Source of the DNA: a virus
Direction: 5' to 3' (one strand)
DNA: 52,935 bases
IMG/VR virus record: IMGVR_UViG_3300034082_003237
Span: 1 to 52,935 of that record
This document shows, piece after piece, positions 1-52,935 of the stretch (position 1 is its first letter; each line of letters begins with the position of its first letter). The position numbers were made by a program, and so were the translations under genes. Below the pieces are notes generated by a model, which saw nothing but the letters and a program-made list of their open reading frames with translations, made no database searches and had not been told where the DNA came from.

Positions 1-25
1 AAGGTAAATGAGTAATAACAGGTAC

Positions 26-55
26 ATACTAGCCAAACCGATATCAGATTTCCAA
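26..55 (-). promoter_or_regulatory. Class A phage promoter reading off the left edge
   Basis: On the minus strand a -35 TTGGAA (50-55) and a -10 TAGTAT (26-31) are separated by exactly 18 bp. The sequence after the -35 is the conserved ATCTGATAT block shared with nine other promoters in the left arm. Transcription would leave the window to the left, so its gene is not visible here. Confidence 0.75.
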
Positions 56-181
56 AATACCAGCCAAACCCACTTACGGGGCTTACGGGCCATATTGACT
101 GGCATAAGTCAAACCTTTCTTAGGTAAAGCGCGAGCTGGAGCCCCGCATTTTATTTGGGCCGCAGTTGTGACGGGGCCTTT

Positions 182-220
182 GACAAACAAAAGAGCGCCA
201 CCATTTCCGATGACGCTCTC
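182..220 (-). terminator. Rho-independent terminator of the 99-aa gene
   Basis: On the minus strand the arms AGAGCG and CGCTCT (extended by two pairs) enclose a loop, and TTTTGTTTG follows. It lies just beyond the stop codon at 224, as expected for a monocistronic unit. Confidence 0.7.
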
Positions 221-223
221 TTG

Positions 224-523
224 TTAGTTTTTGTTCAGCACTTCTGCAAGGCTGTCAAGAACTTCAAGAACCTTTTGCCTGTTTCCGCCTCTGCACACGC
301 AATCCCAAGCACGGCTAACAGCGTCTTGAACTTCAAAGCTACTTTCAAAGTCATCTTTCCAAATTGTGTCCTTGGAAAACAGAAATATGTTTCGCAACTT
401 AATCCACTCGTCAAAAGTGGTGAAGGTTGCGTAATCATTCCTGAACTTGGTTACCTGCTCAGAGGTAGAGAACACCCTTCCCGTCCAAACCCAAACACAA
501 TCTTTGTCGTCATAGATAAGCAT
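224..523 (-). CDS. Hypothetical protein, 99 aa
   Basis: I do not recognise the family. The ATG at 523 is preceded by CTGAAAGGG, the same ribosome-site block that precedes the other left-arm genes, and a class A promoter lies 30 bp upstream (552-581). The protein starts with a beta-like, Trp-rich stretch and ends in a helix rich in Leu and Val. It has its own terminator, so it forms a one-gene cassette. No membrane segment or metal motif is evident. The role is unknown; an early accessory function is likely from its place among small promoter-linked genes. Confidence 0.7.
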   Translation of the reverse strand: MLIYDDKDCVWVWTGRVFSTSEQVTKFRNDYATFTTFDEWIKLRNIFLFSKDTIWKDDFESSFEVQDAVSRAWDCVCRGGNRQKVLEVLDSLAEVLNKN

Positions 524-551
524 AATTACCCTTTCAGTAGTAGATATATAT

Positions 552-581
552 ACCTTATCAGACCCAATATCAGATTTCCAA
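552..581 (-). promoter_or_regulatory. Class A phage promoter
   Basis: TTGGAA (576-581), an 18-bp spacer starting ATCTGATAT, then TAAGGT (552-557), on the minus strand. It drives the 99-aa gene starting at 523. Confidence 0.8.
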
Positions 582-591
582 ATTCAGTTTT

Positions 592-598
592 AGCCCCG
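592..598. repeat. AGCCCCG intergenic heptamer (one of about 15)
   Basis: One member of a left-arm family. Plus-strand AGCCCCG occurs at 140, 592, 1032, 1431, 1903, 2353, 2940, 4750 and 7108. The complement CGGGGCT occurs at 1057, 1937, 3353, 7437, 7886, 9030, 9835 and 11131. Nearly all lie between genes, usually within about 60 bp of a promoter or terminator. Confidence 0.55.
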
Positions 599-628
599 CT
601 TCGACAGCTCAAGCGCTGGGACTTCAGG

Positions 629-658
629 CCAAATTTCAGCCTGTGCTCCGGGCTGAAA
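629..658 (-). terminator. Terminator-like hairpin after the 84-aa gene
   Basis: The perfect 8-bp arms TTTCAGCC (634-641) and GGCTGAAA (651-658) enclose 9 nt. On the minus strand only a short TTT follows, so termination efficiency is uncertain. Confidence 0.45.
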
Positions 659-667
659 CTCGAGCGC

Positions 668-922
668 TCACCAGTTCGAGATATCGACTGCGCCGTGAGG
701 GAAGTTTTCGACGAAACCGGTGGTCCAAATCGAGTTGCCTGTTGGGCACCTGTATGTGTCGAGCTCTCCAAGCCTGTCGAGTATGTGCACCGCGACCTCG
801 TCGCCTTCGACTGCGACCAGGGTGACATGGCCCTCGTGAACCCTGTACGCGCTGTCTCCGGCGCTGATGTATGTTCCAACACGCAGTTTCTCTGCGTCTA
901 CGAGCTGTGGCGTGTACTTCAT
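668..922 (-). CDS. Small beta-rich protein, 84 aa (KLRVGTYI type)
   Basis: Family not recognised. The ATG at 922 has CTGAAAGGGG 8 nt upstream and a class A promoter at 961-990. Residues 10-20 read EKLRVGTYIS and are followed by alternating hydrophobic residues, which suggests a small SH3-like beta barrel. The 69-aa product at 1123-1332 (TLKEGEKIVF) and the 95-aa product at 1997-2284 (DLEVGDQILV) have the same Leu-x-x-Gly-x-x-Ile opening, so the three may be distant paralogues (inference). It is a single-gene cassette with a LexA box upstream of its promoter. Confidence 0.7.
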   Translation of the reverse strand: MKYTPQLVDAEKLRVGTYISAGDSAYRVHEGHVTLVAVEGDEVAVHILDRLGELDTYRCPTGNSIWTTGFVENFPHGAVDISNW

Positions 923-960
923 TTTGTGCCCCTTTCAGTTGGCCTTGCTTCCTGTACAAC

Positions 961-990
961 ACACTACACCACCGGATACCAAATTTCCAA
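961..990 (-). promoter_or_regulatory. Class A phage promoter
   Basis: TTGGAA (985-990), 18 bp starting ATTTGGTAT, then TAGTGT (961-966), on the minus strand, upstream of the gene starting at 922. Confidence 0.8.
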
Positions 991-1005
991 AATGGCCAAG
1001 CCGGG

Positions 1006-1019
1006 CGAACATGTGTTCG
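1006..1019. promoter_or_regulatory. LexA/DinR-type SOS box
   Basis: Perfect CGAAC-ATGT-GTTCG, the palindrome known for LexA of Gram-positive bacteria and mycobacteria. It starts 15 bp upstream of the -35 of the promoter at 961-990. Confidence 0.65.
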
Positions 1020-1064
1020 TACGTGACCGGCAGCCCCGGCTATCCGGTGCGAGCGGCGGGGCTT

Positions 1065-1116
1065 GCAAAAAATTTTAAGGGGTGTAACAGAGTTTTTATT
1101 CTCTGTCACACCCCTT
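1065..1116 (-). terminator. Strong rho-independent terminator
   Basis: The arms 1077-1092 and 1101-1116 pair almost perfectly over 16 bp. On the minus strand AATTTTTT follows. It ends the 69-aa gene at 1123-1332. Confidence 0.85.
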
Positions 1117-1122
1117 CTGGTT

Positions 1123-1332
1123 CTATTTTTTGGTGATATAGATACTTTCACCTTTTTCCGAAAGAACCAGCGAGAGTTCTTGGCTCTCGGTGTAGTACCA
1201 GATAGTTACATACTTTCCATCAACCTCTAGGCTACGAACCGTTCCAATTTGCTGCTCGGTGTCTCCGCCGCGTGTGAATACAATCTTTTCACCCTCTTTG
1301 AGTGTCTGGACTTCCTTCTCTCTTAGTATCAT
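1123..1332 (-). CDS. Small beta-rich protein, 69 aa
   Basis: Family not recognised. The ATG at 1332 follows GAAAGGGG by 6 nt, and a class A promoter at 1369-1398 with a LexA box behind it precedes the gene. The sequence TLKEGEKIVFTRGG near the N terminus resembles the opening of the 84-aa and 95-aa neighbours. The rest alternates hydrophobic and polar residues, as in a small beta barrel. A strong terminator follows. Possible SOS-linked control is inferred from the LexA box. Confidence 0.7.
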   Translation of the reverse strand: MILREKEVQTLKEGEKIVFTRGGDTEQQIGTVRSLEVDGKYVTIWYYTESQELSLVLSEKGESIYITKK

Positions 1333-1368
1333 GTGCTTCCCCTTTCAAAGGAATCGTTTACAAACACA

Positions 1369-1398
1369 ACTCTACACCACGAAATACCAAATTTCCAA
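1369..1398 (-). promoter_or_regulatory. Class A phage promoter
   Basis: TTGGAA (1393-1398), 18 bp starting ATTTGGTAT, then TAGAGT (1369-1374), on the minus strand, for the gene starting at 1332. Confidence 0.8.
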
Positions 1399-1413
1399 AA
1401 TACAAAATCAAAG

Positions 1414-1427
1414 CGAACAAGTGTTCG
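1414..1427. promoter_or_regulatory. LexA/DinR-type SOS box
   Basis: Perfect CGAAC-AAGT-GTTCG, again 15 bp upstream of a class A -35 (1393-1398). Confidence 0.65.
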
Positions 1428-1446
1428 TATAGCCCCGGTATGCGGC

Positions 1447-1493
1447 CAAAAAAAATTGGGGGTGTAACAAGGTTTTATCCCTGCCACACCCCC
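1447..1493 (-). terminator. Strong rho-independent terminator
   Basis: GGGGGTGT (1458-1465) pairs with ACACCCCC (1486-1493). On the minus strand AATTTTTTTT follows. It ends the 105-aa gene. Confidence 0.85.
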
Positions 1494-1500
1494 TGGGAGT

Positions 1501-1818
1501 TTAGAACTCGTAGGAGTAGTAGTACCTGCGACCGCTCAGGTGAAGTACGGCCCAACTATCCAACGAATCACCAATCTGAACCCACCTTCCGTTTTTGCGG
1601 AGTGTAAAGCAAGCGGTTGGGTTGTTTGGGTTTGGTGTAATTTCCCATTTGTTGCTGTAAGGCTTCGCCCCTTCGGCTGGCTTGACATCATCGCGCTGAA
1701 CGATAATTTTCTTGCCGTTTTCACTGACGAAAACAATCGTTACTGAGTGGGTGTCCACTCCGTTGCTTACGTGTGCGCCGTTTCCGACTACTGGCTTTGT
1801 TTTCTCTTTGGTTTCCAT
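1501..1818 (-). CDS. Hypothetical protein, 105 aa
   Basis: Family not recognised. The ATG at 1818 follows CGAAAGGGG and a class A promoter lies at 1854-1883. The first 20 residues are polar (Lys, Thr, Asn). The remainder is rich in beta-forming residues, with TLRKNGRWV in the middle and a Tyr-rich end (RRYYYSYEF). It is flanked by its own promoter and terminator, so it is a single-gene cassette like its neighbours. Confidence 0.7.
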   Translation of the reverse strand: METKEKTKPVVGNGAHVSNGVDTHSVTIVFVSENGKKIIVQRDDVKPAEGAKPYSNKWEITPNPNNPTACFTLRKNGRWVQIGDSLDSWAVLHLSGRRYYYSYEF

Positions 1819-1853
1819 TGCGTCCCCTTTCGTGGAACTCGTTTACAAATGAA

Positions 1854-1883
1854 ATCTTACTACACGAAATACCAAATTTCCAA
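1854..1883 (-). promoter_or_regulatory. Class A phage promoter
   Basis: TTGGAA (1878-1883), 18 bp starting ATTTGGTAT, then TAAGAT (1854-1859), on the minus strand, for the gene starting at 1818. Confidence 0.82.
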
Positions 1884-1902
1884 AATCAGAATTTTTTTAT
1901 AT

Positions 1903-1943
1903 AGCCCCGGTACACCTCTTTGTAAAAAATTTATGCCGGGGCT
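1903..1943. repeat. AGCCCCGG inverted repeat between cassettes
   Basis: AGCCCCGGTA (1903-1912) and TGCCGGGGCT (1934-1943) can pair across 21 nt. The copies at 1032 and 1057 show the same inverted layout. It could be a processing hairpin, a terminator stem or a protein site; there is no U-run directly after it. Confidence 0.5.
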
Positions 1944-1944
1944 T

Positions 1945-1994
1945 GCAACAAGAAATACCGGGTAGCGTTTGGCTGCAAACACTCTCCGGTATTT
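1945..1994 (-). terminator. Terminator-like hairpin
   Basis: AAATACCGG (1953-1961) pairs with CCGGTATTT (1986-1994), with a further CAAAC/GTTTG pairing inside. CTTGTT follows on the minus strand. It lies directly after the 95-aa gene. Confidence 0.55.
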
Positions 1995-1996
1995 TT

Positions 1997-2284
1997 CTAG
2001 TAGATGACTACCGAGGCCTTCGTCCACTTGGTGAATGAGTGGATACCGGGGACGCCGTCAATAGTAAGCACGAGGAACTTCCCTGAGTTGCTCCACTTCT
2101 TATTCTCTGCTGCAATCTTGGAAATTGTTCCAGTTGCGTATCCCCACGCTTGCCTCTCACGGGCCGTGGTGTTCTTTCCGAACAGGTGGGCCTCAGTCTC
2201 GCCCGTCACCGTGTTGGTGATATAGCCAACCAGTATCTGGTCGCCGACTTCTAGGTCGCTTATTTTCACCCTTGTTGTTTCCAT
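1997..2284 (-). CDS. Small beta-rich protein, 95 aa
   Basis: Family not recognised. The ATG at 2284 has CTGAAAGGGG 7 nt upstream and a class A promoter at 2313-2342. SDLEVGDQILVGYI at the N terminus matches the opening pattern of the 84-aa and 69-aa neighbours. GTISKI and KFLVLTIDG suggest further strands. A small barrel that binds nucleic acid or protein is possible, but this is a guess from secondary-structure pattern only. Confidence 0.7.
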   Translation of the reverse strand: METTRVKISDLEVGDQILVGYITNTVTGETEAHLFGKNTTARERQAWGYATGTISKIAAENKKWSNSGKFLVLTIDGVPGIHSFTKWTKASVVIY

Positions 2285-2312
2285 TACTATCCCCTTTCAG
2301 TTGGATAGGCCA

Positions 2313-2342
2313 ATGGTACAACATCAGATACCAAATTTCCAG
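2313..2342 (-). promoter_or_regulatory. Class A phage promoter (variant -35 CTGGAA)
   Basis: CTGGAA (2337-2342), 18 bp starting ATTTGGTAT, then TACCAT (2313-2318), on the minus strand. It abuts the stop codon of the upstream 54-aa gene. Confidence 0.75.
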
Positions 2343-2345
2343 ATT

Positions 2346-2510
2346 TCAGCTAAGCCCCGCCCTGGGCGCGACCGAAGCACTTTCTTTCGTCATCAAGTGA
2401 AGCCGAATGTCAAGAAGCAAGTCTTGCATTTCGCTTGACGCGACAAGTTCACGGCTAGAGATGCTTACTAGTGCCTTGTCAAGAAGGGTAATTACGTCTT
2501 TTTCGTTCAT
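2346..2510 (-). CDS. Small hypothetical protein, 54 aa
   Basis: Translated by hand from the minus strand: it starts MNEKDVITLLDKALV and ends APRAGLS. Its ATG (2508-2510) overlaps the TGA of the preceding 60-aa gene as ATGA, which implies translational coupling. The composition suggests two amphipathic helices. It is the third gene of an operon starting at 2863. Family unknown. Confidence 0.55.
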   Translation of the reverse strand: MNEKDVITLLDKALVSISSRELVASSEMQDLLLDIRLHLMTKESASVAPRAGLS

Positions 2511-2689
2511 TGTGGGCAGTCCTCGTATGGGTTGTCGTTTTCCTCGTTGTCCTCGCAGGAACAGAAGCCAAACAATTCTACCTGGGTTTCGTGGGTAAGT
2601 TCAGTCAAGTCCTCGTATGACGGCGAGCCACCGAGTTGGTCTATGACAACACTCCAGAAGTCCACGAATAGTTTCTCTTGCGCGTTCAT
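2507..2689 (-). CDS. Small hypothetical protein, 60 aa, Cys-containing acidic tail
   Basis: Starts at the ATG at 2689, 3 nt after the stop of the acidic 56-aa gene, with GGGTAA as a weak ribosome site. The N-terminal half is helical (LFVDFWSVVIDQL). The C-terminal half carries FCSCEDNEEND and ends in CPQ, so it holds three Cys. It is coupled to the next gene by an ATGA overlap. Family unknown. Confidence 0.6.
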   Translation of the reverse strand: MNAQEKLFVDFWSVVIDQLGGSPSYEDLTELTHETQVELFGFCSCEDNEENDNPYEDCPQ

Positions 2690-2692
2690 TGC

Positions 2693-2863
2693 TTACCCGA
2701 ACACGGCGTCATTGTAGATTTCGTCCATATCTTCTTCTTCGTCCTCGTCCTCGTCCTCGTCCTCGTAGTCGGGCTCTACGATATCCAGTTCGGATATCTC
2801 GCCTGCGCTACGGGCTTCATCTGCCATTTCCCATTCAATTCCACTGTCAAAGTAATTCTTCAT
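2693..2863 (-). CDS. Very acidic small protein, 56 aa
   Basis: Hand-translated. The ATG at 2861-2863 follows CGAAAGGGG, and a class A promoter lies at 2900-2929. It begins MKNYFDSGIEWEMADE. The middle is an unbroken Asp/Glu tract encoded by the hexamer repeat at 2741-2766. Highly acidic small phage proteins can act as DNA mimics, but nothing beyond charge supports that here. First gene of a three-gene operon. Confidence 0.6.
   Translation of the reverse strand: MKNYFDSGIEWEMADEARSAGEISELDIVEPDYEDEDEDEDEEEDMDEIYNDAVFG
2741..2766. repeat. GTCCTC hexanucleotide repeat in the acidic gene
   Basis: Four tandem GTCCTC units encode alternating Glu-Asp on the minus strand. A whole-unit slip would keep the frame and only change the length of the acidic tract. 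Confidence 0.8.
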
Positions 2864-2899
2864 TTTGTGTCCCCTTTCGTGAGACTTGTTGTTGGTTCT

Positions 2900-2929
2900 A
2901 TCTTAGTGCAGGCGTTAGCAGATTTCCAA
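2900..2929 (-). promoter_or_regulatory. Class A phage promoter
   Basis: TTGGAA (2924-2929), 18 bp starting ATCTGCTAA, then TAAGAT (2900-2905), on the minus strand. It drives the 56/60/54-aa operon. Confidence 0.8.
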
Positions 2930-2953
2930 ATCGCCCATAAGCCCCGGGGTGTG

Positions 2954-3286
2954 TTATGCGCACTCTTCCATTACTTCGCCACCGTCAGTAATGCGCAATT
3001 CGCAAGTGTTGTGCGTAGGAAGATAGATAATGTCGCCGATAGCGAGGTCAGTTCCGTACAACCTCACAAGTCTGTTCACTACTTCCATAGTGTTGCCTTC
3101 GCAATTTGTTCGGGCTATCCAATAAAGAGTATCGCCGTCCTTCACTGTTACCGATGCGCCGTTACAAAAGAACTCGGCGTCATCTCTGTTCTGTTTGTTC
3201 AAGTACCCGAATGCGAATACTGACGCAAGTGTTATTGCGATGGTGATGAGTATGGTCTTTGCTGTTCTGTAGGTATGTTCGTTCAT
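2954..3286 (-). CDS. Membrane-anchored LysM-like protein, 110 aa
   Basis: The ATG at 3286 follows CGAAAGGGC; an upstream in-frame start lacks a ribosome site. Residues 9-27 form one hydrophobic segment (TILITIAITLASVFAFGYL) after a short positive N terminus. The outside part contains VKDGDTLYWIARTNCEGN and GDIIYLPTHN, the layout of a LysM peptidoglycan-binding repeat. A similar protein lies at 9391-9663. A role at the host envelope, such as superinfection exclusion or a lysis accessory, is inferred. Confidence 0.7.
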   Translation of the reverse strand: MNEHTYRTAKTILITIAITLASVFAFGYLNKQNRDDAEFFCNGASVTVKDGDTLYWIARTNCEGNTMEVVNRLVRLYGTDLAIGDIIYLPTHNTCELRITDGGEVMEECA

Positions 3287-3312
3287 TGTCTGCCCTTTCG
3301 GTAGGTGATTCA

Positions 3313-3341
3313 AGCATAACCAGTCCAATATCAAATGTCAA
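3313..3341 (-). promoter_or_regulatory. Class B consensus promoter of the LysM gene
   Basis: TTGACA (3336-3341), a 17-bp spacer, then TATGCT (3313-3318), on the minus strand. It lacks the class A spacer block. An ACGGGT hexamer (3346-3351) sits 4 bp upstream of the -35. Confidence 0.75.
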
Positions 3342-3379
3342 CGATACCCGTGCGGGGCTATTTCGAGGTAATTCCCGAT

Positions 3380-3409
3380 TTGGAAATTTGGTATTTGGTC
3401 TTGTATGCT
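3380..3409 (+). promoter_or_regulatory. Class A phage promoter, plus strand
   Basis: TTGGAA (3380-3385), 18 bp starting ATTTGGTAT, then TATGCT (3404-3409). It starts the plus-strand operon 3439-4633 and is divergent from the LysM promoter. Confidence 0.82.
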
Positions 3410-3438
3410 TGTCTTATCCACGAGAAAAGGGGAAAGAA

Positions 3439-3555
3439 ATGAAAGTATCTACTAAAGCAAAGTGCGTAGAGTGTGAGCGAGTTTTTGACCTGATGGACGA
3501 AGAGCAGGCAGGCGAGTTTTACTACGGCCACGATTGCGAAAGCGAAGGGCAATGA
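3439..3555 (+). CDS. Tiny zinc-binding-type protein, 38 aa
   Basis: The ATG at 3439 follows AAAGGGGAAAG; longer in-frame starts upstream would run through the promoter. It carries CVEC near the N terminus and HDC near the C terminus, a possible metal site. It ends with TGA overlapping the next ATG. First gene of a tightly coupled operon. Confidence 0.6.
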   Translation: MKVSTKAKCVECERVFDLMDEEQAGEFYYGHDCESEGQ

Positions 3556-3719
3556 GCAAGAACATCATCTGCCCTACCTGTAGTGGCTTTATTCCTAACG
3601 GACACACACCAGGTTTATATCCAGGTGCCATCTCTAGGAAAGACAACAAAACAGAGATTTGTTCTCAATGTGGCGATAACGAGGCAATGGAAGATTTCTT
3701 CCGTATGATGAAGAAATGA
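3552..3719 (+). CDS. Zinc-ribbon protein, 55 aa
   Basis: Start chosen at the ATG at 3552, which overlaps the upstream stop as ATGA. It has ICPTCSG and ICSQCGDNEA, two CxxC knuckles framing GAISRKDNKTEIC. I recall that signature from small zinc-ribbon proteins common in actinobacteriophages. The function of that family is not known to me. Coupled to the next gene by ATGA. Confidence 0.75.
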   Translation: MSKNIICPTCSGFIPNGHTPGLYPGAISRKDNKTEICSQCGDNEAMEDFFRMMKK

Positions 3720-4090
3720 GCGACACACCTAACAAGCAATTTAACGATGTATTCGTAGGCAAAGAATATGACCATTGGAAAGAGATAGGGGAACAGCGAG
3801 GCTGGGAGAGCGGGGCTAAAAGCGCCACCCGTGCCGATATTCAGCAAGCACTTGAGGAGATGGACGAAAGCACTTTGCTTATGGATGGCTTTGACGAAGC
3901 CTTTATCGGTTGGTCACGCCGTATCAACGAGCCACTACTTGCCGTCTATTCCTATGACGGACTAATTAAGGTTTGTACCGAGCGAGATGGTATGAGTTTT
4001 GAGGAAGCCGTTGAGTATGTGGACTACAATGTCGTAGGTGCTTGGATTGGCGAGCAGACACCAATTATCGTGATGCCGTTTATTCACTAA
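3716..4090 (+). CDS. Conserved phage hypothetical protein, 124 aa
   Basis: The ATG at 3716 overlaps the preceding TGA. The C-terminal half, with EEAVEYVDYNVVGAW and GEQTPII, belongs to a widespread small phage family seen in many tailed phages; I know of no assigned biochemical function. The N-terminal half (about residues 1-60) is helical and charged. Its place between a zinc ribbon and a WhiB-like gene fits an early operon. Confidence 0.7.
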   Translation: MSDTPNKQFNDVFVGKEYDHWKEIGEQRGWESGAKSATRADIQQALEEMDESTLLMDGFDEAFIGWSRRINEPLLAVYSYDGLIKVCTERDGMSFEEAVEYVDYNVVGAWIGEQTPIIVMPFIH

Positions 4091-4107
4091 TCTACTATTG
4101 AGGTAAA

Positions 4108-4422
4108 ATGACAGCATTAGCAGTAAGAGTTAGCGCACCACCGACAGGCGATATCCCCTGTAGCGGGAAACAGTATTTGTTCTACGGCAAGAATGCGGAG
4201 AGACCGCAGTCACGAGTCCGCCGTGAAGAAAAAGCAAAGAAAGTTTGCTCTAATTGTCCGCAAATTATTTTGTGCCGTGATTACGCCCGTAGCAACAACG
4301 AGATTTTTGGCGTTTGGGGCGGAGAGACGGAGATAGAAAGATACAACGCAGGTTTTATGAAAGACTTGCCGCAACACCTGAGCAGAAACAGCGGTATTCT
4401 GAAACGCAATGAGCACTTATAA
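4108..4422 (+). CDS. WhiB-like iron-sulfur transcription regulator, 104 aa
   Basis: Wbl proteins bind a [4Fe-4S] cluster through four Cys and act with the primary sigma factor of actinobacteria. Here one Cys lies at residue 18 (DIPCSG), followed by KVCSNCPQIILC with the CxxC and a fourth Cys. The FGVWGGET turn characteristic of the family follows. The ATG at 4108 is the first one after the upstream stop; AGGT at -8 is a weak ribosome site. Phage WhiB homologues such as WhiB of TM4 interfere with host Wbl proteins and can cause superinfection exclusion (established). Whether this one does so is inference. Confidence 0.88.
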   Translation: MTALAVRVSAPPTGDIPCSGKQYLFYGKNAERPQSRVRREEKAKKVCSNCPQIILCRDYARSNNEIFGVWGGETEIERYNAGFMKDLPQHLSRNSGILKRNEHL

Positions 4423-4633
4423 CGAGTTTCTAGCGATGGTTTCTATCTACTATGAGCGACAACTAGTAGAGGGTGGAGATTTGCGCTATGGGCAGATGTA
4501 TATGAATCACCTGTGGGATGTCAAGCCTCGCATTGCGGAGAAACTAAACGGCTCTCTACTTGACCCGTTCTATAGAGACAATTGCCCGCCGAAAGTTCAC
4601 GAGTTCGTAGAACAACTTTGGTCTAGCGAGTAG
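4409..4633 (+). CDS. Conserved phage hypothetical protein, 74 aa
   Basis: The ATG at 4409 overlaps the end of the WhiB gene by 14 nt in another frame. LRYGQMYMNHLWDVKP, followed by LDPFYRDNCPPKVHEFV, resembles a small protein family frequent in phages of many hosts, with no known function. Last gene of the operon from 3439. Confidence 0.65.
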   Translation: MSTYNEFLAMVSIYYERQLVEGGDLRYGQMYMNHLWDVKPRIAEKLNGSLLDPFYRDNCPPKVHEFVEQLWSSE

Positions 4634-4734
4634 GACAGCAAGAAGAGCGGCGTGGTTTCTGAACAACCCGTGCAGGCTTTTCTTCCTCTTTCTTTTTCTT
4701 TTTATCGTCAGTATCCATACACCAAGGATACACC
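4634..4734. other. Gap with a weak minus-strand short ORF
   Basis: On the minus strand a Lys-rich reading frame of about 31 codons starts at an ATG near 4717 (MDTDDKKKKKEEE) and ends in CCPTR at 4630. It has no ribosome site and opposes the operon, so it stays a low-grade candidate. Confidence 0.25.
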
Positions 4735-4763
4735 TTGCGTTTGATAGCAAGCCCCGCTAAGAT
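4735..4763 (+). promoter_or_regulatory. Promoter for a leaderless gene
   Basis: TTGCGT (4735-4740), a 17-bp spacer, then TAAGAT (4758-4763), with the ATG only 6 nt downstream at 4770. The transcript should begin at or next to the start codon. Confidence 0.65.
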
Positions 4764-4769
4764 AGTGGT

Positions 4770-4967
4770 ATGAGCCTTCCACCACTTTTTGAGTGCGTTG
4801 TATGCGGTTTCTCAATAGACCCAAACGCCAACAACTCTCTTCGCTTGGCTACTGTTTGGCTAAAGGGTGGAGGAAAGACGGTTCATGCGGTTGAATCTGA
4901 GGCTTTCCGGTACAGGCACAACTTTTGCAACCTGAGCGGTGATTTCAACCAAGACAGTTTGTTCTAG
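4770..4967 (+). CDS. Small zinc-finger-like protein, 65 aa
   Basis: Starts at the ATG at 4770, placed 6 nt after a -10 hexamer and without a ribosome site, so probably leaderless. FECVVCGFSIDPNA at residues 7-20 gives a CxxC, and RHNFCNLSGDF near the end supplies His and Cys, a plausible zinc site. Family unknown. The end overlaps the convergent gene at 4964 by 4 nt. Confidence 0.6.
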   Translation: MSLPPLFECVVCGFSIDPNANNSLRLATVWLKGGGKTVHAVESEAFRYRHNFCNLSGDFNQDSLF

Positions 4968-5155
4968 CCAAGCCTCATTGAACCGAGTGGCTGATTGGTC
5001 TCGCCAAGTGTCTTGCCAGCAGTATTGTTTGTGACAGCAACCCGAGCGTCAAGGTTGTTGAGTATCACCTGAACTGCGTCAAGTTTCTTATTTATTTCAT
5101 CAACGGAGTTCATTACCGACTTCATTGCTTGTTCTAAAGATGCATCTATTTCCAT
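4964..5155 (-). CDS. Coiled-coil protein, 63 aa
   Basis: The start at 5155 is chosen because TAGGCT (5163-5168, minus strand) lies 7 nt upstream, making it leaderless. Longer in-frame starts would run through the divergent helicase promoter. Residues 5-40 show a heptad pattern (EINKKLDAVQVILNNL), suggesting a dimeric coiled coil. Function unknown. It is divergent from the helicase with only 30 bp between start codons. Confidence 0.55.
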   Translation of the reverse strand: MEIDASLEQAMKSVMNSVDEINKKLDAVQVILNNLDARVAVTNNTAGKTLGETNQPLGSMRLG

Positions 5156-5162
5156 AGCGCCC

Positions 5163-5179
5163 AGCCTAGCAAGTATGAT
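5163..5179. promoter_or_regulatory. Back-to-back -10 elements of two leaderless genes
   Basis: The minus-strand TAGGCT (5163-5168) and plus-strand TATGAT (5174-5179) lie 7 nt before the ATG at 5155 and 6 nt before the GTG at 5186. All 5' control of both genes must fit in this 30-bp space or overlap the coding ends. Confidence 0.6.
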
Positions 5180-5185
5180 GAGCCA

Positions 5186-7108
5186 GTGAGACTTTATCTT
5201 GACCACGACCTACTAGCCCTTGACTTTCCGTACGACCCAGCGCAGGTGGCTGAGGTTAAAGCTATAGCCGGGGCTGCGTGGGACAAGGTGGACAAACTGT
5301 GGAAGGCACCCGTGGCCTCGATTAACGAGGTGCGAGCATTCGCTATGAAGCACGAGTTTCAGATAACAGACGAAGTGCTTAGGTTTACTGCGCCAAAGAG
5401 AGCATCACGAAAGGGTGTATATGTAAAGGGCGATTGGACATACATCCAATTCCCATACGACAAGGTTGTACTCAAGGCGGTGAAGCAAATTCCCGGAATT
5501 ACTTGGGATAACAAGGAGATGGCGTGGAGAGCGCCACTTACCTCATCCAGTGAGGCGATTGCGTGGGCTAACTCATTTGACGTGCTTGTATCGCCGGAAG
5601 TTCACGGTGTTTCTGCGTCAATAGGCAAGAAGTTAGACGAACTTAAAGAAGCATCACGCTCGACAGACGCTGACATAGAAGTGCCCTTGCTACAAGGAAC
5701 GCTGCTGCCCTATCAGAGAGCAGGCGTGGAGTATGCGTCTAAAGCCCGTAGAAGTTTTATCGCAGACGAGATGGGGCTTGGAAAGACAATACAGGCGATT
5801 GCGACACTGGAGTATTCGTCAAAGGACAGCGAGGTGTACCCAGCAGTCGTTGTCTGCCCACCATCTCTTGTCCTCAACTGGAAGTCGGAGTGGAATAGAT
5901 GGCTACCCCACAGACGGGTTGCTGTTGTAACCAACCGGCGAGAGATACCTGAGCCCCGGACGTACGATGTGCTGGTTGTCGGCTACTCAAACATCCCTCA
6001 CTGGGAAAAGCAACTGCTTGCGCACAATTCTTACATATTCGACGAATCACATTACGCAAAGAGCCCAACGGCGCAGCGTACTAAGTCGGCTATCAAGATG
6101 GCAAAGAGCGCACCAAAACATGGAATAGTTTTATGCCTTACCGGGACACCCGTAACGAACAGACCGGCAGAGTACGCCAGCCAATTAGACATAATCGGAA
6201 AACTCAAAGAGTTCGGTGGGCTGTGGGGTTTCTATAGAAGGTACTGCTCTGCCTTCCAAGACCGGTTCGGGCAGTGGAACATCAATGGGCATTCACACTT
6301 GGATGAACTCAACGACCGGCTTCGTGGAACTTGCTACATCAGACGCACCAAATCACAGGTGCTATCCGAACTGCCACCGGTAATACACAGCCAACTCGTT
6401 GTTGAGGGTACTGAGGCGGGGCTCAAGGAATACCGCAAGGCAGAACAAGACATCATAAAGTACATAACCGACAGAGCCAAAGAGATAGCGATAGAACTCG
6501 GTGAGAGCCCGTACTCGGCGGCCGTTGTGGCGAGAATAAAAGCAGAAAGTAACGAACATCTCGTTAGGTTGTCTGTTTTGAGGAGACTGTCAGCGAAAGC
6601 AAAGATGCCGATGGTTGAGGAGTGGGTTCAGTCACGCATTGACGACGGCAAGAAGGTGGTAGTCGCCGCTCACCACAGAGACATTGTTGACGAATTGGCA
6701 AGAAAGTTCGGCAACTTGCGTATTCAGGGCGGAATGTCGGTTGAGGAGGTAGAAGCACAGAAGGCAAGGTTCCAAGATGAACCCGTAGAGACTGCGCCAG
6801 TCATTGTGTTGTCTATTCAGGCAGCCAAGACAGGGCACACGCTCACTTCAGCACAGGACATTTTGTTCGTGGAATTACCGTGGACACCATCCGACTTAGA
6901 CCAAACATTTAGTCGCCTACATAGAATTGGTCAAAAAGGAAGCGTCACGGCTACTTATATGCTTACTGACAACACGATAGACCAAGAGATTTATGCACTT
7001 ATTGAGAAAAAACGCAAGGTAGTGAACGCTGCGACAGAAGGTGGGGAGTTTGCTGCTAGTGGTGGCGCTACACAATTAGTGCTTGACTTGCTCAACCGAC
7101 ACAGATAA
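5186..7108 (+). CDS. HARP-SNF2 family DNA helicase/translocase, 640 aa
   Basis: A SNF2-type ATPase that moves along DNA; its nearest cellular relatives, SMARCAL1-type enzymes, anneal strands and remodel forks. Two N-terminal HARP-like modules (about residues 1-60 and 70-140, each with a W-K/R-A-P core) precede the motor. Motif I DEMGLGKT, motif II DESH, motif III LTGTP and the C-terminal HRIGQKG are intact. The start is GTG at 5186, 6 nt after TATGAT, so leaderless initiation is likely. It probably takes part in phage DNA replication or recombination (inference). Confidence 0.9.
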   Translation: MRLYLDHDLLALDFPYDPAQVAEVKAIAGAAWDKVDKLWKAPVASINEVRAFAMKHEFQITDEVLRFTAPKRASRKGVYVKGDWTYIQFPYDKVVLKAVKQIPGITWDNKEMAWRAPLTSSSEAIAWANSFDVLVSPEVHGVSASIGKKLDELKEASRSTDADIEVPLLQGTLLPYQRAGVEYASKARRSFIADEMGLGKTIQAIATLEYSSKDSEVYPAVVVCPPSLVLNWKSEWNRWLPHRRVAVVTNRREIPEPRTYDVLVVGYSNIPHWEKQLLAHNSYIFDESHYAKSPTAQRTKSAIKMAKSAPKHGIVLCLTGTPVTNRPAEYASQLDIIGKLKEFGGLWGFYRRYCSAFQDRFGQWNINGHSHLDELNDRLRGTCYIRRTKSQVLSELPPVIHSQLVVEGTEAGLKEYRKAEQDIIKYITDRAKEIAIELGESPYSAAVVARIKAESNEHLVRLSVLRRLSAKAKMPMVEEWVQSRIDDGKKVVVAAHHRDIVDELARKFGNLRIQGGMSVEEVEAQKARFQDEPVETAPVIVLSIQAAKTGHTLTSAQDILFVELPWTPSDLDQTFSRLHRIGQKGSVTATYMLTDNTIDQEIYALIEKKRKVVNAATEGGEFAASGGATQLVLDLLNRHR

Positions 7109-7127
7109 GCCCCGGCCGTCTAGTACT

Positions 7128-7157
7128 TTGGAAATTTGGTATTTGGTGTACTAAGCT
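7128..7157 (+). promoter_or_regulatory. Class A phage promoter, plus strand
   Basis: TTGGAA (7128-7133), 18 bp starting ATTTGGTAT, then TAAGCT (7152-7157). It drives the 58-aa gene at 7205. Confidence 0.82.
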
Positions 7158-7204
7158 TGCGTTGCCGCAAGGCAAACAAGCCCAAATGAAAGGGGGTGAG
7201 CAAA

Positions 7205-7381
7205 ATGGAAGAGTGGCAAAAGGAGGGTTTCGCTTCAGAGGAGGAATTCTTTGAGTTGCAGCGAAGCATCTGCGAGCAGGAACAGCGGGCGGAATTCATT
7301 ATGAGTTACGTCGCTGGTGGTGGCTTGTCAAGCGAAGCTCAAATCGCTTGGTTTCACCACAACCACTCGTGGGGCGAGTAA
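7205..7381 (+). CDS. Small hypothetical protein, 58 aa
   Basis: The ATG at 7205 is preferred over the GTG at 7196 because the ribosome site GAAAGGGGG would overlap the latter. The product is helical and rich in Glu and Gln (EEEFFELQRSICEQEQ), with a Gly-rich centre and a C-terminal WFHHNHSWGE that could bind metal. It has its own class A promoter and a terminator. Family unknown. Confidence 0.6.
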   Translation: MEEWQKEGFASEEEFFELQRSICEQEQRAEFIMSYVAGGGLSSEAQIAWFHHNHSWGE

Positions 7382-7415
7382 CCCACAGAGGCGGGGGCTG
7401 GGGCTGGCAACCCTT

Positions 7416-7456
7416 GCCCCTCGCCTGCGCGTGTGGCGGGGCTTACTCGGTTTTTT
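7416..7456 (+). terminator. Rho-independent terminator
   Basis: GCCCCtCGCC (7416-7425) pairs with GGCGGGGC (7435-7442), followed by TTTTTT at 7451-7456. It ends the 58-aa cassette; the right arm includes a CGGGGCT heptamer. Confidence 0.65.
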
Positions 7457-7865
7457 GGGTTGGAACTCTGCCCATTAGTTCGTCAGCAATTAGTTTTGCG
7501 TACTTTCTGCGTAACTTCCAAATCTTTTGATTCATTTCGGCCATTGCGCTTGTGCTCCGTGCCTTTTTTATTGACTCAATGTCGTAAACACCGTACTTTT
7601 TGAAGAGAATGTCGTCAATGTCGTTGTTTTCTATCAGAATGTCGGAAATCCAGTGGCCACGCTTATCTATGCTCATCAGCATTTCGCAGAGACCTTCGTA
7701 ACCGAACTCGTCATAGACACGATTAGTTACTAAGTCGCAGAAGTGGGCGCGATACATTGTTTCTGCTTCTGCGGTGTGGGTCATGAACTCGCTCAGCCAT
7801 ACAGCAAGCTCTTCCCTTGAGGGGATATCGCCGTCTTCGCCATCAAACTCAAAGTCTTCGTCCAT
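7443..7865 (-). CDS. Hypothetical protein, 140 aa
   Basis: The ATG at 7865 is preceded by GGAAGGCAGGCTT, a weak ribosome site. An acidic N terminus (MDEDFEFDGEDGD) leads into a mainly helical body with LVTNRVYDEFGYEG and a basic end (LRRKYAKLIADELM). No membrane segment. TTGACA lies upstream at about 7917 without a clear -10. I do not recognise the family. It is downstream of and codirectional with the DUF932 gene. Confidence 0.65.
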   Translation of the reverse strand: MDEDFEFDGEDGDIPSREELAVWLSEFMTHTAEAETMYRAHFCDLVTNRVYDEFGYEGLCEMLMSIDKRGHWISDILIENNDIDDILFKKYGVYDIESIKKARSTSAMAEMNQKIWKLRRKYAKLIADELMGRVPTQKTE

Positions 7866-7921
7866 AAGCCTGCCTTCCGCTATACCGGGGCTCTAGTAGT
7901 CAATGATACTTGCGACAACTG

Positions 7922-8947
7922 TCAAGCCAGCGACAGGATAACTTCTTGTGCTAATACTTTCTTTTGCGTCACCCATGAATTGTTATTCATTGAAGCGAGC
8001 GCGCGCTCATCTGCTTTTGCATCACGATAATGGTCAAGGTATTCAGCAATAGCGTTGTATGCACTCCATCCGTTGTACCCGTAGCCACCGGCATTTCGCT
8101 CATTGTCATAGACTCCACGAACAAGCGCTACTACTCCATCACGGTTTTTCTTTTGTCTATCCGTACCGTTTGATTCTCCCGGAAACACCTTGTCAAGTAT
8201 CGTTGCTAGTTGCGCACTTCGTGGTGGAACCTTTACGGCTAGCAAACGATTCGCTGTCAGTTGGAATGACTTAGCCCACTCAGTTGATATTTCTAGAACT
8301 TTTTGCGATTCCTCTATAGCGCTATCTGCGTTACGAGTATGCCGGGCGGTGAACACCCGGCGAGCAGATGCCTGACCGGCAATTACCGTGTTCTTACATA
8401 CCGCACGAATTGAGGTATTGGCAAACGTAATCGCTGTCTTGCCATCGTGACCATTGCGAACCAGTAGGTAACGGTCTATCTTGTCGTTGATACCCGTGGG
8501 GTCAATGACGAGAGCGCCCAAGTCAAGCGAACTAAAGAACTCTCTGCCTTCGTCAAGCACGCCACAAGTGTCCACTACTGCGTCTCCCTTGGAAGCCCCG
8601 ACTATTGCGAGGGCGTAGTCCAAGCACTCACGGTTTTGCTGTACCACATAGCGAGTGCCTACGGTGGCCAGTCCGTCAAAGGTGCCATCAGGGTTCACTC
8701 TTACTGTCGCTCGGCTGTCTTTGATGAGAATCGGTGTGCCGTCAGGATTTCTAATCAAACTGCCATCAGCGTCAACGACTGCGACCTTCGTTGTAACCAC
8801 GTCAAAGTCAGCCTGCGCTGCCTGAAGCATCGCCTCTGCTGTCTGCAAGCCCTTCATAGGCACTCCTAGGCGGTGCCATGGCACTTCACGGTCTGCATAA
8901 GCCATCTTTGCTACGCCCTTAGTGTCTGTCTCCAGCATATGCGCCAT
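7922..8947 (-). CDS. DUF932 phage/plasmid-like protein, 341 aa
   Basis: Full-length member of the DUF932 (phage/plasmid-like TIGR03299) family, found on phages, plasmids and in mobile regions; its biochemical role is not settled. Support: the N-terminal REVPWHRLGVPM block, AQADFDVVTTKVAV, the central GRVNPDG-like segment, the long helical middle with KTAITFANTSIRAVCKNT, and the C-terminal YNGWSAYNAIAEYLDH. The ATG at 8947 has GAGAGG about 10 nt upstream. The palindromic site TAGATTTATCTA lies 31-42 bp upstream. Confidence 0.85.
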   Translation of the reverse strand: MAHMLETDTKGVAKMAYADREVPWHRLGVPMKGLQTAEAMLQAAQADFDVVTTKVAVVDADGSLIRNPDGTPILIKDSRATVRVNPDGTFDGLATVGTRYVVQQNRECLDYALAIVGASKGDAVVDTCGVLDEGREFFSSLDLGALVIDPTGINDKIDRYLLVRNGHDGKTAITFANTSIRAVCKNTVIAGQASARRVFTARHTRNADSAIEESQKVLEISTEWAKSFQLTANRLLAVKVPPRSAQLATILDKVFPGESNGTDRQKKNRDGVVALVRGVYDNERNAGGYGYNGWSAYNAIAEYLDHYRDAKADERALASMNNNSWVTQKKVLAQEVILSLA

Positions 8948-8977
8948 AACTTCGTGCCTCTCGCTCTTACTTCCAGT

Positions 8978-8992
8978 TAGATTTATCTAAAG
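8978..8992. promoter_or_regulatory. Candidate operator TAGATTTATCTAAAG
   Basis: A 15-bp word with a near-palindromic core, TAGAT-TT-ATCTA, upstream of the DUF932 gene. The identical 15-mer recurs at 11206-11220 at the 3' end of the MerR-like gene. It may be a site for that regulator (inference). Confidence 0.45.
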
Positions 8993-9049
8993 GAAAGCAT
9001 ACACTCACCCTCCGCTCTATAGTGGATGGCGGGGCTGCATCGACACAGC

Positions 9050-9077
9050 AAAAGGGGCAGGCTGTGATACCTGCCCC
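9050..9077 (-). terminator. Rho-independent terminator
   Basis: GGGGCAGG (9054-9061) pairs with CCTGCCCC (9070-9077) around an 8-nt loop. On the minus strand TTTTGC follows. It ends the 72-aa membrane-protein gene. Confidence 0.8.
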
Positions 9078-9091
9078 TCGCTCTCGCTGTG

Positions 9092-9310
9092 TTAGATGTA
9101 TTCGTTATTCAGCCAGTCATCATTCGACTTGGTGGCTGTGAACTCACCAAACAATTGGCGAGCATATGGGGCGACAATCTCAGCACCTCGCTTTACCGTC
9201 TGAAACTGCGTTACCTTTCTGCCTGCCTTGTATCCAATGGCACTACCTGCGCCAAAGGATACGACCGCTGTGAACATCATCAACACCATCGTTACCAATA
9301 TCGTGGTCAT
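9092..9310 (-). CDS. Small single-pass membrane protein, 72 aa
   Basis: The ATG at 9310 follows CTGAAAGGGAG. Residues 2-26 form a hydrophobic segment (ILVTMVLMMFTAVVSFGAG) followed by GYKAGRK, so the C-terminal half is probably cytoplasmic. It ends acidic (DDWLNNEYI). It could be a holin-like or exclusion protein, but nothing specific shows this. It has a near-consensus promoter and a strong terminator. Confidence 0.65.
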   Translation of the reverse strand: MTTILVTMVLMMFTAVVSFGAGSAIGYKAGRKVTQFQTVKRGAEIVAPYARQLFGEFTATKSNDDWLNNEYI

Positions 9311-9349
9311 TTTTTCTCCCTTTCAGTTGAGAACTTCCTTACACCTGTA

Positions 9350-9378
9350 AGTATAGGGACATTTGTAGTCCCTGTCAA
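9350..9378 (-). promoter_or_regulatory. Class B consensus promoter
   Basis: TTGACA (9373-9378), a 17-bp spacer, then TATACT (9350-9355), on the minus strand. The tandem ACGGGT hexamers at 9382-9398 lie directly upstream. Confidence 0.82.
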
Positions 9379-9381
9379 GTC

Positions 9382-9398
9382 ACCCGTAGGCTACCCGT
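9382..9398 (-). repeat. Tandem ACGGGT element upstream of a class B promoter
   Basis: ACGGGT occurs twice on the minus strand with 11-bp periodicity (9382-9387, 9393-9398). Similar pairs lie at 9752-9769 (12 bp apart) and 10522-10538 (ACGGGC/ACGGGT, 11 bp apart), and a single copy at 3346-3351. One-turn spacing suggests a protein site on one DNA face. Confidence 0.5.
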
Positions 9399-9663
9399 GG
9401 AACCTTATTTCTTGCCCCACTTGGATTACTTGACCGTACTTCGCTACTAGGTCATCGGTTGCCTTCAGCGTGTTGCCTTGACACCACTTGACTGCGAGAC
9501 CGCTTAGCGTGTCGCCTTCTTGGGCAATCACTCGGTCAATATCGCAACGATAACTCTCATCGCCTCGCATTGCGACAATCATTGCGAATATCACAACGAG
9601 AAACACCAACGGGAGTGTGATTAGGTCACGCCTGTTTGTTCGGTTTGTGTGGTACTTGTTCAT
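9391..9663 (-). CDS. Membrane-anchored LysM-like protein, 90 aa
   Basis: The ATG at 9663 follows CTGAAAGGGG. A positive N terminus is followed by one membrane segment (LITLPLVFLVVIFAMIVAM, about residues 14-32). The outside part has IAQEGDTLSGLAVKWCQGN and VIQVGQEIRF, a LysM pattern. It resembles the 110-aa product at 2954-3286 in length, layout and the WC/NC position, so the two are probably paralogues. A function in cell-wall binding or superinfection control is inferred. Confidence 0.72.
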   Translation of the reverse strand: MNKYHTNRTNRRDLITLPLVFLVVIFAMIVAMRGDESYRCDIDRVIAQEGDTLSGLAVKWCQGNTLKATDDLVAKYGQVIQVGQEIRFHG

Positions 9664-9691
9664 TGCCTGCCCCTTTCAGTAGGTACTAATT

Positions 9692-9720
9692 ACACTAGGG
9701 TAGTTTGTGTCACAGGTCAA
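9692..9720 (-). promoter_or_regulatory. Class B promoter of the second LysM gene
   Basis: TTGACC (9715-9720), a 17-bp spacer, then TAGTGT (9692-9697), on the minus strand. Confidence 0.7.
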
Positions 9721-9850
9721 GCATTTGCGAGCCTTATGGGCATTGGGTTTCACCCGTAGGGCTACCCGTGGGCACTGCGCCAACTTCATAAGCATTGGTA
9801 GGTGGCAAGGTGGGTGTGCTATGACACTGTATGCCGGGGCTTATGGCCTG

Positions 9851-10210
9851 CTATTGCTTAGGTGCGACTATCCACTCTCCACCACTAGCAAACACTGTCT
9901 CTCCCTCGAGCGTGCTTGACCATGCGTAGTTACAGCAAGGCTTCGCTTCGTATGGACTATGGTGACCGCCACTCTCTATCGACTTGGCTAGCAGTGGGAA
10001 GGTATCAAGAAACTTCACAACGCAATCGTGGCAGATACTCCATGACCTCGGCTCATCATCAGCCATCAACGCTTCGAGGTTGTCAGTGAAACCAGCATAG
10101 AAACCAAAGTGTTCATAGGGCAAGTACCAGCCACCATCTATCGTTTTTGCTGTAGGCATACTGGCCTGCCTCGCTTGACCACAAGCGTCACACTTCACTG
10201 CGTTGCTCAT
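9851..10210 (-). CDS. Zinc-binding hypothetical protein, 119 aa
   Basis: The ATG at 10210 overlaps the upstream TGA (ATGA). N-terminal CDACGQAR and central ICHDCVVKFLD form two CxxC/CxxC-like knuckles, with a further CCNYAW near residue 90, consistent with a zinc ribbon. WYLPYEHFGFYAG is aromatic-rich. Family unknown. Second gene of an operon starting at 10500. Confidence 0.65.
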   Translation of the reverse strand: MSNAVKCDACGQARQASMPTAKTIDGGWYLPYEHFGFYAGFTDNLEALMADDEPRSWSICHDCVVKFLDTFPLLAKSIESGGHHSPYEAKPCCNYAWSSTLEGETVFASGGEWIVAPKQ

Positions 10211-10500
10211 AGTGCGTACTCTCCTCGCTTCATTCGGTAGTGCGCCACTAGGTCATCACTACTGTTACTGCAAGGTGACCACACTACGTCTGCTTCGGTG
10301 AAGGTATCATCGAGCCTCAAGTGGACTACGACATAGTCGAGGGCATCGTCAGCGTGCCATGCGATATACCTCATGCAACCAACGAGGGTAGAGCGATACT
10401 CGAAGTGTTCAGGTAGGTCATAGCGACACATCGACCATGCATCACCATACGAGGGACATTCCACTACTGCGTACCTGCGTGTATCTTTCTCTACTCTCAT
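10207..10500 (-). CDS. Hypothetical protein, 97 aa
   Basis: The ATG at 10500 has no good ribosome site. The upstream region carries a tandem ACGGGC/ACGGGT element (10522-10538) but no clear -35/-10. The product has several Cys and Trp (ECPSYGDAWSMCRYDL) and a His/Asp-rich middle (AWHADDALDYVVVHL). Family unknown; coupled to the zinc-binding gene downstream. Confidence 0.55.
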   Translation of the reverse strand: MRVEKDTRRYAVVECPSYGDAWSMCRYDLPEHFEYRSTLVGCMRYIAWHADDALDYVVVHLRLDDTFTEADVVWSPCSNSSDDLVAHYRMKRGEYAL

Positions 10501-10548
10501 GGGGTAGGCGTATCTCTTGACGCCCGTATGCCACCCGTGCGCCTTGCG

Positions 10549-10635
10549 TTAGTCATTGTCTCTCAACTTCATAGCAAAGTACATCAGTGCCAATGCCACT
10601 AGGCACATAAGTTCCAAGACTCTATCGCCGTTCAT
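10549..10635 (-). CDS. Tiny membrane peptide, 28 aa
   Basis: Hand-translated. It starts MNGDRVLELM, has a hydrophobic core (LVALALMYFAM) and ends KLRDND. Its ATG shares one base with the stop of the 61-aa gene upstream (TGATG), which supports coupled translation. Its length suits a minimal membrane peptide. Function unknown. Confidence 0.4.
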   Translation of the reverse strand: MNGDRVLELMCLVALALMYFAMKLRDND

Positions 10636-10820
10636 CACTCATAATCTACTGCGTCATCGTTGCTGTTAGCGAGGCTGAACTTGGGCATAACGAATAGCGT
10701 GTTGCCTATGCTGTAGGCGTTACGACTTGCGTTGTAGATAGCGTCAGGGAACAAGCGAACCAAGTCAATCGCTGTCAATGGCGTATCGCTTAGGTGAACT
10801 ATGTTTCGTATTCGTGCCAT
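10635..10820 (-). CDS. Small hypothetical protein, 61 aa
   Basis: The ATG at 10820 lies 17 nt after the stop of the 74-aa gene; no ribosome site is visible. DLVRLFPDAIYNASR suggests a helix, and the end is acidic. Middle gene of the 11062-10549 operon. Family unknown. Confidence 0.5.
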   Translation of the reverse strand: MARIRNIVHLSDTPLTAIDLVRLFPDAIYNASRNAYSIGNTLFVMPKFSLANSNDDAVDYE

Positions 10821-10837
10821 CGTCGTTGTCGTTCGCT

Positions 10838-11062
10838 TTACTTGGTGCTAGCGACTACGTTTGCGTAGTAAATGTCATCGCACCACTCGGACAACTTAGC
10901 CAAGTCGGCAACCAACGAACCTTGAGTGTCGAGCAATACCCGCAACCCATCGGGCAGCGTTTGCGAATTGCTGTCACCATTGCGCGCTATGCGCTGTATC
11001 GCCCTTGCTAGTTCCCAAGCGAATTTCGATACGTCAGTGAAGTTGTTTGGATTAGATACCAT
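10838..11062 (-). CDS. Hypothetical protein, 74 aa
   Basis: The ATG at 11062 follows ACAAAGGGG, and a class A promoter (11092-11121) with an upstream LexA box precedes it. The product is helical (SKFAWELARAIQRIARN, then LADLAKLSEWCDDIYYANVV). It heads a three-gene operon. Family unknown; possible SOS linkage is inferred from the box. Confidence 0.6.
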   Translation of the reverse strand: MVSNPNNFTDVSKFAWELARAIQRIARNGDSNSQTLPDGLRVLLDTQGSLVADLAKLSEWCDDIYYANVVASTK

Positions 11063-11091
11063 AATGTCCCCTTTGTGTAGTAGTTATCACA

Positions 11092-11121
11092 ATACTAGCA
11101 CATCGAATACCAGATTTCCAA
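11092..11121 (-). promoter_or_regulatory. Class A phage promoter
   Basis: TTGGAA (11116-11121), 18 bp starting ATCTGGTAT, then TAGTAT (11092-11097), on the minus strand. This is the rightmost full copy of the family. Confidence 0.8.
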
Positions 11122-11140
11122 AGGGGTAAGCGGGGCTCTT

Positions 11141-11154
11141 CGAACACCTGTTCG
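11141..11154. promoter_or_regulatory. LexA/DinR-type SOS box
   Basis: Perfect CGAAC-ACCT-GTTCG, 19 bp upstream of the -35 at 11116-11121. Third of three such boxes, all behind class A promoters. Confidence 0.65.
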
Positions 11155-11205
11155 CCCTTGGTGAGCACCCGTTTACCAAATTTTTAGGATTGCCGTATCT
11201 TAAAT

Positions 11206-11220
11206 AGATTTATCTAAAGC
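11206..11220. promoter_or_regulatory. Candidate operator TAGATTTATCTAAAG (second copy)
   Basis: Identical 15-mer to 8978-8992, covering the last codons of the MerR-like gene. It may belong to the left-arm control region rather than to this gene. Confidence 0.4.
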
Positions 11221-11842
11221 GGCTCTTAGAGGTCTTCTTCTTGGCTTTTGACGCCAGGTAGGCATCCATGTCGTCTATGCGTGTCACAAGCTCTCGTATG
11301 CTCGTCCAGTCAGCCTTATCGCCTAAGTGCATGGCCGCCGTTTTAAGCTCCCAGCGCATGTCTGAGTCGAATCCCATGTCGATGAGTTTGATATGAATCT
11401 TGTTGAGGTCGTATATGACGATTGGCGATGAGGTGCCGTATCTAAAGTGCTCTCGTATTTCGCTAGATAGTTCTGCATAGTTGCCCTGCACATGTATGAC
11501 CTGCTCCGGATTCATGAGGTCCATTGCTATGTATCCATATGGCTCATCCATCTTGCTGAGAACGACTGGCATGAGTCCCCTCATTTTCTGGGCACCAAAA
11601 CCAGCTTCTTCTAACTGTCCAAGGAGTAGAACAATGAAGCATCCTTCATAGGTGAAGCTTCTGTCATAGCCTGAGACACCTGTCTGTATGTAGGCAGGGG
11701 GGATAAACCCTTCTTTAATCCAGTTATCGAAAGTCTTGAACTGAATCTCGGTGTAAAAGGAGAGCTCTTGCAGTGTGAGTGTAAGAGTTTGTTTCTTTTG
11801 TAGATGGAGAGCTTTGATTCTCTCTGTTTCCATTAGTGCCAT
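11210..11842 (-). CDS. MerR-like DNA-binding regulator, 210 aa
   Basis: Residues 22-75 fit a MerR-type winged helix: QELSFYTEIQFKTFDNWIKE, then GFIPPA, then GYDRSFTYEG (equivalent to the usual GYRxYT wing) and LEEAGFGAQKM. The C-terminal 130 residues match no effector domain I know. The end is basic (KAKKKTSKSRFR). The ATG at 11842 has AGAGGAAC 9 nt upstream. It sits where left-arm signals stop, so it may control early genes; 12-bp inverted repeats lie upstream. Confidence 0.7.
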   Translation of the reverse strand: MALMETERIKALHLQKKQTLTLTLQELSFYTEIQFKTFDNWIKEGFIPPAYIQTGVSGYDRSFTYEGCFIVLLLGQLEEAGFGAQKMRGLMPVVLSKMDEPYGYIAMDLMNPEQVIHVQGNYAELSSEIREHFRYGTSSPIVIYDLNKIHIKLIDMGFDSDMRWELKTAAMHLGDKADWTSIRELVTRIDDMDAYLASKAKKKTSKSRFR

Positions 11843-11889
11843 TGTGTTGTTCCTCTAGGTGTAAATATAACAGATGCCTTGGAAATCCA

Positions 11890-11990
11890 GGATAAATTTA
11901 ACTAGAAAGTGCGCGCCGTTTTTATGCCAGTTCGGATTGCTGGCTGGCTATAAATATAGCGCAAGTCGTTAATGCTGTTTAAATTTATCC
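11890..11990. repeat. 12-bp inverted repeats upstream of the MerR-like gene
   Basis: GGATAAATTTAA (11890-11901) and its exact complement TTAAATTTATCC (11979-11990) lie 77 bp apart between the regulator and the next gene. The left one overlaps TTGGAAATCCAGGAT, a degenerate class A block. They may be autoregulatory sites (inference). Confidence 0.45.
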
Positions 11991-12001
11991 AATAGAGGGC
12001 T

Positions 12002-12056
12002 AAAAATAAAAAAATCGCGGGGAAAGCCGTCGCCTAGATTACAGGGTTGCGGCGGC
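12002..12056 (-). terminator. Possible terminator of the winged-helix gene
   Basis: On the minus strand, arms at 12049-12056 and 12026-12033 pair with one mismatch. An A/T tract (ATTTTTTTATTTTT) follows after about 12 nt. The stem overlaps the last codons of the gene. Confidence 0.45.
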
Positions 12057-12395
12057 GTTTCGGTTTAATTTACGTAATACTCGGGACATTTCACTGCCGG
12101 TCTTTCCAATTTGAACAAATCGTTCATATTCTGACTCTTTGCGGATAACGCCCAGTTTTTTTAATTCCAGAAGTCCATGTTCGTTGATTTTGTATTCGGT
12201 TTTACCGTTTGCTGTATTGATGTCCAGAAATCCATACTTTTGCAGTGATGTGAAGTTGCGTTCGACATCTTTAATGAAAGCAGTTCTGTTCATTTGGAAA
12301 TTGCGGTAATCATTTACTGTAAACCACTTATTGCGAGTCTTTGCATAACAAAGAATCACATATGAGCGAGAGTCCTCTTTAATAACTGATTTCAT
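12039..12395 (-). CDS. Winged-helix-like protein, 118 aa
   Basis: The ATG at 12395 follows AAAGGAAATCG. A possible winged helix spans residues 15-80, with FTSLQKYGFLDINT and KTEYKINEHGLLELKKLG resembling recognition helix and wing of small regulators. The C terminus is basic (RVLRKLNRN). No close family recognised; DNA binding is inferred from fold pattern. Confidence 0.55.
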   Translation of the reverse strand: MKSVIKEDSRSYVILCYAKTRNKWFTVNDYRNFQMNRTAFIKDVERNFTSLQKYGFLDINTANGKTEYKINEHGLLELKKLGVIRKESEYERFVQIGKTGSEMSRVLRKLNRNAAATL

Positions 12396-12447
12396 CGATT
12401 TCCTTTGCGGTTTGTGTTTGGCGATTGAGCATACCCAAGAACACCTA

Positions 12448-12684
12448 TCACTTGTCTGTGAATTTAAACCTTGATGGCTCGATGGTTCCGCCAGAAAAAT
12501 CTTCGCTGTAGTCGTAGCGGACAGATACTCCGTCCCATGGGGCTGGTGTCTCGTCCACTATCTTCCCGCACACGCTGCAGAAAAGGACCCCAGCCGCTTG
12601 ACTGCCTAGGAAGGTCTGCCAGTTCTTGCACTTGTGGGGTAGGCGGGATTTTAACCAATACCAGGAAAATGTGATGTAGTTCAT
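12448..12684 (-). CDS. Small zinc-site protein, 78 aa
   Basis: The start at 12684 has TATGAT (12691-12696) 6 nt upstream and no ribosome site, so it is probably leaderless. It has a His/Cys pair early (PHKCKNW) and FCSVCGKIVDE in the middle, which could form one zinc site. The C-terminal part is Ser/Gly/Asp-rich. Family unknown. Confidence 0.6.
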   Translation of the reverse strand: MNYITFSWYWLKSRLPHKCKNWQTFLGSQAAGVLFCSVCGKIVDETPAPWDGVSVRYDYSEDFSGGTIEPSRFKFTDK

Positions 12685-12717
12685 TTAGTCATCATAGCGA
12701 GCCATGTGAATAAATAC

Positions 12718-13242
12718 TCAGCCGTCAATTGGAACTAGCTCCGTATTGAAGCCAACCGTGGAGCAGAGTGAATAATAACCCTGTGTGAACAGCTTAATCT
12801 GTGAAGATAGAGCTTGATACGAAACATTCAGCTGTGCTAAAGAGTATGTAAATTGTCCAGAAAAATCATTTCTGTAAATTGTCCAATACGACACATCTTC
12901 TATGAGGGCGTCAACATGGGCATCTAGCCTGGAGTTGTCTAAACGTGCATATCCAACCACATTGCTATTTTCGTAATATTGAAAATCCAGACTATGCATA
13001 GTGAGCTTAATGTCTGTCAAATTTTTTGAAGCGATGGAAAAATTATCGGCGACAAATTCCGAAACAAACTTTTTAAACGAAGAATTAATCTTGGCGATAT
13101 TGATATCAATATCCGAACTTCTACACGCAGGAACCCCATTTCCGACAGCCAAGTAAACCTGGTCTGCTGAGCTCGTGTCGGCGGAGCTTCCAGAACCACA
13201 GGATGCCAAAATAATAGACGTGAGGATTAACAGTTTTTTCAT
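12718..13242 (-). CDS. Predicted lipoprotein, 174 aa
   Basis: The N terminus MKKLLILTSIILASCGSG is a lipoprotein signal with lipobox LASC, giving a lipidated Cys at residue 15 and an outer-surface location. The mature part has two further Cys (PACRSS and SLCSTV) that could form a disulfide, and otherwise mixed polar sequence. The start at 13242 follows TACAAT by 6 nt (leaderless pattern), with the -10 touching the tRNA remnant. Phage lipoproteins are often lysogenic-conversion or superinfection-exclusion factors (established for some phages); the role here is inferred. Confidence 0.75.
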   Translation of the reverse strand: MKKLLILTSIILASCGSGSSADTSSADQVYLAVGNGVPACRSSDIDINIAKINSSFKKFVSEFVADNFSIASKNLTDIKLTMHSLDFQYYENSNVVGYARLDNSRLDAHVDALIEDVSYWTIYRNDFSGQFTYSLAQLNVSYQALSSQIKLFTQGYYSLCSTVGFNTELVPIDG

Positions 13243-13253
13243 TTACTAATTGT

Positions 13254-13283
13254 AGTGGGCCAATGGGGATTGAAACCACGACC
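13254..13283 (-). pseudogene. Degenerate tRNA 3'-end fragment
   Basis: These 30 bases match the T-arm and acceptor end of the intact tRNA at 13533-13563 with one gap and about three substitutions. The T-stem in this copy no longer pairs fully. It lies 250 bp downstream of the tRNA in the same orientation. It may be an attachment-site half or the remains of an older tRNA. Confidence 0.6.
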
Positions 13284-13510
13284 TAGCAGTGTTTTTCGTA
13301 TGCACGGTAAGCAATTCTATTCACTTCATCGCTTAGGCGGTCAGCGACACTACCAGGATTATCCCAGCCAAGTTCATCCATGAGCATCTCAAACAGGTCG
13401 TAAACGGCACGCTCTAATAGGGCTACTTGCTTTTCCGGTGACCTTGGGATAGGACCCAGCTTGTATTTTCCGGTATCCCATTCGCTGTATGTGGTGTATG
13501 TATATTCCAT
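13283..13510 (-). CDS. Hypothetical protein between tRNA and tRNA remnant, 75 aa
   Basis: The ATG at 13510 follows AAAGGAGAAATA, a strong ribosome site. Helical, acidic product with YDLFEMLMDELGWD and VNRIAYRAYEKHC. The stop codon touches the tRNA remnant. Family unknown. Its position between a tRNA and a tRNA 3' copy is what an integrated mini-element would look like. Confidence 0.6.
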   Translation of the reverse strand: MEYTYTTYSEWDTGKYKLGPIPRSPEKQVALLERAVYDLFEMLMDELGWDNPGSVADRLSDEVNRIAYRAYEKHC

Positions 13511-13534
13511 TATTTCTCCTTTTGTCTGTTTGAG

Positions 13535-13597
<63 letters not shown>

Positions 13598-13607
<10 letters not shown>

Positions 13608-14350
13608 TCTTTTGCAAATTCTATAGATGTTTTGATTAGCCTGGAAAACTGTTCTATGCCCATCCAACTTAAACTTATCCTTTGATTGCAAAAATCATTT
13701 AACACTCGGTAGCTGAGTTCTTTATCCGACTCCCACCAGGATGTATCAATTGCTTCTTTTGAAAAAACACACTCCTTGGGCCCCCATGATGAAAAATCGT
13801 TATAGAAAACTTTTACATTCAACAATGTTGTTGGGGGGAATTTACGATAAATCTGCCAGCGAAATTCATCGTTGCTCGACTCGTTTAAATTACAGGAGTG
13901 GCACAATAGCCCTCGTATAAGTCCGCTTTCGTGGCAGTGGTCCATTACGATTTTAGAGTCATCGAATCCGCACATCGCACAGCGGTTTTCTTGCCAGCCC
14001 CATAACTCGTCCAAACCTTCCGAGCCCTCTAATAGCGAAGCTTTTTGGTCCCATCTTTCAGTATTGTGCTGCCATTGCAAATAAGCTGGTTGCGGTCGGT
14101 CGGTCGGTCGAAGATGTTCGGCATGTTTAAACTTTTTTTCTGTTTCATACAACCCTGCCATTGCACCATAATTCGAGTAATCACCCAGTGAGGAAATACG
14201 GTTTTTATTTTTTTCCCTATACTGCAAAGCCTCAAATAAGCTTGCTTCTTTTTTGGTTCTAAAAGTTTTAGCGATTTGCTTTCCGCTCGTATCGCGATAC
14301 TTAACTTGATAGGAGGTTCCCCGTTTGCCTACGCGCTTGTGAATACTCAT
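13598..14350 (-). CDS. Arm-type DNA-binding domain fused to endonuclease VII-like HNH nuclease, 250 aa
   Basis: Residues 1-42 (SIHKRVGKRGTSYQVKYRD then TFRTKKEA) look like the arm-site DNA-binding domain found at the N terminus of tyrosine integrases. Residues 118-160 carry the endonuclease VII core: CAMCGFDD, DHCHESGLIRG, LLCHSCN, with four zinc Cys and the catalytic DHCH. Such HNH proteins act as homing or recombination nucleases. A CGGT tetranucleotide repeat lies between the domains. The ATG at 14350 has AAAAGG 12 nt upstream. The last codons and the TAG are bases 1-10 of the tRNA. Confidence 0.8.
14092..14108. repeat. Tetranucleotide repeat (CGGT)4
   Basis: Four tandem CGGT units lie inside the Arm/HNH gene, encoding the RPTDRP linker. 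Loss or gain of one unit would shift the frame and cut off the nuclease domain. Confidence 0.6.
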
Positions 14351-14391
14351 TTTAGTTTTCGCCTTTTCTCACTGGGTTGCAGGCCCTTCGC

Positions 14392-14673
14392 TTATAAGTC
14401 TCTTGGCGGTATCGGCATCCCGCCACCAGCCATTTTTAGAAATGTTTTCTCGTCAATAACCTCAAATGACCATGCATCTTGGGTGAATCCATTATTTATT
14501 TCGTGGGGTCTTCTATCGATTAGCGACACCAGCCTGCATCTAGCCAATTTCCCGCCAATTTTTGAATTGACATACCAAGTCTTAACCGGGTCTCTGGTTT
14601 GCCAAATTACATAGATACAAGAATCTGTTTTACCGGCTTTGGTTATTTCTCCAATTGTACCTTTTTGCGACAT
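14392..14673 (-). CDS. Hypothetical protein, 93 aa
   Basis: The ATG at 14673 follows GGAGAAGGGGAGTGAC, a good ribosome site overlapping the stop of the preceding gene. The product is compact and beta-rich at the start (CIYVIWQTRDPVKTWYV), with a basic centre (RCRLVSLIDRRP) and a Gly/Pro end. No family recognised. It is the last of four closely spaced genes (15843-14392). Confidence 0.55.
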   Translation of the reverse strand: MSQKGTIGEITKAGKTDSCIYVIWQTRDPVKTWYVNSKIGGKLARCRLVSLIDRRPHEINNGFTQDAWSFEVIDEKTFLKMAGGGMPIPPRDL

Positions 14674-14674
14674 G

Positions 14675-15076
14675 TCACTCCCCTTCTCCCTGCTTGACTA
14701 CTTTGTATTTTGCGTAGTGTAGATTTTTGTCAGCATACTCAGGATTTAGCGTTTTGTACCATCCGCCGATTGATTTCATGAGCACGCCAGGCCCTCCTGT
14801 TGCCTCGCATGTGCGCGCCGCAATTTCTTCGTATTTGGAGATTATCTTCCCGAGTGCTTTTGGCTCACGGCACGAATCTGATATCTCGATGTAGTACCTC
14901 AGACCGCCAAATTTTTCCTTCACTTGAAGTGGTATATAATTTGGGTCGATAGCAAGAAGTTCTTTGTGACAGTCAAGGACGATTTGATGCCACCCCTCAT
15001 CGATGTCGATGTTTTTCCACCAGCCATCTTTGATTCTTTGGGCGAGTTCTTTTATCTCCGTGCTTTTGTTGTGCAT
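14675..15076 (-). CDS. Conserved phage hypothetical protein, 133 aa
   Basis: The pattern GWHQIVLDCHKELLAIDP, then LQVKEKFGGLRYYIEI, then a CEATGGPG turn is one I associate with a small protein family present in many phages and some bacteria, function unknown. The ATG at 15076 has only AAGAAAAT upstream as a weak site. The end overlaps the ribosome site of the next gene, so translation is probably coupled. Confidence 0.6.
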   Translation of the reverse strand: MHNKSTEIKELAQRIKDGWWKNIDIDEGWHQIVLDCHKELLAIDPNYIPLQVKEKFGGLRYYIEISDSCREPKALGKIISKYEEIAARTCEATGGPGVLMKSIGGWYKTLNPEYADKNLHYAKYKVVKQGEGE

Positions 15077-15107
15077 GATGTGAATTTTCTTACCAATCTG
15101 GGTATTG

Positions 15108-15380
15108 CTACCCGCGTCTTCTGGTCTTATGTTTTGTCACGGCAGACGAATACTTCTCGGCATATTCCGGGTCTGTGTATTCCATCCTGACAACGTCGTA
15201 TAGTTCGTCAGCTAAGTCGCGCTCTTTTTGATAATCGTTTCTCCAGTTGTCTCTATCGAGACGAATTAAAACCATGCTGTCTCGTAAGGCTTTTATTTCA
15301 TTTATTACTGTTTGGGCAAATGGGCTAGGGCTTTTTTTGAGTTCTTCAATTATGTCCAGTTGGTCTTGTTCTTCCGACAT
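15108..15380 (-). CDS. Coiled-coil protein, 90 aa
   Basis: The ATG at 15380 follows AAGGATAGTTAA. The whole product is charged and helical with a likely coiled coil at residues 25-65 (NEIKALRDSMVLIRLDRDNW), ending in a basic tail (KHKTRRRG). Family unknown. Confidence 0.55.
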   Translation of the reverse strand: MSEEQDQLDIIEELKKSPSPFAQTVINEIKALRDSMVLIRLDRDNWRNDYQKERDLADELYDVVRMEYTDPEYAEKYSSAVTKHKTRRRG

Positions 15381-15384
15381 TTAA

Positions 15385-15843
15385 CTATCCTTGCTCGTCA
15401 TATTTTGGGTTAATCATCATATCTCGGACGTCTTCGGGCATGAGAAGAAAACCTTTCGCAGGATTGTCCGCCCCACCAAGATTCATCTTATTGGATGCGT
15501 TAAATCTTTCTGGAAATGCTCGCAAATATCTTTTTAGCCTGTCAACCGAGACAACAACAAATGCGCCCTCAGGGGAAAAAATATAAACCCACCACTTTGC
15601 GGTAGTTATGTTTATTCCGCTTTTATTCCAGACCTGTACCCCATTGACGTCCCTGTATCCGCGTGGATTTTGGTCCGTTTCGACGACCATGCGACCATTC
15701 CTATACCTGTCGCTTTTTACTTCAAAGGAGCCGTCAGAAATGTCGTCAAGGAAGGTTGATACGAGTGATTCGCCCTGCTTGCCATATGCGAGGTCTTTTT
15801 TAAAATCAAATTTTCGTGCTGGGATATCAAATTCTGCAACCAT
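15385..15843 (-). CDS. Putative PD-(D/E)XK-family nuclease, 152 aa
   Basis: An early YGKQGESLVSTFLDD helix containing Glu, then GSFEVKSDRYRNGRMVVE, fit the core of PD-(D/E)XK nucleases, with E-V-K as the catalytic half motif. Length is right for a small single-domain resolvase or recombination nuclease. The start at 15843 has CATGAT 6 nt and TTGTGA 29 nt upstream, a leaderless promoter layout with a 17-bp spacer. The role in phage DNA processing is inferred. Confidence 0.6.
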   Translation of the reverse strand: MVAEFDIPARKFDFKKDLAYGKQGESLVSTFLDDISDGSFEVKSDRYRNGRMVVETDQNPRGYRDVNGVQVWNKSGINITTAKWWVYIFSPEGAFVVVSVDRLKRYLRAFPERFNASNKMNLGGADNPAKGFLLMPEDVRDMMINPKYDEQG

Positions 15844-15880
15844 CCACTAATCATGCCAGCGCTAAATTCGATTCACAACC

Positions 15881-16594
15881 TTAGTTCTCGTACACTCTCC
15901 AATTGCCGAGCTTGCCCTGAGAGTTGTCCATAATCCATTTTGCGAACTTGACATTACAGGAGACATCTTTCAGCCCGTCCATCCTGTTGTCAATTGCCTT
16001 TTCCCCGCAGACCATTGCAACCTTGGACCTCCAGGATGAATTTATTTGAAGGAGGCCAGTGTCGTAGGACTTGTCTTTATTGAGGGCATAGGTCATATTC
16101 CCATTTGCATCCCATTTGGCATTTTGGGCAGCTGGGTTGCACCCGCTCTCGCGCCATGCGATGTAGGAAAATACCTCTACAGGCTCTAGTCCTACATCTT
16201 GAAATAGCGATTCCCATTTAGGGCAACGCTTGGATAAATCGGATGGAATGTTGTACACGGAGCTCATTGGAGGAGAAGGAACATTATTCGTCGGGAGGTT
16301 TAGTGATTTAAGTTTTTCAATGTGTTCACGGCGAGTAATGGAGCCATAATCTCCGTCAACCCTGACGCTTCCGATTGCTCTTTGGAGGTTCATGACTCGT
16401 TTACCTTGCTCGCCAAATGAGTAGTTATCCAGTAATAACTGCTTGGTTTTGGCGTCCTCCATCCTGTCTGGGGTTATCATCGAGACGGCTGGTTGAGGAG
16501 CCAGCATGGCTACCTCCGCCTTTGTCCCACCCGGGATAGAAATCCCTAGGGCTCCAAAAAGTATAGAAATAGACCATCCTGTGATTTGCTTCAA
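15881..16594 (-). CDS. Secreted peptidoglycan-binding lytic transglycosylase-like enzyme, 237 aa
   Basis: Cleaves the cell-wall glycan, by family knowledge. Order: signal peptide (about residues 1-27, ISILFGALGISIPGG), peptidoglycan-binding repeat (residues 58-95, GKRVMNLQRAIG and VDGDYGSITR), then a lysozyme/SLT-like domain from about 125. There IAWRESGCNP gives the catalytic Glu and DTGLLQINSSW the substrate-binding block. The start is TTG at 16594, with AGGAGAA 7 nt upstream. It may be the phage endolysin exported by its own signal, or a virion-independent wall enzyme. No holin is adjacent. Confidence 0.75.
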   Translation of the reverse strand: MKQITGWSISILFGALGISIPGGTKAEVAMLAPQPAVSMITPDRMEDAKTKQLLLDNYSFGEQGKRVMNLQRAIGSVRVDGDYGSITRREHIEKLKSLNLPTNNVPSPPMSSVYNIPSDLSKRCPKWESLFQDVGLEPVEVFSYIAWRESGCNPAAQNAKWDANGNMTYALNKDKSYDTGLLQINSSWRSKVAMVCGEKAIDNRMDGLKDVSCNVKFAKWIMDNSQGKLGNWRVYEN

Positions 16595-16732
16595 TTTTTT
16601 TCTCCTGAACTCGGCGGATAGGGCAACAGGTTGTAGTAACTAACCTGCCTATGTCAGTATCGGGTACTTCAATATTACCAAATTATTTGGCGGTTGCAAC
16701 CTCAGCGATTGTTTAACTCTTGACGAGTATCC
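16595..16732. other. Intergenic gap with a short hairpin
   Basis: Contains AGGTTAGTTACTACAACCT-like self-pairing at about 16629-16648 and an A/T-rich stretch. TTGAAG and TAGGCA are 15 bp apart on the minus strand and could be a weak promoter for the wall enzyme. Confidence 0.3.
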
Positions 16733-17002
16733 CTAATCCCCAATAACCGTACGGGATTGGAGGCTCGTAATAAATTTTTCAAAATCTTCTAAATTGACTG
16801 AAGTTTTGAATGAATTTTCGGAAACAACGTCGTAAATATCAAGATTTAGCGACTGAACAACAATGCTGGCAATGTCACCACAGTTGTTCGATGCTTCTTC
16901 GACATCGTCGTCACTCATGTCGTCATCTACGTAGAAATACAAAAGGACCCCTGCTATATGCTCAACCAGGTTTAGCCGTGCTTCTTCTTTTGTTGTTGTC
17001 AT
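16733..17002 (-). CDS. Hypothetical acidic protein, 89 aa
   Basis: The start at 17002 is chosen because TAGAAT (17010-17015, minus strand) lies 7 nt upstream (leaderless pattern); longer in-frame starts would extend across the divergent ssb leader. The product is acidic (YFYVDDDMSDDDVEEAS), with two helices and a basic end. Family unknown; divergent from ssb. Confidence 0.55.
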   Translation of the reverse strand: MTTTKEEARLNLVEHIAGVLLYFYVDDDMSDDDVEEASNNCGDIASIVVQSLNLDIYDVVSENSFKTSVNLEDFEKFITSLQSRTVIGD

Positions 17003-17084
17003 AAGTTGCATTCTATCACCAGCGGTGCTAAAGTTGCACTTGTCGCAGTCGTCCGACTTCGGCACACGTAAACCAAGGAGAGAA

Positions 17085-17561
17085 ATGAACCCAGCACCAA
17101 CGGTGATTATCGGCAACGTTACGGCGGAACCGGAACTCACTTTCACATCAAATGGACAGGCACGCCTGTCGTTTTCAGTAGCCGCAAACTATGTTTGGTA
17201 CGACCAGGCAGGCGAGAAGCAGGAAAAGGTGTCCTTTTTCAATATCGTCGCATGGCGCTACACAGCAGAAAATGCTGCAAAGACACTGGAAAAAGGAATC
17301 GGCGTAATCGTGACTGGACGCCTAGAGCAGCGGTCATGGGAAGAAAAAGAAACGGGCAACAAGCGCTCAACTGTAGAAGTTATTGCGGATGAAATTGCAA
17401 TTAACACTCGCAGCATTGAGGAAGTTACTCGACGCACCAAGCAGGACGGCGCTCAAGCACAGGGCGGTTCATCTGCTCCGGCTCAACGTCGCTCAAAGCC
17501 AGCATCCGCTAGTCGTCAGCCAGTTGGCGTCGGCGCTGATGGCGAATCAGAACCATTCTGA
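17085..17561 (+). CDS. ssb: Single-stranded DNA-binding protein, 158 aa
   Basis: OB-fold SSB that coats single-stranded DNA in replication. The ATG at 17085 follows AAGGAGAGA; an upstream in-frame start lacks a ribosome site. Typical elements: TVIIGNVTAEPELTFT, ARLSFSVAAN, KVSFFNIVAWR, GIGVIVTGRLEQRSW and VEVIADEI. The tail is Gln/Ala/Ser-rich and ends in GESEPF, close to the acidic DDxPF tip that recruits partner proteins. A strong terminator follows. Confidence 0.95.
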   Translation: MNPAPTVIIGNVTAEPELTFTSNGQARLSFSVAANYVWYDQAGEKQEKVSFFNIVAWRYTAENAAKTLEKGIGVIVTGRLEQRSWEEKETGNKRSTVEVIADEIAINTRSIEEVTRRTKQDGAQAQGGSSAPAQRRSKPASASRQPVGVGADGESEPF

Positions 17562-17583
17562 TTCATTTTTTTTAAATAAACAA

Positions 17584-17627
17584 ACCCTCGTTAAATCTGC
17601 GCCGAGACGCAGAAACGGGGGTTTTTT
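17584..17627 (+). terminator. Strong rho-independent terminator after ssb
   Basis: ACCCTCGTT pairs with AACGGGGGT, with an inner TCTGCG/CGCAGA stem, followed by TTTTTT (17622-17627). Confidence 0.9.
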
Positions 17628-17808
17628 ATTTTCTCGACTTATTCAACATTTTTGTTAAGGCATCTCCATCGAATGGTATTGCCATTGATTCAAGCTGATT
17701 TTGTGCATCCAGCAACATATCTATTACGCTCTCCACGGATATGGTTGATTGTGGTTCTTCAACTAGGCGCTTTGAGAGTAGGTTAAGGTTTTCGTCTATT
17801 GAGTTCAT
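17626..17808 (-). CDS. Small helical protein, 60 aa
   Basis: The start at 17808 has TATACT (17815-17820, minus strand) 6 nt upstream and no ribosome site, so it is probably leaderless. Mostly helical (NLNLLSKRLVEE, then VIDMLLDAQNQLESM). Convergent with ssb, ending at its terminator. Family unknown. Confidence 0.55.
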   Translation of the reverse strand: MNSIDENLNLLSKRLVEEPQSTISVESVIDMLLDAQNQLESMAIPFDGDALTKMLNKSRK

Positions 17809-17915
17809 GTGTCAAGTATATGCAGAAATATTGACCGGTGGGTTGCAAATATAATTTTTAGTCACTAATGTCTAAGTCGACCTACAAATAGACGGACATA
17901 AAGGAGTTATTACTA

Positions 17916-18125
17916 ATGTCTGAATACAATAAACTTAAAGACAACGGCCTCAGTCGAGGTCGACGAAAACTGAGTGAAGAAGAACGAGTTCTGCGAAAGC
18001 AAATGAACTCAACCAGACAAGAGGCGCGGAGACGCACACACCTTGTCCTACAGCATCGCCACCAAGATGAATACGATGAAATTTTTGAACAAGAATTCAA
18101 GTCCCTTATCAAAAAGGGCTATTAG
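17916..18125 (+). CDS. Basic helical protein, 69 aa
   Basis: The ATG at 17916 follows AAAGGAGTTATTACTA; TATAAT at about 17851-17856 could be its -10. The central LSEEERVLRKQMNSTRQEAR and HRHQDEY are highly charged helices; DNA or RNA binding is possible from charge only. It sits alone on the plus strand between minus-strand genes. Family unknown. Confidence 0.6.
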   Translation: MSEYNKLKDNGLSRGRRKLSEEERVLRKQMNSTRQEARRRTHLVLQHRHQDEYDEIFEQEFKSLIKKGY

Positions 18126-18256
18126 ACACATTTCTGACCAGCCGAGTCATCATTTATTTTGTTGGCTTCGGCTGGTTGGACATCATGAACTAGTTCGCCT
18201 GTTTTGAATCTAAAAACAATTTGCGGGGGCTCCTCAGGGGTATTCAATGTTCCCAC
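18122..18256 (-). CDS. Short hypothetical protein, 44 aa
   Basis: Hand-translated with a GTG start at 18256, overlapping the end of the 66-aa gene. It contains PPQIVFRFKTGELVHDV, a plausible beta hairpin, and ends GQKCV. The start could also be the TTG at 18247. The ribosome site is weak (AAGGG, 11 nt away), so it may be coupled. Confidence 0.4.
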   Translation of the reverse strand: MGTLNTPEEPPQIVFRFKTGELVHDVQPAEANKINDDSAGQKCV

Positions 18257-18434
18257 TTTTCATTGAGCCCTTACCCTTTTTTGACGGCTTCATTACCTTG
18301 GACCTGGAATTGCCATAGACGGATTCTAGCCACTCATCGAAATCCTCTACCTCGCCCTGCTTGGAGATGACGTACTTTTCGTATTGTTTTATTAAGCCAA
18401 CCAGCTCGTCATCTTCTTCATCAAATTTTGGCAT
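18234..18434 (-). CDS. Small hypothetical protein, 66 aa
   Basis: The ATG at 18434 follows the DUF5872-like gene stop by 2 nt. Acidic helical start (PKFDEEDDELVGLIKQYEKY) and a basic Lys/Ser-rich tail (KPSKKGKGSMK). Family unknown; probably co-translated with the upstream gene. Confidence 0.55.
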   Translation of the reverse strand: MPKFDEEDDELVGLIKQYEKYVISKQGEVEDFDEWLESVYGNSRSKVMKPSKKGKGSMKSGNIEYP

Positions 18435-18436
18435 GG

Positions 18437-18946
18437 CTAGTTAGACTTTCGTGCACTTCTTCCAGCCCTTGCCGCTCTTGCAGTATTCGGAACAAATTGA
18501 TTTCCTCTTCTACTGCCCATTATTTTTTTTCTGTTTGTTGCTTTCCTCTGGGCTGGTGTGAGTTTTTCCCATGCTGCGGCAGGAAGGTACCTACGCATCC
18601 CACCAGTTCTGTTCGCCGGTTTTCTATCACTAGTAGTCCATTTTTCTTTGGTCCACTTCTTTAACGACCTTTGAGTTTTGCTGAGTCCTCCGCGATAGCC
18701 GCCTCCAGCTTTTCTGTATTGCACGGCAAGAAGCTGGGCCTTTCGAGCTGACCATTGGCCTGGTTTTCCTCCGTCAGAGCCAGCCAAAATGCGAGACTTA
18801 ATTCGCTCCCTTAATTCCGGCTTGGTATAGGAGCTGTTCGCAGATTTTTCCATAAAACCAGAGTCAAAACTTGCCAAAAATTCACCAACAGAAGCTTCAA
18901 CCCATTCTGGGCCGTATGCTTTTGATTTATCGTTTCTATTTGACAT
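18437..18946 (-). CDS. DUF5872-like protein, 169 aa
   Basis: Matches from memory the DUF5872 family found in phages and large viruses. YTKPELRERIKSRILAG is followed by GGKPGQWSARKAQLLA, KAGGGYRGG, LKKWTKEKW, RYLPAAAWEKLTPAQR and a final basic QFVPNTARAA tail. Function is unknown; the basic, trypsin-rich composition suggests nucleic-acid contact. The ATG at 18946 follows CGGAGAAACAA. Here it has an extra N-terminal 40 residues (WVEASVGEFLASFDSGFM). Confidence 0.75.
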   Translation of the reverse strand: MSNRNDKSKAYGPEWVEASVGEFLASFDSGFMEKSANSSYTKPELRERIKSRILAGSDGGKPGQWSARKAQLLAVQYRKAGGGYRGGLSKTQRSLKKWTKEKWTTSDRKPANRTGGMRRYLPAAAWEKLTPAQRKATNRKKIMGSRRGNQFVPNTARAARAGRSARKSN

Positions 18947-19000
18947 TTGTTTCTCCGAATAAAATAATAGGTGATAAAAACGTGGAGAGGTGTTAAGTGT

Positions 19001-19300
19001 TTATTGCAGTCTTTGACCGCATTTTAGACAAGTAACAGACCACGGGTATTTTCTAACCGAAGGGTGTTCGCATTCAAGAAGCGTCTTCGCCTTGGCGTTC
19101 AGAACTTCACGTATCCACGCAGACATTGTCTTCCCATCAACCTCGGCGGCCTGTCTCCATCTTTCTCTAACCTCGCCCGTAGTCCTTATAAGTACAGAAG
19201 TATTGGTTGGGCCGTCGTCTTCTTTTTCTATGGGTCTAACGGACATGTCGTCAGAATCGGCAACCGCCTTCATTGCAGCTTCAAGATTGCTGTCACTCAT
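19001..19300 (-). CDS. Ribbon-helix-helix-like protein with C-terminal zinc knuckle, 99 aa
   Basis: Residues 34-70 (SVLIRTTGEVRERWRQAAEV, then MSAWIREVLNAKA) fit the strand-helix-helix of Arc/CopG-type DNA binders. The end, LECEHPSV then VTCLKCGQRLQ, supplies CxH and CxxC for zinc. The ATG at 19300 overlaps the stop of the terminase-like gene. A transcription or DNA-packaging accessory role is inferred. Confidence 0.65.
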   Translation of the reverse strand: MSDSNLEAAMKAVADSDDMSVRPIEKEDDGPTNTSVLIRTTGEVRERWRQAAEVDGKTMSAWIREVLNAKAKTLLECEHPSVRKYPWSVTCLKCGQRLQ

Positions 19301-19934
19301 GTTCGTCCTGCTCCTCGGTTGGTTCCTCTATGGATACTATCTCAGCATCCTCGATGTCTGCTTCCCCGAGCATTTGGCGAACAGCGCTCTCTGGAAGAAC
19401 GCCAGAAATGCCCATTAATTGAAGCAGCTGTCTAGCTTCTGATTCTGGGTCAAATGTGTTTCCTATTTGTTTTAATTGGTCAGAGCCAGCAAGCGTGGCT
19501 TTTATGGTTTCGCTGGTTTTGTTGCCAACATCCATTTGTACGCTGATGTTTGTTTGGTCCATGCCAAGAAGTTTTGTTCTTCTGTCCATTATCGAAAGAA
19601 CTTGCTGTATCGCTTTGAGGTCTGGCTCAACGGCAACCTCTGTACCGTCATCCATGACCTGCCTGCGGTGCTGTGTGAGTGGCCAGATTGCCTGTTGTAG
19701 GCTGTCGAGCCTCTCAAGCTCTAGGCGAAGAACCTCAGGATAAGCCATGAGGGTTTCTCTGTTCATTTTTTCAAGCTGCCTAGATATTGCTTTGGATACT
19801 GCGCTTGTGGTCATTCCAAAACGTCGCGCTATTTCTGACGTCGATGTTCCCGCTTGGCGAAGTTTGAAAATACGCATGTCCCTTTCTCCGAGGAATTCAC
19901 GCGTTGCAATTTTATTGCTTTTGTCTTCGCTCAT
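19293..19934 (-). CDS. Probable small terminase subunit (HTH protein), 213 aa
   Basis: The N-terminal helix-turn-helix (residues 20-55, MRIFKLRQAGTSTSEIARRF, then TTSAVSKAISRQLE), a LELERLDSLQQAIWPL helix and DLKAIQQVLSIMDRRTKLLGMD are the layout of small terminase subunits that recognise phage DNA for packaging. The tail is acidic (IEEPTEEQDEHE). The start at 19934 follows TAAGAT by 6 nt (leaderless pattern). The large subunit is not nearby. It could also be a regulator. Confidence 0.65.
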   Translation of the reverse strand: MSEDKSNKIATREFLGERDMRIFKLRQAGTSTSEIARRFGMTTSAVSKAISRQLEKMNRETLMAYPEVLRLELERLDSLQQAIWPLTQHRRQVMDDGTEVAVEPDLKAIQQVLSIMDRRTKLLGMDQTNISVQMDVGNKTSETIKATLAGSDQLKQIGNTFDPESEARQLLQLMGISGVLPESAVRQMLGEADIEDAEIVSIEEPTEEQDEHE

Positions 19935-19954
19935 TTCCCTATCTTAGTGAGTTA

Positions 19955-21796
19955 TTAGTCAACTTTCATGAACTCAATCACTTCGAATGGGAATATCTTG
20001 CCCCGTTTGATTTTTAGAGGCCACTGACGCTGGTCCCTGGCGCCCCTAAAGTGCCGTACGTCGTAAACATACGGCTCATTGGCTGTTGGGTCGGGTTGCA
20101 AAGATATACCAAATTCCGGCCAGCGCGACCAAACCGCAGAACCAAATGGACGAAGCTCGCGTGTTGTGACCGTTGTTCCGAGCGGAGCATGATGCTCAAG
20201 CCAAAGCGCACAGCCGTAAACTGTTCTAATCGTGTCAAGATATTTTGCCACCTCAACCGCGATTGCTTCAGACGTTCTTCCACCTGGGTCAACAAATGCT
20301 TTATACAGAGGACCCATAACTAGAATGTCTGGCTTAACACGCTCAATCGCTTCTTCTAGAATCAGTCTGTCCTCTGGTTTGAGCAAGTCCATTCCAGAAG
20401 GCTTGGTTAAAACCTCACCATAAATCCGCGCTACATGGCCTCTTCGCATGGCCTGTGTGACAATTGCAGAGGACGCTCTTCTGATGATTCTTTCTGGGTT
20501 TTCAAGGTCAACTGTAAGTGTGGTTACTGGTTTCATTTGTCCGTAGGTGAATGGATGAACTCCTGCGGCGGCGCAAAGCGCGACCTGTCTCGCAAGCATC
20601 GTTTTTCCGACACCTTCCGCGGCAACAACGATTACTCGCTCCCCTCTTTCTAGGAGACCAGGGATAACCCAGTCGTAGGAATCATCAACCTGCTCTGAAA
20701 TAAAATCATTCCACTGAACGAGTCTGCCCGGGTCGGTTATTTGTTTGGATGTTGTTGCCGAGAGAATCATCGACACCTTGGAAATAATTTGACCAGAGCT
20801 GAGGTCATCTCTTACAAAAAGGTCTTGAATCTTTGTTAAAGCAGAGTCATATATCGATTCTGTTTTTTCTTCAACCGGTTCGTTGTTATCTTTTGGACCA
20901 TTCTCAATATTTTCGGCGTTGTCGATACCATCAATGTATTCAGAGGACGGTTCTGACGTTGGAGAAAATGCTACGAGCGTCTCAAATGTTTCTCCAGAAT
21001 TGAGGTGGTCGGTAATATCTTTTTTTTCTGGGCAAATCCAGGCCTGAACATCGCATCCAGCAATGGTGAGAACATTAAGCAACTTCGCTGCATGCTCCAA
21101 TCCGGGCGAGTCGTTGTCTGCAACGATGTCAACGACAGCACCAGCAAGAGCTTCGGTGTGTATGTCGAGCCAGTGCCCAGCCCCACCAGGCATTGTCGTG
21201 GCGACATAGCCGAGAGCCGTGAGTGTGTCTACATCCTTTTCGCCTTCGACAACCCATATTGGAGTTCCAGACTCTTTCGCAGCAAGAACTGCTGGCAGGT
21301 TGTAGAGAATTTTAGGAACTTCCGAAAGCGAGTATGACCATCCACCATTCTCAACTGGTTTTCTCTGTCGAAAAGTCTTGACTCCATCTTGATTTACGTA
21401 TCTGACTTTTTGAAATAACAATTCACCGGATTCGTCAATGTAGTCATAGGAACAGACAAATTTAAGGTCATCTTTGACAATCGGTTTTGGTGCTTGCTTT
21501 GGCGTTTGCTGTTTGTCTTTTTTTACAATCGACTTTTCATAAATTGTGCTCGTGCCATTTTGCGGCATTATGTCAGATATGGAAAGACCTACCGACGCGC
21601 ATATTTCTGCAGCATCGCACCCATTACCTCTGTGGCAATGAACGAGTACTCGGCCATCAGTCCCCTCGCTGACAGAGAGGGACGGGTTGTTGTCATCGTT
21701 GCGGCACGGGCAGCGAGCCATGAAGTTGCCACCGCTTTGGCGTACACCGTCAAGCCGGTCTAAGAAGTTTTGGACAATTGGCCCGGGAGCATTCAT
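19955..21796 (-). CDS. Primase-helicase (CHC2-like zinc, TOPRIM, RecA-like ATPase), 613 aa
   Basis: Makes primers and unwinds DNA at the phage fork, by family knowledge. Order: zinc domain at residues 28-60 (CPCRNDD, HCHRGNGCD), TOPRIM at about 175-255 (IWVVEGEKDVDTLTALG, DIVADNDSPG), an acidic linker, then a RecA-like ATPase from about 365 with Walker A AAEGVGKTMLARQ and a TVDLENPE strand. The ATPase half resembles RepA/AAA_25 helicases. The ATG at 21796 overlaps the stop of the WhiB-like gene, so the two are coupled. Confidence 0.88.
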   Translation of the reverse strand: MNAPGPIVQNFLDRLDGVRQSGGNFMARCPCRNDDNNPSLSVSEGTDGRVLVHCHRGNGCDAAEICASVGLSISDIMPQNGTSTIYEKSIVKKDKQQTPKQAPKPIVKDDLKFVCSYDYIDESGELLFQKVRYVNQDGVKTFRQRKPVENGGWSYSLSEVPKILYNLPAVLAAKESGTPIWVVEGEKDVDTLTALGYVATTMPGGAGHWLDIHTEALAGAVVDIVADNDSPGLEHAAKLLNVLTIAGCDVQAWICPEKKDITDHLNSGETFETLVAFSPTSEPSSEYIDGIDNAENIENGPKDNNEPVEEKTESIYDSALTKIQDLFVRDDLSSGQIISKVSMILSATTSKQITDPGRLVQWNDFISEQVDDSYDWVIPGLLERGERVIVVAAEGVGKTMLARQVALCAAAGVHPFTYGQMKPVTTLTVDLENPERIIRRASSAIVTQAMRRGHVARIYGEVLTKPSGMDLLKPEDRLILEEAIERVKPDILVMGPLYKAFVDPGGRTSEAIAVEVAKYLDTIRTVYGCALWLEHHAPLGTTVTTRELRPFGSAVWSRWPEFGISLQPDPTANEPYVYDVRHFRGARDQRQWPLKIKRGKIFPFEVIEFMKVD

Positions 21797-22185
21797 TGTG
21801 TTTCTCGTAACGCTCTTTTTATGGCAGCGTCCTTGAGCCTGTAATTTCCTTTGTAGGCATATCCGTTAGCGTTCCTTCGACCTATCCCTGGAAGAAAGAT
21901 TCGCGCTTCGCGAGAAAGGGTAATTCCCTCATTGCTTCTGATTAGGGCTCTTTCCGATTCTGTTTTCCCACCCCAAATACCGATTGGCTCATGTCTCAGT
22001 GAGTACTCAAGGCAGTGTTCTTGACTGGCGCATGAGTTGCATAACTCAATGGCTTCTTTTGTATCAGCCCTGTATTTCTCCCACTGCCCGCGCGGTAGTC
22101 CCTTTTCGATTATCGGAAACCATTTGTCAACATCGTGCCCTTTGCAATTTCCTTCGGCTGGTGGCGCATCGCAGTTTTGCAACAA
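21793..22185 (-). CDS. Second WhiB-like iron-sulfur regulator, 130 aa
   Basis: Cys at residues 5 and 14 (QNCDAPP, EGNCKG), then LCNSCASQEHC with CxxC and a fourth Cys, and IGIWGGKTESER. This is the Wbl cluster site plus the G-I/V-WGG turn. A basic extension follows (KGNYRLKDAAIKRAL). The start is TTG at 22185 with TAAGGAG 5-6 nt upstream. It is coupled to the primase-helicase. It shares only the family core with the 104-aa copy at 4108-4422, so the two were probably acquired separately. Confidence 0.88.
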   Translation of the reverse strand: MLQNCDAPPAEGNCKGHDVDKWFPIIEKGLPRGQWEKYRADTKEAIELCNSCASQEHCLEYSLRHEPIGIWGGKTESERALIRSNEGITLSREARIFLPGIGRRNANGYAYKGNYRLKDAAIKRALRETQ

Positions 22186-22194
22186 TTTGACTCC

Positions 22195-22617
22195 TTAGGT
22201 CGGGTTAGGTTTGGTTATCCTAGCGACGTCGGATGAGGAAAGAAATACCAGAGCGTGTTTTACTACAAGATTTCCAGAGATGTCTGTTGCAACGATATCG
22301 ATTGCTTCCAAGGGTATTTTAAACCTTGAAGCAATTGCTGCTTTCATTTTGCTTATATCGATTTCTTCTTCAACAAATTTTATATTGTCGTCGATGTTTG
22401 CTAGGACGGCCCCAGCTGTCAGAGCCTTCATTACTCCATCTTTTTGAACTGCGCGAAGACACCATGCGCAAGCTAATTTTGGGGTCGATGCAGCACGTGC
22501 GCGAGTTTCTGTATGCCCGCATGAAAGCAGGTGTCTATATTCGACTTTTCCCCATGCACCCTCGCGGGTGATTTGGACCACGTCTTGGCGTGGTGCTTTG
22601 CGATGTTCGGTTGTCAC
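22195..22617 (-). CDS. Hypothetical zinc-site protein, 140 aa
   Basis: The start is GTG at 22617; CATAAT lies 8 nt upstream inside the palindrome CCACCATTATGGTGG (22620-22634). The N-terminal third has LLSCGHTETR and LACAWCLR, a likely zinc site. The C-terminal two thirds form a helical/beta domain (FVEEEIDISKMKAAIASRF). Family not recognised; codirectional with the WhiB-like gene. Confidence 0.6.
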   Translation of the reverse strand: MTTEHRKAPRQDVVQITREGAWGKVEYRHLLSCGHTETRARAASTPKLACAWCLRAVQKDGVMKALTAGAVLANIDDNIKFVEEEIDISKMKAAIASRFKIPLEAIDIVATDISGNLVVKHALVFLSSSDVARITKPNPT

Positions 22618-22644
22618 AGCCCACCATTATGGTGGAAAACTAAG

Positions 22645-22905
22645 TTACTTTGAGAGACCCTTAAAGAACTTTCGCAACCATTTTTTTACGCCACGAGCAT
22701 CAACGGAAACCTGTGACGGAATGCTGTCGATTAACTTCTCGATTTTGTCTGCATGCTCGGCAATTTGCTTAGCTGCAATTTCTTCAACGAAATCCTCCGC
22801 TTTGGAGAAAGTGCTTTTTGGCGCAGCCTTTTTTGCAGCTGGCTTTGCAGCAGTCTTTTTAGCAGGAGCCTTCTTTGATGTTGTCTTTTTCTTTGATGTT
22901 GCCAT
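22645..22905 (-). CDS. Histone H1-like Lys/Ala-rich protein, 86 aa
   Basis: Residues 2-35 are a low-complexity Lys/Ala/Thr tail built from KKxAxK units, like histone H1-type C termini. The rest is a helical domain (AEDFVEEIAAKQIAEHADKI, then a basic KKWLRKFFKGL end). DNA binding is likely from charge. The start at 22905 has TAGTGT (22913-22918) 7 nt upstream, a leaderless layout. Divergent from the gene at 22987. Confidence 0.65.
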   Translation of the reverse strand: MATSKKKTTSKKAPAKKTAAKPAAKKAAPKSTFSKAEDFVEEIAAKQIAEHADKIEKLIDSIPSQVSVDARGVKKWLRKFFKGLSK

Positions 22906-22986
22906 AGACTAAACACTAGCAAACCCTCAACGGCGACAGCGTAACTACCTCCCCTGCCGCGAGGCGGCCCAGCGTAGGCTGTGAAG

Positions 22987-23634
22987 GTGGAAGGTTCATA
23001 TGACAACGATTATAGTAAAATTGCCCTTGCTATAACGGCGGCCCAATTAGCCAAATCCACCAGCGTGAAAGAGTTTGGCATCGGGGAGGACCTTTCAATC
23101 AACTTCTTTGGCTGGGAGCGTGACGAACTGGTGATTGTGTGCCAAATGAGGCAGGATTTGATGAAGATAGACCCAGAGGAGCGTTTGGCCCGCTGTGCGG
23201 AGCTCTGCGCCGTTCTGAGGCGATACTGGGGCGTGTCGTCGATAACCATGGTTGCTGAGGGGTACTGTTCTGCGGATATGGCAGAGACGGAAGGCCTAGC
23301 TCTATCCGACGCCTTTTTGGATGCTTCAAAGCCGGTAAAAGAGTGCATTACCGTAACCAACGTAACCCTTGATAAAAAGGCCGTAAATGACAACGGTTTT
23401 GTGACAACCATTCTTGCCGTCCCCTACTCCTACGAGCTTGGCAGAACCTTGAAGTGGTTTGACACCCTTATCTATACAAACGGCGGGGGAAAGAATTTTA
23501 GGAACTCAAAATACCCTCAGTCAATGAGACGGGCACTAAAGAACAAAATCGTTGAAGGTCTTCCAAATGAGGCCTACGATGAGCTAAGGGGCCTAATAAA
23601 AATGAATGGATTTCATATACAGGAATTTTATTAA
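22987..23634 (+). CDS. Hypothetical protein, 215 aa
   Basis: The start is the GTG at 22987, 6 nt after TAGGCT (22975-22980). The GTG at 22981 is in frame but abuts the -10. The product has an ordered globular look: INFFGWERDELVIVCQM, then RYWGVSSITMVAEGYCS, and VTTILAVPYSYELGRTLKWF. No membrane segments or metal motifs. Family unknown. Together with the next gene it leads into the ribonucleotide reductase. Confidence 0.6.
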   Translation: MEGSYDNDYSKIALAITAAQLAKSTSVKEFGIGEDLSINFFGWERDELVIVCQMRQDLMKIDPEERLARCAELCAVLRRYWGVSSITMVAEGYCSADMAETEGLALSDAFLDASKPVKECITVTNVTLDKKAVNDNGFVTTILAVPYSYELGRTLKWFDTLIYTNGGGKNFRNSKYPQSMRRALKNKIVEGLPNEAYDELRGLIKMNGFHIQEFY

Positions 23635-23650
23635 AGTATAATTATCGCAT

Positions 23651-23989
23651 ATGCCATTTTATGACAACTCCTACGACGACATGTATGGTCGTTCGCGAAA
23701 CCTTTTTGATAATGTAACAATTCTCCCTGCGGACAGGAGTCCTTGCCTCGTGTGCGGTCACCCAACAGGGGATTGCGCTGGTGGCGATTCTTCGCACACA
23801 AGGATATCTGGATTTGGGTTATCTGACTCCCTCAAGGTTGTCCAAACCTATCTAGTTGAAGAGGACATCCACGAAGAGAGACAAATAACACCATCTATAA
23901 AAACAAAAGTTCTGTTGCACAAGAAGGGCAAGCAGATACCATATGCCGAAGCCGAGAGACTTGGGTTAATTAAAAACTGGTCAAAATAA
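23651..23989 (+). CDS. Conserved actinophage hypothetical protein, 112 aa
   Basis: CLVCGHPTGDCAGG at residues 32-45 is a signature I associate with a small protein common in actinobacteriophages, with the Cys/His likely holding zinc. A beta-rich stretch follows (VVQTYLVEEDIHEE) and then KTKVLLHKKGKQIPYAEAER. TATAAT (23637-23642) lies 8 nt before the ATG. Function unknown. Confidence 0.7.
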   Translation: MPFYDNSYDDMYGRSRNLFDNVTILPADRSPCLVCGHPTGDCAGGDSSHTRISGFGLSDSLKVVQTYLVEEDIHEERQITPSIKTKVLLHKKGKQIPYAEAERLGLIKNWSK

Positions 23990-24080
23990 GAGCAAAGTTA
24001 CTACGACTTTAGACCCTTTCAGTATTCTCGGTTAAGTTAAAATCGATACCTACTCAAACCACTATCACACAGGAAAAATC

Positions 24081-26006
24081 ATGACTTCGCTTGACCAATC
24101 GTTCGTAGATTCGTATTCCCAAAAACAGGCTCCATGGGGCTTTAACGGCATGGGAGAAATCGTTTTTCTCCGCACATACAGCCGCAAAAAAGAAGATGGC
24201 AACAACGAAACTTGGACAGAAACTCTTCAGCGAGTAATCAACGGCGCGATGGAGGTCGGTGTTGATTACACAAAAGAAGAAGCGGAAGCGCTTTTTGACC
24301 ATTGCTTTAATCTTCGTTGTTCTTTTTCGGGCCGTTCGCTTTGGCAACTAGGAACACCACTTGTTCAGAAGTTCAACGCAACTTCGCTAAATAACTGCTA
24401 CTTCACCAACATCGAAAAAATTGAAGACTTCGAACTCTTGTTTGAATACCTCATGCTCGGTGGCGGTGTGGGTTTCTCTGTAGAGCGTTCGAAGATTCAC
24501 GACTTACCAAAGGTTAAGTTGGGTGTAACAATCACACACGAACGTAGTAACGATGCAGACATTATTGTCCCTGACTCGCGTCAAGGCTGGAAGCGACTTC
24601 TTCACGCAGTATTGAAGTCATACTTTGATACGGGCAAGTCGTTCTCGTATTCAACAGTTCTCATTCGTGAATATGGCGCACCGTTGAAGACATTTGGCGG
24701 CACCGCATCTGGTCCTGGAGCACTAATTGATGGAATTGCGGATATTGCGAAAGTAATGCAGAACCGTGAGGGCAAGAAACTCCGTTCGATTGATGTGCTC
24801 GATATTTGCAACATCATTGGCCGCATTGTCGTCTCTGGTTCATCACGCCGTTCAGCGCAGATTGCAATGGGCGACCCGGATGACGTTCTTTTCCTTCGTG
24901 CAAAAAATTGGGCATCTGGGAATATTCCAGCATGGAGAGCCAACTCAAACAACTCCATTTACGCCGACCACTACGACGAAATTATGACCGAACTCTGGAA
25001 GGGGTACGACGGAACCGGCGAGCCTTACGGTTTGTTGAATCGTCGACTTGCTCGCAAGTTCGGAAGACTTGGTGAGGCCAAGCCTGACAACTCAATTGAG
25101 GGTTTTAATCCATGTGCAGAAATTGCGCTAGCAGATGGAGAGTCGTGCAACTTGGCAACCATATTCTTGCCTAACGTTGAGTCGCTTGAGCAATTTAAAG
25201 AAATCTCTCGTTTGCTTTACAAGACGCAAAAACAAATTACTCGCATGGCGTATCCGTACGAGAAGACCACAAGTATCGTCAGCAAGAACGCGCGACTCGG
25301 ACAGTCGGTAACAGGAATCCTCCAGTGTTCAGAAGAACAGGTTTCGTGGCTATCTCCTGCCTACGAGTACCTGCAGGAATTTGACAAGCAGTACTCAGCA
25401 GAGCGCGGATGGCCAGCATCGGTTCGTTTGACGACGGTTCAGCCATCAGGAACGCTTTCATTGCTTCCTGGAGTAACTCCTGGAATCCACCCTGCATTTG
25501 CTCCGTACTATGTGAGACGTGTTCGCTTCGGTTCGTCTGACCCGCTTGTCGAGGCTTGCCGCAAGCGTGGATACAAGATTCAGTGGGATATTGGGATTGA
25601 TGGTCGAGAGGACCACACTCGCTATGTTGTGGATTTCCCATGCATGTCGCCAGAGGGTTCGGTGCTCGCCTCAGCAATGACGGCAATCGAACAGCTTGAA
25701 TGGGTTAAGAAGATGCAAACAGAGTGGGCAGATAATGCCGTATCTGTGACCGTCTATTACCGCAAAGAGGAACTTGGGGAAATCCAGGAATGGCTTTCAA
25801 AGAACTACGACAAGAGCGTTAAGTCAGTTTCGTTCTTGTTGCACGTTGACCATAACTTCTCGTTGCCTCCATATGAAGAAATCACCAAGGACGAGTACAA
25901 CAAGATGCTTGCCAAGGTTGATTTCTCCACACCACTGCAAGATGTGACTTTTATGGGTGATTTAGACCTCGACAATTGCGCAACTGGTGCCTGTCCGATA
26001 AAGTAA
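24081..26006 (+). CDS. nrdJ: Monomeric adenosylcobalamin-dependent (class II) ribonucleoside reductase, 641 aa
   Basis: Converts ribonucleotides to deoxyribonucleotides with coenzyme B12, supplying dNTPs for phage replication. Support: LNNCYFTNI with the first active-site Cys, GGTASGPGALIDG, FNPCAEIALADGESCNLAT with the radical-site Cys region, QPSGTLSLLPGVTPGIHPAF, and a redox-active C terminus DNCATGACPIK. The length is near that of the monomeric RTPR type. The ATG at 24081 follows AGGAAAAATC. Three tRNAs follow at once. No thioredoxin gene is next to it. Confidence 0.93.
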   Translation: MTSLDQSFVDSYSQKQAPWGFNGMGEIVFLRTYSRKKEDGNNETWTETLQRVINGAMEVGVDYTKEEAEALFDHCFNLRCSFSGRSLWQLGTPLVQKFNATSLNNCYFTNIEKIEDFELLFEYLMLGGGVGFSVERSKIHDLPKVKLGVTITHERSNDADIIVPDSRQGWKRLLHAVLKSYFDTGKSFSYSTVLIREYGAPLKTFGGTASGPGALIDGIADIAKVMQNREGKKLRSIDVLDICNIIGRIVVSGSSRRSAQIAMGDPDDVLFLRAKNWASGNIPAWRANSNNSIYADHYDEIMTELWKGYDGTGEPYGLLNRRLARKFGRLGEAKPDNSIEGFNPCAEIALADGESCNLATIFLPNVESLEQFKEISRLLYKTQKQITRMAYPYEKTTSIVSKNARLGQSVTGILQCSEEQVSWLSPAYEYLQEFDKQYSAERGWPASVRLTTVQPSGTLSLLPGVTPGIHPAFAPYYVRRVRFGSSDPLVEACRKRGYKIQWDIGIDGREDHTRYVVDFPCMSPEGSVLASAMTAIEQLEWVKKMQTEWADNAVSVTVYYRKEELGEIQEWLSKNYDKSVKSVSFLLHVDHNFSLPPYEEITKDEYNKMLAKVDFSTPLQDVTFMGDLDLDNCATGACPIK

Positions 26007-26013
26007 AGGACAT

Positions 26014-26086
26014 GCGTCGGTGGCCAAACGGATAAGGCAACAGACTTCTAATCTGTAGACTGTAGGTTCGAGTCCTACCCGACGCG
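26014..26086 (+). tRNA. tRNA-Arg (TCT)
   Basis: Acceptor GCGTCGG pairs with CCGACGC, the anticodon stem ACAGA/TCTGT encloses CTTCTAA, and the T-arm GTAGG/CCTAC encloses TTCGAGT. No CCA is encoded. It reads AGA. It lies 8 nt after the reductase stop codon. Confidence 0.93.
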
Positions 26087-26107
26087 CACTAGTATTAGTT
26101 AAACCAC

Positions 26108-26194
26108 GGAACGGTGGCAGAGTGGACAAACGCATCCGCCTTGAAAGCGGACGGCTCAAAAGGCCCGGGGGTTCGAATCCCTCCCGTTCCTCCA
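26108..26194 (+). tRNA. tRNA-Ser (TGA)
   Basis: Acceptor GGAACGG pairs with CCGTTCC, the loop CTTGAAA gives anticodon TGA, and a long variable arm is typical of Ser tRNA. CCA is encoded at 26192-26194. It reads UCA. Confidence 0.93.
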
Positions 26195-26195
26195 C

Positions 26196-26271
26196 GCCCT
26201 TGAAGCATAATTGGCAATGCACCTCACTTGTAATGAGGAGAGAGTGGGTTCGAATCCCACCAAGGGCTCCA
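26196..26271 (+). tRNA. tRNA-Thr (TGT)
   Basis: Acceptor GCCCTTG pairs with CAAGGGC, the anticodon stem CCTCA/TGAGG encloses CTTGTAA, and the T-arm GTGGG/CCCAC is intact. CCA is encoded at 26269-26271. It reads ACA. Confidence 0.93.
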
Positions 26272-26294
26272 GGTGGGGTAGAATATATCATGCC

Positions 26295-27095
26295 ATGGGC
26301 ATAACTATTTACAGAAATCATAAAGTTGGCGAAATACCGCCGACCCCAATGACGTCGATGGTCGACGACTCATTAACCCCAGATAGCATAAAAGTACTAA
26401 AAGAGTATGGCTCCATGCTCGGTTATCCAGTTTCGTATTTGCAGGAGCAGGAGGGTCGGCTAATACAGAATCTTCTGCCCGTGAAAAAGACCGAAAATCA
26501 GCAGATTTCTACATCATCCAAGGTTGAATTGGAGATGCACACAGAATCATCATTTCACCCATATAGACCGTCTTATGTTCTCTTGCTTTGCCTGCGTGGC
26601 GATGATGCTGTAGCTACAACATACGCAGATGATTTCGACATAGTCTCGAAGTTGAGCCGAGAAGCTATTTCCATCCTTCAGAAGAAATGGTTTACCACGC
26701 AAATAGACCAAAGCTTTAGGTCTGAAGGGCAGCCAGACTTGCACGTGGCTACGCCGATACTGGAAAAAATAGGACTAGACAATGAGAACAACTGGAAGAT
26801 AACTTACGATTCCTGGTTCATGAAAGCAGTTGGAGAAGGATGCGATGACTCGCGCCTACAGGCTGCAAGCGCACTGCAAGATATGCGTGACGCTGTGAAT
26901 TCCTCAACAAGAGAAGTTGTCCTGAAGACTGGAGACTTGCTTGTTATAAATAATGACCGTACGGTCCACGGACGAAAGCCGTTCAAGCCAAGATACGATG
27001 GAACCGACAGGTGGGTGCAACGGATGCTTGTGGTTCGTGATATGCCCCCTCCAGAGCATTTCAATGGGCACATGATTACAACAGTGTTTGAGTGA
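26295..27095 (+). CDS. Clavaminate-synthase-like Fe(II)/2-oxoglutarate oxygenase, 266 aa
   Basis: The family hydroxylates free or carrier-bound amino acids such as Arg and Asn, using Fe(II), O2 and 2-oxoglutarate. The facial triad is visible: MHTESSFHPYRPSYVLL carries the H-x-E, NNDRTVHGRKPF the distal His, and RWVQRMLVVRD the 2-oxoglutarate Arg. The HTE-x-x-FHPYRPSY block is typical of the TauD-superfamily branch that includes clavaminate synthase, VioC and AsnO. The ATG at 26295 lies just after TAGAAT/TATATC. Substrate cannot be told from sequence. Coupled to the next gene. Confidence 0.82.
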   Translation: MGITIYRNHKVGEIPPTPMTSMVDDSLTPDSIKVLKEYGSMLGYPVSYLQEQEGRLIQNLLPVKKTENQQISTSSKVELEMHTESSFHPYRPSYVLLLCLRGDDAVATTYADDFDIVSKLSREAISILQKKWFTTQIDQSFRSEGQPDLHVATPILEKIGLDNENNWKITYDSWFMKAVGEGCDDSRLQAASALQDMRDAVNSSTREVVLKTGDLLVINNDRTVHGRKPFKPRYDGTDRWVQRMLVVRDMPPPEHFNGHMITTVFE

Positions 27096-27415
27096 TGAGG
27101 AAATTCAATCCCTTCAAAATGGATTTTAATGTGATGTTCGAGCCAAGATACGACCTATACCCTGTTGCGGTTTTTCAATCTAGATACAGCGGCATATACG
27201 AAGGTGGGGAGTGGTTCGCGATTGGTAATTTTAAAAGTTTCGACGAAATAGGGATTTCAGAATACCTATTCGGCGGTGATTGCGACGCTGTTGATTTTTG
27301 GATGTCTGAAAAATCAGAAATGATTGGAGTTGGGAGTACACCAGACGCTGCTGTAAAGAATCTCTACGAGCGGTATGAGGAAAAAGGTGGCCCTACTCAA
27401 ACATCTCCGGATTAA
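27095..27415 (+). CDS. Hypothetical protein coupled to the oxygenase, 106 aa
   Basis: The ATG at 27095 shares one base with the upstream stop (TGATG). FQSRYSGIYEGGEWFAIGNF, then EYLFGGDCDAVDFW and TPDAAVKNLYERYEEK, resemble a small conserved protein of phages and bacteria whose function I do not know. Its coupling suggests work with the oxygenase. Confidence 0.6.
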   Translation: MRKFNPFKMDFNVMFEPRYDLYPVAVFQSRYSGIYEGGEWFAIGNFKSFDEIGISEYLFGGDCDAVDFWMSEKSEMIGVGSTPDAAVKNLYERYEEKGGPTQTSPD

Positions 27416-27539
27416 TAAAACTCAATTTATTCCACATCTTTTTTACAAGAGGAATTGAAGTTATCGCGACGAATAGCGCAAAAACAATGGTGACTATAAA
27501 AGAGTTATTTTTACCAATTTTTGGTCTATTTACATTCAT
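27393..27539 (-). CDS. Small single-pass membrane protein, 48 aa
   Basis: Hand-translated. ATG at 27539 with GATAGGAACAATC as ribosome site. Positive start (NVNRPKIGKNN), one membrane segment (FIVTIVFALFVAITSIPLV) and a basic end. It overlaps the convergent 106-aa gene by 23 nt. A holin or antiholin role is possible but unsupported beyond topology. Confidence 0.5.
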   Translation of the reverse strand: MNVNRPKIGKNNSFIVTIVFALFVAITSIPLVKKMWNKLSFINPEMFE

Positions 27540-27614
27540 GATTGTTCCTATCTATTTTAGAGATACTTTGTGTATGTTCATCTTATAACAAGATTAAACG
27601 CCATAATAGACATC

Positions 27615-27761
27615 ATGACACTAATCGCTCTAATCGCTTCATTTGCCCTACTAGCCGCTGCACACCGCTTCGTCATGAATTCCGTAGAATCATATGACGG
27701 ATACGGAGCTGGCACAACCCGTGAGTGGAGGCAGTTTGAGAAGGAAAAGCTCGGCTTCTAG
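27615..27761 (+). CDS. Small single-pass membrane protein, 48 aa
   Basis: The start at 27615 is chosen because the hydrophobic segment (LIALIASFALLAAAHRFV) begins there and CATAAT lies 7 nt upstream. The polar end reads GTTREWRQFEKEKLGF. It ends 2 nt before the convergent 202-aa gene. Divergent from the other 48-aa membrane protein. Function unknown. Confidence 0.5.
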   Translation: MTLIALIASFALLAAAHRFVMNSVESYDGYGAGTTREWRQFEKEKLGF

Positions 27762-27762
27762 A

Positions 27763-28371
27763 CTACTTAACGTAGATTCCAGCTCTTTCAACGTAGGTTC
27801 CTTCGTCGCTGATAAATCTATACCCTTCAGGCTTTGGGTCTGCTTCATCTTTCCATGCAGGAATTACAGACGTATTGCCGTAAGCAAAGTCTGGATTTCC
27901 TCTTAGGTGAATTTCAATTAGTTTTCCGCCAATAAATTCGCAGTTTATTGTTCTGTATTGAAGCGGGATTAACCCTATGAACTGGGGTAGTGGGTGCCAT
28001 TTGTCCGTTTTTTCCCACTTGGCAAACCTCTGGTATGGCTTTTCTTTATGCTTTGTACCAACCACTTTCAATGTGGGCTCATACTTTGTGTAATCGATAC
28101 TTAAATGTTCACCCTCGAATACTTCACACCAAAATTCCCCCGGATGCAGAAGTTCAACTGTGTTTTTTTCTAAATAAACTTTTCTAGCCTTTTCACCCAT
28201 ACCCTCTATGTTCACCACCGGCTTCACAAAGTACTCGCCTGGCTTTGGAACTGGAATACCACGTGGCCCGCAGATATGCCCAGAAAGCCGGGAAATTATT
28301 AGTTTGTCAAATATCCAGAGATGTTTTGGGTTGCAATCAAGCCACGCCTTGGCTTCTATCTGGAGCTCCAC
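27763..28371 (-). CDS. Hypothetical protein, 202 aa (possible ATP-grasp-like fold)
   Basis: The start is GTG at 28371, right after the ferredoxin stop (TAAAGGTGG), so reinitiation is likely. The segments FVKPVVNIEGMG, GEFWCEVFEGEHLSIDY and INCEFIGGKLIEIHLRGNPDF recall the nucleotide and metal-binding strands of ATP-grasp ligases, with NxE and IEIHxRxNP near the end. I hold this loosely. If true it could ligate an amino acid or peptide, which would suit the oxygenase neighbours. Otherwise unknown. Confidence 0.5.
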   Translation of the reverse strand: MELQIEAKAWLDCNPKHLWIFDKLIISRLSGHICGPRGIPVPKPGEYFVKPVVNIEGMGEKARKVYLEKNTVELLHPGEFWCEVFEGEHLSIDYTKYEPTLKVVGTKHKEKPYQRFAKWEKTDKWHPLPQFIGLIPLQYRTINCEFIGGKLIEIHLRGNPDFAYGNTSVIPAWKDEADPKPEGYRFISDEGTYVERAGIYVK

Positions 28372-28373
28372 CT

Positions 28374-28619
28374 TTACGGCTCAATAAAGATGCACTCACC
28401 AGGGCATTCTTCGGCAGCTTCAATTACGTCAGATAGTCTTTCGTCTGCGAAAGAAGCCATTCCTTGGGCTCCTTCGGGGTTTCCCACAGAAGAGGCAAAT
28501 ATCTTGTCCCCTTCTTTGACGTACGCCAAACCATCTGGCATCATCGTAAACACATCTGGTGCTATTTCCGCGCAAAGGCCATCTCCAGTACATAGGTCTT
28601 GGTCAATCCAGACTCTCAT
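28374..28619 (-). CDS. Small actinobacterial-type ferredoxin, 81 aa
   Basis: Carries electrons on one [3Fe-4S] or [4Fe-4S] cluster. LCTGDGLCAEIAPDVF and the C-terminal EECPGECIF are the cluster Cys of the ferredoxins that serve actinobacterial P450s and oxygenases. The ATG at 28619 follows AAAGGAAAAATA and overlaps the upstream stop (TAATG). It sits among oxygenase and Cys-rich genes, but 2-oxoglutarate oxygenases do not need it, so its partner is unknown. Confidence 0.88.
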   Translation of the reverse strand: MRVWIDQDLCTGDGLCAEIAPDVFTMMPDGLAYVKEGDKIFASSVGNPEGAQGMASFADERLSDVIEAAEECPGECIFIEP

Positions 28620-29065
28620 TATTTTTCCTTTGTAATTGGTCCACCAGCAACCCATGCTCGACAGGTGCGCTTGGATGCGCACTTGAAATCAAATGCTTCA
28701 CAGTATCCGAGTTGACCAGCGGCATCGATAGCCGCCCATTCATCCTGTCTTTCACCACCAGTGACTCCTGCGTTAATACAGTCCTTCATTTCTGGGGTGA
28801 CAATGAATAGTGAGCAATTGCCGCACAGCTGCTTTTTGGCCTGCGCTTCAGTTGTGTCCCATTCTTTTGCGAGCTTTGACCAGTATTCAGTGTTTTGTTC
28901 TGCTGGATTGAGCGGTCCGTACATGGCGGTATCGATAGCTTTTTTTCTATTGCGCAGGTTTACAGCAATGTCTTTTGTCGCTTTTGGACAGCTCTCTAAA
29001 GCTGCTTTTGACAAGAACCTAAATCCTTTTATGTTTCCGGAAAAGTTTCCCCATGTCTGTGTCAT
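28619..29065 (-). CDS. Cys-rich conserved phage protein, 148 aa
   Basis: The ATG at 29065 follows AAAAGGGAAACAAA and overlaps the upstream stop. The C-terminal half holds LCGNCSLFIVTPEMKDC, then GYCEAFDFKCASKRTC and AWVAGGPI, seven Cys in a pattern I recall from phage proteins of aquatic hosts, probably an iron-sulfur or zinc cluster. The N-terminal half is helical. The ferredoxin directly downstream may exchange electrons with it (inference). Confidence 0.65.
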   Translation of the reverse strand: MTQTWGNFSGNIKGFRFLSKAALESCPKATKDIAVNLRNRKKAIDTAMYGPLNPAEQNTEYWSKLAKEWDTTEAQAKKQLCGNCSLFIVTPEMKDCINAGVTGGERQDEWAAIDAAGQLGYCEAFDFKCASKRTCRAWVAGGPITKEK

Positions 29066-29469
29066 TTTGTTTCCCTTTTGAATTCCGACCATGTTTTATC
29101 GCCAACTCCATAATACTCTCTGGCGTAACCTGATTGAATGATGTCTTTGTTTAGACATGCGGTAGACGGGTCGTCTATTTTTTCCGAGCTATATATTCTT
29201 GCAAGAACACGCCCGTACTTGTCATTTTTGTCTGGAATTGTATTTACAAAAACCCACTTGTGATTAGTTAGCCAATCCTTGGTAAAAGATTTAGCCTTTA
29301 ATCCCAATTCCTTTTCTGCAAGGTCTTTGGTTCTTGATTCAGGAGTGTTCACTCCATACAAGCGAACACGAATCTTGTGATGAACACTGAACCCCAGGTC
29401 GACCATCAGGTCCACGGTGTCTCCGTCTACGACATTAAGGACCGTAGCCCCATACCAAAACCGCTCCAT
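29062..29469 (-). CDS. Thermonuclease (SNase) family nuclease, 135 aa
   Basis: Staphylococcal-nuclease fold, cleaving DNA or RNA with Ca2+. VLNVVDGDTVDLMVDLGF supplies the Asp, IRVRLYGVNTPESR the catalytic Arg, Asp and Glu region, and KYGRVLARIY the second Arg. No signal peptide, so it probably acts in the cytoplasm or is packaged. Start at 29469, with ATGA coupling to the next gene. Confidence 0.85.
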   Translation of the reverse strand: MERFWYGATVLNVVDGDTVDLMVDLGFSVHHKIRVRLYGVNTPESRTKDLAEKELGLKAKSFTKDWLTNHKWVFVNTIPDKNDKYGRVLARIYSSEKIDDPSTACLNKDIIQSGYAREYYGVGDKTWSEFKRETK

Positions 29470-29471
29470 TA

Positions 29472-31061
29472 TTAGCGTGCTGTTCCGGTGTTTTTATCTG
29501 GTGTTCTTTTTGGAGCAGGAGGTCCGACCTGTGGCTTTGGTCTAAAGAATCCTGGGTCTGGATTTTTGTCCTTGTCAACTCGTGGGCCTCTTGCCGGACC
29601 ACTTGCCTGCTCTGTTCTGTCAGCACCAGGGCGCGTTGCAGAAGGGTTGCTGGTTTTTGGATACCTATCGGCTGGTTTTTGGTCGCGCGGACTAGATGGA
29701 GACGGCTTTTGGCCCGGTGGATACTTCTTGCCTGGCTCTGGGTACCTGTCCGCTGGTTTTTGGTCGCGTGGCTTCGATGGGGAAGGCTTCTGACCTGGTG
29801 GGTATTTCTTCTCTGGGTTTGGGTATCTGTCTGCTGGTTTACCTGGCTCGTAACCCTTTGGATATGGAGGATTTGGCTTGGGCTTTTTGGGTGGTTCTGA
29901 ACTAGTTGCTGGTTTTTTTGATTCTCCAGCACGAACCCTTCTATCGTATTCAGCTCTTGCTGCCCTGCGGGCTGCACGTTCTTTTTCATCACGGTCTTCT
30001 TTTTTGGCGTTTGCCGTAATTCCTTGTTTTTTCAACTGATTACGGACAAAACGCTTTCTGTCTTCATCCTGATTGAACTTTTCTCTTGCCGCAGCTCTTG
30101 CGTCTCTTTCTTTTTCAGGCCTGTCGTAAATCTGATTCTGAATCTGACCTTTGTCGTCCTCTTCTGGAACAATTCTTCCCATTCGTGTCGGTTTTATTCC
30201 TTGCCTTGCTAATTCACGTTGAACTTCTCGTCTTCTTCGTTTTTCAAGGAATGAGTTACTCAGTTTCTTGTACGGCTCTCTTTGTTTTTTGGGCTTGGCC
30301 TGTTCATTTTCTGTGCCGTCGAAAATCTTTCCATCACCATCGCGGTCGACTTCATCTTCTGGGTTGCTTCCTGGAGGGGGCGCACCGCCGGAACGCTGTC
30401 CTATCGATTGCCCAAGAGCAGATTTATCGTCTTTTATCTTTAGGCCATAGAATTCTTCTGACTTCTTTTTTGAATTCTCATATCTTTCAAGAAGTTTTCT
30501 TCCTTTTGCTGCCAATGCAGCAGCATCTTCTGCATTCTTTGGAACTCTCTCGCCCCATGCAGTAGCAGAAAGCGCCAAACGTGTTGCTCTACCTTTTTCG
30601 TCAACCATTGGGCCTGATGGATTTGTAAAGAATCTTGTAAGGAATGAACCCTTTCGACGCATCTTCTCTGGTGTATCAGCAGCACCCTTTACTCCTGGTT
30701 TTAGATTTGAACCTTCAGTTCTATTAAAGTACGCTCTACCGGCTGCAGTCAGACCACCCTTCGGGTCTTTTAGTTTTGGCTTTGCAGATTTTCCATCAAC
30801 TGGAACACAGTTCGGAACCTTTTTGCCGCTCTTGCCAATCTTCATTCCAACTTGTTTGTATCCAGGCCAACACGGACCATCCGATGCCTTGGTGTTTAAA
30901 TCATCTGGTAAACCAGAACCGTCCATATAGCTATCAAAAACTTTTGACGAGAAGTACTCATCGTAGATAGGCATTAAATCTGCCTCGTCGATGTCGGATG
31001 CTACTTCTACCTTGAGGTTGAGTAGTTCTTCGAAAAGTTGTTCGTCATCTAGTTCGTTCAT
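29472..31061 (-). CDS. DUF6321-like protein with proline-rich repeats, 529 aa
   Basis: The start is chosen at the ATG at 31061 with GGGAGAA upstream. Near residues 65-90 comes a two-Cys module (PCWPGYKQVGMK, then PNCVPVDG). Next is a block resembling the phage family I know as DUF6321: LKDPKGGLTAAGRAYF, EKMRRKGSFLTRFFTNPSG, RLALSATAWGE. DRDGDGKIFDG looks like a Ca2+ loop. A long charged Arg/Glu region follows, then Pro/Lys repeats at the C terminus. Probably a virion-associated protein; function unknown. Confidence 0.65.
   Translation of the reverse strand: MNELDDEQLFEELLNLKVEVASDIDEADLMPIYDEYFSSKVFDSYMDGSGLPDDLNTKASDGPCWPGYKQVGMKIGKSGKKVPNCVPVDGKSAKPKLKDPKGGLTAAGRAYFNRTEGSNLKPGVKGAADTPEKMRRKGSFLTRFFTNPSGPMVDEKGRATRLALSATAWGERVPKNAEDAAALAAKGRKLLERYENSKKKSEEFYGLKIKDDKSALGQSIGQRSGGAPPPGSNPEDEVDRDGDGKIFDGTENEQAKPKKQREPYKKLSNSFLEKRRRREVQRELARQGIKPTRMGRIVPEEDDKGQIQNQIYDRPEKERDARAAAREKFNQDEDRKRFVRNQLKKQGITANAKKEDRDEKERAARRAARAEYDRRVRAGESKKPATSSEPPKKPKPNPPYPKGYEPGKPADRYPNPEKKYPPGQKPSPSKPRDQKPADRYPEPGKKYPPGQKPSPSSPRDQKPADRYPKTSNPSATRPGADRTEQASGPARGPRVDKDKNPDPGFFRPKPQVGPPAPKRTPDKNTGTAR
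29655..29850. repeat. Tandem repeat of about 27 codons in the proline-rich tail
   Basis: PADRYPxPxKKYPPGQKPSP followed by SxPRDQK occurs twice and starts a third time. The DNA copies differ at third positions, so the repeat is not very recent. Confidence 0.75.
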
Positions 31062-31112
31062 TACGTAATTCTCCCATATTTTCATCGATTTAGAGGACAA
31101 CAAATGATAACA

Positions 31113-31646
31113 CTAGCTAGCGTCAACAATCATATGAATCCTGTGAGTGGAGCCATTGTTGTCGACTTTGTGAACCCTGTTGGTGTTGTCTATCACCCAA
31201 ATCTCCCCTGGTTTTAAATTCTTAGAAATACCACCAACCGTGAATGTGCAGGAGCTATTTGTGACAATAGGTATGTGTATTCTGTGAGTGTTTCTGGTGA
31301 CCACTCCCTGGTCTTTGTGCGGCTTAATAATCCCTCCAGGGTTCATCCTTGTCAACATCGAGGACGTTTCTGAAACTTGACCAATGGATTCTCCGACAAT
31401 TTTGCATATTTCCATTATGTCCGAACTGAATTGTTCGTAATGTTGGTGCTTTTCTGGATTGTACTCATTGGACTTTGGAGAATACTTCAACGGGATTGTC
31501 TCGGTGTGATAACTGGCTATCCCCCCTGTGTTTTTTCTACCCCTATATTCACTCCAATCTAGGTCATTGAAGGATAAAACCTTATTCAGTAGATTCTGAA
31601 AGTCTGGGAAAATTCCCACATATCTAAATGCTTCATTTTCTTTCAT
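31113..31646 (-). CDS. Asp/Asn beta-hydroxylase-like 2-oxoglutarate oxygenase, 177 aa
   Basis: Second Fe(II)/2-oxoglutarate enzyme of the window, of the aspartyl/asparaginyl hydroxylase (cupin-like) type. IIKPHKDQGV gives HxD, RIHIPIVTNSSC the adjacent strand, GEIWVIDNTNRVHKV the distal His, and THRIHMIVD the C-terminal strand with the 2-oxoglutarate Arg. The start at 31646 has TAGGAT (31653-31658) 6 nt upstream, a leaderless layout placed just after the capsid-gene terminator. The substrate could be a protein or an amino acid. Confidence 0.8.
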   Translation of the reverse strand: MKENEAFRYVGIFPDFQNLLNKVLSFNDLDWSEYRGRKNTGGIASYHTETIPLKYSPKSNEYNPEKHQHYEQFSSDIMEICKIVGESIGQVSETSSMLTRMNPGGIIKPHKDQGVVTRNTHRIHIPIVTNSSCTFTVGGISKNLKPGEIWVIDNTNRVHKVDNNGSTHRIHMIVDAS

Positions 31647-31659
31647 GAAATCATCCTAT

Positions 31660-31703
31660 ATAAAGCAAAAACCTCACGCCCCCATTGCTGGAAACGTGAG
31701 GTT
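31660..31703 (-). terminator. Rho-independent terminator after the capsid gene
   Basis: AACCTCACG (31670-31678) pairs with CGTGAGGTT (31695-31703). On the minus strand TTTGCTTTAT follows. The -10 of the oxygenase gene begins just after. Confidence 0.8.
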
Positions 31704-31722
31704 TGCTTTTACTTGGTTTGAA

Positions 31723-33099
31723 TTACGCTTCTGGAGCTCCGTCGAAGTCAATCGAAACGAACGCTTCTGGACGCTTGACAGCCAGAGCAAGTCTCTGTTC
31801 TGCAAGAATCACGATTGCGTTGCGCACGAAGAAGTCTGAGTGCTGTTCCGAAATTCGGATTGAAGCCTGCTCGCGGTCGTACAGCTGTGCAGCAGTACCG
31901 AAAGCACCGACGAGGCCGGTTCCTTCTGTCATTGCTGGAGTGTCGATAACTGGCATTCTCCAAACGCGTGGCTCGCCACCCATTGCAACCGAAACTGCGA
32001 TGAGGTATTGACCCTGCTCGTCCTTCGTCAACTCGATGTCTTCCCAGTCGTTCGGGTGCAATACAACGCCCGATGGCTCGTAGTAAGCCAAGAAGGACAG
32101 TGTTGCAGCACGACGGATTGCGTCAGCCTTGGTGTCCACCACTGGAAGTGTTGCACCGTCTGACCATGCGTACGTCTGGATGTTTGGTGTCTGCAAAACG
32201 CCCAAGAGGTTCTCGCCAGCGCCATCGCCGTTAAGAATTTGGTTGTCTTCCAGCAAACGAAGTCCGTACATCAACTCGTTGTCGATGATTGAACGCAGCT
32301 GTGGCTCATCGGCAAGGACGTTGCGGTGTGCAGCTTCCCAGTGTGCCAATGTGCGAACAGGTGCCTGCTCACCAACGAATGAGAACGATGACTGTGGCTT
32401 CAACGCAAATGCGCTGTTTCCACCGTTACGCTCAGCAATTGTTGAAGCTGAGTTGACACCAGCAGCGAAGCCGTAACCCTCCTGGATAGGAGTGGTGAAG
32501 CCGAGCTGACGGAAGTATTCGATAACTGCTGCAGTTGTTGTGCGAACTGGGAACAAGTCACGAACACGCTTTGTGCGCATTGGCTGTGTAACCATTGCAT
32601 CGCGCTGTACTGAACCGAACGAACCGATTCGGCTGTTTGTTACGTCAGTGCCAGGAAGTGCTGAGTAAACATCTTTTACGTTGTACGAGCCAGATGTGAA
32701 CGAAGCCTTTACCTGCCATGGTGCAACCATGTTTGCGCCATTGCGGCCATTTGCGAGGGTCTTGAATTCAGCTGAATCCAAGAACATTTCGCCGATTGAC
32801 TTGATTTCACGGCTTGAAAGCTGTGAAACTTCTGCACTTGCTGCAGCAAAAGAGCCTGCAACACTTTCTGCTGGCTGTGAAGCCCATGAATCAACGCTAT
32901 TCATTGTCTGCATACCGTCGATGAGGCTCTTGATTTCCTTGATGTCTGACATGTTCTTGTCGAACGCTGTCTTCTGCTCAGGGGTGACGACAACTGTGCC
33001 GTCTTCTACACGGAATGAATCCGCGATGGCCTTATTGTCGGCCATCTTTCCACGAAGTGCACCTTGCAGTTCGTTTAATCTTGAATTGTCTTGCGACAT
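31723..33099 (-). CDS. HK97-type major capsid protein, 458 aa
   Basis: Forms the icosahedral shell. Residues 1-110 are helical and charged (NELQGALRGKMAD, IKEIKSLIDGMQT), like the scaffold/delta domain removed on maturation. The body shows HK97 features: VRDLFPVRTTTAAVIEYFRQ, EAAHRNVLADEPQLRSIIDN, NGDGAGENLLGVLQ, GVVLHPNDWEDIELTK and the final FVRNAIVILAEQRLALAVKRPEAF-type strand. The ATG at 33099 follows AACAGGAGCAAAAT. It is alone between a terminator and an A/T-rich leader. Confidence 0.92.
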   Translation of the reverse strand: MSQDNSRLNELQGALRGKMADNKAIADSFRVEDGTVVVTPEQKTAFDKNMSDIKEIKSLIDGMQTMNSVDSWASQPAESVAGSFAAASAEVSQLSSREIKSIGEMFLDSAEFKTLANGRNGANMVAPWQVKASFTSGSYNVKDVYSALPGTDVTNSRIGSFGSVQRDAMVTQPMRTKRVRDLFPVRTTTAAVIEYFRQLGFTTPIQEGYGFAAGVNSASTIAERNGGNSAFALKPQSSFSFVGEQAPVRTLAHWEAAHRNVLADEPQLRSIIDNELMYGLRLLEDNQILNGDGAGENLLGVLQTPNIQTYAWSDGATLPVVDTKADAIRRAATLSFLAYYEPSGVVLHPNDWEDIELTKDEQGQYLIAVSVAMGGEPRVWRMPVIDTPAMTEGTGLVGAFGTAAQLYDREQASIRISEQHSDFFVRNAIVILAEQRLALAVKRPEAFVSIDFDGAPEA

Positions 33100-33244
33100 A
33101 TTTTGCTCCTGTTTGGAATTGAGGGTTGGATTATTTGCTTTGCGGCTCAGGTAAGCACCCAGCCCTAGTTATATAAAGTAACAGATATTTACACCCTCCA
33201 GTGGAACTACTTTATTTGCAAACAAAAGTGTGTAAATAATTAAA
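33100..33244 (-). promoter_or_regulatory. A/T-rich leader of the capsid gene
   Basis: Holds TTATATAAC (about 33163-33171) as a possible -10 for the capsid gene but no clear -35, plus repeated TTTACA/TGTAAA words. No short gene with a start signal was found. This suggests strong separate control of the capsid gene (inference). Confidence 0.4.
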
Positions 33245-33964
33245 TTAATCTTGTGTCAGTTCTTCTTGTATTGATTTTTTTCTTTTGAGTTTTCCTAGCT
33301 CTTCCCGAAGAACGGTTCGTATTGCATTCCTTTGTTCTGATGCGCGACCCCTTCTTCCAAGAGAGGTTGAGCCTGACAATCTTGCGTAATCGCTCATGTT
33401 CGTGCATGGCATCCAAACAGCTCTTCCGGTTTTGGATATTCTTCGACTTATCCCAATACAGCCCATCTGACGCGAACGAGCGCGGGCTGATTCTGGGTCT
33501 GTAAAAACATCTGGGTCATTGTCCCTTACATATTCCGGACCAGCCATTGAGGCCTTCGCAGAACTTGCACCGAACATGTTCATTGTTGGACCGCCAGAAA
33601 CAGCAGAACCACTTGACACGCCAGAGCCAATATCCTGTGGTGCTGCGAATTGGCTTGGTCCAGAAGTTATTCCAGGACCAGAGCCGATTAGCCCCTGTAT
33701 TGGTCGTTCCCGAAGTTTTTCCCACCCGTCTCTTTTCCTCTTTCGCTTTTTACGACCGATTTGTTCTCTTTTGAAGGAGTCTTCATCTGTGGACTTTGCT
33801 TTCCAATCGGCAGTTTCAGCGCTATTGGAAATCCGCTCCAGAGACTCTTGGGATGCACAGGGCATCCAGTTTCCATCTTCATCCTTGTGCGCCCCACTGC
33901 AGCCAATCATCTCCGCGACACGCAGAGCTTCAATTTTTTTAACCAACTCTTTTTTCTTTGCCAC
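33245..33964 (-). CDS. Virion-associated protein with two Cys modules, 239 aa
   Basis: Two copies of a short Cys-x(13-17)-W-M-P-C module: IGCSGAHKDEDGNWMPC near residue 22, and MGCIGISRR followed by AVWMPCTN near 170. Between them lies a Ser/Gly-rich flexible region and a basic helix (KKRKRKRDGWEKLR). The start is GTG at 33964, with AAAAGG 8 nt upstream. The position directly upstream of the capsid gene suggests a capsid or head-decoration role, not shown by the sequence itself. Confidence 0.6.
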   Translation of the reverse strand: MAKKKELVKKIEALRVAEMIGCSGAHKDEDGNWMPCASQESLERISNSAETADWKAKSTDEDSFKREQIGRKKRKRKRDGWEKLRERPIQGLIGSGPGITSGPSQFAAPQDIGSGVSSGSAVSGGPTMNMFGASSAKASMAGPEYVRDNDPDVFTDPESARARSRQMGCIGISRRISKTGRAVWMPCTNMSDYARLSGSTSLGRRGRASEQRNAIRTVLREELGKLKRKKSIQEELTQD

Positions 33965-33965
33965 G

Positions 33966-34691
33966 CTAGAACCTTTTTATTTTCTGCTCAATAGCTTTGT
34001 CGATTCTGTTTGCGGAGACTGATTCCGTTTGTTGAGATAGTGATTTTACTCTTCTTAGGGAGCGATTGTTGCTGCATCCAACCCCGGTTTTTTCATCTAT
34101 AAAACGGGATATTTTTCTAGAGAATCCGAATCCGGACAATTCCTGCATCTTCATGGACTCAAAAGATTGCTTGTATTCCGAGCGAAGGTCAATGAATTTT
34201 CCAGATTTTGTATCGATAGATACTTTTCGGTTTTTTGCTTCTTTTATCAAGGAAATCTTTTTAATTTTGTTCTTAAATGATTTTGCTCTATAGTCAAGCG
34301 CGGAAAAAGATGAAGAATCTTTATCTATTTTTTTAGGTTTTGTCTGAACCGATAGATTCTTGCTAAATACTGTCCTTCCTGCAAAAACTGTTTTTAAGGA
34401 AAATGTCTTCTGGATAACCTTTTCTGCAAACTGGTCTAATTGAATTTTTCCTGAGAATGTTTGGCTGATAATCGATTGGGCTGCATTGTCGCTGATTTGC
34501 TTAAACCTCGTTGATTCAGTCCATTCTGGCGCTTTTATGTCGGACTCAGAAATTACTGTCTTTTGAGCATTGTCCGCCCAAGTTGAGCCCATCTCGTGAA
34601 ACCCGTAAAAAGAAAAAGTTTCATCGTTTTTTAGAACTAGCGCGAATGGCGTGTCTCTGACTGCATCTTTAATTACTAGTATCTCAGGCAT
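33966..34691 (-). CDS. Hypothetical structural-block protein, 241 aa
   Basis: The ATG at 34691 follows GGAGGGCAAG, and overlaps the previous gene by 8 nt. The N-terminal part looks globular (EILVIKDAVRDTPFALVL, ETFSFYGFHEMGS), the rest is rich in Lys, Ser and Gln and probably elongated. One Cys (VGCSNN). No family recognised. Confidence 0.55.
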   Translation of the reverse strand: MPEILVIKDAVRDTPFALVLKNDETFSFYGFHEMGSTWADNAQKTVISESDIKAPEWTESTRFKQISDNAAQSIISQTFSGKIQLDQFAEKVIQKTFSLKTVFAGRTVFSKNLSVQTKPKKIDKDSSSFSALDYRAKSFKNKIKKISLIKEAKNRKVSIDTKSGKFIDLRSEYKQSFESMKMQELSGFGFSRKISRFIDEKTGVGCSNNRSLRRVKSLSQQTESVSANRIDKAIEQKIKRF

Positions 34692-36714
34692 CTTGCCCTC
34701 CTGTCAACATTTCTACGATACTCCTCTTGCTGTTCGAGAGTGTATCTAGTCTGTTTTTGTATAGTGTTTCCACGATTGCAAGGTGAGTTTTTTCGCCAGA
34801 CGAAAGACCGTCTAGTTCAAACCTTTTGCGGAGTTCGTTCATCTTGAATGAGCGCGCTCTTTTAATTAGCGACTCAATATATTTTCTAAATACAATTTGC
34901 TGGTTTTGTTTTAAATTGTTGTAATATTCCGAATATCCAGGACCACCAGAACCCTGGTAGAAACCAGCGATGGTCATTTTTGTTCTCTTGGATATTTGAA
35001 TTTTGTCAAGGTCGACCAAGCCGGATGTTACATTTTGAGCGAGCATTGGGACTGCGCCTTCTGGAGTTTCCAGTGGGTATATTGAGGAACTGGGTCTTTC
35101 CCGTTGGTCTGTAAGGAAATCAGAAACCATTATTTTTGCAACATCTTCCGGCTTGAGTTCTGAAAACTTTACATCAGGGCTAAATTTTGCACCCCTGAGC
35201 GCTGTTTCAACATCTTGTCGGATGTACTTTCTCTTGTCGGACGGCTTGTCGGCGAAGATTACATCCGGAGACTGAAGACCCAGATGTTGCTGTACATCTG
35301 ACGCAAATCTTTCAGCTAAGTGCTGATATTTCTTTGGAGAAGAGTATAGAAAATACTTATCTGCGCCAATCGTTAAAAGAGACTGATTGTCTGCAAGTTT
35401 TCTTTCTTGCACGAGTTTACTGTTTGCTAAAAGCTTTGGCATTAGTTCTGCCGAAATCATAGATATCGAGCCGCCTGAAGCAAGATGCTCAATTGCAGCC
35501 TCAAGAGATGTTATTTTCTTCCCAGTTTGAGCATTTGATGATGACTCTCTCGCAACAGTTTCGCTCTCTCCAGCGGGTGTCTTTGGTCTTCTCTTGCCAG
35601 AGAAGGCTTCTGCCGCCCAACGAAATTTACCTTTTACTATTTCGTTAGGGTTTTTTATGCCAATAAAGTTTTCTGCATATCTGATTCCGTCGCCAGTCTC
35701 GTCTGCAACCATCTTCAATTTTGATGCAGGGTCGGATGTCGACCGTGACTCAATCGCAGTGTTGACTGTTCGACCAAGCTTTCTTCTCTCGCCGACTGAA
35801 AGCTTCCTCGCCTTTTCAAGCGTAATTGTTGAGCCACCAGGTAAAACATACACAAGAGACTTGACACCTGTGTTTGACAGAAGCCCAAGTTCTTCATTAC
35901 CTATGTCGGCGGGTGATAAAGCGGAGAGAATATACGTTGCACCCTCCATGTCCCTGTTGTCCGGAATTGCCCTAAGAACCTTTGCAGGAACCACCGGCTC
36001 TAGAACGAATCCATCTCTTCTAACCATTCTTGTTGCATTGCCGTTGTACCCACCAATTTCTGAAATCATGCCCTTTACCTGTTCCGCGGCAGAGCGTGGA
36101 TTATCGAGTGAAACTTTTGGAATCTGCGGCTTGCGTGATTCAATCAGGTTCCCAGGAAGGTCGCCGCCGGTAAGTGGCTTACCTGTTACTGGCTCTGGTT
36201 TTGCTGGTCCTCTTCCTGCGCGTCGCAGGGCTGCAGCAAGCATTCTTAGTGGGGATGGAATATCAAAGAGTTTCGCGCCACATGTAGACAAACGCGAGTC
36301 AGTAAATCTCCCACCGTATTGGTAGCCCTCTGGGCATCTGTAGCCACGGCCCTCCCCTGGTTTCGAACCACCAGCGCCACCTGGCTTGCCTGGCGTCAAC
36401 GCTCTGTAAACCGCAGAGCGCACAGGAGAGCGAATTGGGTCAGAGTCCCCCGGCACAGCCAGGCTCATAAGAGTTGAGCCTAGGCGCGAACGTTTTGTCT
36501 GTATTTCCACAGAGTCAAACGCGCTCTTTCTAAGAATTCTGTCTGTTCCGTTGCGCTTGGACATGGCCTTGAACGACACTGCGTTTTCGGAAAGCTTTAT
36601 TCTTGAGCGTGCAACATTGTGTAGGTTCTTTGCTTCGATATCTGCAATTACGATACGAGCGACAACTACGGTGCGTTCAGGGCAGCATGGCAATGAGCCA
36701 TTAATCTCACTCAT
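34684..36714 (-). CDS. Large virion-associated protein, 676 aa
   Basis: Starts at the ATG at 36714 with GGTGGGGAC upstream, overlapping the end of the 219-aa gene. Residues 110-155 carry GGAGGSKPGEGRGYRCPEGY then GRFTDSRLSTCG, the same two-Cys RCPxG...FTD...C module found in the 2902-aa polyprotein. A globular domain at about 270-450 contains LSALSPADIGNEELGLL and VYVLPGGSTITLE. The region at about 420-600 (GADKYFLYSSPKKYQHLAER, IMVSDFLTDQRERPSSSIY) has an ordered kinase-like or transferase-like look, which I cannot assign. Function unknown. Confidence 0.6.
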   Translation of the reverse strand: MSEINGSLPCCPERTVVVARIVIADIEAKNLHNVARSRIKLSENAVSFKAMSKRNGTDRILRKSAFDSVEIQTKRSRLGSTLMSLAVPGDSDPIRSPVRSAVYRALTPGKPGGAGGSKPGEGRGYRCPEGYQYGGRFTDSRLSTCGAKLFDIPSPLRMLAAALRRAGRGPAKPEPVTGKPLTGGDLPGNLIESRKPQIPKVSLDNPRSAAEQVKGMISEIGGYNGNATRMVRRDGFVLEPVVPAKVLRAIPDNRDMEGATYILSALSPADIGNEELGLLSNTGVKSLVYVLPGGSTITLEKARKLSVGERRKLGRTVNTAIESRSTSDPASKLKMVADETGDGIRYAENFIGIKNPNEIVKGKFRWAAEAFSGKRRPKTPAGESETVARESSSNAQTGKKITSLEAAIEHLASGGSISMISAELMPKLLANSKLVQERKLADNQSLLTIGADKYFLYSSPKKYQHLAERFASDVQQHLGLQSPDVIFADKPSDKRKYIRQDVETALRGAKFSPDVKFSELKPEDVAKIMVSDFLTDQRERPSSSIYPLETPEGAVPMLAQNVTSGLVDLDKIQISKRTKMTIAGFYQGSGGPGYSEYYNNLKQNQQIVFRKYIESLIKRARSFKMNELRKRFELDGLSSGEKTHLAIVETLYKNRLDTLSNSKRSIVEMLTGGQDA

Positions 36715-37366
36715 AGTCCCCACCGCAGCACTCTGCTGACTTTCGACCTTCCGGAATCTCGAACTTCATTGTATTTCCGTCTTCGTCTTCGCCTTCCATT
36801 TCCCAGTTGCTTTCATCTCTGAGGAATTTGGAGAACTTCGGCTCCATCTCGATGAAGTCACGCAAAACGCTAAAAGCGTGAAGAATGTCTGATTCGGTTA
36901 CTACATCCTTTGGGTTCTTATCATTAGCACCCTTGAACTCGTGGAAGAATACATCGTCCTCGTAATACGAGTCGTTTAAGGACTTCTTTGCGGTTCGCTT
37001 TGCGGCATTACGAAGGTGGCTAGCAAACTCCATGTTCGTCCAATTGTTTTTCTTGAGTTTCCCGCGGCAATTCTTCATGCCTGGATGATGGCATCCCTCA
37101 TTTGGCCAAAGACCAGTTGTCTCGTGATGCAACCATGCGCAAATATTGTTCAATGGGTATAGCTCTGGGTGATTTGCAAGAATCACTCTGCAACGACGGA
37201 ATCCGCCAGGCTTGCGCATGATTGGTCTCCAGTAGCGTAAAAGCCTTTCCAGGTTTCCACGACGGGGGCCGTATCCACGAAGCAGGTCGCCGGTGACTAG
37301 TTCTTGAGGAATTATTCCGCCAAGAGGGTCGAGTTTCACTTCGTTATTTTCGAATTCAGAACTCAT
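36707..37366 (-). CDS. Conserved actinophage structural-block protein, 219 aa
   Basis: The ATG at 37366 overlaps the previous stop. VTGDLLRGYGPRRGNLERLL followed by YWRPIMRKPGGFRRC and NICAWLHHETTGLWPNEGCH is a motif set I recall from capsid-region proteins of actinobacteriophages. The Cys/His cluster (CAWLHH, GCHH, NCRGK) may bind zinc. The C terminus is acidic and ends in ECCGGDYE. Role unknown. Confidence 0.6.
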   Translation of the reverse strand: MSSEFENNEVKLDPLGGIIPQELVTGDLLRGYGPRRGNLERLLRYWRPIMRKPGGFRRCRVILANHPELYPLNNICAWLHHETTGLWPNEGCHHPGMKNCRGKLKKNNWTNMEFASHLRNAAKRTAKKSLNDSYYEDDVFFHEFKGANDKNPKDVVTESDILHAFSVLRDFIEMEPKFSKFLRDESNWEMEGEDEDGNTMKFEIPEGRKSAECCGGDYE

Positions 37367-37790
37367 TGCCGTCCTTGTGCTTGTTCGCAGAATTGTCTAC
37401 CTTATAATCTACCATTTTAATGAGACTCTTATTATTTATAAAGTCGATTGCTCGCGCATTCTTTTTTTCTAACTTGACTTTTGTTTCACCAACTGTTGAC
37501 AGTGTTGGGGCACCATCAAGAAGCGCTTCGTCAACTTCTGTTTCTTTTTTAATGAAAGTCTCATACCACTTCCCCTTTGTTGGATTCTTGGGGGCATCCC
37601 ATAGAGAACGATGAAACTTACTGTTTCTAATCTTGTTTAATCCTTGCGCTTTAGAAGCCCATGAAAAAAAGTAAATCTTCACCGAAGAGCCATCTGGTCT
37701 AACGATTTCTCCATCTTTTTGCCCGGCTTTTGCGTCTATATCGTAATAGACCTTGTTGCCATCGTACGTTCCTACAAGTACGGCTTTCAT
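37356..37790 (-). CDS. Hypothetical protein, 144 aa
   Basis: The ATG at 37790 lies 2 nt after the stop of the giant polyprotein gene. KAVLVGTYDGNKVYYDIDA and VKIYFFSWASKAQGLNKIRN suggest a small beta-alpha domain; the rest is Lys/Asp-rich. Family unknown. Confidence 0.5.
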   Translation of the reverse strand: MKAVLVGTYDGNKVYYDIDAKAGQKDGEIVRPDGSSVKIYFFSWASKAQGLNKIRNSKFHRSLWDAPKNPTKGKWYETFIKKETEVDEALLDGAPTLSTVGETKVKLEKKNARAIDFINNKSLIKMVDYKVDNSANKHKDGNEF

Positions 37791-37792
37791 GG

Positions 37793-40700
37793 TTAGTCGA
37801 CCATCAAATCTAATTGTTCGCTTTTTCTTATGCTGTCAAGTGTTTTCTTTAGTTCTGCTTCAACTTCTAAATCGATGTTTCTCTTAAGTATCTCATCAAC
37901 CTTGGTTGTTGGGCTGGCTGTTTTGTCATACGAACGAGGATTCTCGATATTTATGCCTTGTGGGTGGGCGAACTTAACATATCCAACGCCCATACCTTCA
38001 TACTTTTCTTTAATCTTCTTGGCGGCACGATACTCCTTGAGCTTGACCATGCTTGCGGTGTTTAGGGGCTTACCTCCAGATATTGAATAGAAGTAAGCAA
38101 CCTCTTCTGGGGTGAATCCAAGTTTTTCAAGTTTTGAGGCAAGCGACCCGTCGTTTACAACATCTGAGATATCTTCTGATTCAGCAATCTTGGCCACCTT
38201 CGAATACGGGTAGTGAATTCCCTCAACTTCGTTCTTCTTGAATCCACCAAGTATTTGGGCCTCAAATGGTTCGTGACCTCGGGTCGAAGAGTCAACAGCG
38301 CCAACTGGCGCCATCCTGCCATTTTCATCCATTGAAGCATTGACGGATGAGAAGTTCTTATCCATCTTTGCTCCAAGCAGATGCAGCATCGCTTCGGTGT
38401 TTTGCTTGCTTGAAGCAATTCCATCGGCGTTCATGATTGCGTCAGCTATGTCGTCAGGGTCGTTGGAGTTCATCGCTACTGGTCTGTGCGCCGACTGTAG
38501 AGCCTCTCCACGCCCATATGCGGTGCGATTAGACACTTCGGGCTTGAGGATGACCTCTATCTCCCCGAGCGCTGTAAGCCCGTCTCCAACCAAGTCGTTA
38601 TCACCAATTTCAAAGATTGCATCGCTGCCAATGTTTCCCTTGCCCGATGCGGCGATTCTTCGTTTCTTCTCTTCGTTGTGGGAACGATGCACGACATATC
38701 CACTTACTGGTTTTGCAGAGTTTGGAGTTGATTTGCTAATACCGATTCTGCTGTTGTATTCATTCCTGAGCACATCAGAAGAACGACCAGCCCTTCTTCC
38801 AGAGCTGAATACTGCATCGAAGTCATCAAATTCGGTCTTTGCTGGCTTGGTGTTGTTTATCTCAAACCCTGCAAATGGGTCATCGTATTCATTCGACATT
38901 GGAGTTTGCGAAGGAATCGATGTTATGTCAAAATCTCCAAATGGGTCAGTTTCTGATGGCTTATTCTTACCCCTGCCAAATCTCTTGCCTATCTTTTCGC
39001 GAGCAGAACCAATCACTTGTCCTGCATTCTCAACCAACTCCCCGCTTCCGGCTCGTATGGTATTGCCGAATTCGTCTAGTCTCTGCCTGTTTTCATCTGT
39101 GACGACTCGCTCATCAATGAAATCTGAAGCAATGGTCCAAGCGTCTGCAAGCTTATCTACCACTGGGTCTGGCAGGCCATTTGGTGCGACTCGGTCAACA
39201 GCAGACATTGCTACATCCATCTGGTTTTGGCTTATTCTGCCTCTTTGTACCGCTTCTTCCAACCCTCGTTCGGCAATTTCCCGTCCTGCTCTTCGCGCAG
39301 CATCTACAGCTATCGCGGTGGCGAATCCGACTGGACCACCAGCCGCCAGAGCACCAGCCATATTCACTCCGTACTTAACGCGTTCACGAGTGTCTTCGTC
39401 CGCTCCAGAGCGCTTAAGAACTGCGTCCAATACTCTCCCCGTTGCGCGACTGCCAGCAATACCGGCAACTCTCTGTGTTCTACTAGGGCCGCTTCTTGCA
39501 CCAGAAGAAAGACGACCTGAAGAACCAGTCCCACTTGCAAATAGTTCTCCAAGTTCGCTCAACTTGGACGAGTGATTGATTTTTTCTGAGCCAATATTAT
39601 ATTTTTCACCTAGTGCGAGCATCAACTTGCCGTGGCCACGACGGTGGTAGTCCTCAGGCACGAGTATGTCCGAGATGGTTAGTTCTCCGCGATTCCCAAG
39701 CTCTCCGCCAAGGTCTGTGCGCGCGTGAAGAACTCCAACCTCAATCCCGTTAGACCTCATTCTTACTGTAATGTTCTGTTCCTCGGTATCATCAAATCGA
39801 GTCTTTAATTCTGATTCTATAGATACCTTTATTGCATCTCCATTTTTATCTTTTACAGTCAGCTGTACGTCTCTATTTTTAAGGCGATTCGATTCTTTAG
39901 AAACAGATAGTTTGTCTTTGTCTACCGCTATGGAAACTGAATCAATGTTGAGCTTGACCCTATTCTTCTCTATTCTGTCGATTACCTTGTTGAGGTAATC
40001 CCAGCGACGACCACCAGAACGTTCCGCGTCGCCCACGGTTGAGTATGGGGTCAGGTCTCTGTTGATAACCTCCCACAAATCGTCATTGATGGATATTCTT
40101 GCTTTTGGTAGTTTGCCAAGGGCATAGCCAGTACTGCCATTCTTCTTTAGCAGTTCGATAGCTTCTTCTTCTGAGGCAACCACCCCAACGTCATGGAAAT
40201 CAATTTGTGTTAAGTCATCGATATCGTTGAGGATTGTTGCTATTCTCTTGAATTCTGGAACATCGTAGTAATTGTCTATTGATTCATACGTGTCACCCTT
40301 GTTGAACCATCCACCTCTATCAACAAATCGTTTGAACTCCCTGTCAAATATTACATCCGATTTTCCAACACCAAAAACTGGATACCATTTCCCTACCGGA
40401 TTTTCTTTCCCGCCTTTACCCGTGCTCTGATAGAACGGTATTCTTATTCCGTTTACGTCAACCAAGACCATTGGTCTGCCAGCAACTGAAAAAATTGGCG
40501 ACTTTTTCTGCTGGCCCGTTTCTGAATCAATCAAATCAACTTCTGTTATTTGCAAATCCAGATTTCTTAAATAGTTTTCTGCATCATTAACCTTTTTAAG
40601 CTGTATTTTTCTTTGTTTTGGCGAAACTCTTGCGCCGGAAGACAATCTTCCGGACGATGCGTCAGGGTTGCTGCTTGCTTGACCAGCTCTGCGACCAGAC

Positions 40701-43700
40701 GAAAATTCATCGTCTACCATGACCCCTGTTGTCCCAGTAAATTTGTCTGATATACCAACGCTCTTTTGGGCATTTTTGCTCATTCGCGCTAGTTCTTGTG
40801 GCCACAGTTCAAGTGTTGGCGGTCTGCCTAACTGCTCTTCTGTCCCTGAAGCATTCATTTCAATGTATGCATGTGGCATATTTGAATGCATTTGATAATT
40901 AAATCCTTCGCCTTTTGCGATTCTTCTCACGGCCGATTCCGCTCCAGTGGATGAGCTGTACTCTCCTGGTTCAAAGAAGTGTTTTGCACCAAGTTCTTTC
41001 AGTGCTGTCCTCACCATTTCATTTGAATCACCGTCTTCTGTTGTTTTCACAACCTGAAAACTACCCTTTGGCATCTTTATCCCGCCACCTGGCTTAGGTG
41101 TTAAGACGGTGTCAACTGGGAAAAGAGAATCTACGCTGTCTGGATTATTTTCCAATACATCTCTAAGTCGAACAACTATTACATTTGAACCTGGTTTTTG
41201 TTGGCGAGCAATATGACCACCAGCAATATGGTTAAGCGCAAAGTGTATCGTGTGTCTTTGGACGGTTACTTTTTCTCCTGAATCAGAGGTCAATTCATAG
41301 GCGCTAAGTGGTTTAAGTATTATGTTTCCGTCAGCGTCCAGTGGTGGGTCGTACTGAGTTTCGTGAACCAAGTACAAATCATCCACACCAATTTTGTCTA
41401 GACCCTCTTTTCGTTCTTGCAAAAGGTCGTCCTCAGAGAAAGATATTCTTTCAATAGATTTTTCTCTTTCTTCAGCAATAAGCTCCAAACCAATTTCAGA
41501 AAGCCTGTCGAACTCTTTTGCTGCGTCATCATCACCACGAACAGACGCATAAAACAGTGCGTCAACATCTGTTGACTTTCCAGGATTTCCTCCTTCGCTG
41601 AGGTACGCGGCGCGGGCAGCTACCCACTTCTCGGCAAGTTCCTGCCCTTTCTCACTTGTTCTATCAAGACCAGTTATGGCGTAAGGATTTATCGGTACAT
41701 TTTTTATCTTAGCGTCCGACTCCATTTCAAAATCATTGGTCGGGCCACCGAATACGACAGACTCCCCTCCAATGTCGTAAACATCAAATGCTTTTCTTTC
41801 TTCGCCAAATCGTCCGTCTTTTTTTGCAAATCCTTGAGTTGGAGATTTTTTGAGGTCTCCAGGTTTTAGCGTTCTCTCTATTGCCCCAGATGAAAGTTTT
41901 TCTGGTTTTTCAGAAATTTCTTTTCCTCTTTTTATCCCAAGCTCATCCTCGTTTTGAAAGGTTTCAGCTCGTTCAAGTTTTCTGTATATTTTTGCTCCAG
42001 ATGACAGTTTTGGAGCTGTGCGCCTTGTTTTTGGGTTTAACCGTCTTTCAAGCCTGCGACCAATCGCGCCGCTTTCAAGCACAACATCGTCTGTCTCGGT
42101 TGGCAGAAACTCGCCATCATCAGCAAATTTTGTTAATTGATTCTCTGTCATTCTTACGCGTGGACGCTTGTCTATCCCTGCGTGGAATTCAACTGCTGCA
42201 TCTTCAACGTCTTTAATCAAAGCTTCAGGAGATTTTCGTGCGATTTCGTTAGCCACAACAGAGTCAAGTGAGTCCCTTGACATATCGTTCATTACGTCTT
42301 TTGGACTCTCTCCAGCCATGACGCGCTTAATATCTTCAAATGTCATATTTGCCCTAGTGGCTCTTGCGACTTTTCTTTCTTCGCGCGTCTGTGGAACACC
42401 AAGAACTTCACGTCCTGATGTTGGGTCCGATACGGAACCAGCTGACGTCTTGTATGGTGCTCGCTTGCCAGTCCCCGGTATATAGTCTTGGTCAAATTCT
42501 GGCGGTTGCGGGAGGTTTGTAATTATTTCTCCACGCTTTGCAAGTTCGTCGTCAAGAGATTTCAGGGTTGCCCTGTCGGTTCCTTGAAAACCTTTTTTGT
42601 CGTTTGCATAATCAGGCTCAAGTAATCGCAAATATGTGGCGGCTCTTCTGCTTAGAAGCTCGCCAACATTCATTCGATTAACTGTCTTCATTATTGGACG
42701 ACCAGTTTGTGGGTCGACCTGGTCTGGCTTGATATCTGCTTCGGCGGGCTGAATAAGTGGAGACTTGCCAACTTCTGCCACGTAGTCCTCAGAAGGTGGT
42801 TCGCCAAATGAACCGCCAGCGCTGATTACTTCCCGTTTTGCCTCTATGTTCCTATCTTCGATTTCCACCTCACGCTTCGGTCTTGACGGGGTAGACGGTA
42901 GACCATTCTCTCTTCTTTGAGCAACATACTTGTTGGCGATTCTGTCAATCTTCTTTTTTGTACCCTTTGCGTGCTGCGATGCACTGGGCCCCTCTTGCCC
43001 GATTGACGACGAAACCCTGTCTAAAACATCAACAACATTGTCCTGCTCTTGGACGCGGAGAACGATTGTTCCGTCAGGTCTTACATCAACAACTTTCATT
43101 TTGCCTGGAGGAAGAACTAGTGAACCCTCTTCGCCAAGAACTGTTTCGTTCGTTCTAAATAGTCCTTTATCGCCTTTTGATACCTGCACTATGACGCGAG
43201 ACTTTTCCTTGCCAGCTCGAGTGACAATTTCTCCGTTGGCATCACGAACCTCACCTGGCTTGTGAGGTGATTCATCAGTGATAATCCGACCGCTTACAAA
43301 ACTCTGATTATCAAAGTTTTCGTTTATCGTTTTGAAACCGTTTTGTACATCAAAGTACATCTCGGCTTCGACCTCAATGTCGTCTGGGATAGATGATTCA
43401 TCTATCGCTTCCATCGCTGGAATAAGAACTTTCTCAATTTGGTCTTCCAGTGCTGCAGTCTCGCTACTGGGTGAAAGGTCACCAGCGCTTCTTTGCGCTC
43501 TTCTGTAACGACGATTAATGTTCTTTATGGCAACAACATTGCCGTCTGGGTCAACTAGATTGCCAATATCGGTCAAGGATGGGTCACCAAGTCGTTCTAC
43601 TGCTGCAGCTTGCTCGCCTGTCATTGCATATGATTCATCTTTTTGAATCTTTTTTGCATAGCTGGCACCAGACTTATCGGTCTTGACCTTCTTCGTTTTC

Positions 43701-46501
43701 TTTAGCGCTTGTTGTCTTGGTGGATTCACGAGTTCATCAACCCTTGTGTCAAGCTCACGTCTCTGCTTTGACCAAACCTTTGGGTCTTCGGAGCCATCAA
43801 GTTTTGATTTGTATATTGCCCGAACAATTTTTTCGTCTTCAAGAAGAACCGATTTGGAATCTGCGGATAGTCCTGGCTCTTTTAGCGATGTTCGAATATC
43901 AGCAAGCTTCTGTATTGCATCATCTGGAGACATGTCTTCGGCTTGTTTTGTAAGGTTCTTTATTTCCTCTTGACGAGAACGTGCAGCCATCTCTTCTGGC
44001 CTCAGAATTCCTTCCGAGAACATCTTTTCACGTACCGATTCGCGCATTTTCTTTACATCGCTGCGTCGTCTTTCCTTATCTTCACTGCTGAATCTGCTGG
44101 CCCACTTCTTTTCAATTAAAGCAATCTTTGCATTGTTTTCTTTAATTTTTCTATTTAGCTCTTTAAATTTAGGGGAGTCCTTGCTCTCTCCACTTGCCTC
44201 AAGATTGTCAAACGAGTCATTGTATGCTTCCCTATTGTATTCAAGACCAGTAAGGGCATCAATAAAGTCATCGTTTGTTTTTGATGAATCGTCGGTCCAT
44301 CTCTCAATCTGAGACAGCTCCTTTTTGTGCTCTATGGCAAGTCTTTCTTTAACTTGCGCAATACTGTTGCCTGATAGTTCTGGGTCTGGACCAAGGTTCT
44401 CGTAGTAGCGAGACTCTATTTCTCTCAGTCCATCCGCATCAGACCTTCTTCTGATGTCGACGTACCTACCGTCAGAAACATCATCCATCCATTCGAGGGC
44501 AGCGTCTATATCGTCACCATAGATAAGTCCGAGGTCCCTAAGCGCCCAAAGCTCAGCGGTTGCTTCTAGCGCCCACCACTCTGCTCCCTTGTCATCGTTG
44601 AAATACATTTTTGGATATTCTCCAGCGAGAAATCCAACAACATCAGTCCTTGATAGGGCGTTTTTAAGTGACTCAAGGTCTATCCCATCACCAGACTTTT
44701 GCATAAGCCTAAATACCATCCCGCTATTGAGGTCCCTAATATCATCGACCTTTACCGTCTCACCCTTGTCGTTGATGGCCATAATAAAACCATTAGTTCT
44801 AATCTGTCGTTCTGCTTCTCTGTTGAAAGCTTGCAACTGAATTGTGTGAGCAATTTCGTGTTTCATAATATGTCGTGCGAATGCACGTTCTTCAACCATT
44901 GCCGCTAGTTGTTTTGAATGCCCGTCAACAGTGACCAAGAAGTCAGTTAGGGCCGTTGCTCTTTCGGAGTCAGTCTTTCCACCAACAAAATCTATTCGCA
45001 TTCTTTCGCCTGGGGCGAGACTCGGTATTAATGCTTCCTGATTATTCATTATCTCAGGAATATCAACATTTATAACGCTCATCACGCGCTTGCTGTCGGG
45101 AGATGTGTAGCCACCGGTAGAAGCTTCGTCCATCTGCGGGTCATTCGGACTCTTGACTTCAAAATTAATCTTTGAAATCGTCCTCATGTGTTCTGGGTCA
45201 GCAATGAATGAATCAAGAGCTGATTCAAGTAGCGCTCTTTCGGTTGTGTACCAGCGCTCTGTGTCTGCTGCAATCAAGCTCTTCTGGCGCTCTGGTGAAA
45301 GACCCGAAAATCCTGGAACGTGCGCAAGTCTTGCCTTGACTATTTTGTCAACGTCCTCTGCGGAGAGTCTTGTGCTTGTATCTATCGTCCATGCACCGCT
45401 GTCTCTCAGCTTCTGAAAAACCTCAAATACGTCGTCGTTTGTCTTTCTTTTTTCATCTGTTCTAATTACGCCAAGCGAGTCCATAAGGCTTGCAATGTTT
45501 ATATCTTGTTGCGCGAGCTTGTCCTGCGCGCGAATCATTCCATCAACGAATACTCGGCTTCTTCCGTCCTTATTGGCTTCGCGCCATTTCTTGATGTTGC
45601 GTATTCTTTTGCCGTTTGGGTCTCTCCATACGGTTCTTCCAAGTCCTGGTATTCCACCGTTATCAACAAATGAAATGAATTCAAACAGTTTTTTTGTGGT
45701 GTTCTTTACACGCGTGCCATCGCCCGTATCGATGCCGCTAGCCATTCTCTTAGCAAAGTCAAATATCTCCGATGCGGAGATACCAAAGCAGTTGGCGCCG
45801 GTGCTGTCGGTAAATTGGTTCGCAGCAGGAGTTCCTGGTGGGCATCTAAATTTTCCGTTTTCATCAACGAGTATTCCAAATGCGCTAGCTGCTCTTGCAA
45901 TGAGCGACCTGCCTCTTTGTCCGATTGTTTTTCCTGGAAGTCGCTTTTCGCTATAACCAGAAGAGTTTACCGTCTTGTCTCCGTTGAGGCTGAATGGGTC
46001 AAGAGTCTGTTCCGACTCCTCGATAATCTCGTCAGTCTTTTGATTGACTTTGTATTTCCTTATTCGCAGTTTTGGTTTTGCTGCGAGGACCTTTGCATAT
46101 TCGTCGGCCGAAACAGAACGTGGCTCATCAACCCATCCGAAGTTTGGTTTCTTTACAGCAGATTTGCGCGACCTAATTGATGGAAAAAGTTGAAGAACTT
46201 TACCCTCTTCCCACTTTTGGCTAGCAACATAGTTGTAACCATTGGGAAGTTCAACCATTCCGGGAGTTCCTCCCTTGTTGGTTCTTTTCTTCCCATCAGT
46301 GTCTTTATATGTTTCACTGCCAGTGGCGACATCAAGCGCCTTAACCGACAGTCCTGCATTTAGAGTCGACCTTGTTATTGACTCGACTACAGCCTTTTTA
46401 AACGCAATTGCTGCGTCGTTTAAGTCTCTTCTGCCGACGAGTGGCGATACAAGCCTCTCAGATGTGATTGTACGTGTTTTGTAGAACGGCTTACCCGTCA
46501 T
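37793..46501 (-). CDS. Giant multi-domain polyprotein with zincin and GNAT-like modules, 2902 aa
   Basis: ATG at 46501; a TTG 57 nt upstream would overlap the previous gene. Landmarks: RCPPGTPAANQFTDS two-Cys module (about 220-240); zincin MKHEIAHTIQ (H548, H552) with EATAELWA near 648; coiled coils (720-960); beta-rich region (about 1060-1190); a module with YLVHETQYDPP and RHTIHFALNH (about 1705-1790); a GNAT-like block SDILVPEDYHRRGHGKLM (about 2275); a hydrophobic Gly-rich stretch (about 2380-2405); and a C-terminal domain with GYVVHRSHNEE and GEIEVILKPEVSN (from about 2600). [LF]SSG[AR] motifs at about 1498, 1534, 1932, 1954, 2330 and 2565 separate the C-terminal modules. Probably packaged and processed (inference). 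Confidence 0.7.
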   Translation of the reverse strand: MTGKPFYKTRTITSERLVSPLVGRRDLNDAAIAFKKAVVESITRSTLNAGLSVKALDVATGSETYKDTDGKKRTNKGGTPGMVELPNGYNYVASQKWEEGKVLQLFPSIRSRKSAVKKPNFGWVDEPRSVSADEYAKVLAAKPKLRIRKYKVNQKTDEIIEESEQTLDPFSLNGDKTVNSSGYSEKRLPGKTIGQRGRSLIARAASAFGILVDENGKFRCPPGTPAANQFTDSTGANCFGISASEIFDFAKRMASGIDTGDGTRVKNTTKKLFEFISFVDNGGIPGLGRTVWRDPNGKRIRNIKKWREANKDGRSRVFVDGMIRAQDKLAQQDINIASLMDSLGVIRTDEKRKTNDDVFEVFQKLRDSGAWTIDTSTRLSAEDVDKIVKARLAHVPGFSGLSPERQKSLIAADTERWYTTERALLESALDSFIADPEHMRTISKINFEVKSPNDPQMDEASTGGYTSPDSKRVMSVINVDIPEIMNNQEALIPSLAPGERMRIDFVGGKTDSERATALTDFLVTVDGHSKQLAAMVEERAFARHIMKHEIAHTIQLQAFNREAERQIRTNGFIMAINDKGETVKVDDIRDLNSGMVFRLMQKSGDGIDLESLKNALSRTDVVGFLAGEYPKMYFNDDKGAEWWALEATAELWALRDLGLIYGDDIDAALEWMDDVSDGRYVDIRRRSDADGLREIESRYYENLGPDPELSGNSIAQVKERLAIEHKKELSQIERWTDDSSKTNDDFIDALTGLEYNREAYNDSFDNLEASGESKDSPKFKELNRKIKENNAKIALIEKKWASRFSSEDKERRRSDVKKMRESVREKMFSEGILRPEEMAARSRQEEIKNLTKQAEDMSPDDAIQKLADIRTSLKEPGLSADSKSVLLEDEKIVRAIYKSKLDGSEDPKVWSKQRRELDTRVDELVNPPRQQALKKTKKVKTDKSGASYAKKIQKDESYAMTGEQAAAVERLGDPSLTDIGNLVDPDGNVVAIKNINRRYRRAQRSAGDLSPSSETAALEDQIEKVLIPAMEAIDESSIPDDIEVEAEMYFDVQNGFKTINENFDNQSFVSGRIITDESPHKPGEVRDANGEIVTRAGKEKSRVIVQVSKGDKGLFRTNETVLGEEGSLVLPPGKMKVVDVRPDGTIVLRVQEQDNVVDVLDRVSSSIGQEGPSASQHAKGTKKKIDRIANKYVAQRRENGLPSTPSRPKREVEIEDRNIEAKREVISAGGSFGEPPSEDYVAEVGKSPLIQPAEADIKPDQVDPQTGRPIMKTVNRMNVGELLSRRAATYLRLLEPDYANDKKGFQGTDRATLKSLDDELAKRGEIITNLPQPPEFDQDYIPGTGKRAPYKTSAGSVSDPTSGREVLGVPQTREERKVARATRANMTFEDIKRVMAGESPKDVMNDMSRDSLDSVVANEIARKSPEALIKDVEDAAVEFHAGIDKRPRVRMTENQLTKFADDGEFLPTETDDVVLESGAIGRRLERRLNPKTRRTAPKLSSGAKIYRKLERAETFQNEDELGIKRGKEISEKPEKLSSGAIERTLKPGDLKKSPTQGFAKKDGRFGEERKAFDVYDIGGESVVFGGPTNDFEMESDAKIKNVPINPYAITGLDRTSEKGQELAEKWVAARAAYLSEGGNPGKSTDVDALFYASVRGDDDAAKEFDRLSEIGLELIAEEREKSIERISFSEDDLLQERKEGLDKIGVDDLYLVHETQYDPPLDADGNIILKPLSAYELTSDSGEKVTVQRHTIHFALNHIAGGHIARQQKPGSNVIVVRLRDVLENNPDSVDSLFPVDTVLTPKPGGGIKMPKGSFQVVKTTEDGDSNEMVRTALKELGAKHFFEPGEYSSSTGAESAVRRIAKGEGFNYQMHSNMPHAYIEMNASGTEEQLGRPPTLELWPQELARMSKNAQKSVGISDKFTGTTGVMVDDEFSSGRRAGQASSNPDASSGRLSSGARVSPKQRKIQLKKVNDAENYLRNLDLQITEVDLIDSETGQQKKSPIFSVAGRPMVLVDVNGIRIPFYQSTGKGGKENPVGKWYPVFGVGKSDVIFDREFKRFVDRGGWFNKGDTYESIDNYYDVPEFKRIATILNDIDDLTQIDFHDVGVVASEEEAIELLKKNGSTGYALGKLPKARISINDDLWEVINRDLTPYSTVGDAERSGGRRWDYLNKVIDRIEKNRVKLNIDSVSIAVDKDKLSVSKESNRLKNRDVQLTVKDKNGDAIKVSIESELKTRFDDTEEQNITVRMRSNGIEVGVLHARTDLGGELGNRGELTISDILVPEDYHRRGHGKLMLALGEKYNIGSEKINHSSKLSELGELFASGTGSSGRLSSGARSGPSRTQRVAGIAGSRATGRVLDAVLKRSGADEDTRERVKYGVNMAGALAAGGPVGFATAIAVDAARRAGREIAERGLEEAVQRGRISQNQMDVAMSAVDRVAPNGLPDPVVDKLADAWTIASDFIDERVVTDENRQRLDEFGNTIRAGSGELVENAGQVIGSAREKIGKRFGRGKNKPSETDPFGDFDITSIPSQTPMSNEYDDPFAGFEINNTKPAKTEFDDFDAVFSSGRRAGRSSDVLRNEYNSRIGISKSTPNSAKPVSGYVVHRSHNEEKKRRIAASGKGNIGSDAIFEIGDNDLVGDGLTALGEIEVILKPEVSNRTAYGRGEALQSAHRPVAMNSNDPDDIADAIMNADGIASSKQNTEAMLHLLGAKMDKNFSSVNASMDENGRMAPVGAVDSSTRGHEPFEAQILGGFKKNEVEGIHYPYSKVAKIAESEDISDVVNDGSLASKLEKLGFTPEEVAYFYSISGGKPLNTASMVKLKEYRAAKKIKEKYEGMGVGYVKFAHPQGINIENPRSYDKTASPTTKVDEILKRNIDLEVEAELKKTLDSIRKSEQLDLMVD

Positions 46502-46517
46502 GGCGGGCCGCGCTTTC

Positions 46518-47969
46518 TTAGATTGTGTCGGTTTCTGCTTCGAGCAACTGGAACTCAACGAGCGACTTCATGAAGTCTCCATCCATTGTTTCTTCGTTCT
46601 TCTTGCTCATGCCTTCTCCGCCAGCAACCCAGCCCGCTGGGATGAGGCTTTCTTTTCCAAGTTCTCGAGCACGCTTCATGATGTGACGCTTTGCTGCTTC
46701 CTTGTCCTTTGCGCGACCGAATGCTTGAACGGCATTTCTTAGGTCAGACTCATTCGCGATTGGGAAAGAACCATCTGGAAGTGCATTTCCTTCTTTGGCC
46801 ATAGCATTGCGCTGCTCTTCTGTGAACGCACGCTTAAGAGCAATTTCTGCTGCTTCTGCCTCAATCTCTTCTGCCTCTTCCGGCTCATACTTGTCGTATC
46901 CAAGTACCTCTCCGTCCAGGGCGACGAATACGTCATAAGACTTTCCATCGAATCCTTCAATTTCTACGGCGTATGAGTCGATTCCTTCGAAGCTGTCTGG
47001 TTCAACTGCAACAACGTGACCATCAATTGACTTGACGGCAATCTCCGCTGCATCGGTGAAACTAATCAGATTAAGTTCATCGATTGCTGCCTTCTGCTCA
47101 AATACGCTTTCGTCGAGTTTGTGCCAGCCCATAACCTCGGCTGATGTACCATCGATAAACACTTCGATTGCCTTGCCATCCTTTGCCTGCACATCAATAA
47201 CGAACATGTCTGCATCTGGAGAGTAACCAGAATCGATAACTTTTCCGTCGAACATATCTTCGGCCATGCCTTCAACATGAAGAAGTCCGGGCATTCCTTT
47301 TTCTGCGATACATCCACCAGGGCAGTTCTCGCATACAGAAGTTGTTCCAGAATATGATTTACGCTCAATGGCGCAAACATATCCATGCTCGCCGATGTCT
47401 TCTGATTTAATTCCCATTGAGGACATTCTTCTCTTTTTAAACTTGTCCATCATGGCGTTTACTTTTTCCGCATCGGCCATGTCCTCTTCGTCTTCTGAGT
47501 CCATTTCCTCATCGTCGTCCCCTAGGCCCATTTCGTCATCATCGTCGACTTCTGCTTCGAACTCGTCTTCGTCAGACTGTGGAACGCCCTTCTCTTCTTC
47601 GTCTTCGTCTTCTTTTTTCTTGAACTTGTTCATGGCGGTGTTGATTTTCTCTTCATCATCCATCATGTCTTCTTCTTCCATGTCATCCTCTTCGGACTCC
47701 ATGTCTTCTTCCATGCCCATGCCCTTCATTGGCTTCTTCTTTGGCATCATGCCGTACATCTTTTGCATGTCCTCTTCGGTCATGTCCTCATCCGCAATAT
47801 CCAGGTCGGTAGCAGGAACCATTTTCATCTCTACCGGCATTGCACCGCACTTGCCACAAACCTTCGCTCCTGGGGTAAAACCGCACTCAGAAGCCTCGAG
47901 CCCCTTGGCGCACTTGAGCACAGCCCCTTCGCTGTCGATACTCACTGTTGCCTTGTCGTCGTAAGCCAT
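46518..47969 (-). CDS. Acidic protein with zinc ribbon, PepSY-like repeats and DUF6582-like end, 483 aa
   Basis: The ATG at 47969 follows AAGGAGCTCTATTTT. Order: zinc site (VLKCAKGLE and VCGKCGAMP, residues 18-45), a very acidic Met/Asp/Glu region (50-190) with two related KVNAMMDKFKKR-type helices, CENCPGGC at about 215, two PepSY-like units (DMFVIDVQAKDGKAIEVFID and SYAVEIEGFDGKSYDVFVA), then an RNAVQAFGRAKDKEAAKRHI block like DUF6582 seen at the end of phage maturation-protease or structural proteins. It may be a scaffold or assembly factor (inference). Confidence 0.6.
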   Translation of the reverse strand: MAYDDKATVSIDSEGAVLKCAKGLEASECGFTPGAKVCGKCGAMPVEMKMVPATDLDIADEDMTEEDMQKMYGMMPKKKPMKGMGMEEDMESEEDDMEEEDMMDDEEKINTAMNKFKKKEDEDEEEKGVPQSDEDEFEAEVDDDDEMGLGDDDEEMDSEDEEDMADAEKVNAMMDKFKKRRMSSMGIKSEDIGEHGYVCAIERKSYSGTTSVCENCPGGCIAEKGMPGLLHVEGMAEDMFDGKVIDSGYSPDADMFVIDVQAKDGKAIEVFIDGTSAEVMGWHKLDESVFEQKAAIDELNLISFTDAAEIAVKSIDGHVVAVEPDSFEGIDSYAVEIEGFDGKSYDVFVALDGEVLGYDKYEPEEAEEIEAEAAEIALKRAFTEEQRNAMAKEGNALPDGSFPIANESDLRNAVQAFGRAKDKEAAKRHIMKRARELGKESLIPAGWVAGGEGMSKKNEETMDGDFMKSLVEFQLLEAETDTI

Positions 47970-48107
47970 AAAATAGAGCTCCTTGCGCCTAATGGTATGC
48001 AGAAGGCAAAACAGCCAACTGTTTATTAAATTATTTGTTTGTAAAAGTATAACCTACCATAGCGCCGCTATGGGAAGTATTAATAATAACGCTTTTTTAA
48101 TTATCTA
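47970..48107 (-). promoter_or_regulatory. Promoter region with a palindrome over the -35
   Basis: On the minus strand TATACT (48046-48051) is a good -10. The perfect 7-bp-arm palindrome CCATAGC-GGC-GCTATGG (48057-48073) covers the spacer and the -35 position. No U-run follows the hairpin, so an operator is more likely than a terminator. It would control the block from 47969 leftward. Confidence 0.5.
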
Positions 48108-51100
48108 TTAACGTCTTCTCTGTGAGTTGTCACGAAGCTGAAGAAGCTTGGTCCACTGAGATGGACTCAGAAATCCACTAGCTTCGAACTGGGACAAAAC
48201 GCTTTGCGCAAATCCACTCCACTTGGCATTTTTTGCCCAGCCGATTATTTCGTTTTGCATCCTTGGCGTTATGTTCTCTGGGGCTCCATTGTTCTCTCGG
48301 CCAGCAGACAATTTTTCAACTGCGTCCTGGCCAGAGGTGGATATCCTGCGGGCGGCTCTACGCCCACTACTCATGGAGCCACCGCTCTTTATCGACTCAA
48401 CCGTTTCGCTCAGGTCGTACTTTTTGTTGAGCCTGTCAACTATTTTCTGAACCTCATCATCGGTATAGCGAAGCGCCTTTCCTGTGTTTTTGCTAAATTT
48501 TCCTTCTTTTCCTGCCTCAAAAGCTCGAAGTCTCGTCTGAACTTTGGTTGCTCCAACCACTTCGTCCAGCTCTCTGCCTTTTACTCTTTTCCCTTTTCTG
48601 GCAAGAGTGTCGGCGATATTCTTCCAAAGGTCAAATTGCCTTATTGAGTTGTCGAATTTGACTCCCTCTTCCCCAAAAACATCTCCAGCGCTTGGGATTA
48701 TTCCATTATCCACCAACTGCTCAATGATGGACGTCGGAACGCCTTCACTTTTCCACTTTTTGAGCTGAATTGCGGTTGGCGTAATCGTCTCGCCGTCAAC
48801 CTCAAATGTAATGGCTTCCGCCAGTTCGTCATCAGACTCGACACCGAGCGACTCCGCAAGAGCAGAGACCGGGAAGGAACTCTTTGAAATTTCCCTAGCA
48901 ACAAACTCATCAGGCAGTTCGAAGTCGGTCGGGTAGAACTGAGGGGCCATCGCTATGCCCTCTTCTTTGTAATCCTCGTATTCCGCTCTGCTTAATTGGT
49001 TTCCTCTTCGTCGGTCATACCAGTAGGGGGCTGCATCAAAGCCCCAAATTGCCTCAAGCGTCTCATACGACCTGCCTGGGTCTCTGCCGCCGAAGAATGC
49101 CCTGTCAATAAATTCGTAAGCATCTATTTCAGATATTCCTGCCCCATCTTCGAACATCTTTTCAATTTCTGCTTGACTTACGCCAAGGAACTTTGCACTC
49201 TGCTCCATGCTCAAAGGGGTTCCATCTTCGTCTTTAAGAATTTGCTCAAGTTTTTTGGCGTCAAGCATCCATTTACCATCTGGGGACCTGTCGTTATTCT
49301 CTGACATTTTGCCAAATTTGATTTTGACTTTATCCTCAAGGTATCTGCCGACATTGTTTCTTGCTTCACTGTCGGGGAATCTAAGCCGCCCAGAGCTAAG
49401 TCGGTCATTGCCGAATTCATTTTTGCTTGGCCCTGGTCTCTTCTTCCCTGGGATTGTCGCCGCTCTTTGTCTTACCCCATCAGCAAATGCTTGTCTGTCG
49501 GCATCTGACATCGGTCGGCGCTTTGAGCCTTGAGTCCTGGTCTTTTTACCAGAGCTCAACCTGTTTCCATCTGCAGCATTCGCAACACTGGCAGTACCAG
49601 AGCCACTCGGCGCCAGAATATCCTCAGGAAGGTCTGGCGCATCGGTTTTGTATCTATCTAAGCTGACCCCGTTTTTCTCAAAATCACCTTGGATTCTGAA
49701 CAGGTCGCTCAACTCTTGGTCAAGTTTTTTCATAGTTGACGAATAAAAGTTACTCAGTTTTGCTGCAAAATCTTGAGGAGTTGTTGTTTCGTCCACCTCA
49801 TTGATGATGTCCTCTATCCCGTCTATTTGAGTCTTCAGCGAGCTGACGTCCGGCTCATTGCGACTTTTGCGATAAAAGTTATCAACTTCTTTTAACGTAG
49901 CTTCAATGAAATTTGCGTCAATTAGCATCGAATCCAGCGCTTCGGCATCATCCCCATCGGAATTATCAATGTGGAGCTGCATAGCAGTATCAAAATCTAA
50001 TCTCCGGAGTCTATTGTCGGGGTCAAAATGCATTCGTTCCAGGTCGCTAATATTTTCACGCAGATAATCAGTCTGTTCGTTGACCCATTCAAGTAGTTCC
50101 TCGTTTGATACCAGCCCTTCCGTTATTCTGTTAATCGCCATCGACAGGTCGTCCACAAAATCAAAATCATCCTCAGACATGTATTCAAACAAGTCGCCTA
50201 CTCTCGGGAAGTAGTTATCTTTAGGAGTAATTTTTTTTCCATCAAGAACAGAGCGAATAAATTCATATTTTGCCGACACCAACTCATCAACCCCTCTTAG
50301 GGCGTCTCCATGTTGTTCTATCGGAAAGAACATACTGTTTCGGCTGCGGGTAGCCCTCGGATTTCTTATTTCATCCAGAGCGGCTTTTACTATTGTATTG
50401 TTGCTTTCAACCCTGTTAGCAAAATCGGATTTAATGTCTTCTGGAGACCTTCCGGAGCTTAATCCGCGGTCGCCTGAGACCCTGTCGGAGACTACATTCC
50501 TTGTTCTCTGCGCAGAAGAACGAGGAGCGCCCTGTGGGACACCAGGTTGCGTCGGGTTGTATGGGGCATCAGCACCATCGATTATCCCGTCAATCTTGTG
50601 GAGGCTAAAGCTTCTGTACTGACCCGACTCTTCGTCAAGTCCAATAAAATAAACCCCTCCGCCCTTCTTCGTCATCATTCCAGTTGGGTAAACCATTCTT
50701 GGCTTGCCGTTATAACTGAATGAAATGACTTCTCCGTTTCTTCGTATGGCGTCAAAGTCGTACTTCTCAACAGGAACCATGAGTAGATTTGAAGCGATGT
50801 GTCTTGCGTTTGAGCCAGCTTCATCGGTTCTCTTTAGAGCATCTGACACCAAACCAATTTCCTCAACTGGCTTGTCGTCGTATCTCGAACGCATGCCAGA
50901 TGAAAGACGAGAGTTTTCTCTCGAAAGCTCCATCTGAATATCGCTGGCTTCGTCAGCCCAGTCATCCATCGTCCAGTCAAGGCGTGATTCATTTATGTCG
51001 GCAATCATTCTGACGTATTGCTGCCTGTCTGAACGCTCTCTTGAAATCCTTGCGTAGTCTTGGTACTCTGCGTCCCTACGAGCAAGCTCTTCGTCGAGCA

Positions 51101-52935
51101 TGATTGATATTTTTTCAACATCTTTTTCTTGTTTGAATTTTTTAGACCATTCTTGGCGTGTGGATTCATAGCTGGCAATCCACTTGGCCGCATCTTCCGG
51201 ACTCTTAAATTCATCACTTATCAATCCGCCTGGCTCACGCTCGGTGTAACCGTTGCCAAACTCAAGGCGAAGAAGTTCAGCACTCCAGTTACCGAACTCA
51301 TCCTCGGAAATATTCCACTGGTTGGGTGAGCGTGACTCACCAAGGTCTGCGTAATCCTCAAACCAATTCCTATCACCATCACGAGGCCCTTGTGCCATTT
51401 GGAATCTTGTTAGCAGCTCGTCACCAAATGCCCCCATCTCATCGGCAAGAGTTCTAATCGTTCCTTCTGGGTTTCTTACGTATCTATCGCGTGCTCCAGA
51501 AGACAGCGAAGGAGTAATTTCTCCATATTCTCCGTCGTTATTGCCAGGGATGGCCCCTGCTTCGGCAACCTTTTTGCCAAGCTTCTTGCTCATTGATGGA
51601 GACTTCGATATAGCAAAGTCGTGTGCTTTCTGCGCTTCGCCAAAGGCCTTCTTCATTGCATCAGGGTCTGATTTAAGTCTCTTCAACCAACCAGCAAGAT
51701 ATTGAGCGTGGTCTTCTCTTGGCTCTGGTGTTAAACCGTGTGCGGCCATAAAGAACGCAGAGGCTATCTCTGCAATCAATTCTTCCTGTGCGTACTCAGG
51801 GCTTCCGAAGTCGCCAAGGTGGTCTCTGTTAAGACGTGACGAGTGCCCTGTCCAGTGCATTAGTTCGTGGGCGAATACTGCGTAATATCCTTCTTTGCTC
51901 TTGAATGAAGCAAAAGGGGGCAGTGTAATCTCGTCTGTCGACGGTCTATAGAAAGCTCTATCCCCACCGTGATTTACAACCGCTCCAACCTCGGACAGTG
52001 CTTGCTCAAGTTCGGCAACTCTCTCTGCTTCTGGAAGCTCTGCAATCTTAAACTTATCCTTATCAATTCCATCAATTTGGTCAATATTGAATACATGGCC
52101 AGTCTTAAAAAATATTCCACCAGATGAGGCGATTTCTTTGCCGTCGGCATCTTTCTTCTTTGGAAGGACGGTCGGAATCATTATCATGGTTCCCTTCTCG
52201 CCCTTTCGAACTGTTCCGCCCTCTTTCTTCCACTGGTTGAATCCAGCCCAAAGAGGAGTTTTGTAGCCCATTGAGTCTTGCTTAAACATGAGCATCATGC
52301 TGTTGATACCACTGTATGGACGGTTATTGTTTGTTACGTTCTTTGGCAGTGCGGTCTTGTGCCAAGGGAACTCCCATTTTCCGTCGCCAGTCTCCTGGAT
52401 TTTTTCTATCTGTTCAATGAGTTTTTCTTGAACGCTTCTGTATACCTCGTCCATTTTCCCAGATGAAAGTTTTTGGCCAGGCTCCATCCCCTCAAGCGGG
52501 CTAACGTAGTCCCTCTCCGACCGTGGAGGACCCTGGTCTCCCGAAGAGCGACGAACAGAAACCCTAGAGAGGAATTCCTCTGCTGCGGCATCTTCTGCCT
52601 TTAGGAAATCTATGTGCGAGTTGTTTCTAGCTCTGACCTGTTCTTTGCTTATTGACAATTCCTTGGCAACCGCATCCAGTGAGGCACCAGAAGAAATCTG
52701 TTCGTTTATATACTTATTTAGAGCTTCGTCTGCTGCGTTCTCTTCAGCCATTCGATATTGTTCTTGACGGTAAGCCTCAGCGTCATCTGCATCAAGGGTA
52801 GACAGGGTTCCCCTCATCCTCGCCATATGACGCTTTTCTGCTTGCGCAACCTCTTCGCGCCTAATACCGAGAGCTGTAGCCGTTTCGGCCAGTGACTCTC
52901 CACCCATTCTTCTTTCGAATATCTCTCTATCCGAT
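48108..52935 (-). CDS. Giant polyprotein with ArdC anti-restriction and WYL-like domains (5' end outside window), over 1600 aa
   Basis: The frame is open to the window edge, so the start is missing; residue numbers count from the Met at 52907. Two HTH-like repeats (TATALGIRREEVAQAEKRH, VAKELSISKEQVRARN) come first. From 147 to 469 lies a complete ArdC: ssDNA-binding part (WEFPWHKTALPKN, NRPYSGIN, WAGFNQWKKEGGTVRKGEKG) and zincin HELMH at 347-351 with EELIAEIASAFF. A WYL-like unit spans about 706-772 (ISFSYNGKPRMVYPTGM, GVYFIGLDE). Helical and HTH-like parts follow. LSSG-type motifs fall at about 147, 469, 667, 815, 1116, 1170 and 1514, with an LSAG at 1533. Probably packaged and delivered with DNA (inference). 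Confidence 0.75.
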   Translation of the reverse strand, partial: SDREIFERRMGGESLAETATALGIRREEVAQAEKRHMARMRGTLSTLDADDAEAYRQEQYRMAEENAADEALNKYINEQISSGASLDAVAKELSISKEQVRARNNSHIDFLKAEDAAAEEFLSRVSVRRSSGDQGPPRSERDYVSPLEGMEPGQKLSSGKMDEVYRSVQEKLIEQIEKIQETGDGKWEFPWHKTALPKNVTNNNRPYSGINSMMLMFKQDSMGYKTPLWAGFNQWKKEGGTVRKGEKGTMIMIPTVLPKKKDADGKEIASSGGIFFKTGHVFNIDQIDGIDKDKFKIAELPEAERVAELEQALSEVGAVVNHGGDRAFYRPSTDEITLPPFASFKSKEGYYAVFAHELMHWTGHSSRLNRDHLGDFGSPEYAQEELIAEIASAFFMAAHGLTPEPREDHAQYLAGWLKRLKSDPDAMKKAFGEAQKAHDFAISKSPSMSKKLGKKVAEAGAIPGNNDGEYGEITPSLSSGARDRYVRNPEGTIRTLADEMGAFGDELLTRFQMAQGPRDGDRNWFEDYADLGESRSPNQWNISEDEFGNWSAELLRLEFGNGYTEREPGGLISDEFKSPEDAAKWIASYESTRQEWSKKFKQEKDVEKISIMLDEELARRDAEYQDYARISRERSDRQQYVRMIADINESRLDWTMDDWADEASDIQMELSRENSRLSSGMRSRYDDKPVEEIGLVSDALKRTDEAGSNARHIASNLLMVPVEKYDFDAIRRNGEVISFSYNGKPRMVYPTGMMTKKGGGVYFIGLDEESGQYRSFSLHKIDGIIDGADAPYNPTQPGVPQGAPRSSAQRTRNVVSDRVSGDRGLSSGRSPEDIKSDFANRVESNNTIVKAALDEIRNPRATRSRNSMFFPIEQHGDALRGVDELVSAKYEFIRSVLDGKKITPKDNYFPRVGDLFEYMSEDDFDFVDDLSMAINRITEGLVSNEELLEWVNEQTDYLRENISDLERMHFDPDNRLRRLDFDTAMQLHIDNSDGDDAEALDSMLIDANFIEATLKEVDNFYRKSRNEPDVSSLKTQIDGIEDIINEVDETTTPQDFAAKLSNFYSSTMKKLDQELSDLFRIQGDFEKNGVSLDRYKTDAPDLPEDILAPSGSGTASVANAADGNRLSSGKKTRTQGSKRRPMSDADRQAFADGVRQRAATIPGKKRPGPSKNEFGNDRLSSGRLRFPDSEARNNVGRYLEDKVKIKFGKMSENNDRSPDGKWMLDAKKLEQILKDEDGTPLSMEQSAKFLGVSQAEIEKMFEDGAGISEIDAYEFIDRAFFGGRDPGRSYETLEAIWGFDAAPYWYDRRRGNQLSRAEYEDYKEEGIAMAPQFYPTDFELPDEFVAREISKSSFPVSALAESLGVESDDELAEAITFEVDGETITPTAIQLKKWKSEGVPTSIIEQLVDNGIIPSAGDVFGEEGVKFDNSIRQFDLWKNIADTLARKGKRVKGRELDEVVGATKVQTRLRAFEAGKEGKFSKNTGKALRYTDDEVQKIVDRLNKKYDLSETVESIKSGGSMSSGRRAARRISTSGQDAVEKLSAGRENNGAPENITPRMQNEIIGWAKNAKWSGFAQSVLSQFEASGFLSPSQWTKLLQLRDNSQRRR

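Follow-up and report, generated by a model that had tools for sequence, protein, structure and literature searches.

What function could a four-residue motif have when it recurs along two giant phage proteins? The question is raised by an IMG/VR virus fragment of 52,935 bases (the window, by which we mean the entire stretch analysed), in which proteins A and B, both encoded on the minus strand, carry six and seven copies of [LFM]SSG, respectively. A sequence-only reading of this DNA had reported about 13 LSSG, FSSG and MSSG sites, and we located all 13, each within 10 nt of where it had been placed. The same reading gave the two proteins as 2902 aa and more than 1600 aa; the first length holds for A when it is started at an ATG, and the second describes just the C-terminal 1608 aa of a longer protein B. 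The features of A, B and the intervening protein C are as follows.

37793..46558, minus strand: giant protein A, 2921 aa from TTG (2902 aa from ATG at 46501)
38798..38809, minus strand: motif AVFSSGRR in A, within the constant C-terminal part
39500..39511, minus strand: motif GRLSSGAR in A, end of the GNAT-like cassette
39596..39796, minus strand: weak acetyltransferase (GNAT-like) match in A (phrog_3810, E 0.0098)
40634..40645, minus strand: motif GRLSSGAR in A, head of the GNAT-like cassette
40694..40705, minus strand: motif DEFSSGRR in A
41885..41896, minus strand: motif EKLSSGAI in A
41996..42007, minus strand: motif PKLSSGAK in A, where the cassette slot begins
44846..44860, minus strand: HExxH motif KHEIAHT of A, within its constant part, candidate second protease
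46518..47969, minus strand: protein C, 483 aa, acidic, scaffold-like
48108..52934, minus strand: giant protein B, a polyprotein of ~3650 aa represented here by its C-terminal 1608 aa, open at the window edge
48300..48311, minus strand: degenerate motif EKLSAGRE (KLSAGRENNGAP) in B, heading the NNGAP cassette
48363..48374, minus strand: motif GSMSSGRR in B
49389..49400, minus strand: motif DRLSSGRL in B
49548..49559, minus strand: motif NRLSSGKK in B
50451..50462, minus strand: motif RGLSSGRS in B, after the WYL-like unit
50586..50741, minus strand: WYL-like unit in B (E 0.0013, below the Pfam cut-off)
50895..50906, minus strand: motif SRLSSGMR in B, before the WYL-like unit
51495..51506, minus strand: motif PSLSSGAR in B, after the ArdC metallopeptidase
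51645..52013, minus strand: MPTase-PolyVal zincin of ArdC in B (E 8e-43)
52089..52448, minus strand: ArdC N-terminal domain in B (Pfam ArdcN, E 6e-26)
52458..52469, minus strand: motif QKLSSGKM in B, before ArdC

Across the whole array the 13 sites compare with about 0.3 expected by chance. Composition-preserving shuffles gave on average 0.20 [LFM]SSG copies in A and 0.13 in B, against the 6 and 7 seen, and the maxima reached in 2000 shuffles were 3 and 2, which rules out a chance origin in Ser/Gly-rich protein. The strict motif does not characterise the remaining proteins of the window, and in a related 160-kb contig its basic-flanked form is nearly confined to A and B, with one extra copy in a 1413-aa protein. 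The latter (G010 12733-16971, minus strand) lies outside the A/B region and has a single KFSSGRS near its N-terminus, making it a possible extra substrate. The degenerate copy at 48311 in the window is probably a real site, because close relatives show LSSG or LASG there. Four other candidates were rejected: ISSG at 52697 falls within an HTH-like repeat, and alignment shows no conservation of it as a motif; LSSGE in a 679-aa protein (34806) is LSAG or LSPG in relatives; VSSGS in a 239-aa protein (33619) is conserved within the genus but little else varies there, and it lacks the flanking pattern; and MSSM/MATM in protein C is not conserved.

The consensus of 99 non-redundant copies is [KRGS]-[L73,F24,M2]-S-S/A-G-[R42,K20,A17]-[R34,K21], from a search pattern that fixed the [LFM] and S-[SA]-G positions and left the flanks free; Ser and Gly are near invariant, and Arg or Lys is common on both sides. 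The T4 prohead protease recognises L/I-x-E, and among these 99 copies there is no conserved Glu corresponding to the acidic P1 (x-E) of T4/phiKZ-type substrates. Both TCN and AGY serine codons are used in the motif, and within a genome hardly any two copies share a DNA 12-mer. Because nearly every copy is spelled differently in DNA, it is at the protein level that the motif is kept, and a DNA repeat or recombination scar is ruled out as its source.

Exchangeable cassettes bounded by the motif

The motif marks the borders of cassettes. Ten B proteins contain 127 motifs, not one of them within a Pfam domain, where 28.8 would be expected under uniform placement, and 128 of 198 alignment breakpoints lie no more than 25 aa from a motif, against a circular-shift null with a mean of 33 and a maximum of 57, the aligned pairs in this test not being independent of one another. 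The sequence-only reading had placed the motifs at module borders and had named, as a check, whether modules shuffle while the motif stays; the domain counts agree with the former, and cassette comparisons among relatives show the latter. Cassettes between motifs are gained, lost or replaced. Protein A, which has 11 relatives in IMG/VR and no match among cultured phages, has a cassette slot between constant ends, the N-terminal one spanning 1500 aa and bearing a zincin-like HExxH motif; the A proteins of other phages carry one, two or three motif-bounded cassettes, with unrelated alternatives at the same slot, and in that of L010 the slot has no cassette and a single motif is left (RRESPKLSSGARS). 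The middle part of B is highly variable, with a UvrD helicase cassette present or absent and ArdC standing before the helicase, after it, or in a protein that has no helicase. Punctuation of a similar kind extends across a broad group of related phages.

Structure prediction, suggested earlier as a check that every motif lies in a disordered linker, agreed with that expectation in B, where 6 of 6 tested motifs were in or at the edge of coil in a model with a mean pLDDT of 51 in which even ArdC is poorly modelled; for A it yielded no usable model (mean pLDDT 33.5). The coil prediction in B, and the fact that cassette recombination occurs at the motif, are what one would see if the motif were an inert linker or a DNA-level recombination scar between cassettes. 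We nevertheless consider this very improbable, since the 12-mers are unlike at nearly each copy, with switches between TCN and AGY serines, and since inert linkers would not preserve S-S-G or a phage-specific preceding residue.

A maturation protease fused to protein B

Full-length B is 3647 aa in a contig that is 99.9-100% identical to the window over their overlap, and 3190-3710 aa with 14-16 motifs in related contigs; its N-terminus has 32 relatives in IMG/VR. Pfam places Peptidase_S78 (S78) at residues ~33-184 of every full B tested, with 37.8 bits against a cut-off of 21 in the full-length protein (the domain lies beyond the edge of the window and is assigned to it through the near-identical contig) and 36.6-42.8 bits in ten B homologues (Pfam gathering score 21). 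His72 and Ser136 (EWSIGY), which we take from knowledge of the family to be the catalytic residues, are invariant in alignments that include cultured-phage proteases and distant relatives. A search of solved structures gave no convincing match to the head region of B. Single B proteins combine S78, ArdcN, MPTase-PolyVal, UvrD, HTH and a WYL-like unit, and thus hold several enzymatic and DNA-binding domains in one polypeptide, as polyvalent proteins do.

The gene order is portal, B, C, A, capsid protein, the ~690-aa product upstream of B being presumed to be the portal because of where it lies and how long it is. Cultured Gordonia and Brevibacterium relatives have a single protease gene of 417-501 aa, whose N-terminal ~180 residues match B (35-41%), and the C-terminal ~90 residues of the Gordonia phage capsid maturation proteases match the last ~90 aa of protein C (52-56%). 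Because the N-terminus of the protease matches B and its C-terminus matches C, the payload sits between the two halves of a gene that is single elsewhere. A plain state is seen in contigs L157 and L158, where an S78 protein of 441-447 aa is followed by C-like and A-like proteins with essentially no punctuation. We found no motif array in cultured phages, whose matches span only the S78 domain or ArdC.

The HExxH motif of A lies at residues ~555-700 and is kept in nearly all A homologues seen, among them those of every punctuated phage whose A was seen; the two A-like proteins of L157 and L158 lack it. It was observed at residues 555-697 of the A-like proteins of L100, L103, L104, L119, L128, L130 and L148-L155, and proteins of ~1000 aa in the cultured Gordonia and Brevibacterium relatives have a similar HExxH motif. 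The strongest rival to S78 cutting is accordingly a zincin, either the HExxH domain of A or the MPTase attached to ArdC, that would cut at the motif. In favour of it are this distribution of HExxH and the suggestion of Iyer et al. 2017 that zincins process polyvalent proteins (PMC5512222). We nevertheless consider a zincin cutter unlikely: the B proteins of L091, L094 and L112 carry 8-14 motifs each but yielded no MPTase-PolyVal match, an argument weakened for L112 by a C-terminal HExxHxxGH unit in the next ORF, and both the fusion of the maturation protease to B and an LSSR in the capsid protein, described below, favour S78.

Phage-specific dialects and the capsid junction

More distant S78 relatives have proteins of 2500-3530 aa with 4-17 motifs, and individual phages often have a typical residue before L/F, giving dialects such as GLSSG, RLSSG and RFSSG. 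In B, this residue is G at 10/10 motifs of L091, 8/8 of L094 (of the same type as L095) and 12/14 of L112, and R at 12/14 motifs of L122, while L123 combines R with F. The separately encoded A proteins spell the motif in the same way, with the G form at 4/4, 5/5 and 6/6 motifs in the L091, L094 and L112 phages, and with R at 7/9 and F at 8/9 in that of L123. When A was permuted among nine phages, which are related to one another, this degree of agreement was reached 2 times in 20,000. A dialect common to separate ORFs suggests one trans-acting recogniser, and a single recogniser acting on A and B would best account for the shared spellings.

Cleavage is the leading reading because S78 is fused to the N-terminus of B and the dialect is shared by both giant proteins, and we give a probability of about 0.6 to the S78 protease cutting both polyproteins during head maturation, releasing effectors that are ejected. 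On this reading, A and B are polyproteins built of modules, in a group of phages whose capsid proteins are HK97-like. In B, the S78 protease and head region (about 640 aa together) precede the effector cassettes, which comprise ArdC, a UvrD helicase, HTH and WYL-like units and unknown ones, and A has further cassettes between its constant ends. Made with the head genes, the two proteins probably enter the prohead via their protease and scaffold parts, where S78 would act on itself and on both A and the capsid protein, cutting at an [LF]-x-S-[G/R] site (here [LF]SSG[RKA]); the likeliest bond is the one that precedes the invariant second Ser (x|S). We infer that the separate effectors stay in the head after cutting and are ejected with the DNA.

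Shared dialects require just a common recogniser, protease or otherwise, and the motif might be an uncut docking peptide that tethers the modules to scaffold, portal or shell for encapsidation, its basic flanks perhaps binding the acidic protein C. Docking would not need a motif at each cassette border and never inside a domain, and its recogniser would have to differ from the protease that is physically attached; we judge it quite unlikely. A modification site, for example for serine glycosylation or lipidation, strikes us as scarcely credible: the Ser-Ser-Gly core would be compatible with O-linked modification, but no modifying enzyme was recognised beside A and B by inspection short of a dedicated search, and it is a protease that is fused to B.

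Cutting by S78 would extend to the capsid protein, whose closest counterparts (about 48%) are in tail-sheath-encoding phages of Gordonia and Brevibacterium, and which has the following features.

31723..33099, minus strand: major capsid protein, HK97-like, with an N-terminal delta-like region
32809..32820, minus strand: candidate cut site of a related kind, LSSR (residues 94-97), where the delta region is predicted to meet the mature protein, QLSSREIKSIGEMF

The predicted delta/mature junction reads QL or HL[ST]SREIK[ST]IG in every motif-bearing phage examined, whereas a sister group with short, LSSG-free S78 proteins has ETRSIGEAF there, without LxS; as the comparison is between two clades, this contrast counts as one event. 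It suggests that the capsid and A/B sites are of a common type with Ser at P1'. The residue preceding the capsid LSSR does not follow the G/R/K dialect, and maturation could just as well occur at a conserved K/R-S close by. Ser at P1' is favoured by the SPN3US prohead protease (PMC10052503) and is also seen in phage P1 (mature start SVAAEM, PMC9024508).

The short S78 proteins of the sister group (1027-1242 aa) contain no LSSG; LRSSG or GARSxS recurs in several members, and does so in both proteins wherever the pair was seen, though L100 and L130 showed no clear repeat. The 2698-aa S78 protein of L156 has G[LF]xS[RH] seven times against 0.18 expected, for a pattern picked after inspecting the sequence. 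The dialects of these relatives are probably LRSSG or G[LF]xSR. An NNGAP cassette common to the window and L156 is headed by FASRRPNNGAP in L156 and by LSAGRENNGAP, LSSGRENNGAP or LASGRKNNGAP in the window's group. As a tentative generalisation, to which we give somewhat less than an even chance, the protease-headed effector polyproteins of widespread uncultured phages, with their exchangeable cassettes, may have a cut-site dialect that co-evolves with the maturation protease, incoming cassettes taking on the local spelling around a core, the capsid site included, of [LF]-x|S-[G/R/S].

Relation to known phage systems

Polyvalent proteins, head-packaged effectors and processing by prohead proteases are already known. 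Like A and B, polyvalent proteins combine several domains in a giant phage polypeptide, among them ArdC-N, MPTase, helicase and GNAT; their packaging and injection have been predicted (PMC5512222), and the gene order from portal to capsid protein would fit the same for A and B. In the available text of that paper their assemblin-like peptidase is always C-terminal and no punctuation motif is to be found; here S78 heads the chain, which sets B apart from the assemblin-type polyvalent proteins, and a motif marks each cassette. The prohead proteases of T4, phiKZ and SPN3US also cut several head and ejected proteins at a short motif, but their cuts mostly remove one N-terminal propeptide, whereas here the sites separate polyprotein modules, and SPN3US sites are A-x-E, in contrast to the absence of an acidic P1 here (PMC10052503). 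The DarA and DdrB proteins of phage P1 are head-packaged antirestriction proteins, at least one of which is proteolytically processed, and the P1 protease Pro is HK97-gp4-like; unlike A and B, they come from separate genes, and the available text of the sources reports no repeated border motif or protease fusion (PMC5512222, PMC9024508). In Gordonia Chidieberevirus, Bendigovirus GMA6 and Brevibacterium Cantare, the capsid maturation proteases have S78 domains homologous to that of B, with effector-like genes between portal and protease, and those of the Gordonia phages also have a C-terminus homologous to protein C; unlike B, these proteases have no cassettes or LSSG array. With its protease in cis and its repeated border motifs, B may be a viral polyprotein processed by its own protease. 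Among the open-access papers searched we found no protease-headed, motif-delimited phage polyprotein with phage-specific dialects, and nothing relevant on the motif itself.

If the S78 reading is true, dsDNA phages would use a polyprotein strategy like that of picornaviruses or retroviruses in loading and releasing anti-host effectors, the set of which changes. As a parsing rule, the motif would let cassette borders, and with them effector boundaries, be read directly in phage metagenomes, and would allow unknown modules to be expressed with the right ends. The dialect shared by two proteins is a natural data set for protease-substrate co-evolution.

Several minor observations concern the window and its relatives. 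A genome scan for a host returned three MAG contigs, phage-like in appearance, and no host was assigned. The two ends (L018 and L019) of a 172.5-kb contig, G004, hold the same part of B in versions that are 82% identical; the genome may be about 171 kb with two alleles mixed in the assembly, or the region may be duplicated. A Cys-containing unit, which could be a small metal-binding or virion-association unit, occurs in three proteins of the window (A at residues ~219-240, 34684-36723 and 29472-31103), in the forms CPPGTPAANQFTD..NCFG, CPEGYQYGGRFTD..STCG and CWPGYKQVG..NCVP. The last of these proteins (543 aa) is encoded downstream of the capsid gene; its tail is rich in proline, with KPADRYPxPxKKYPPGQKPSPS repeats, and its similarity to relatives is uneven. 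By eye, the products of 29062-29469 and 31113-31646, also among the head genes, are a staphylococcal-nuclease-like and a small dioxygenase-like protein.
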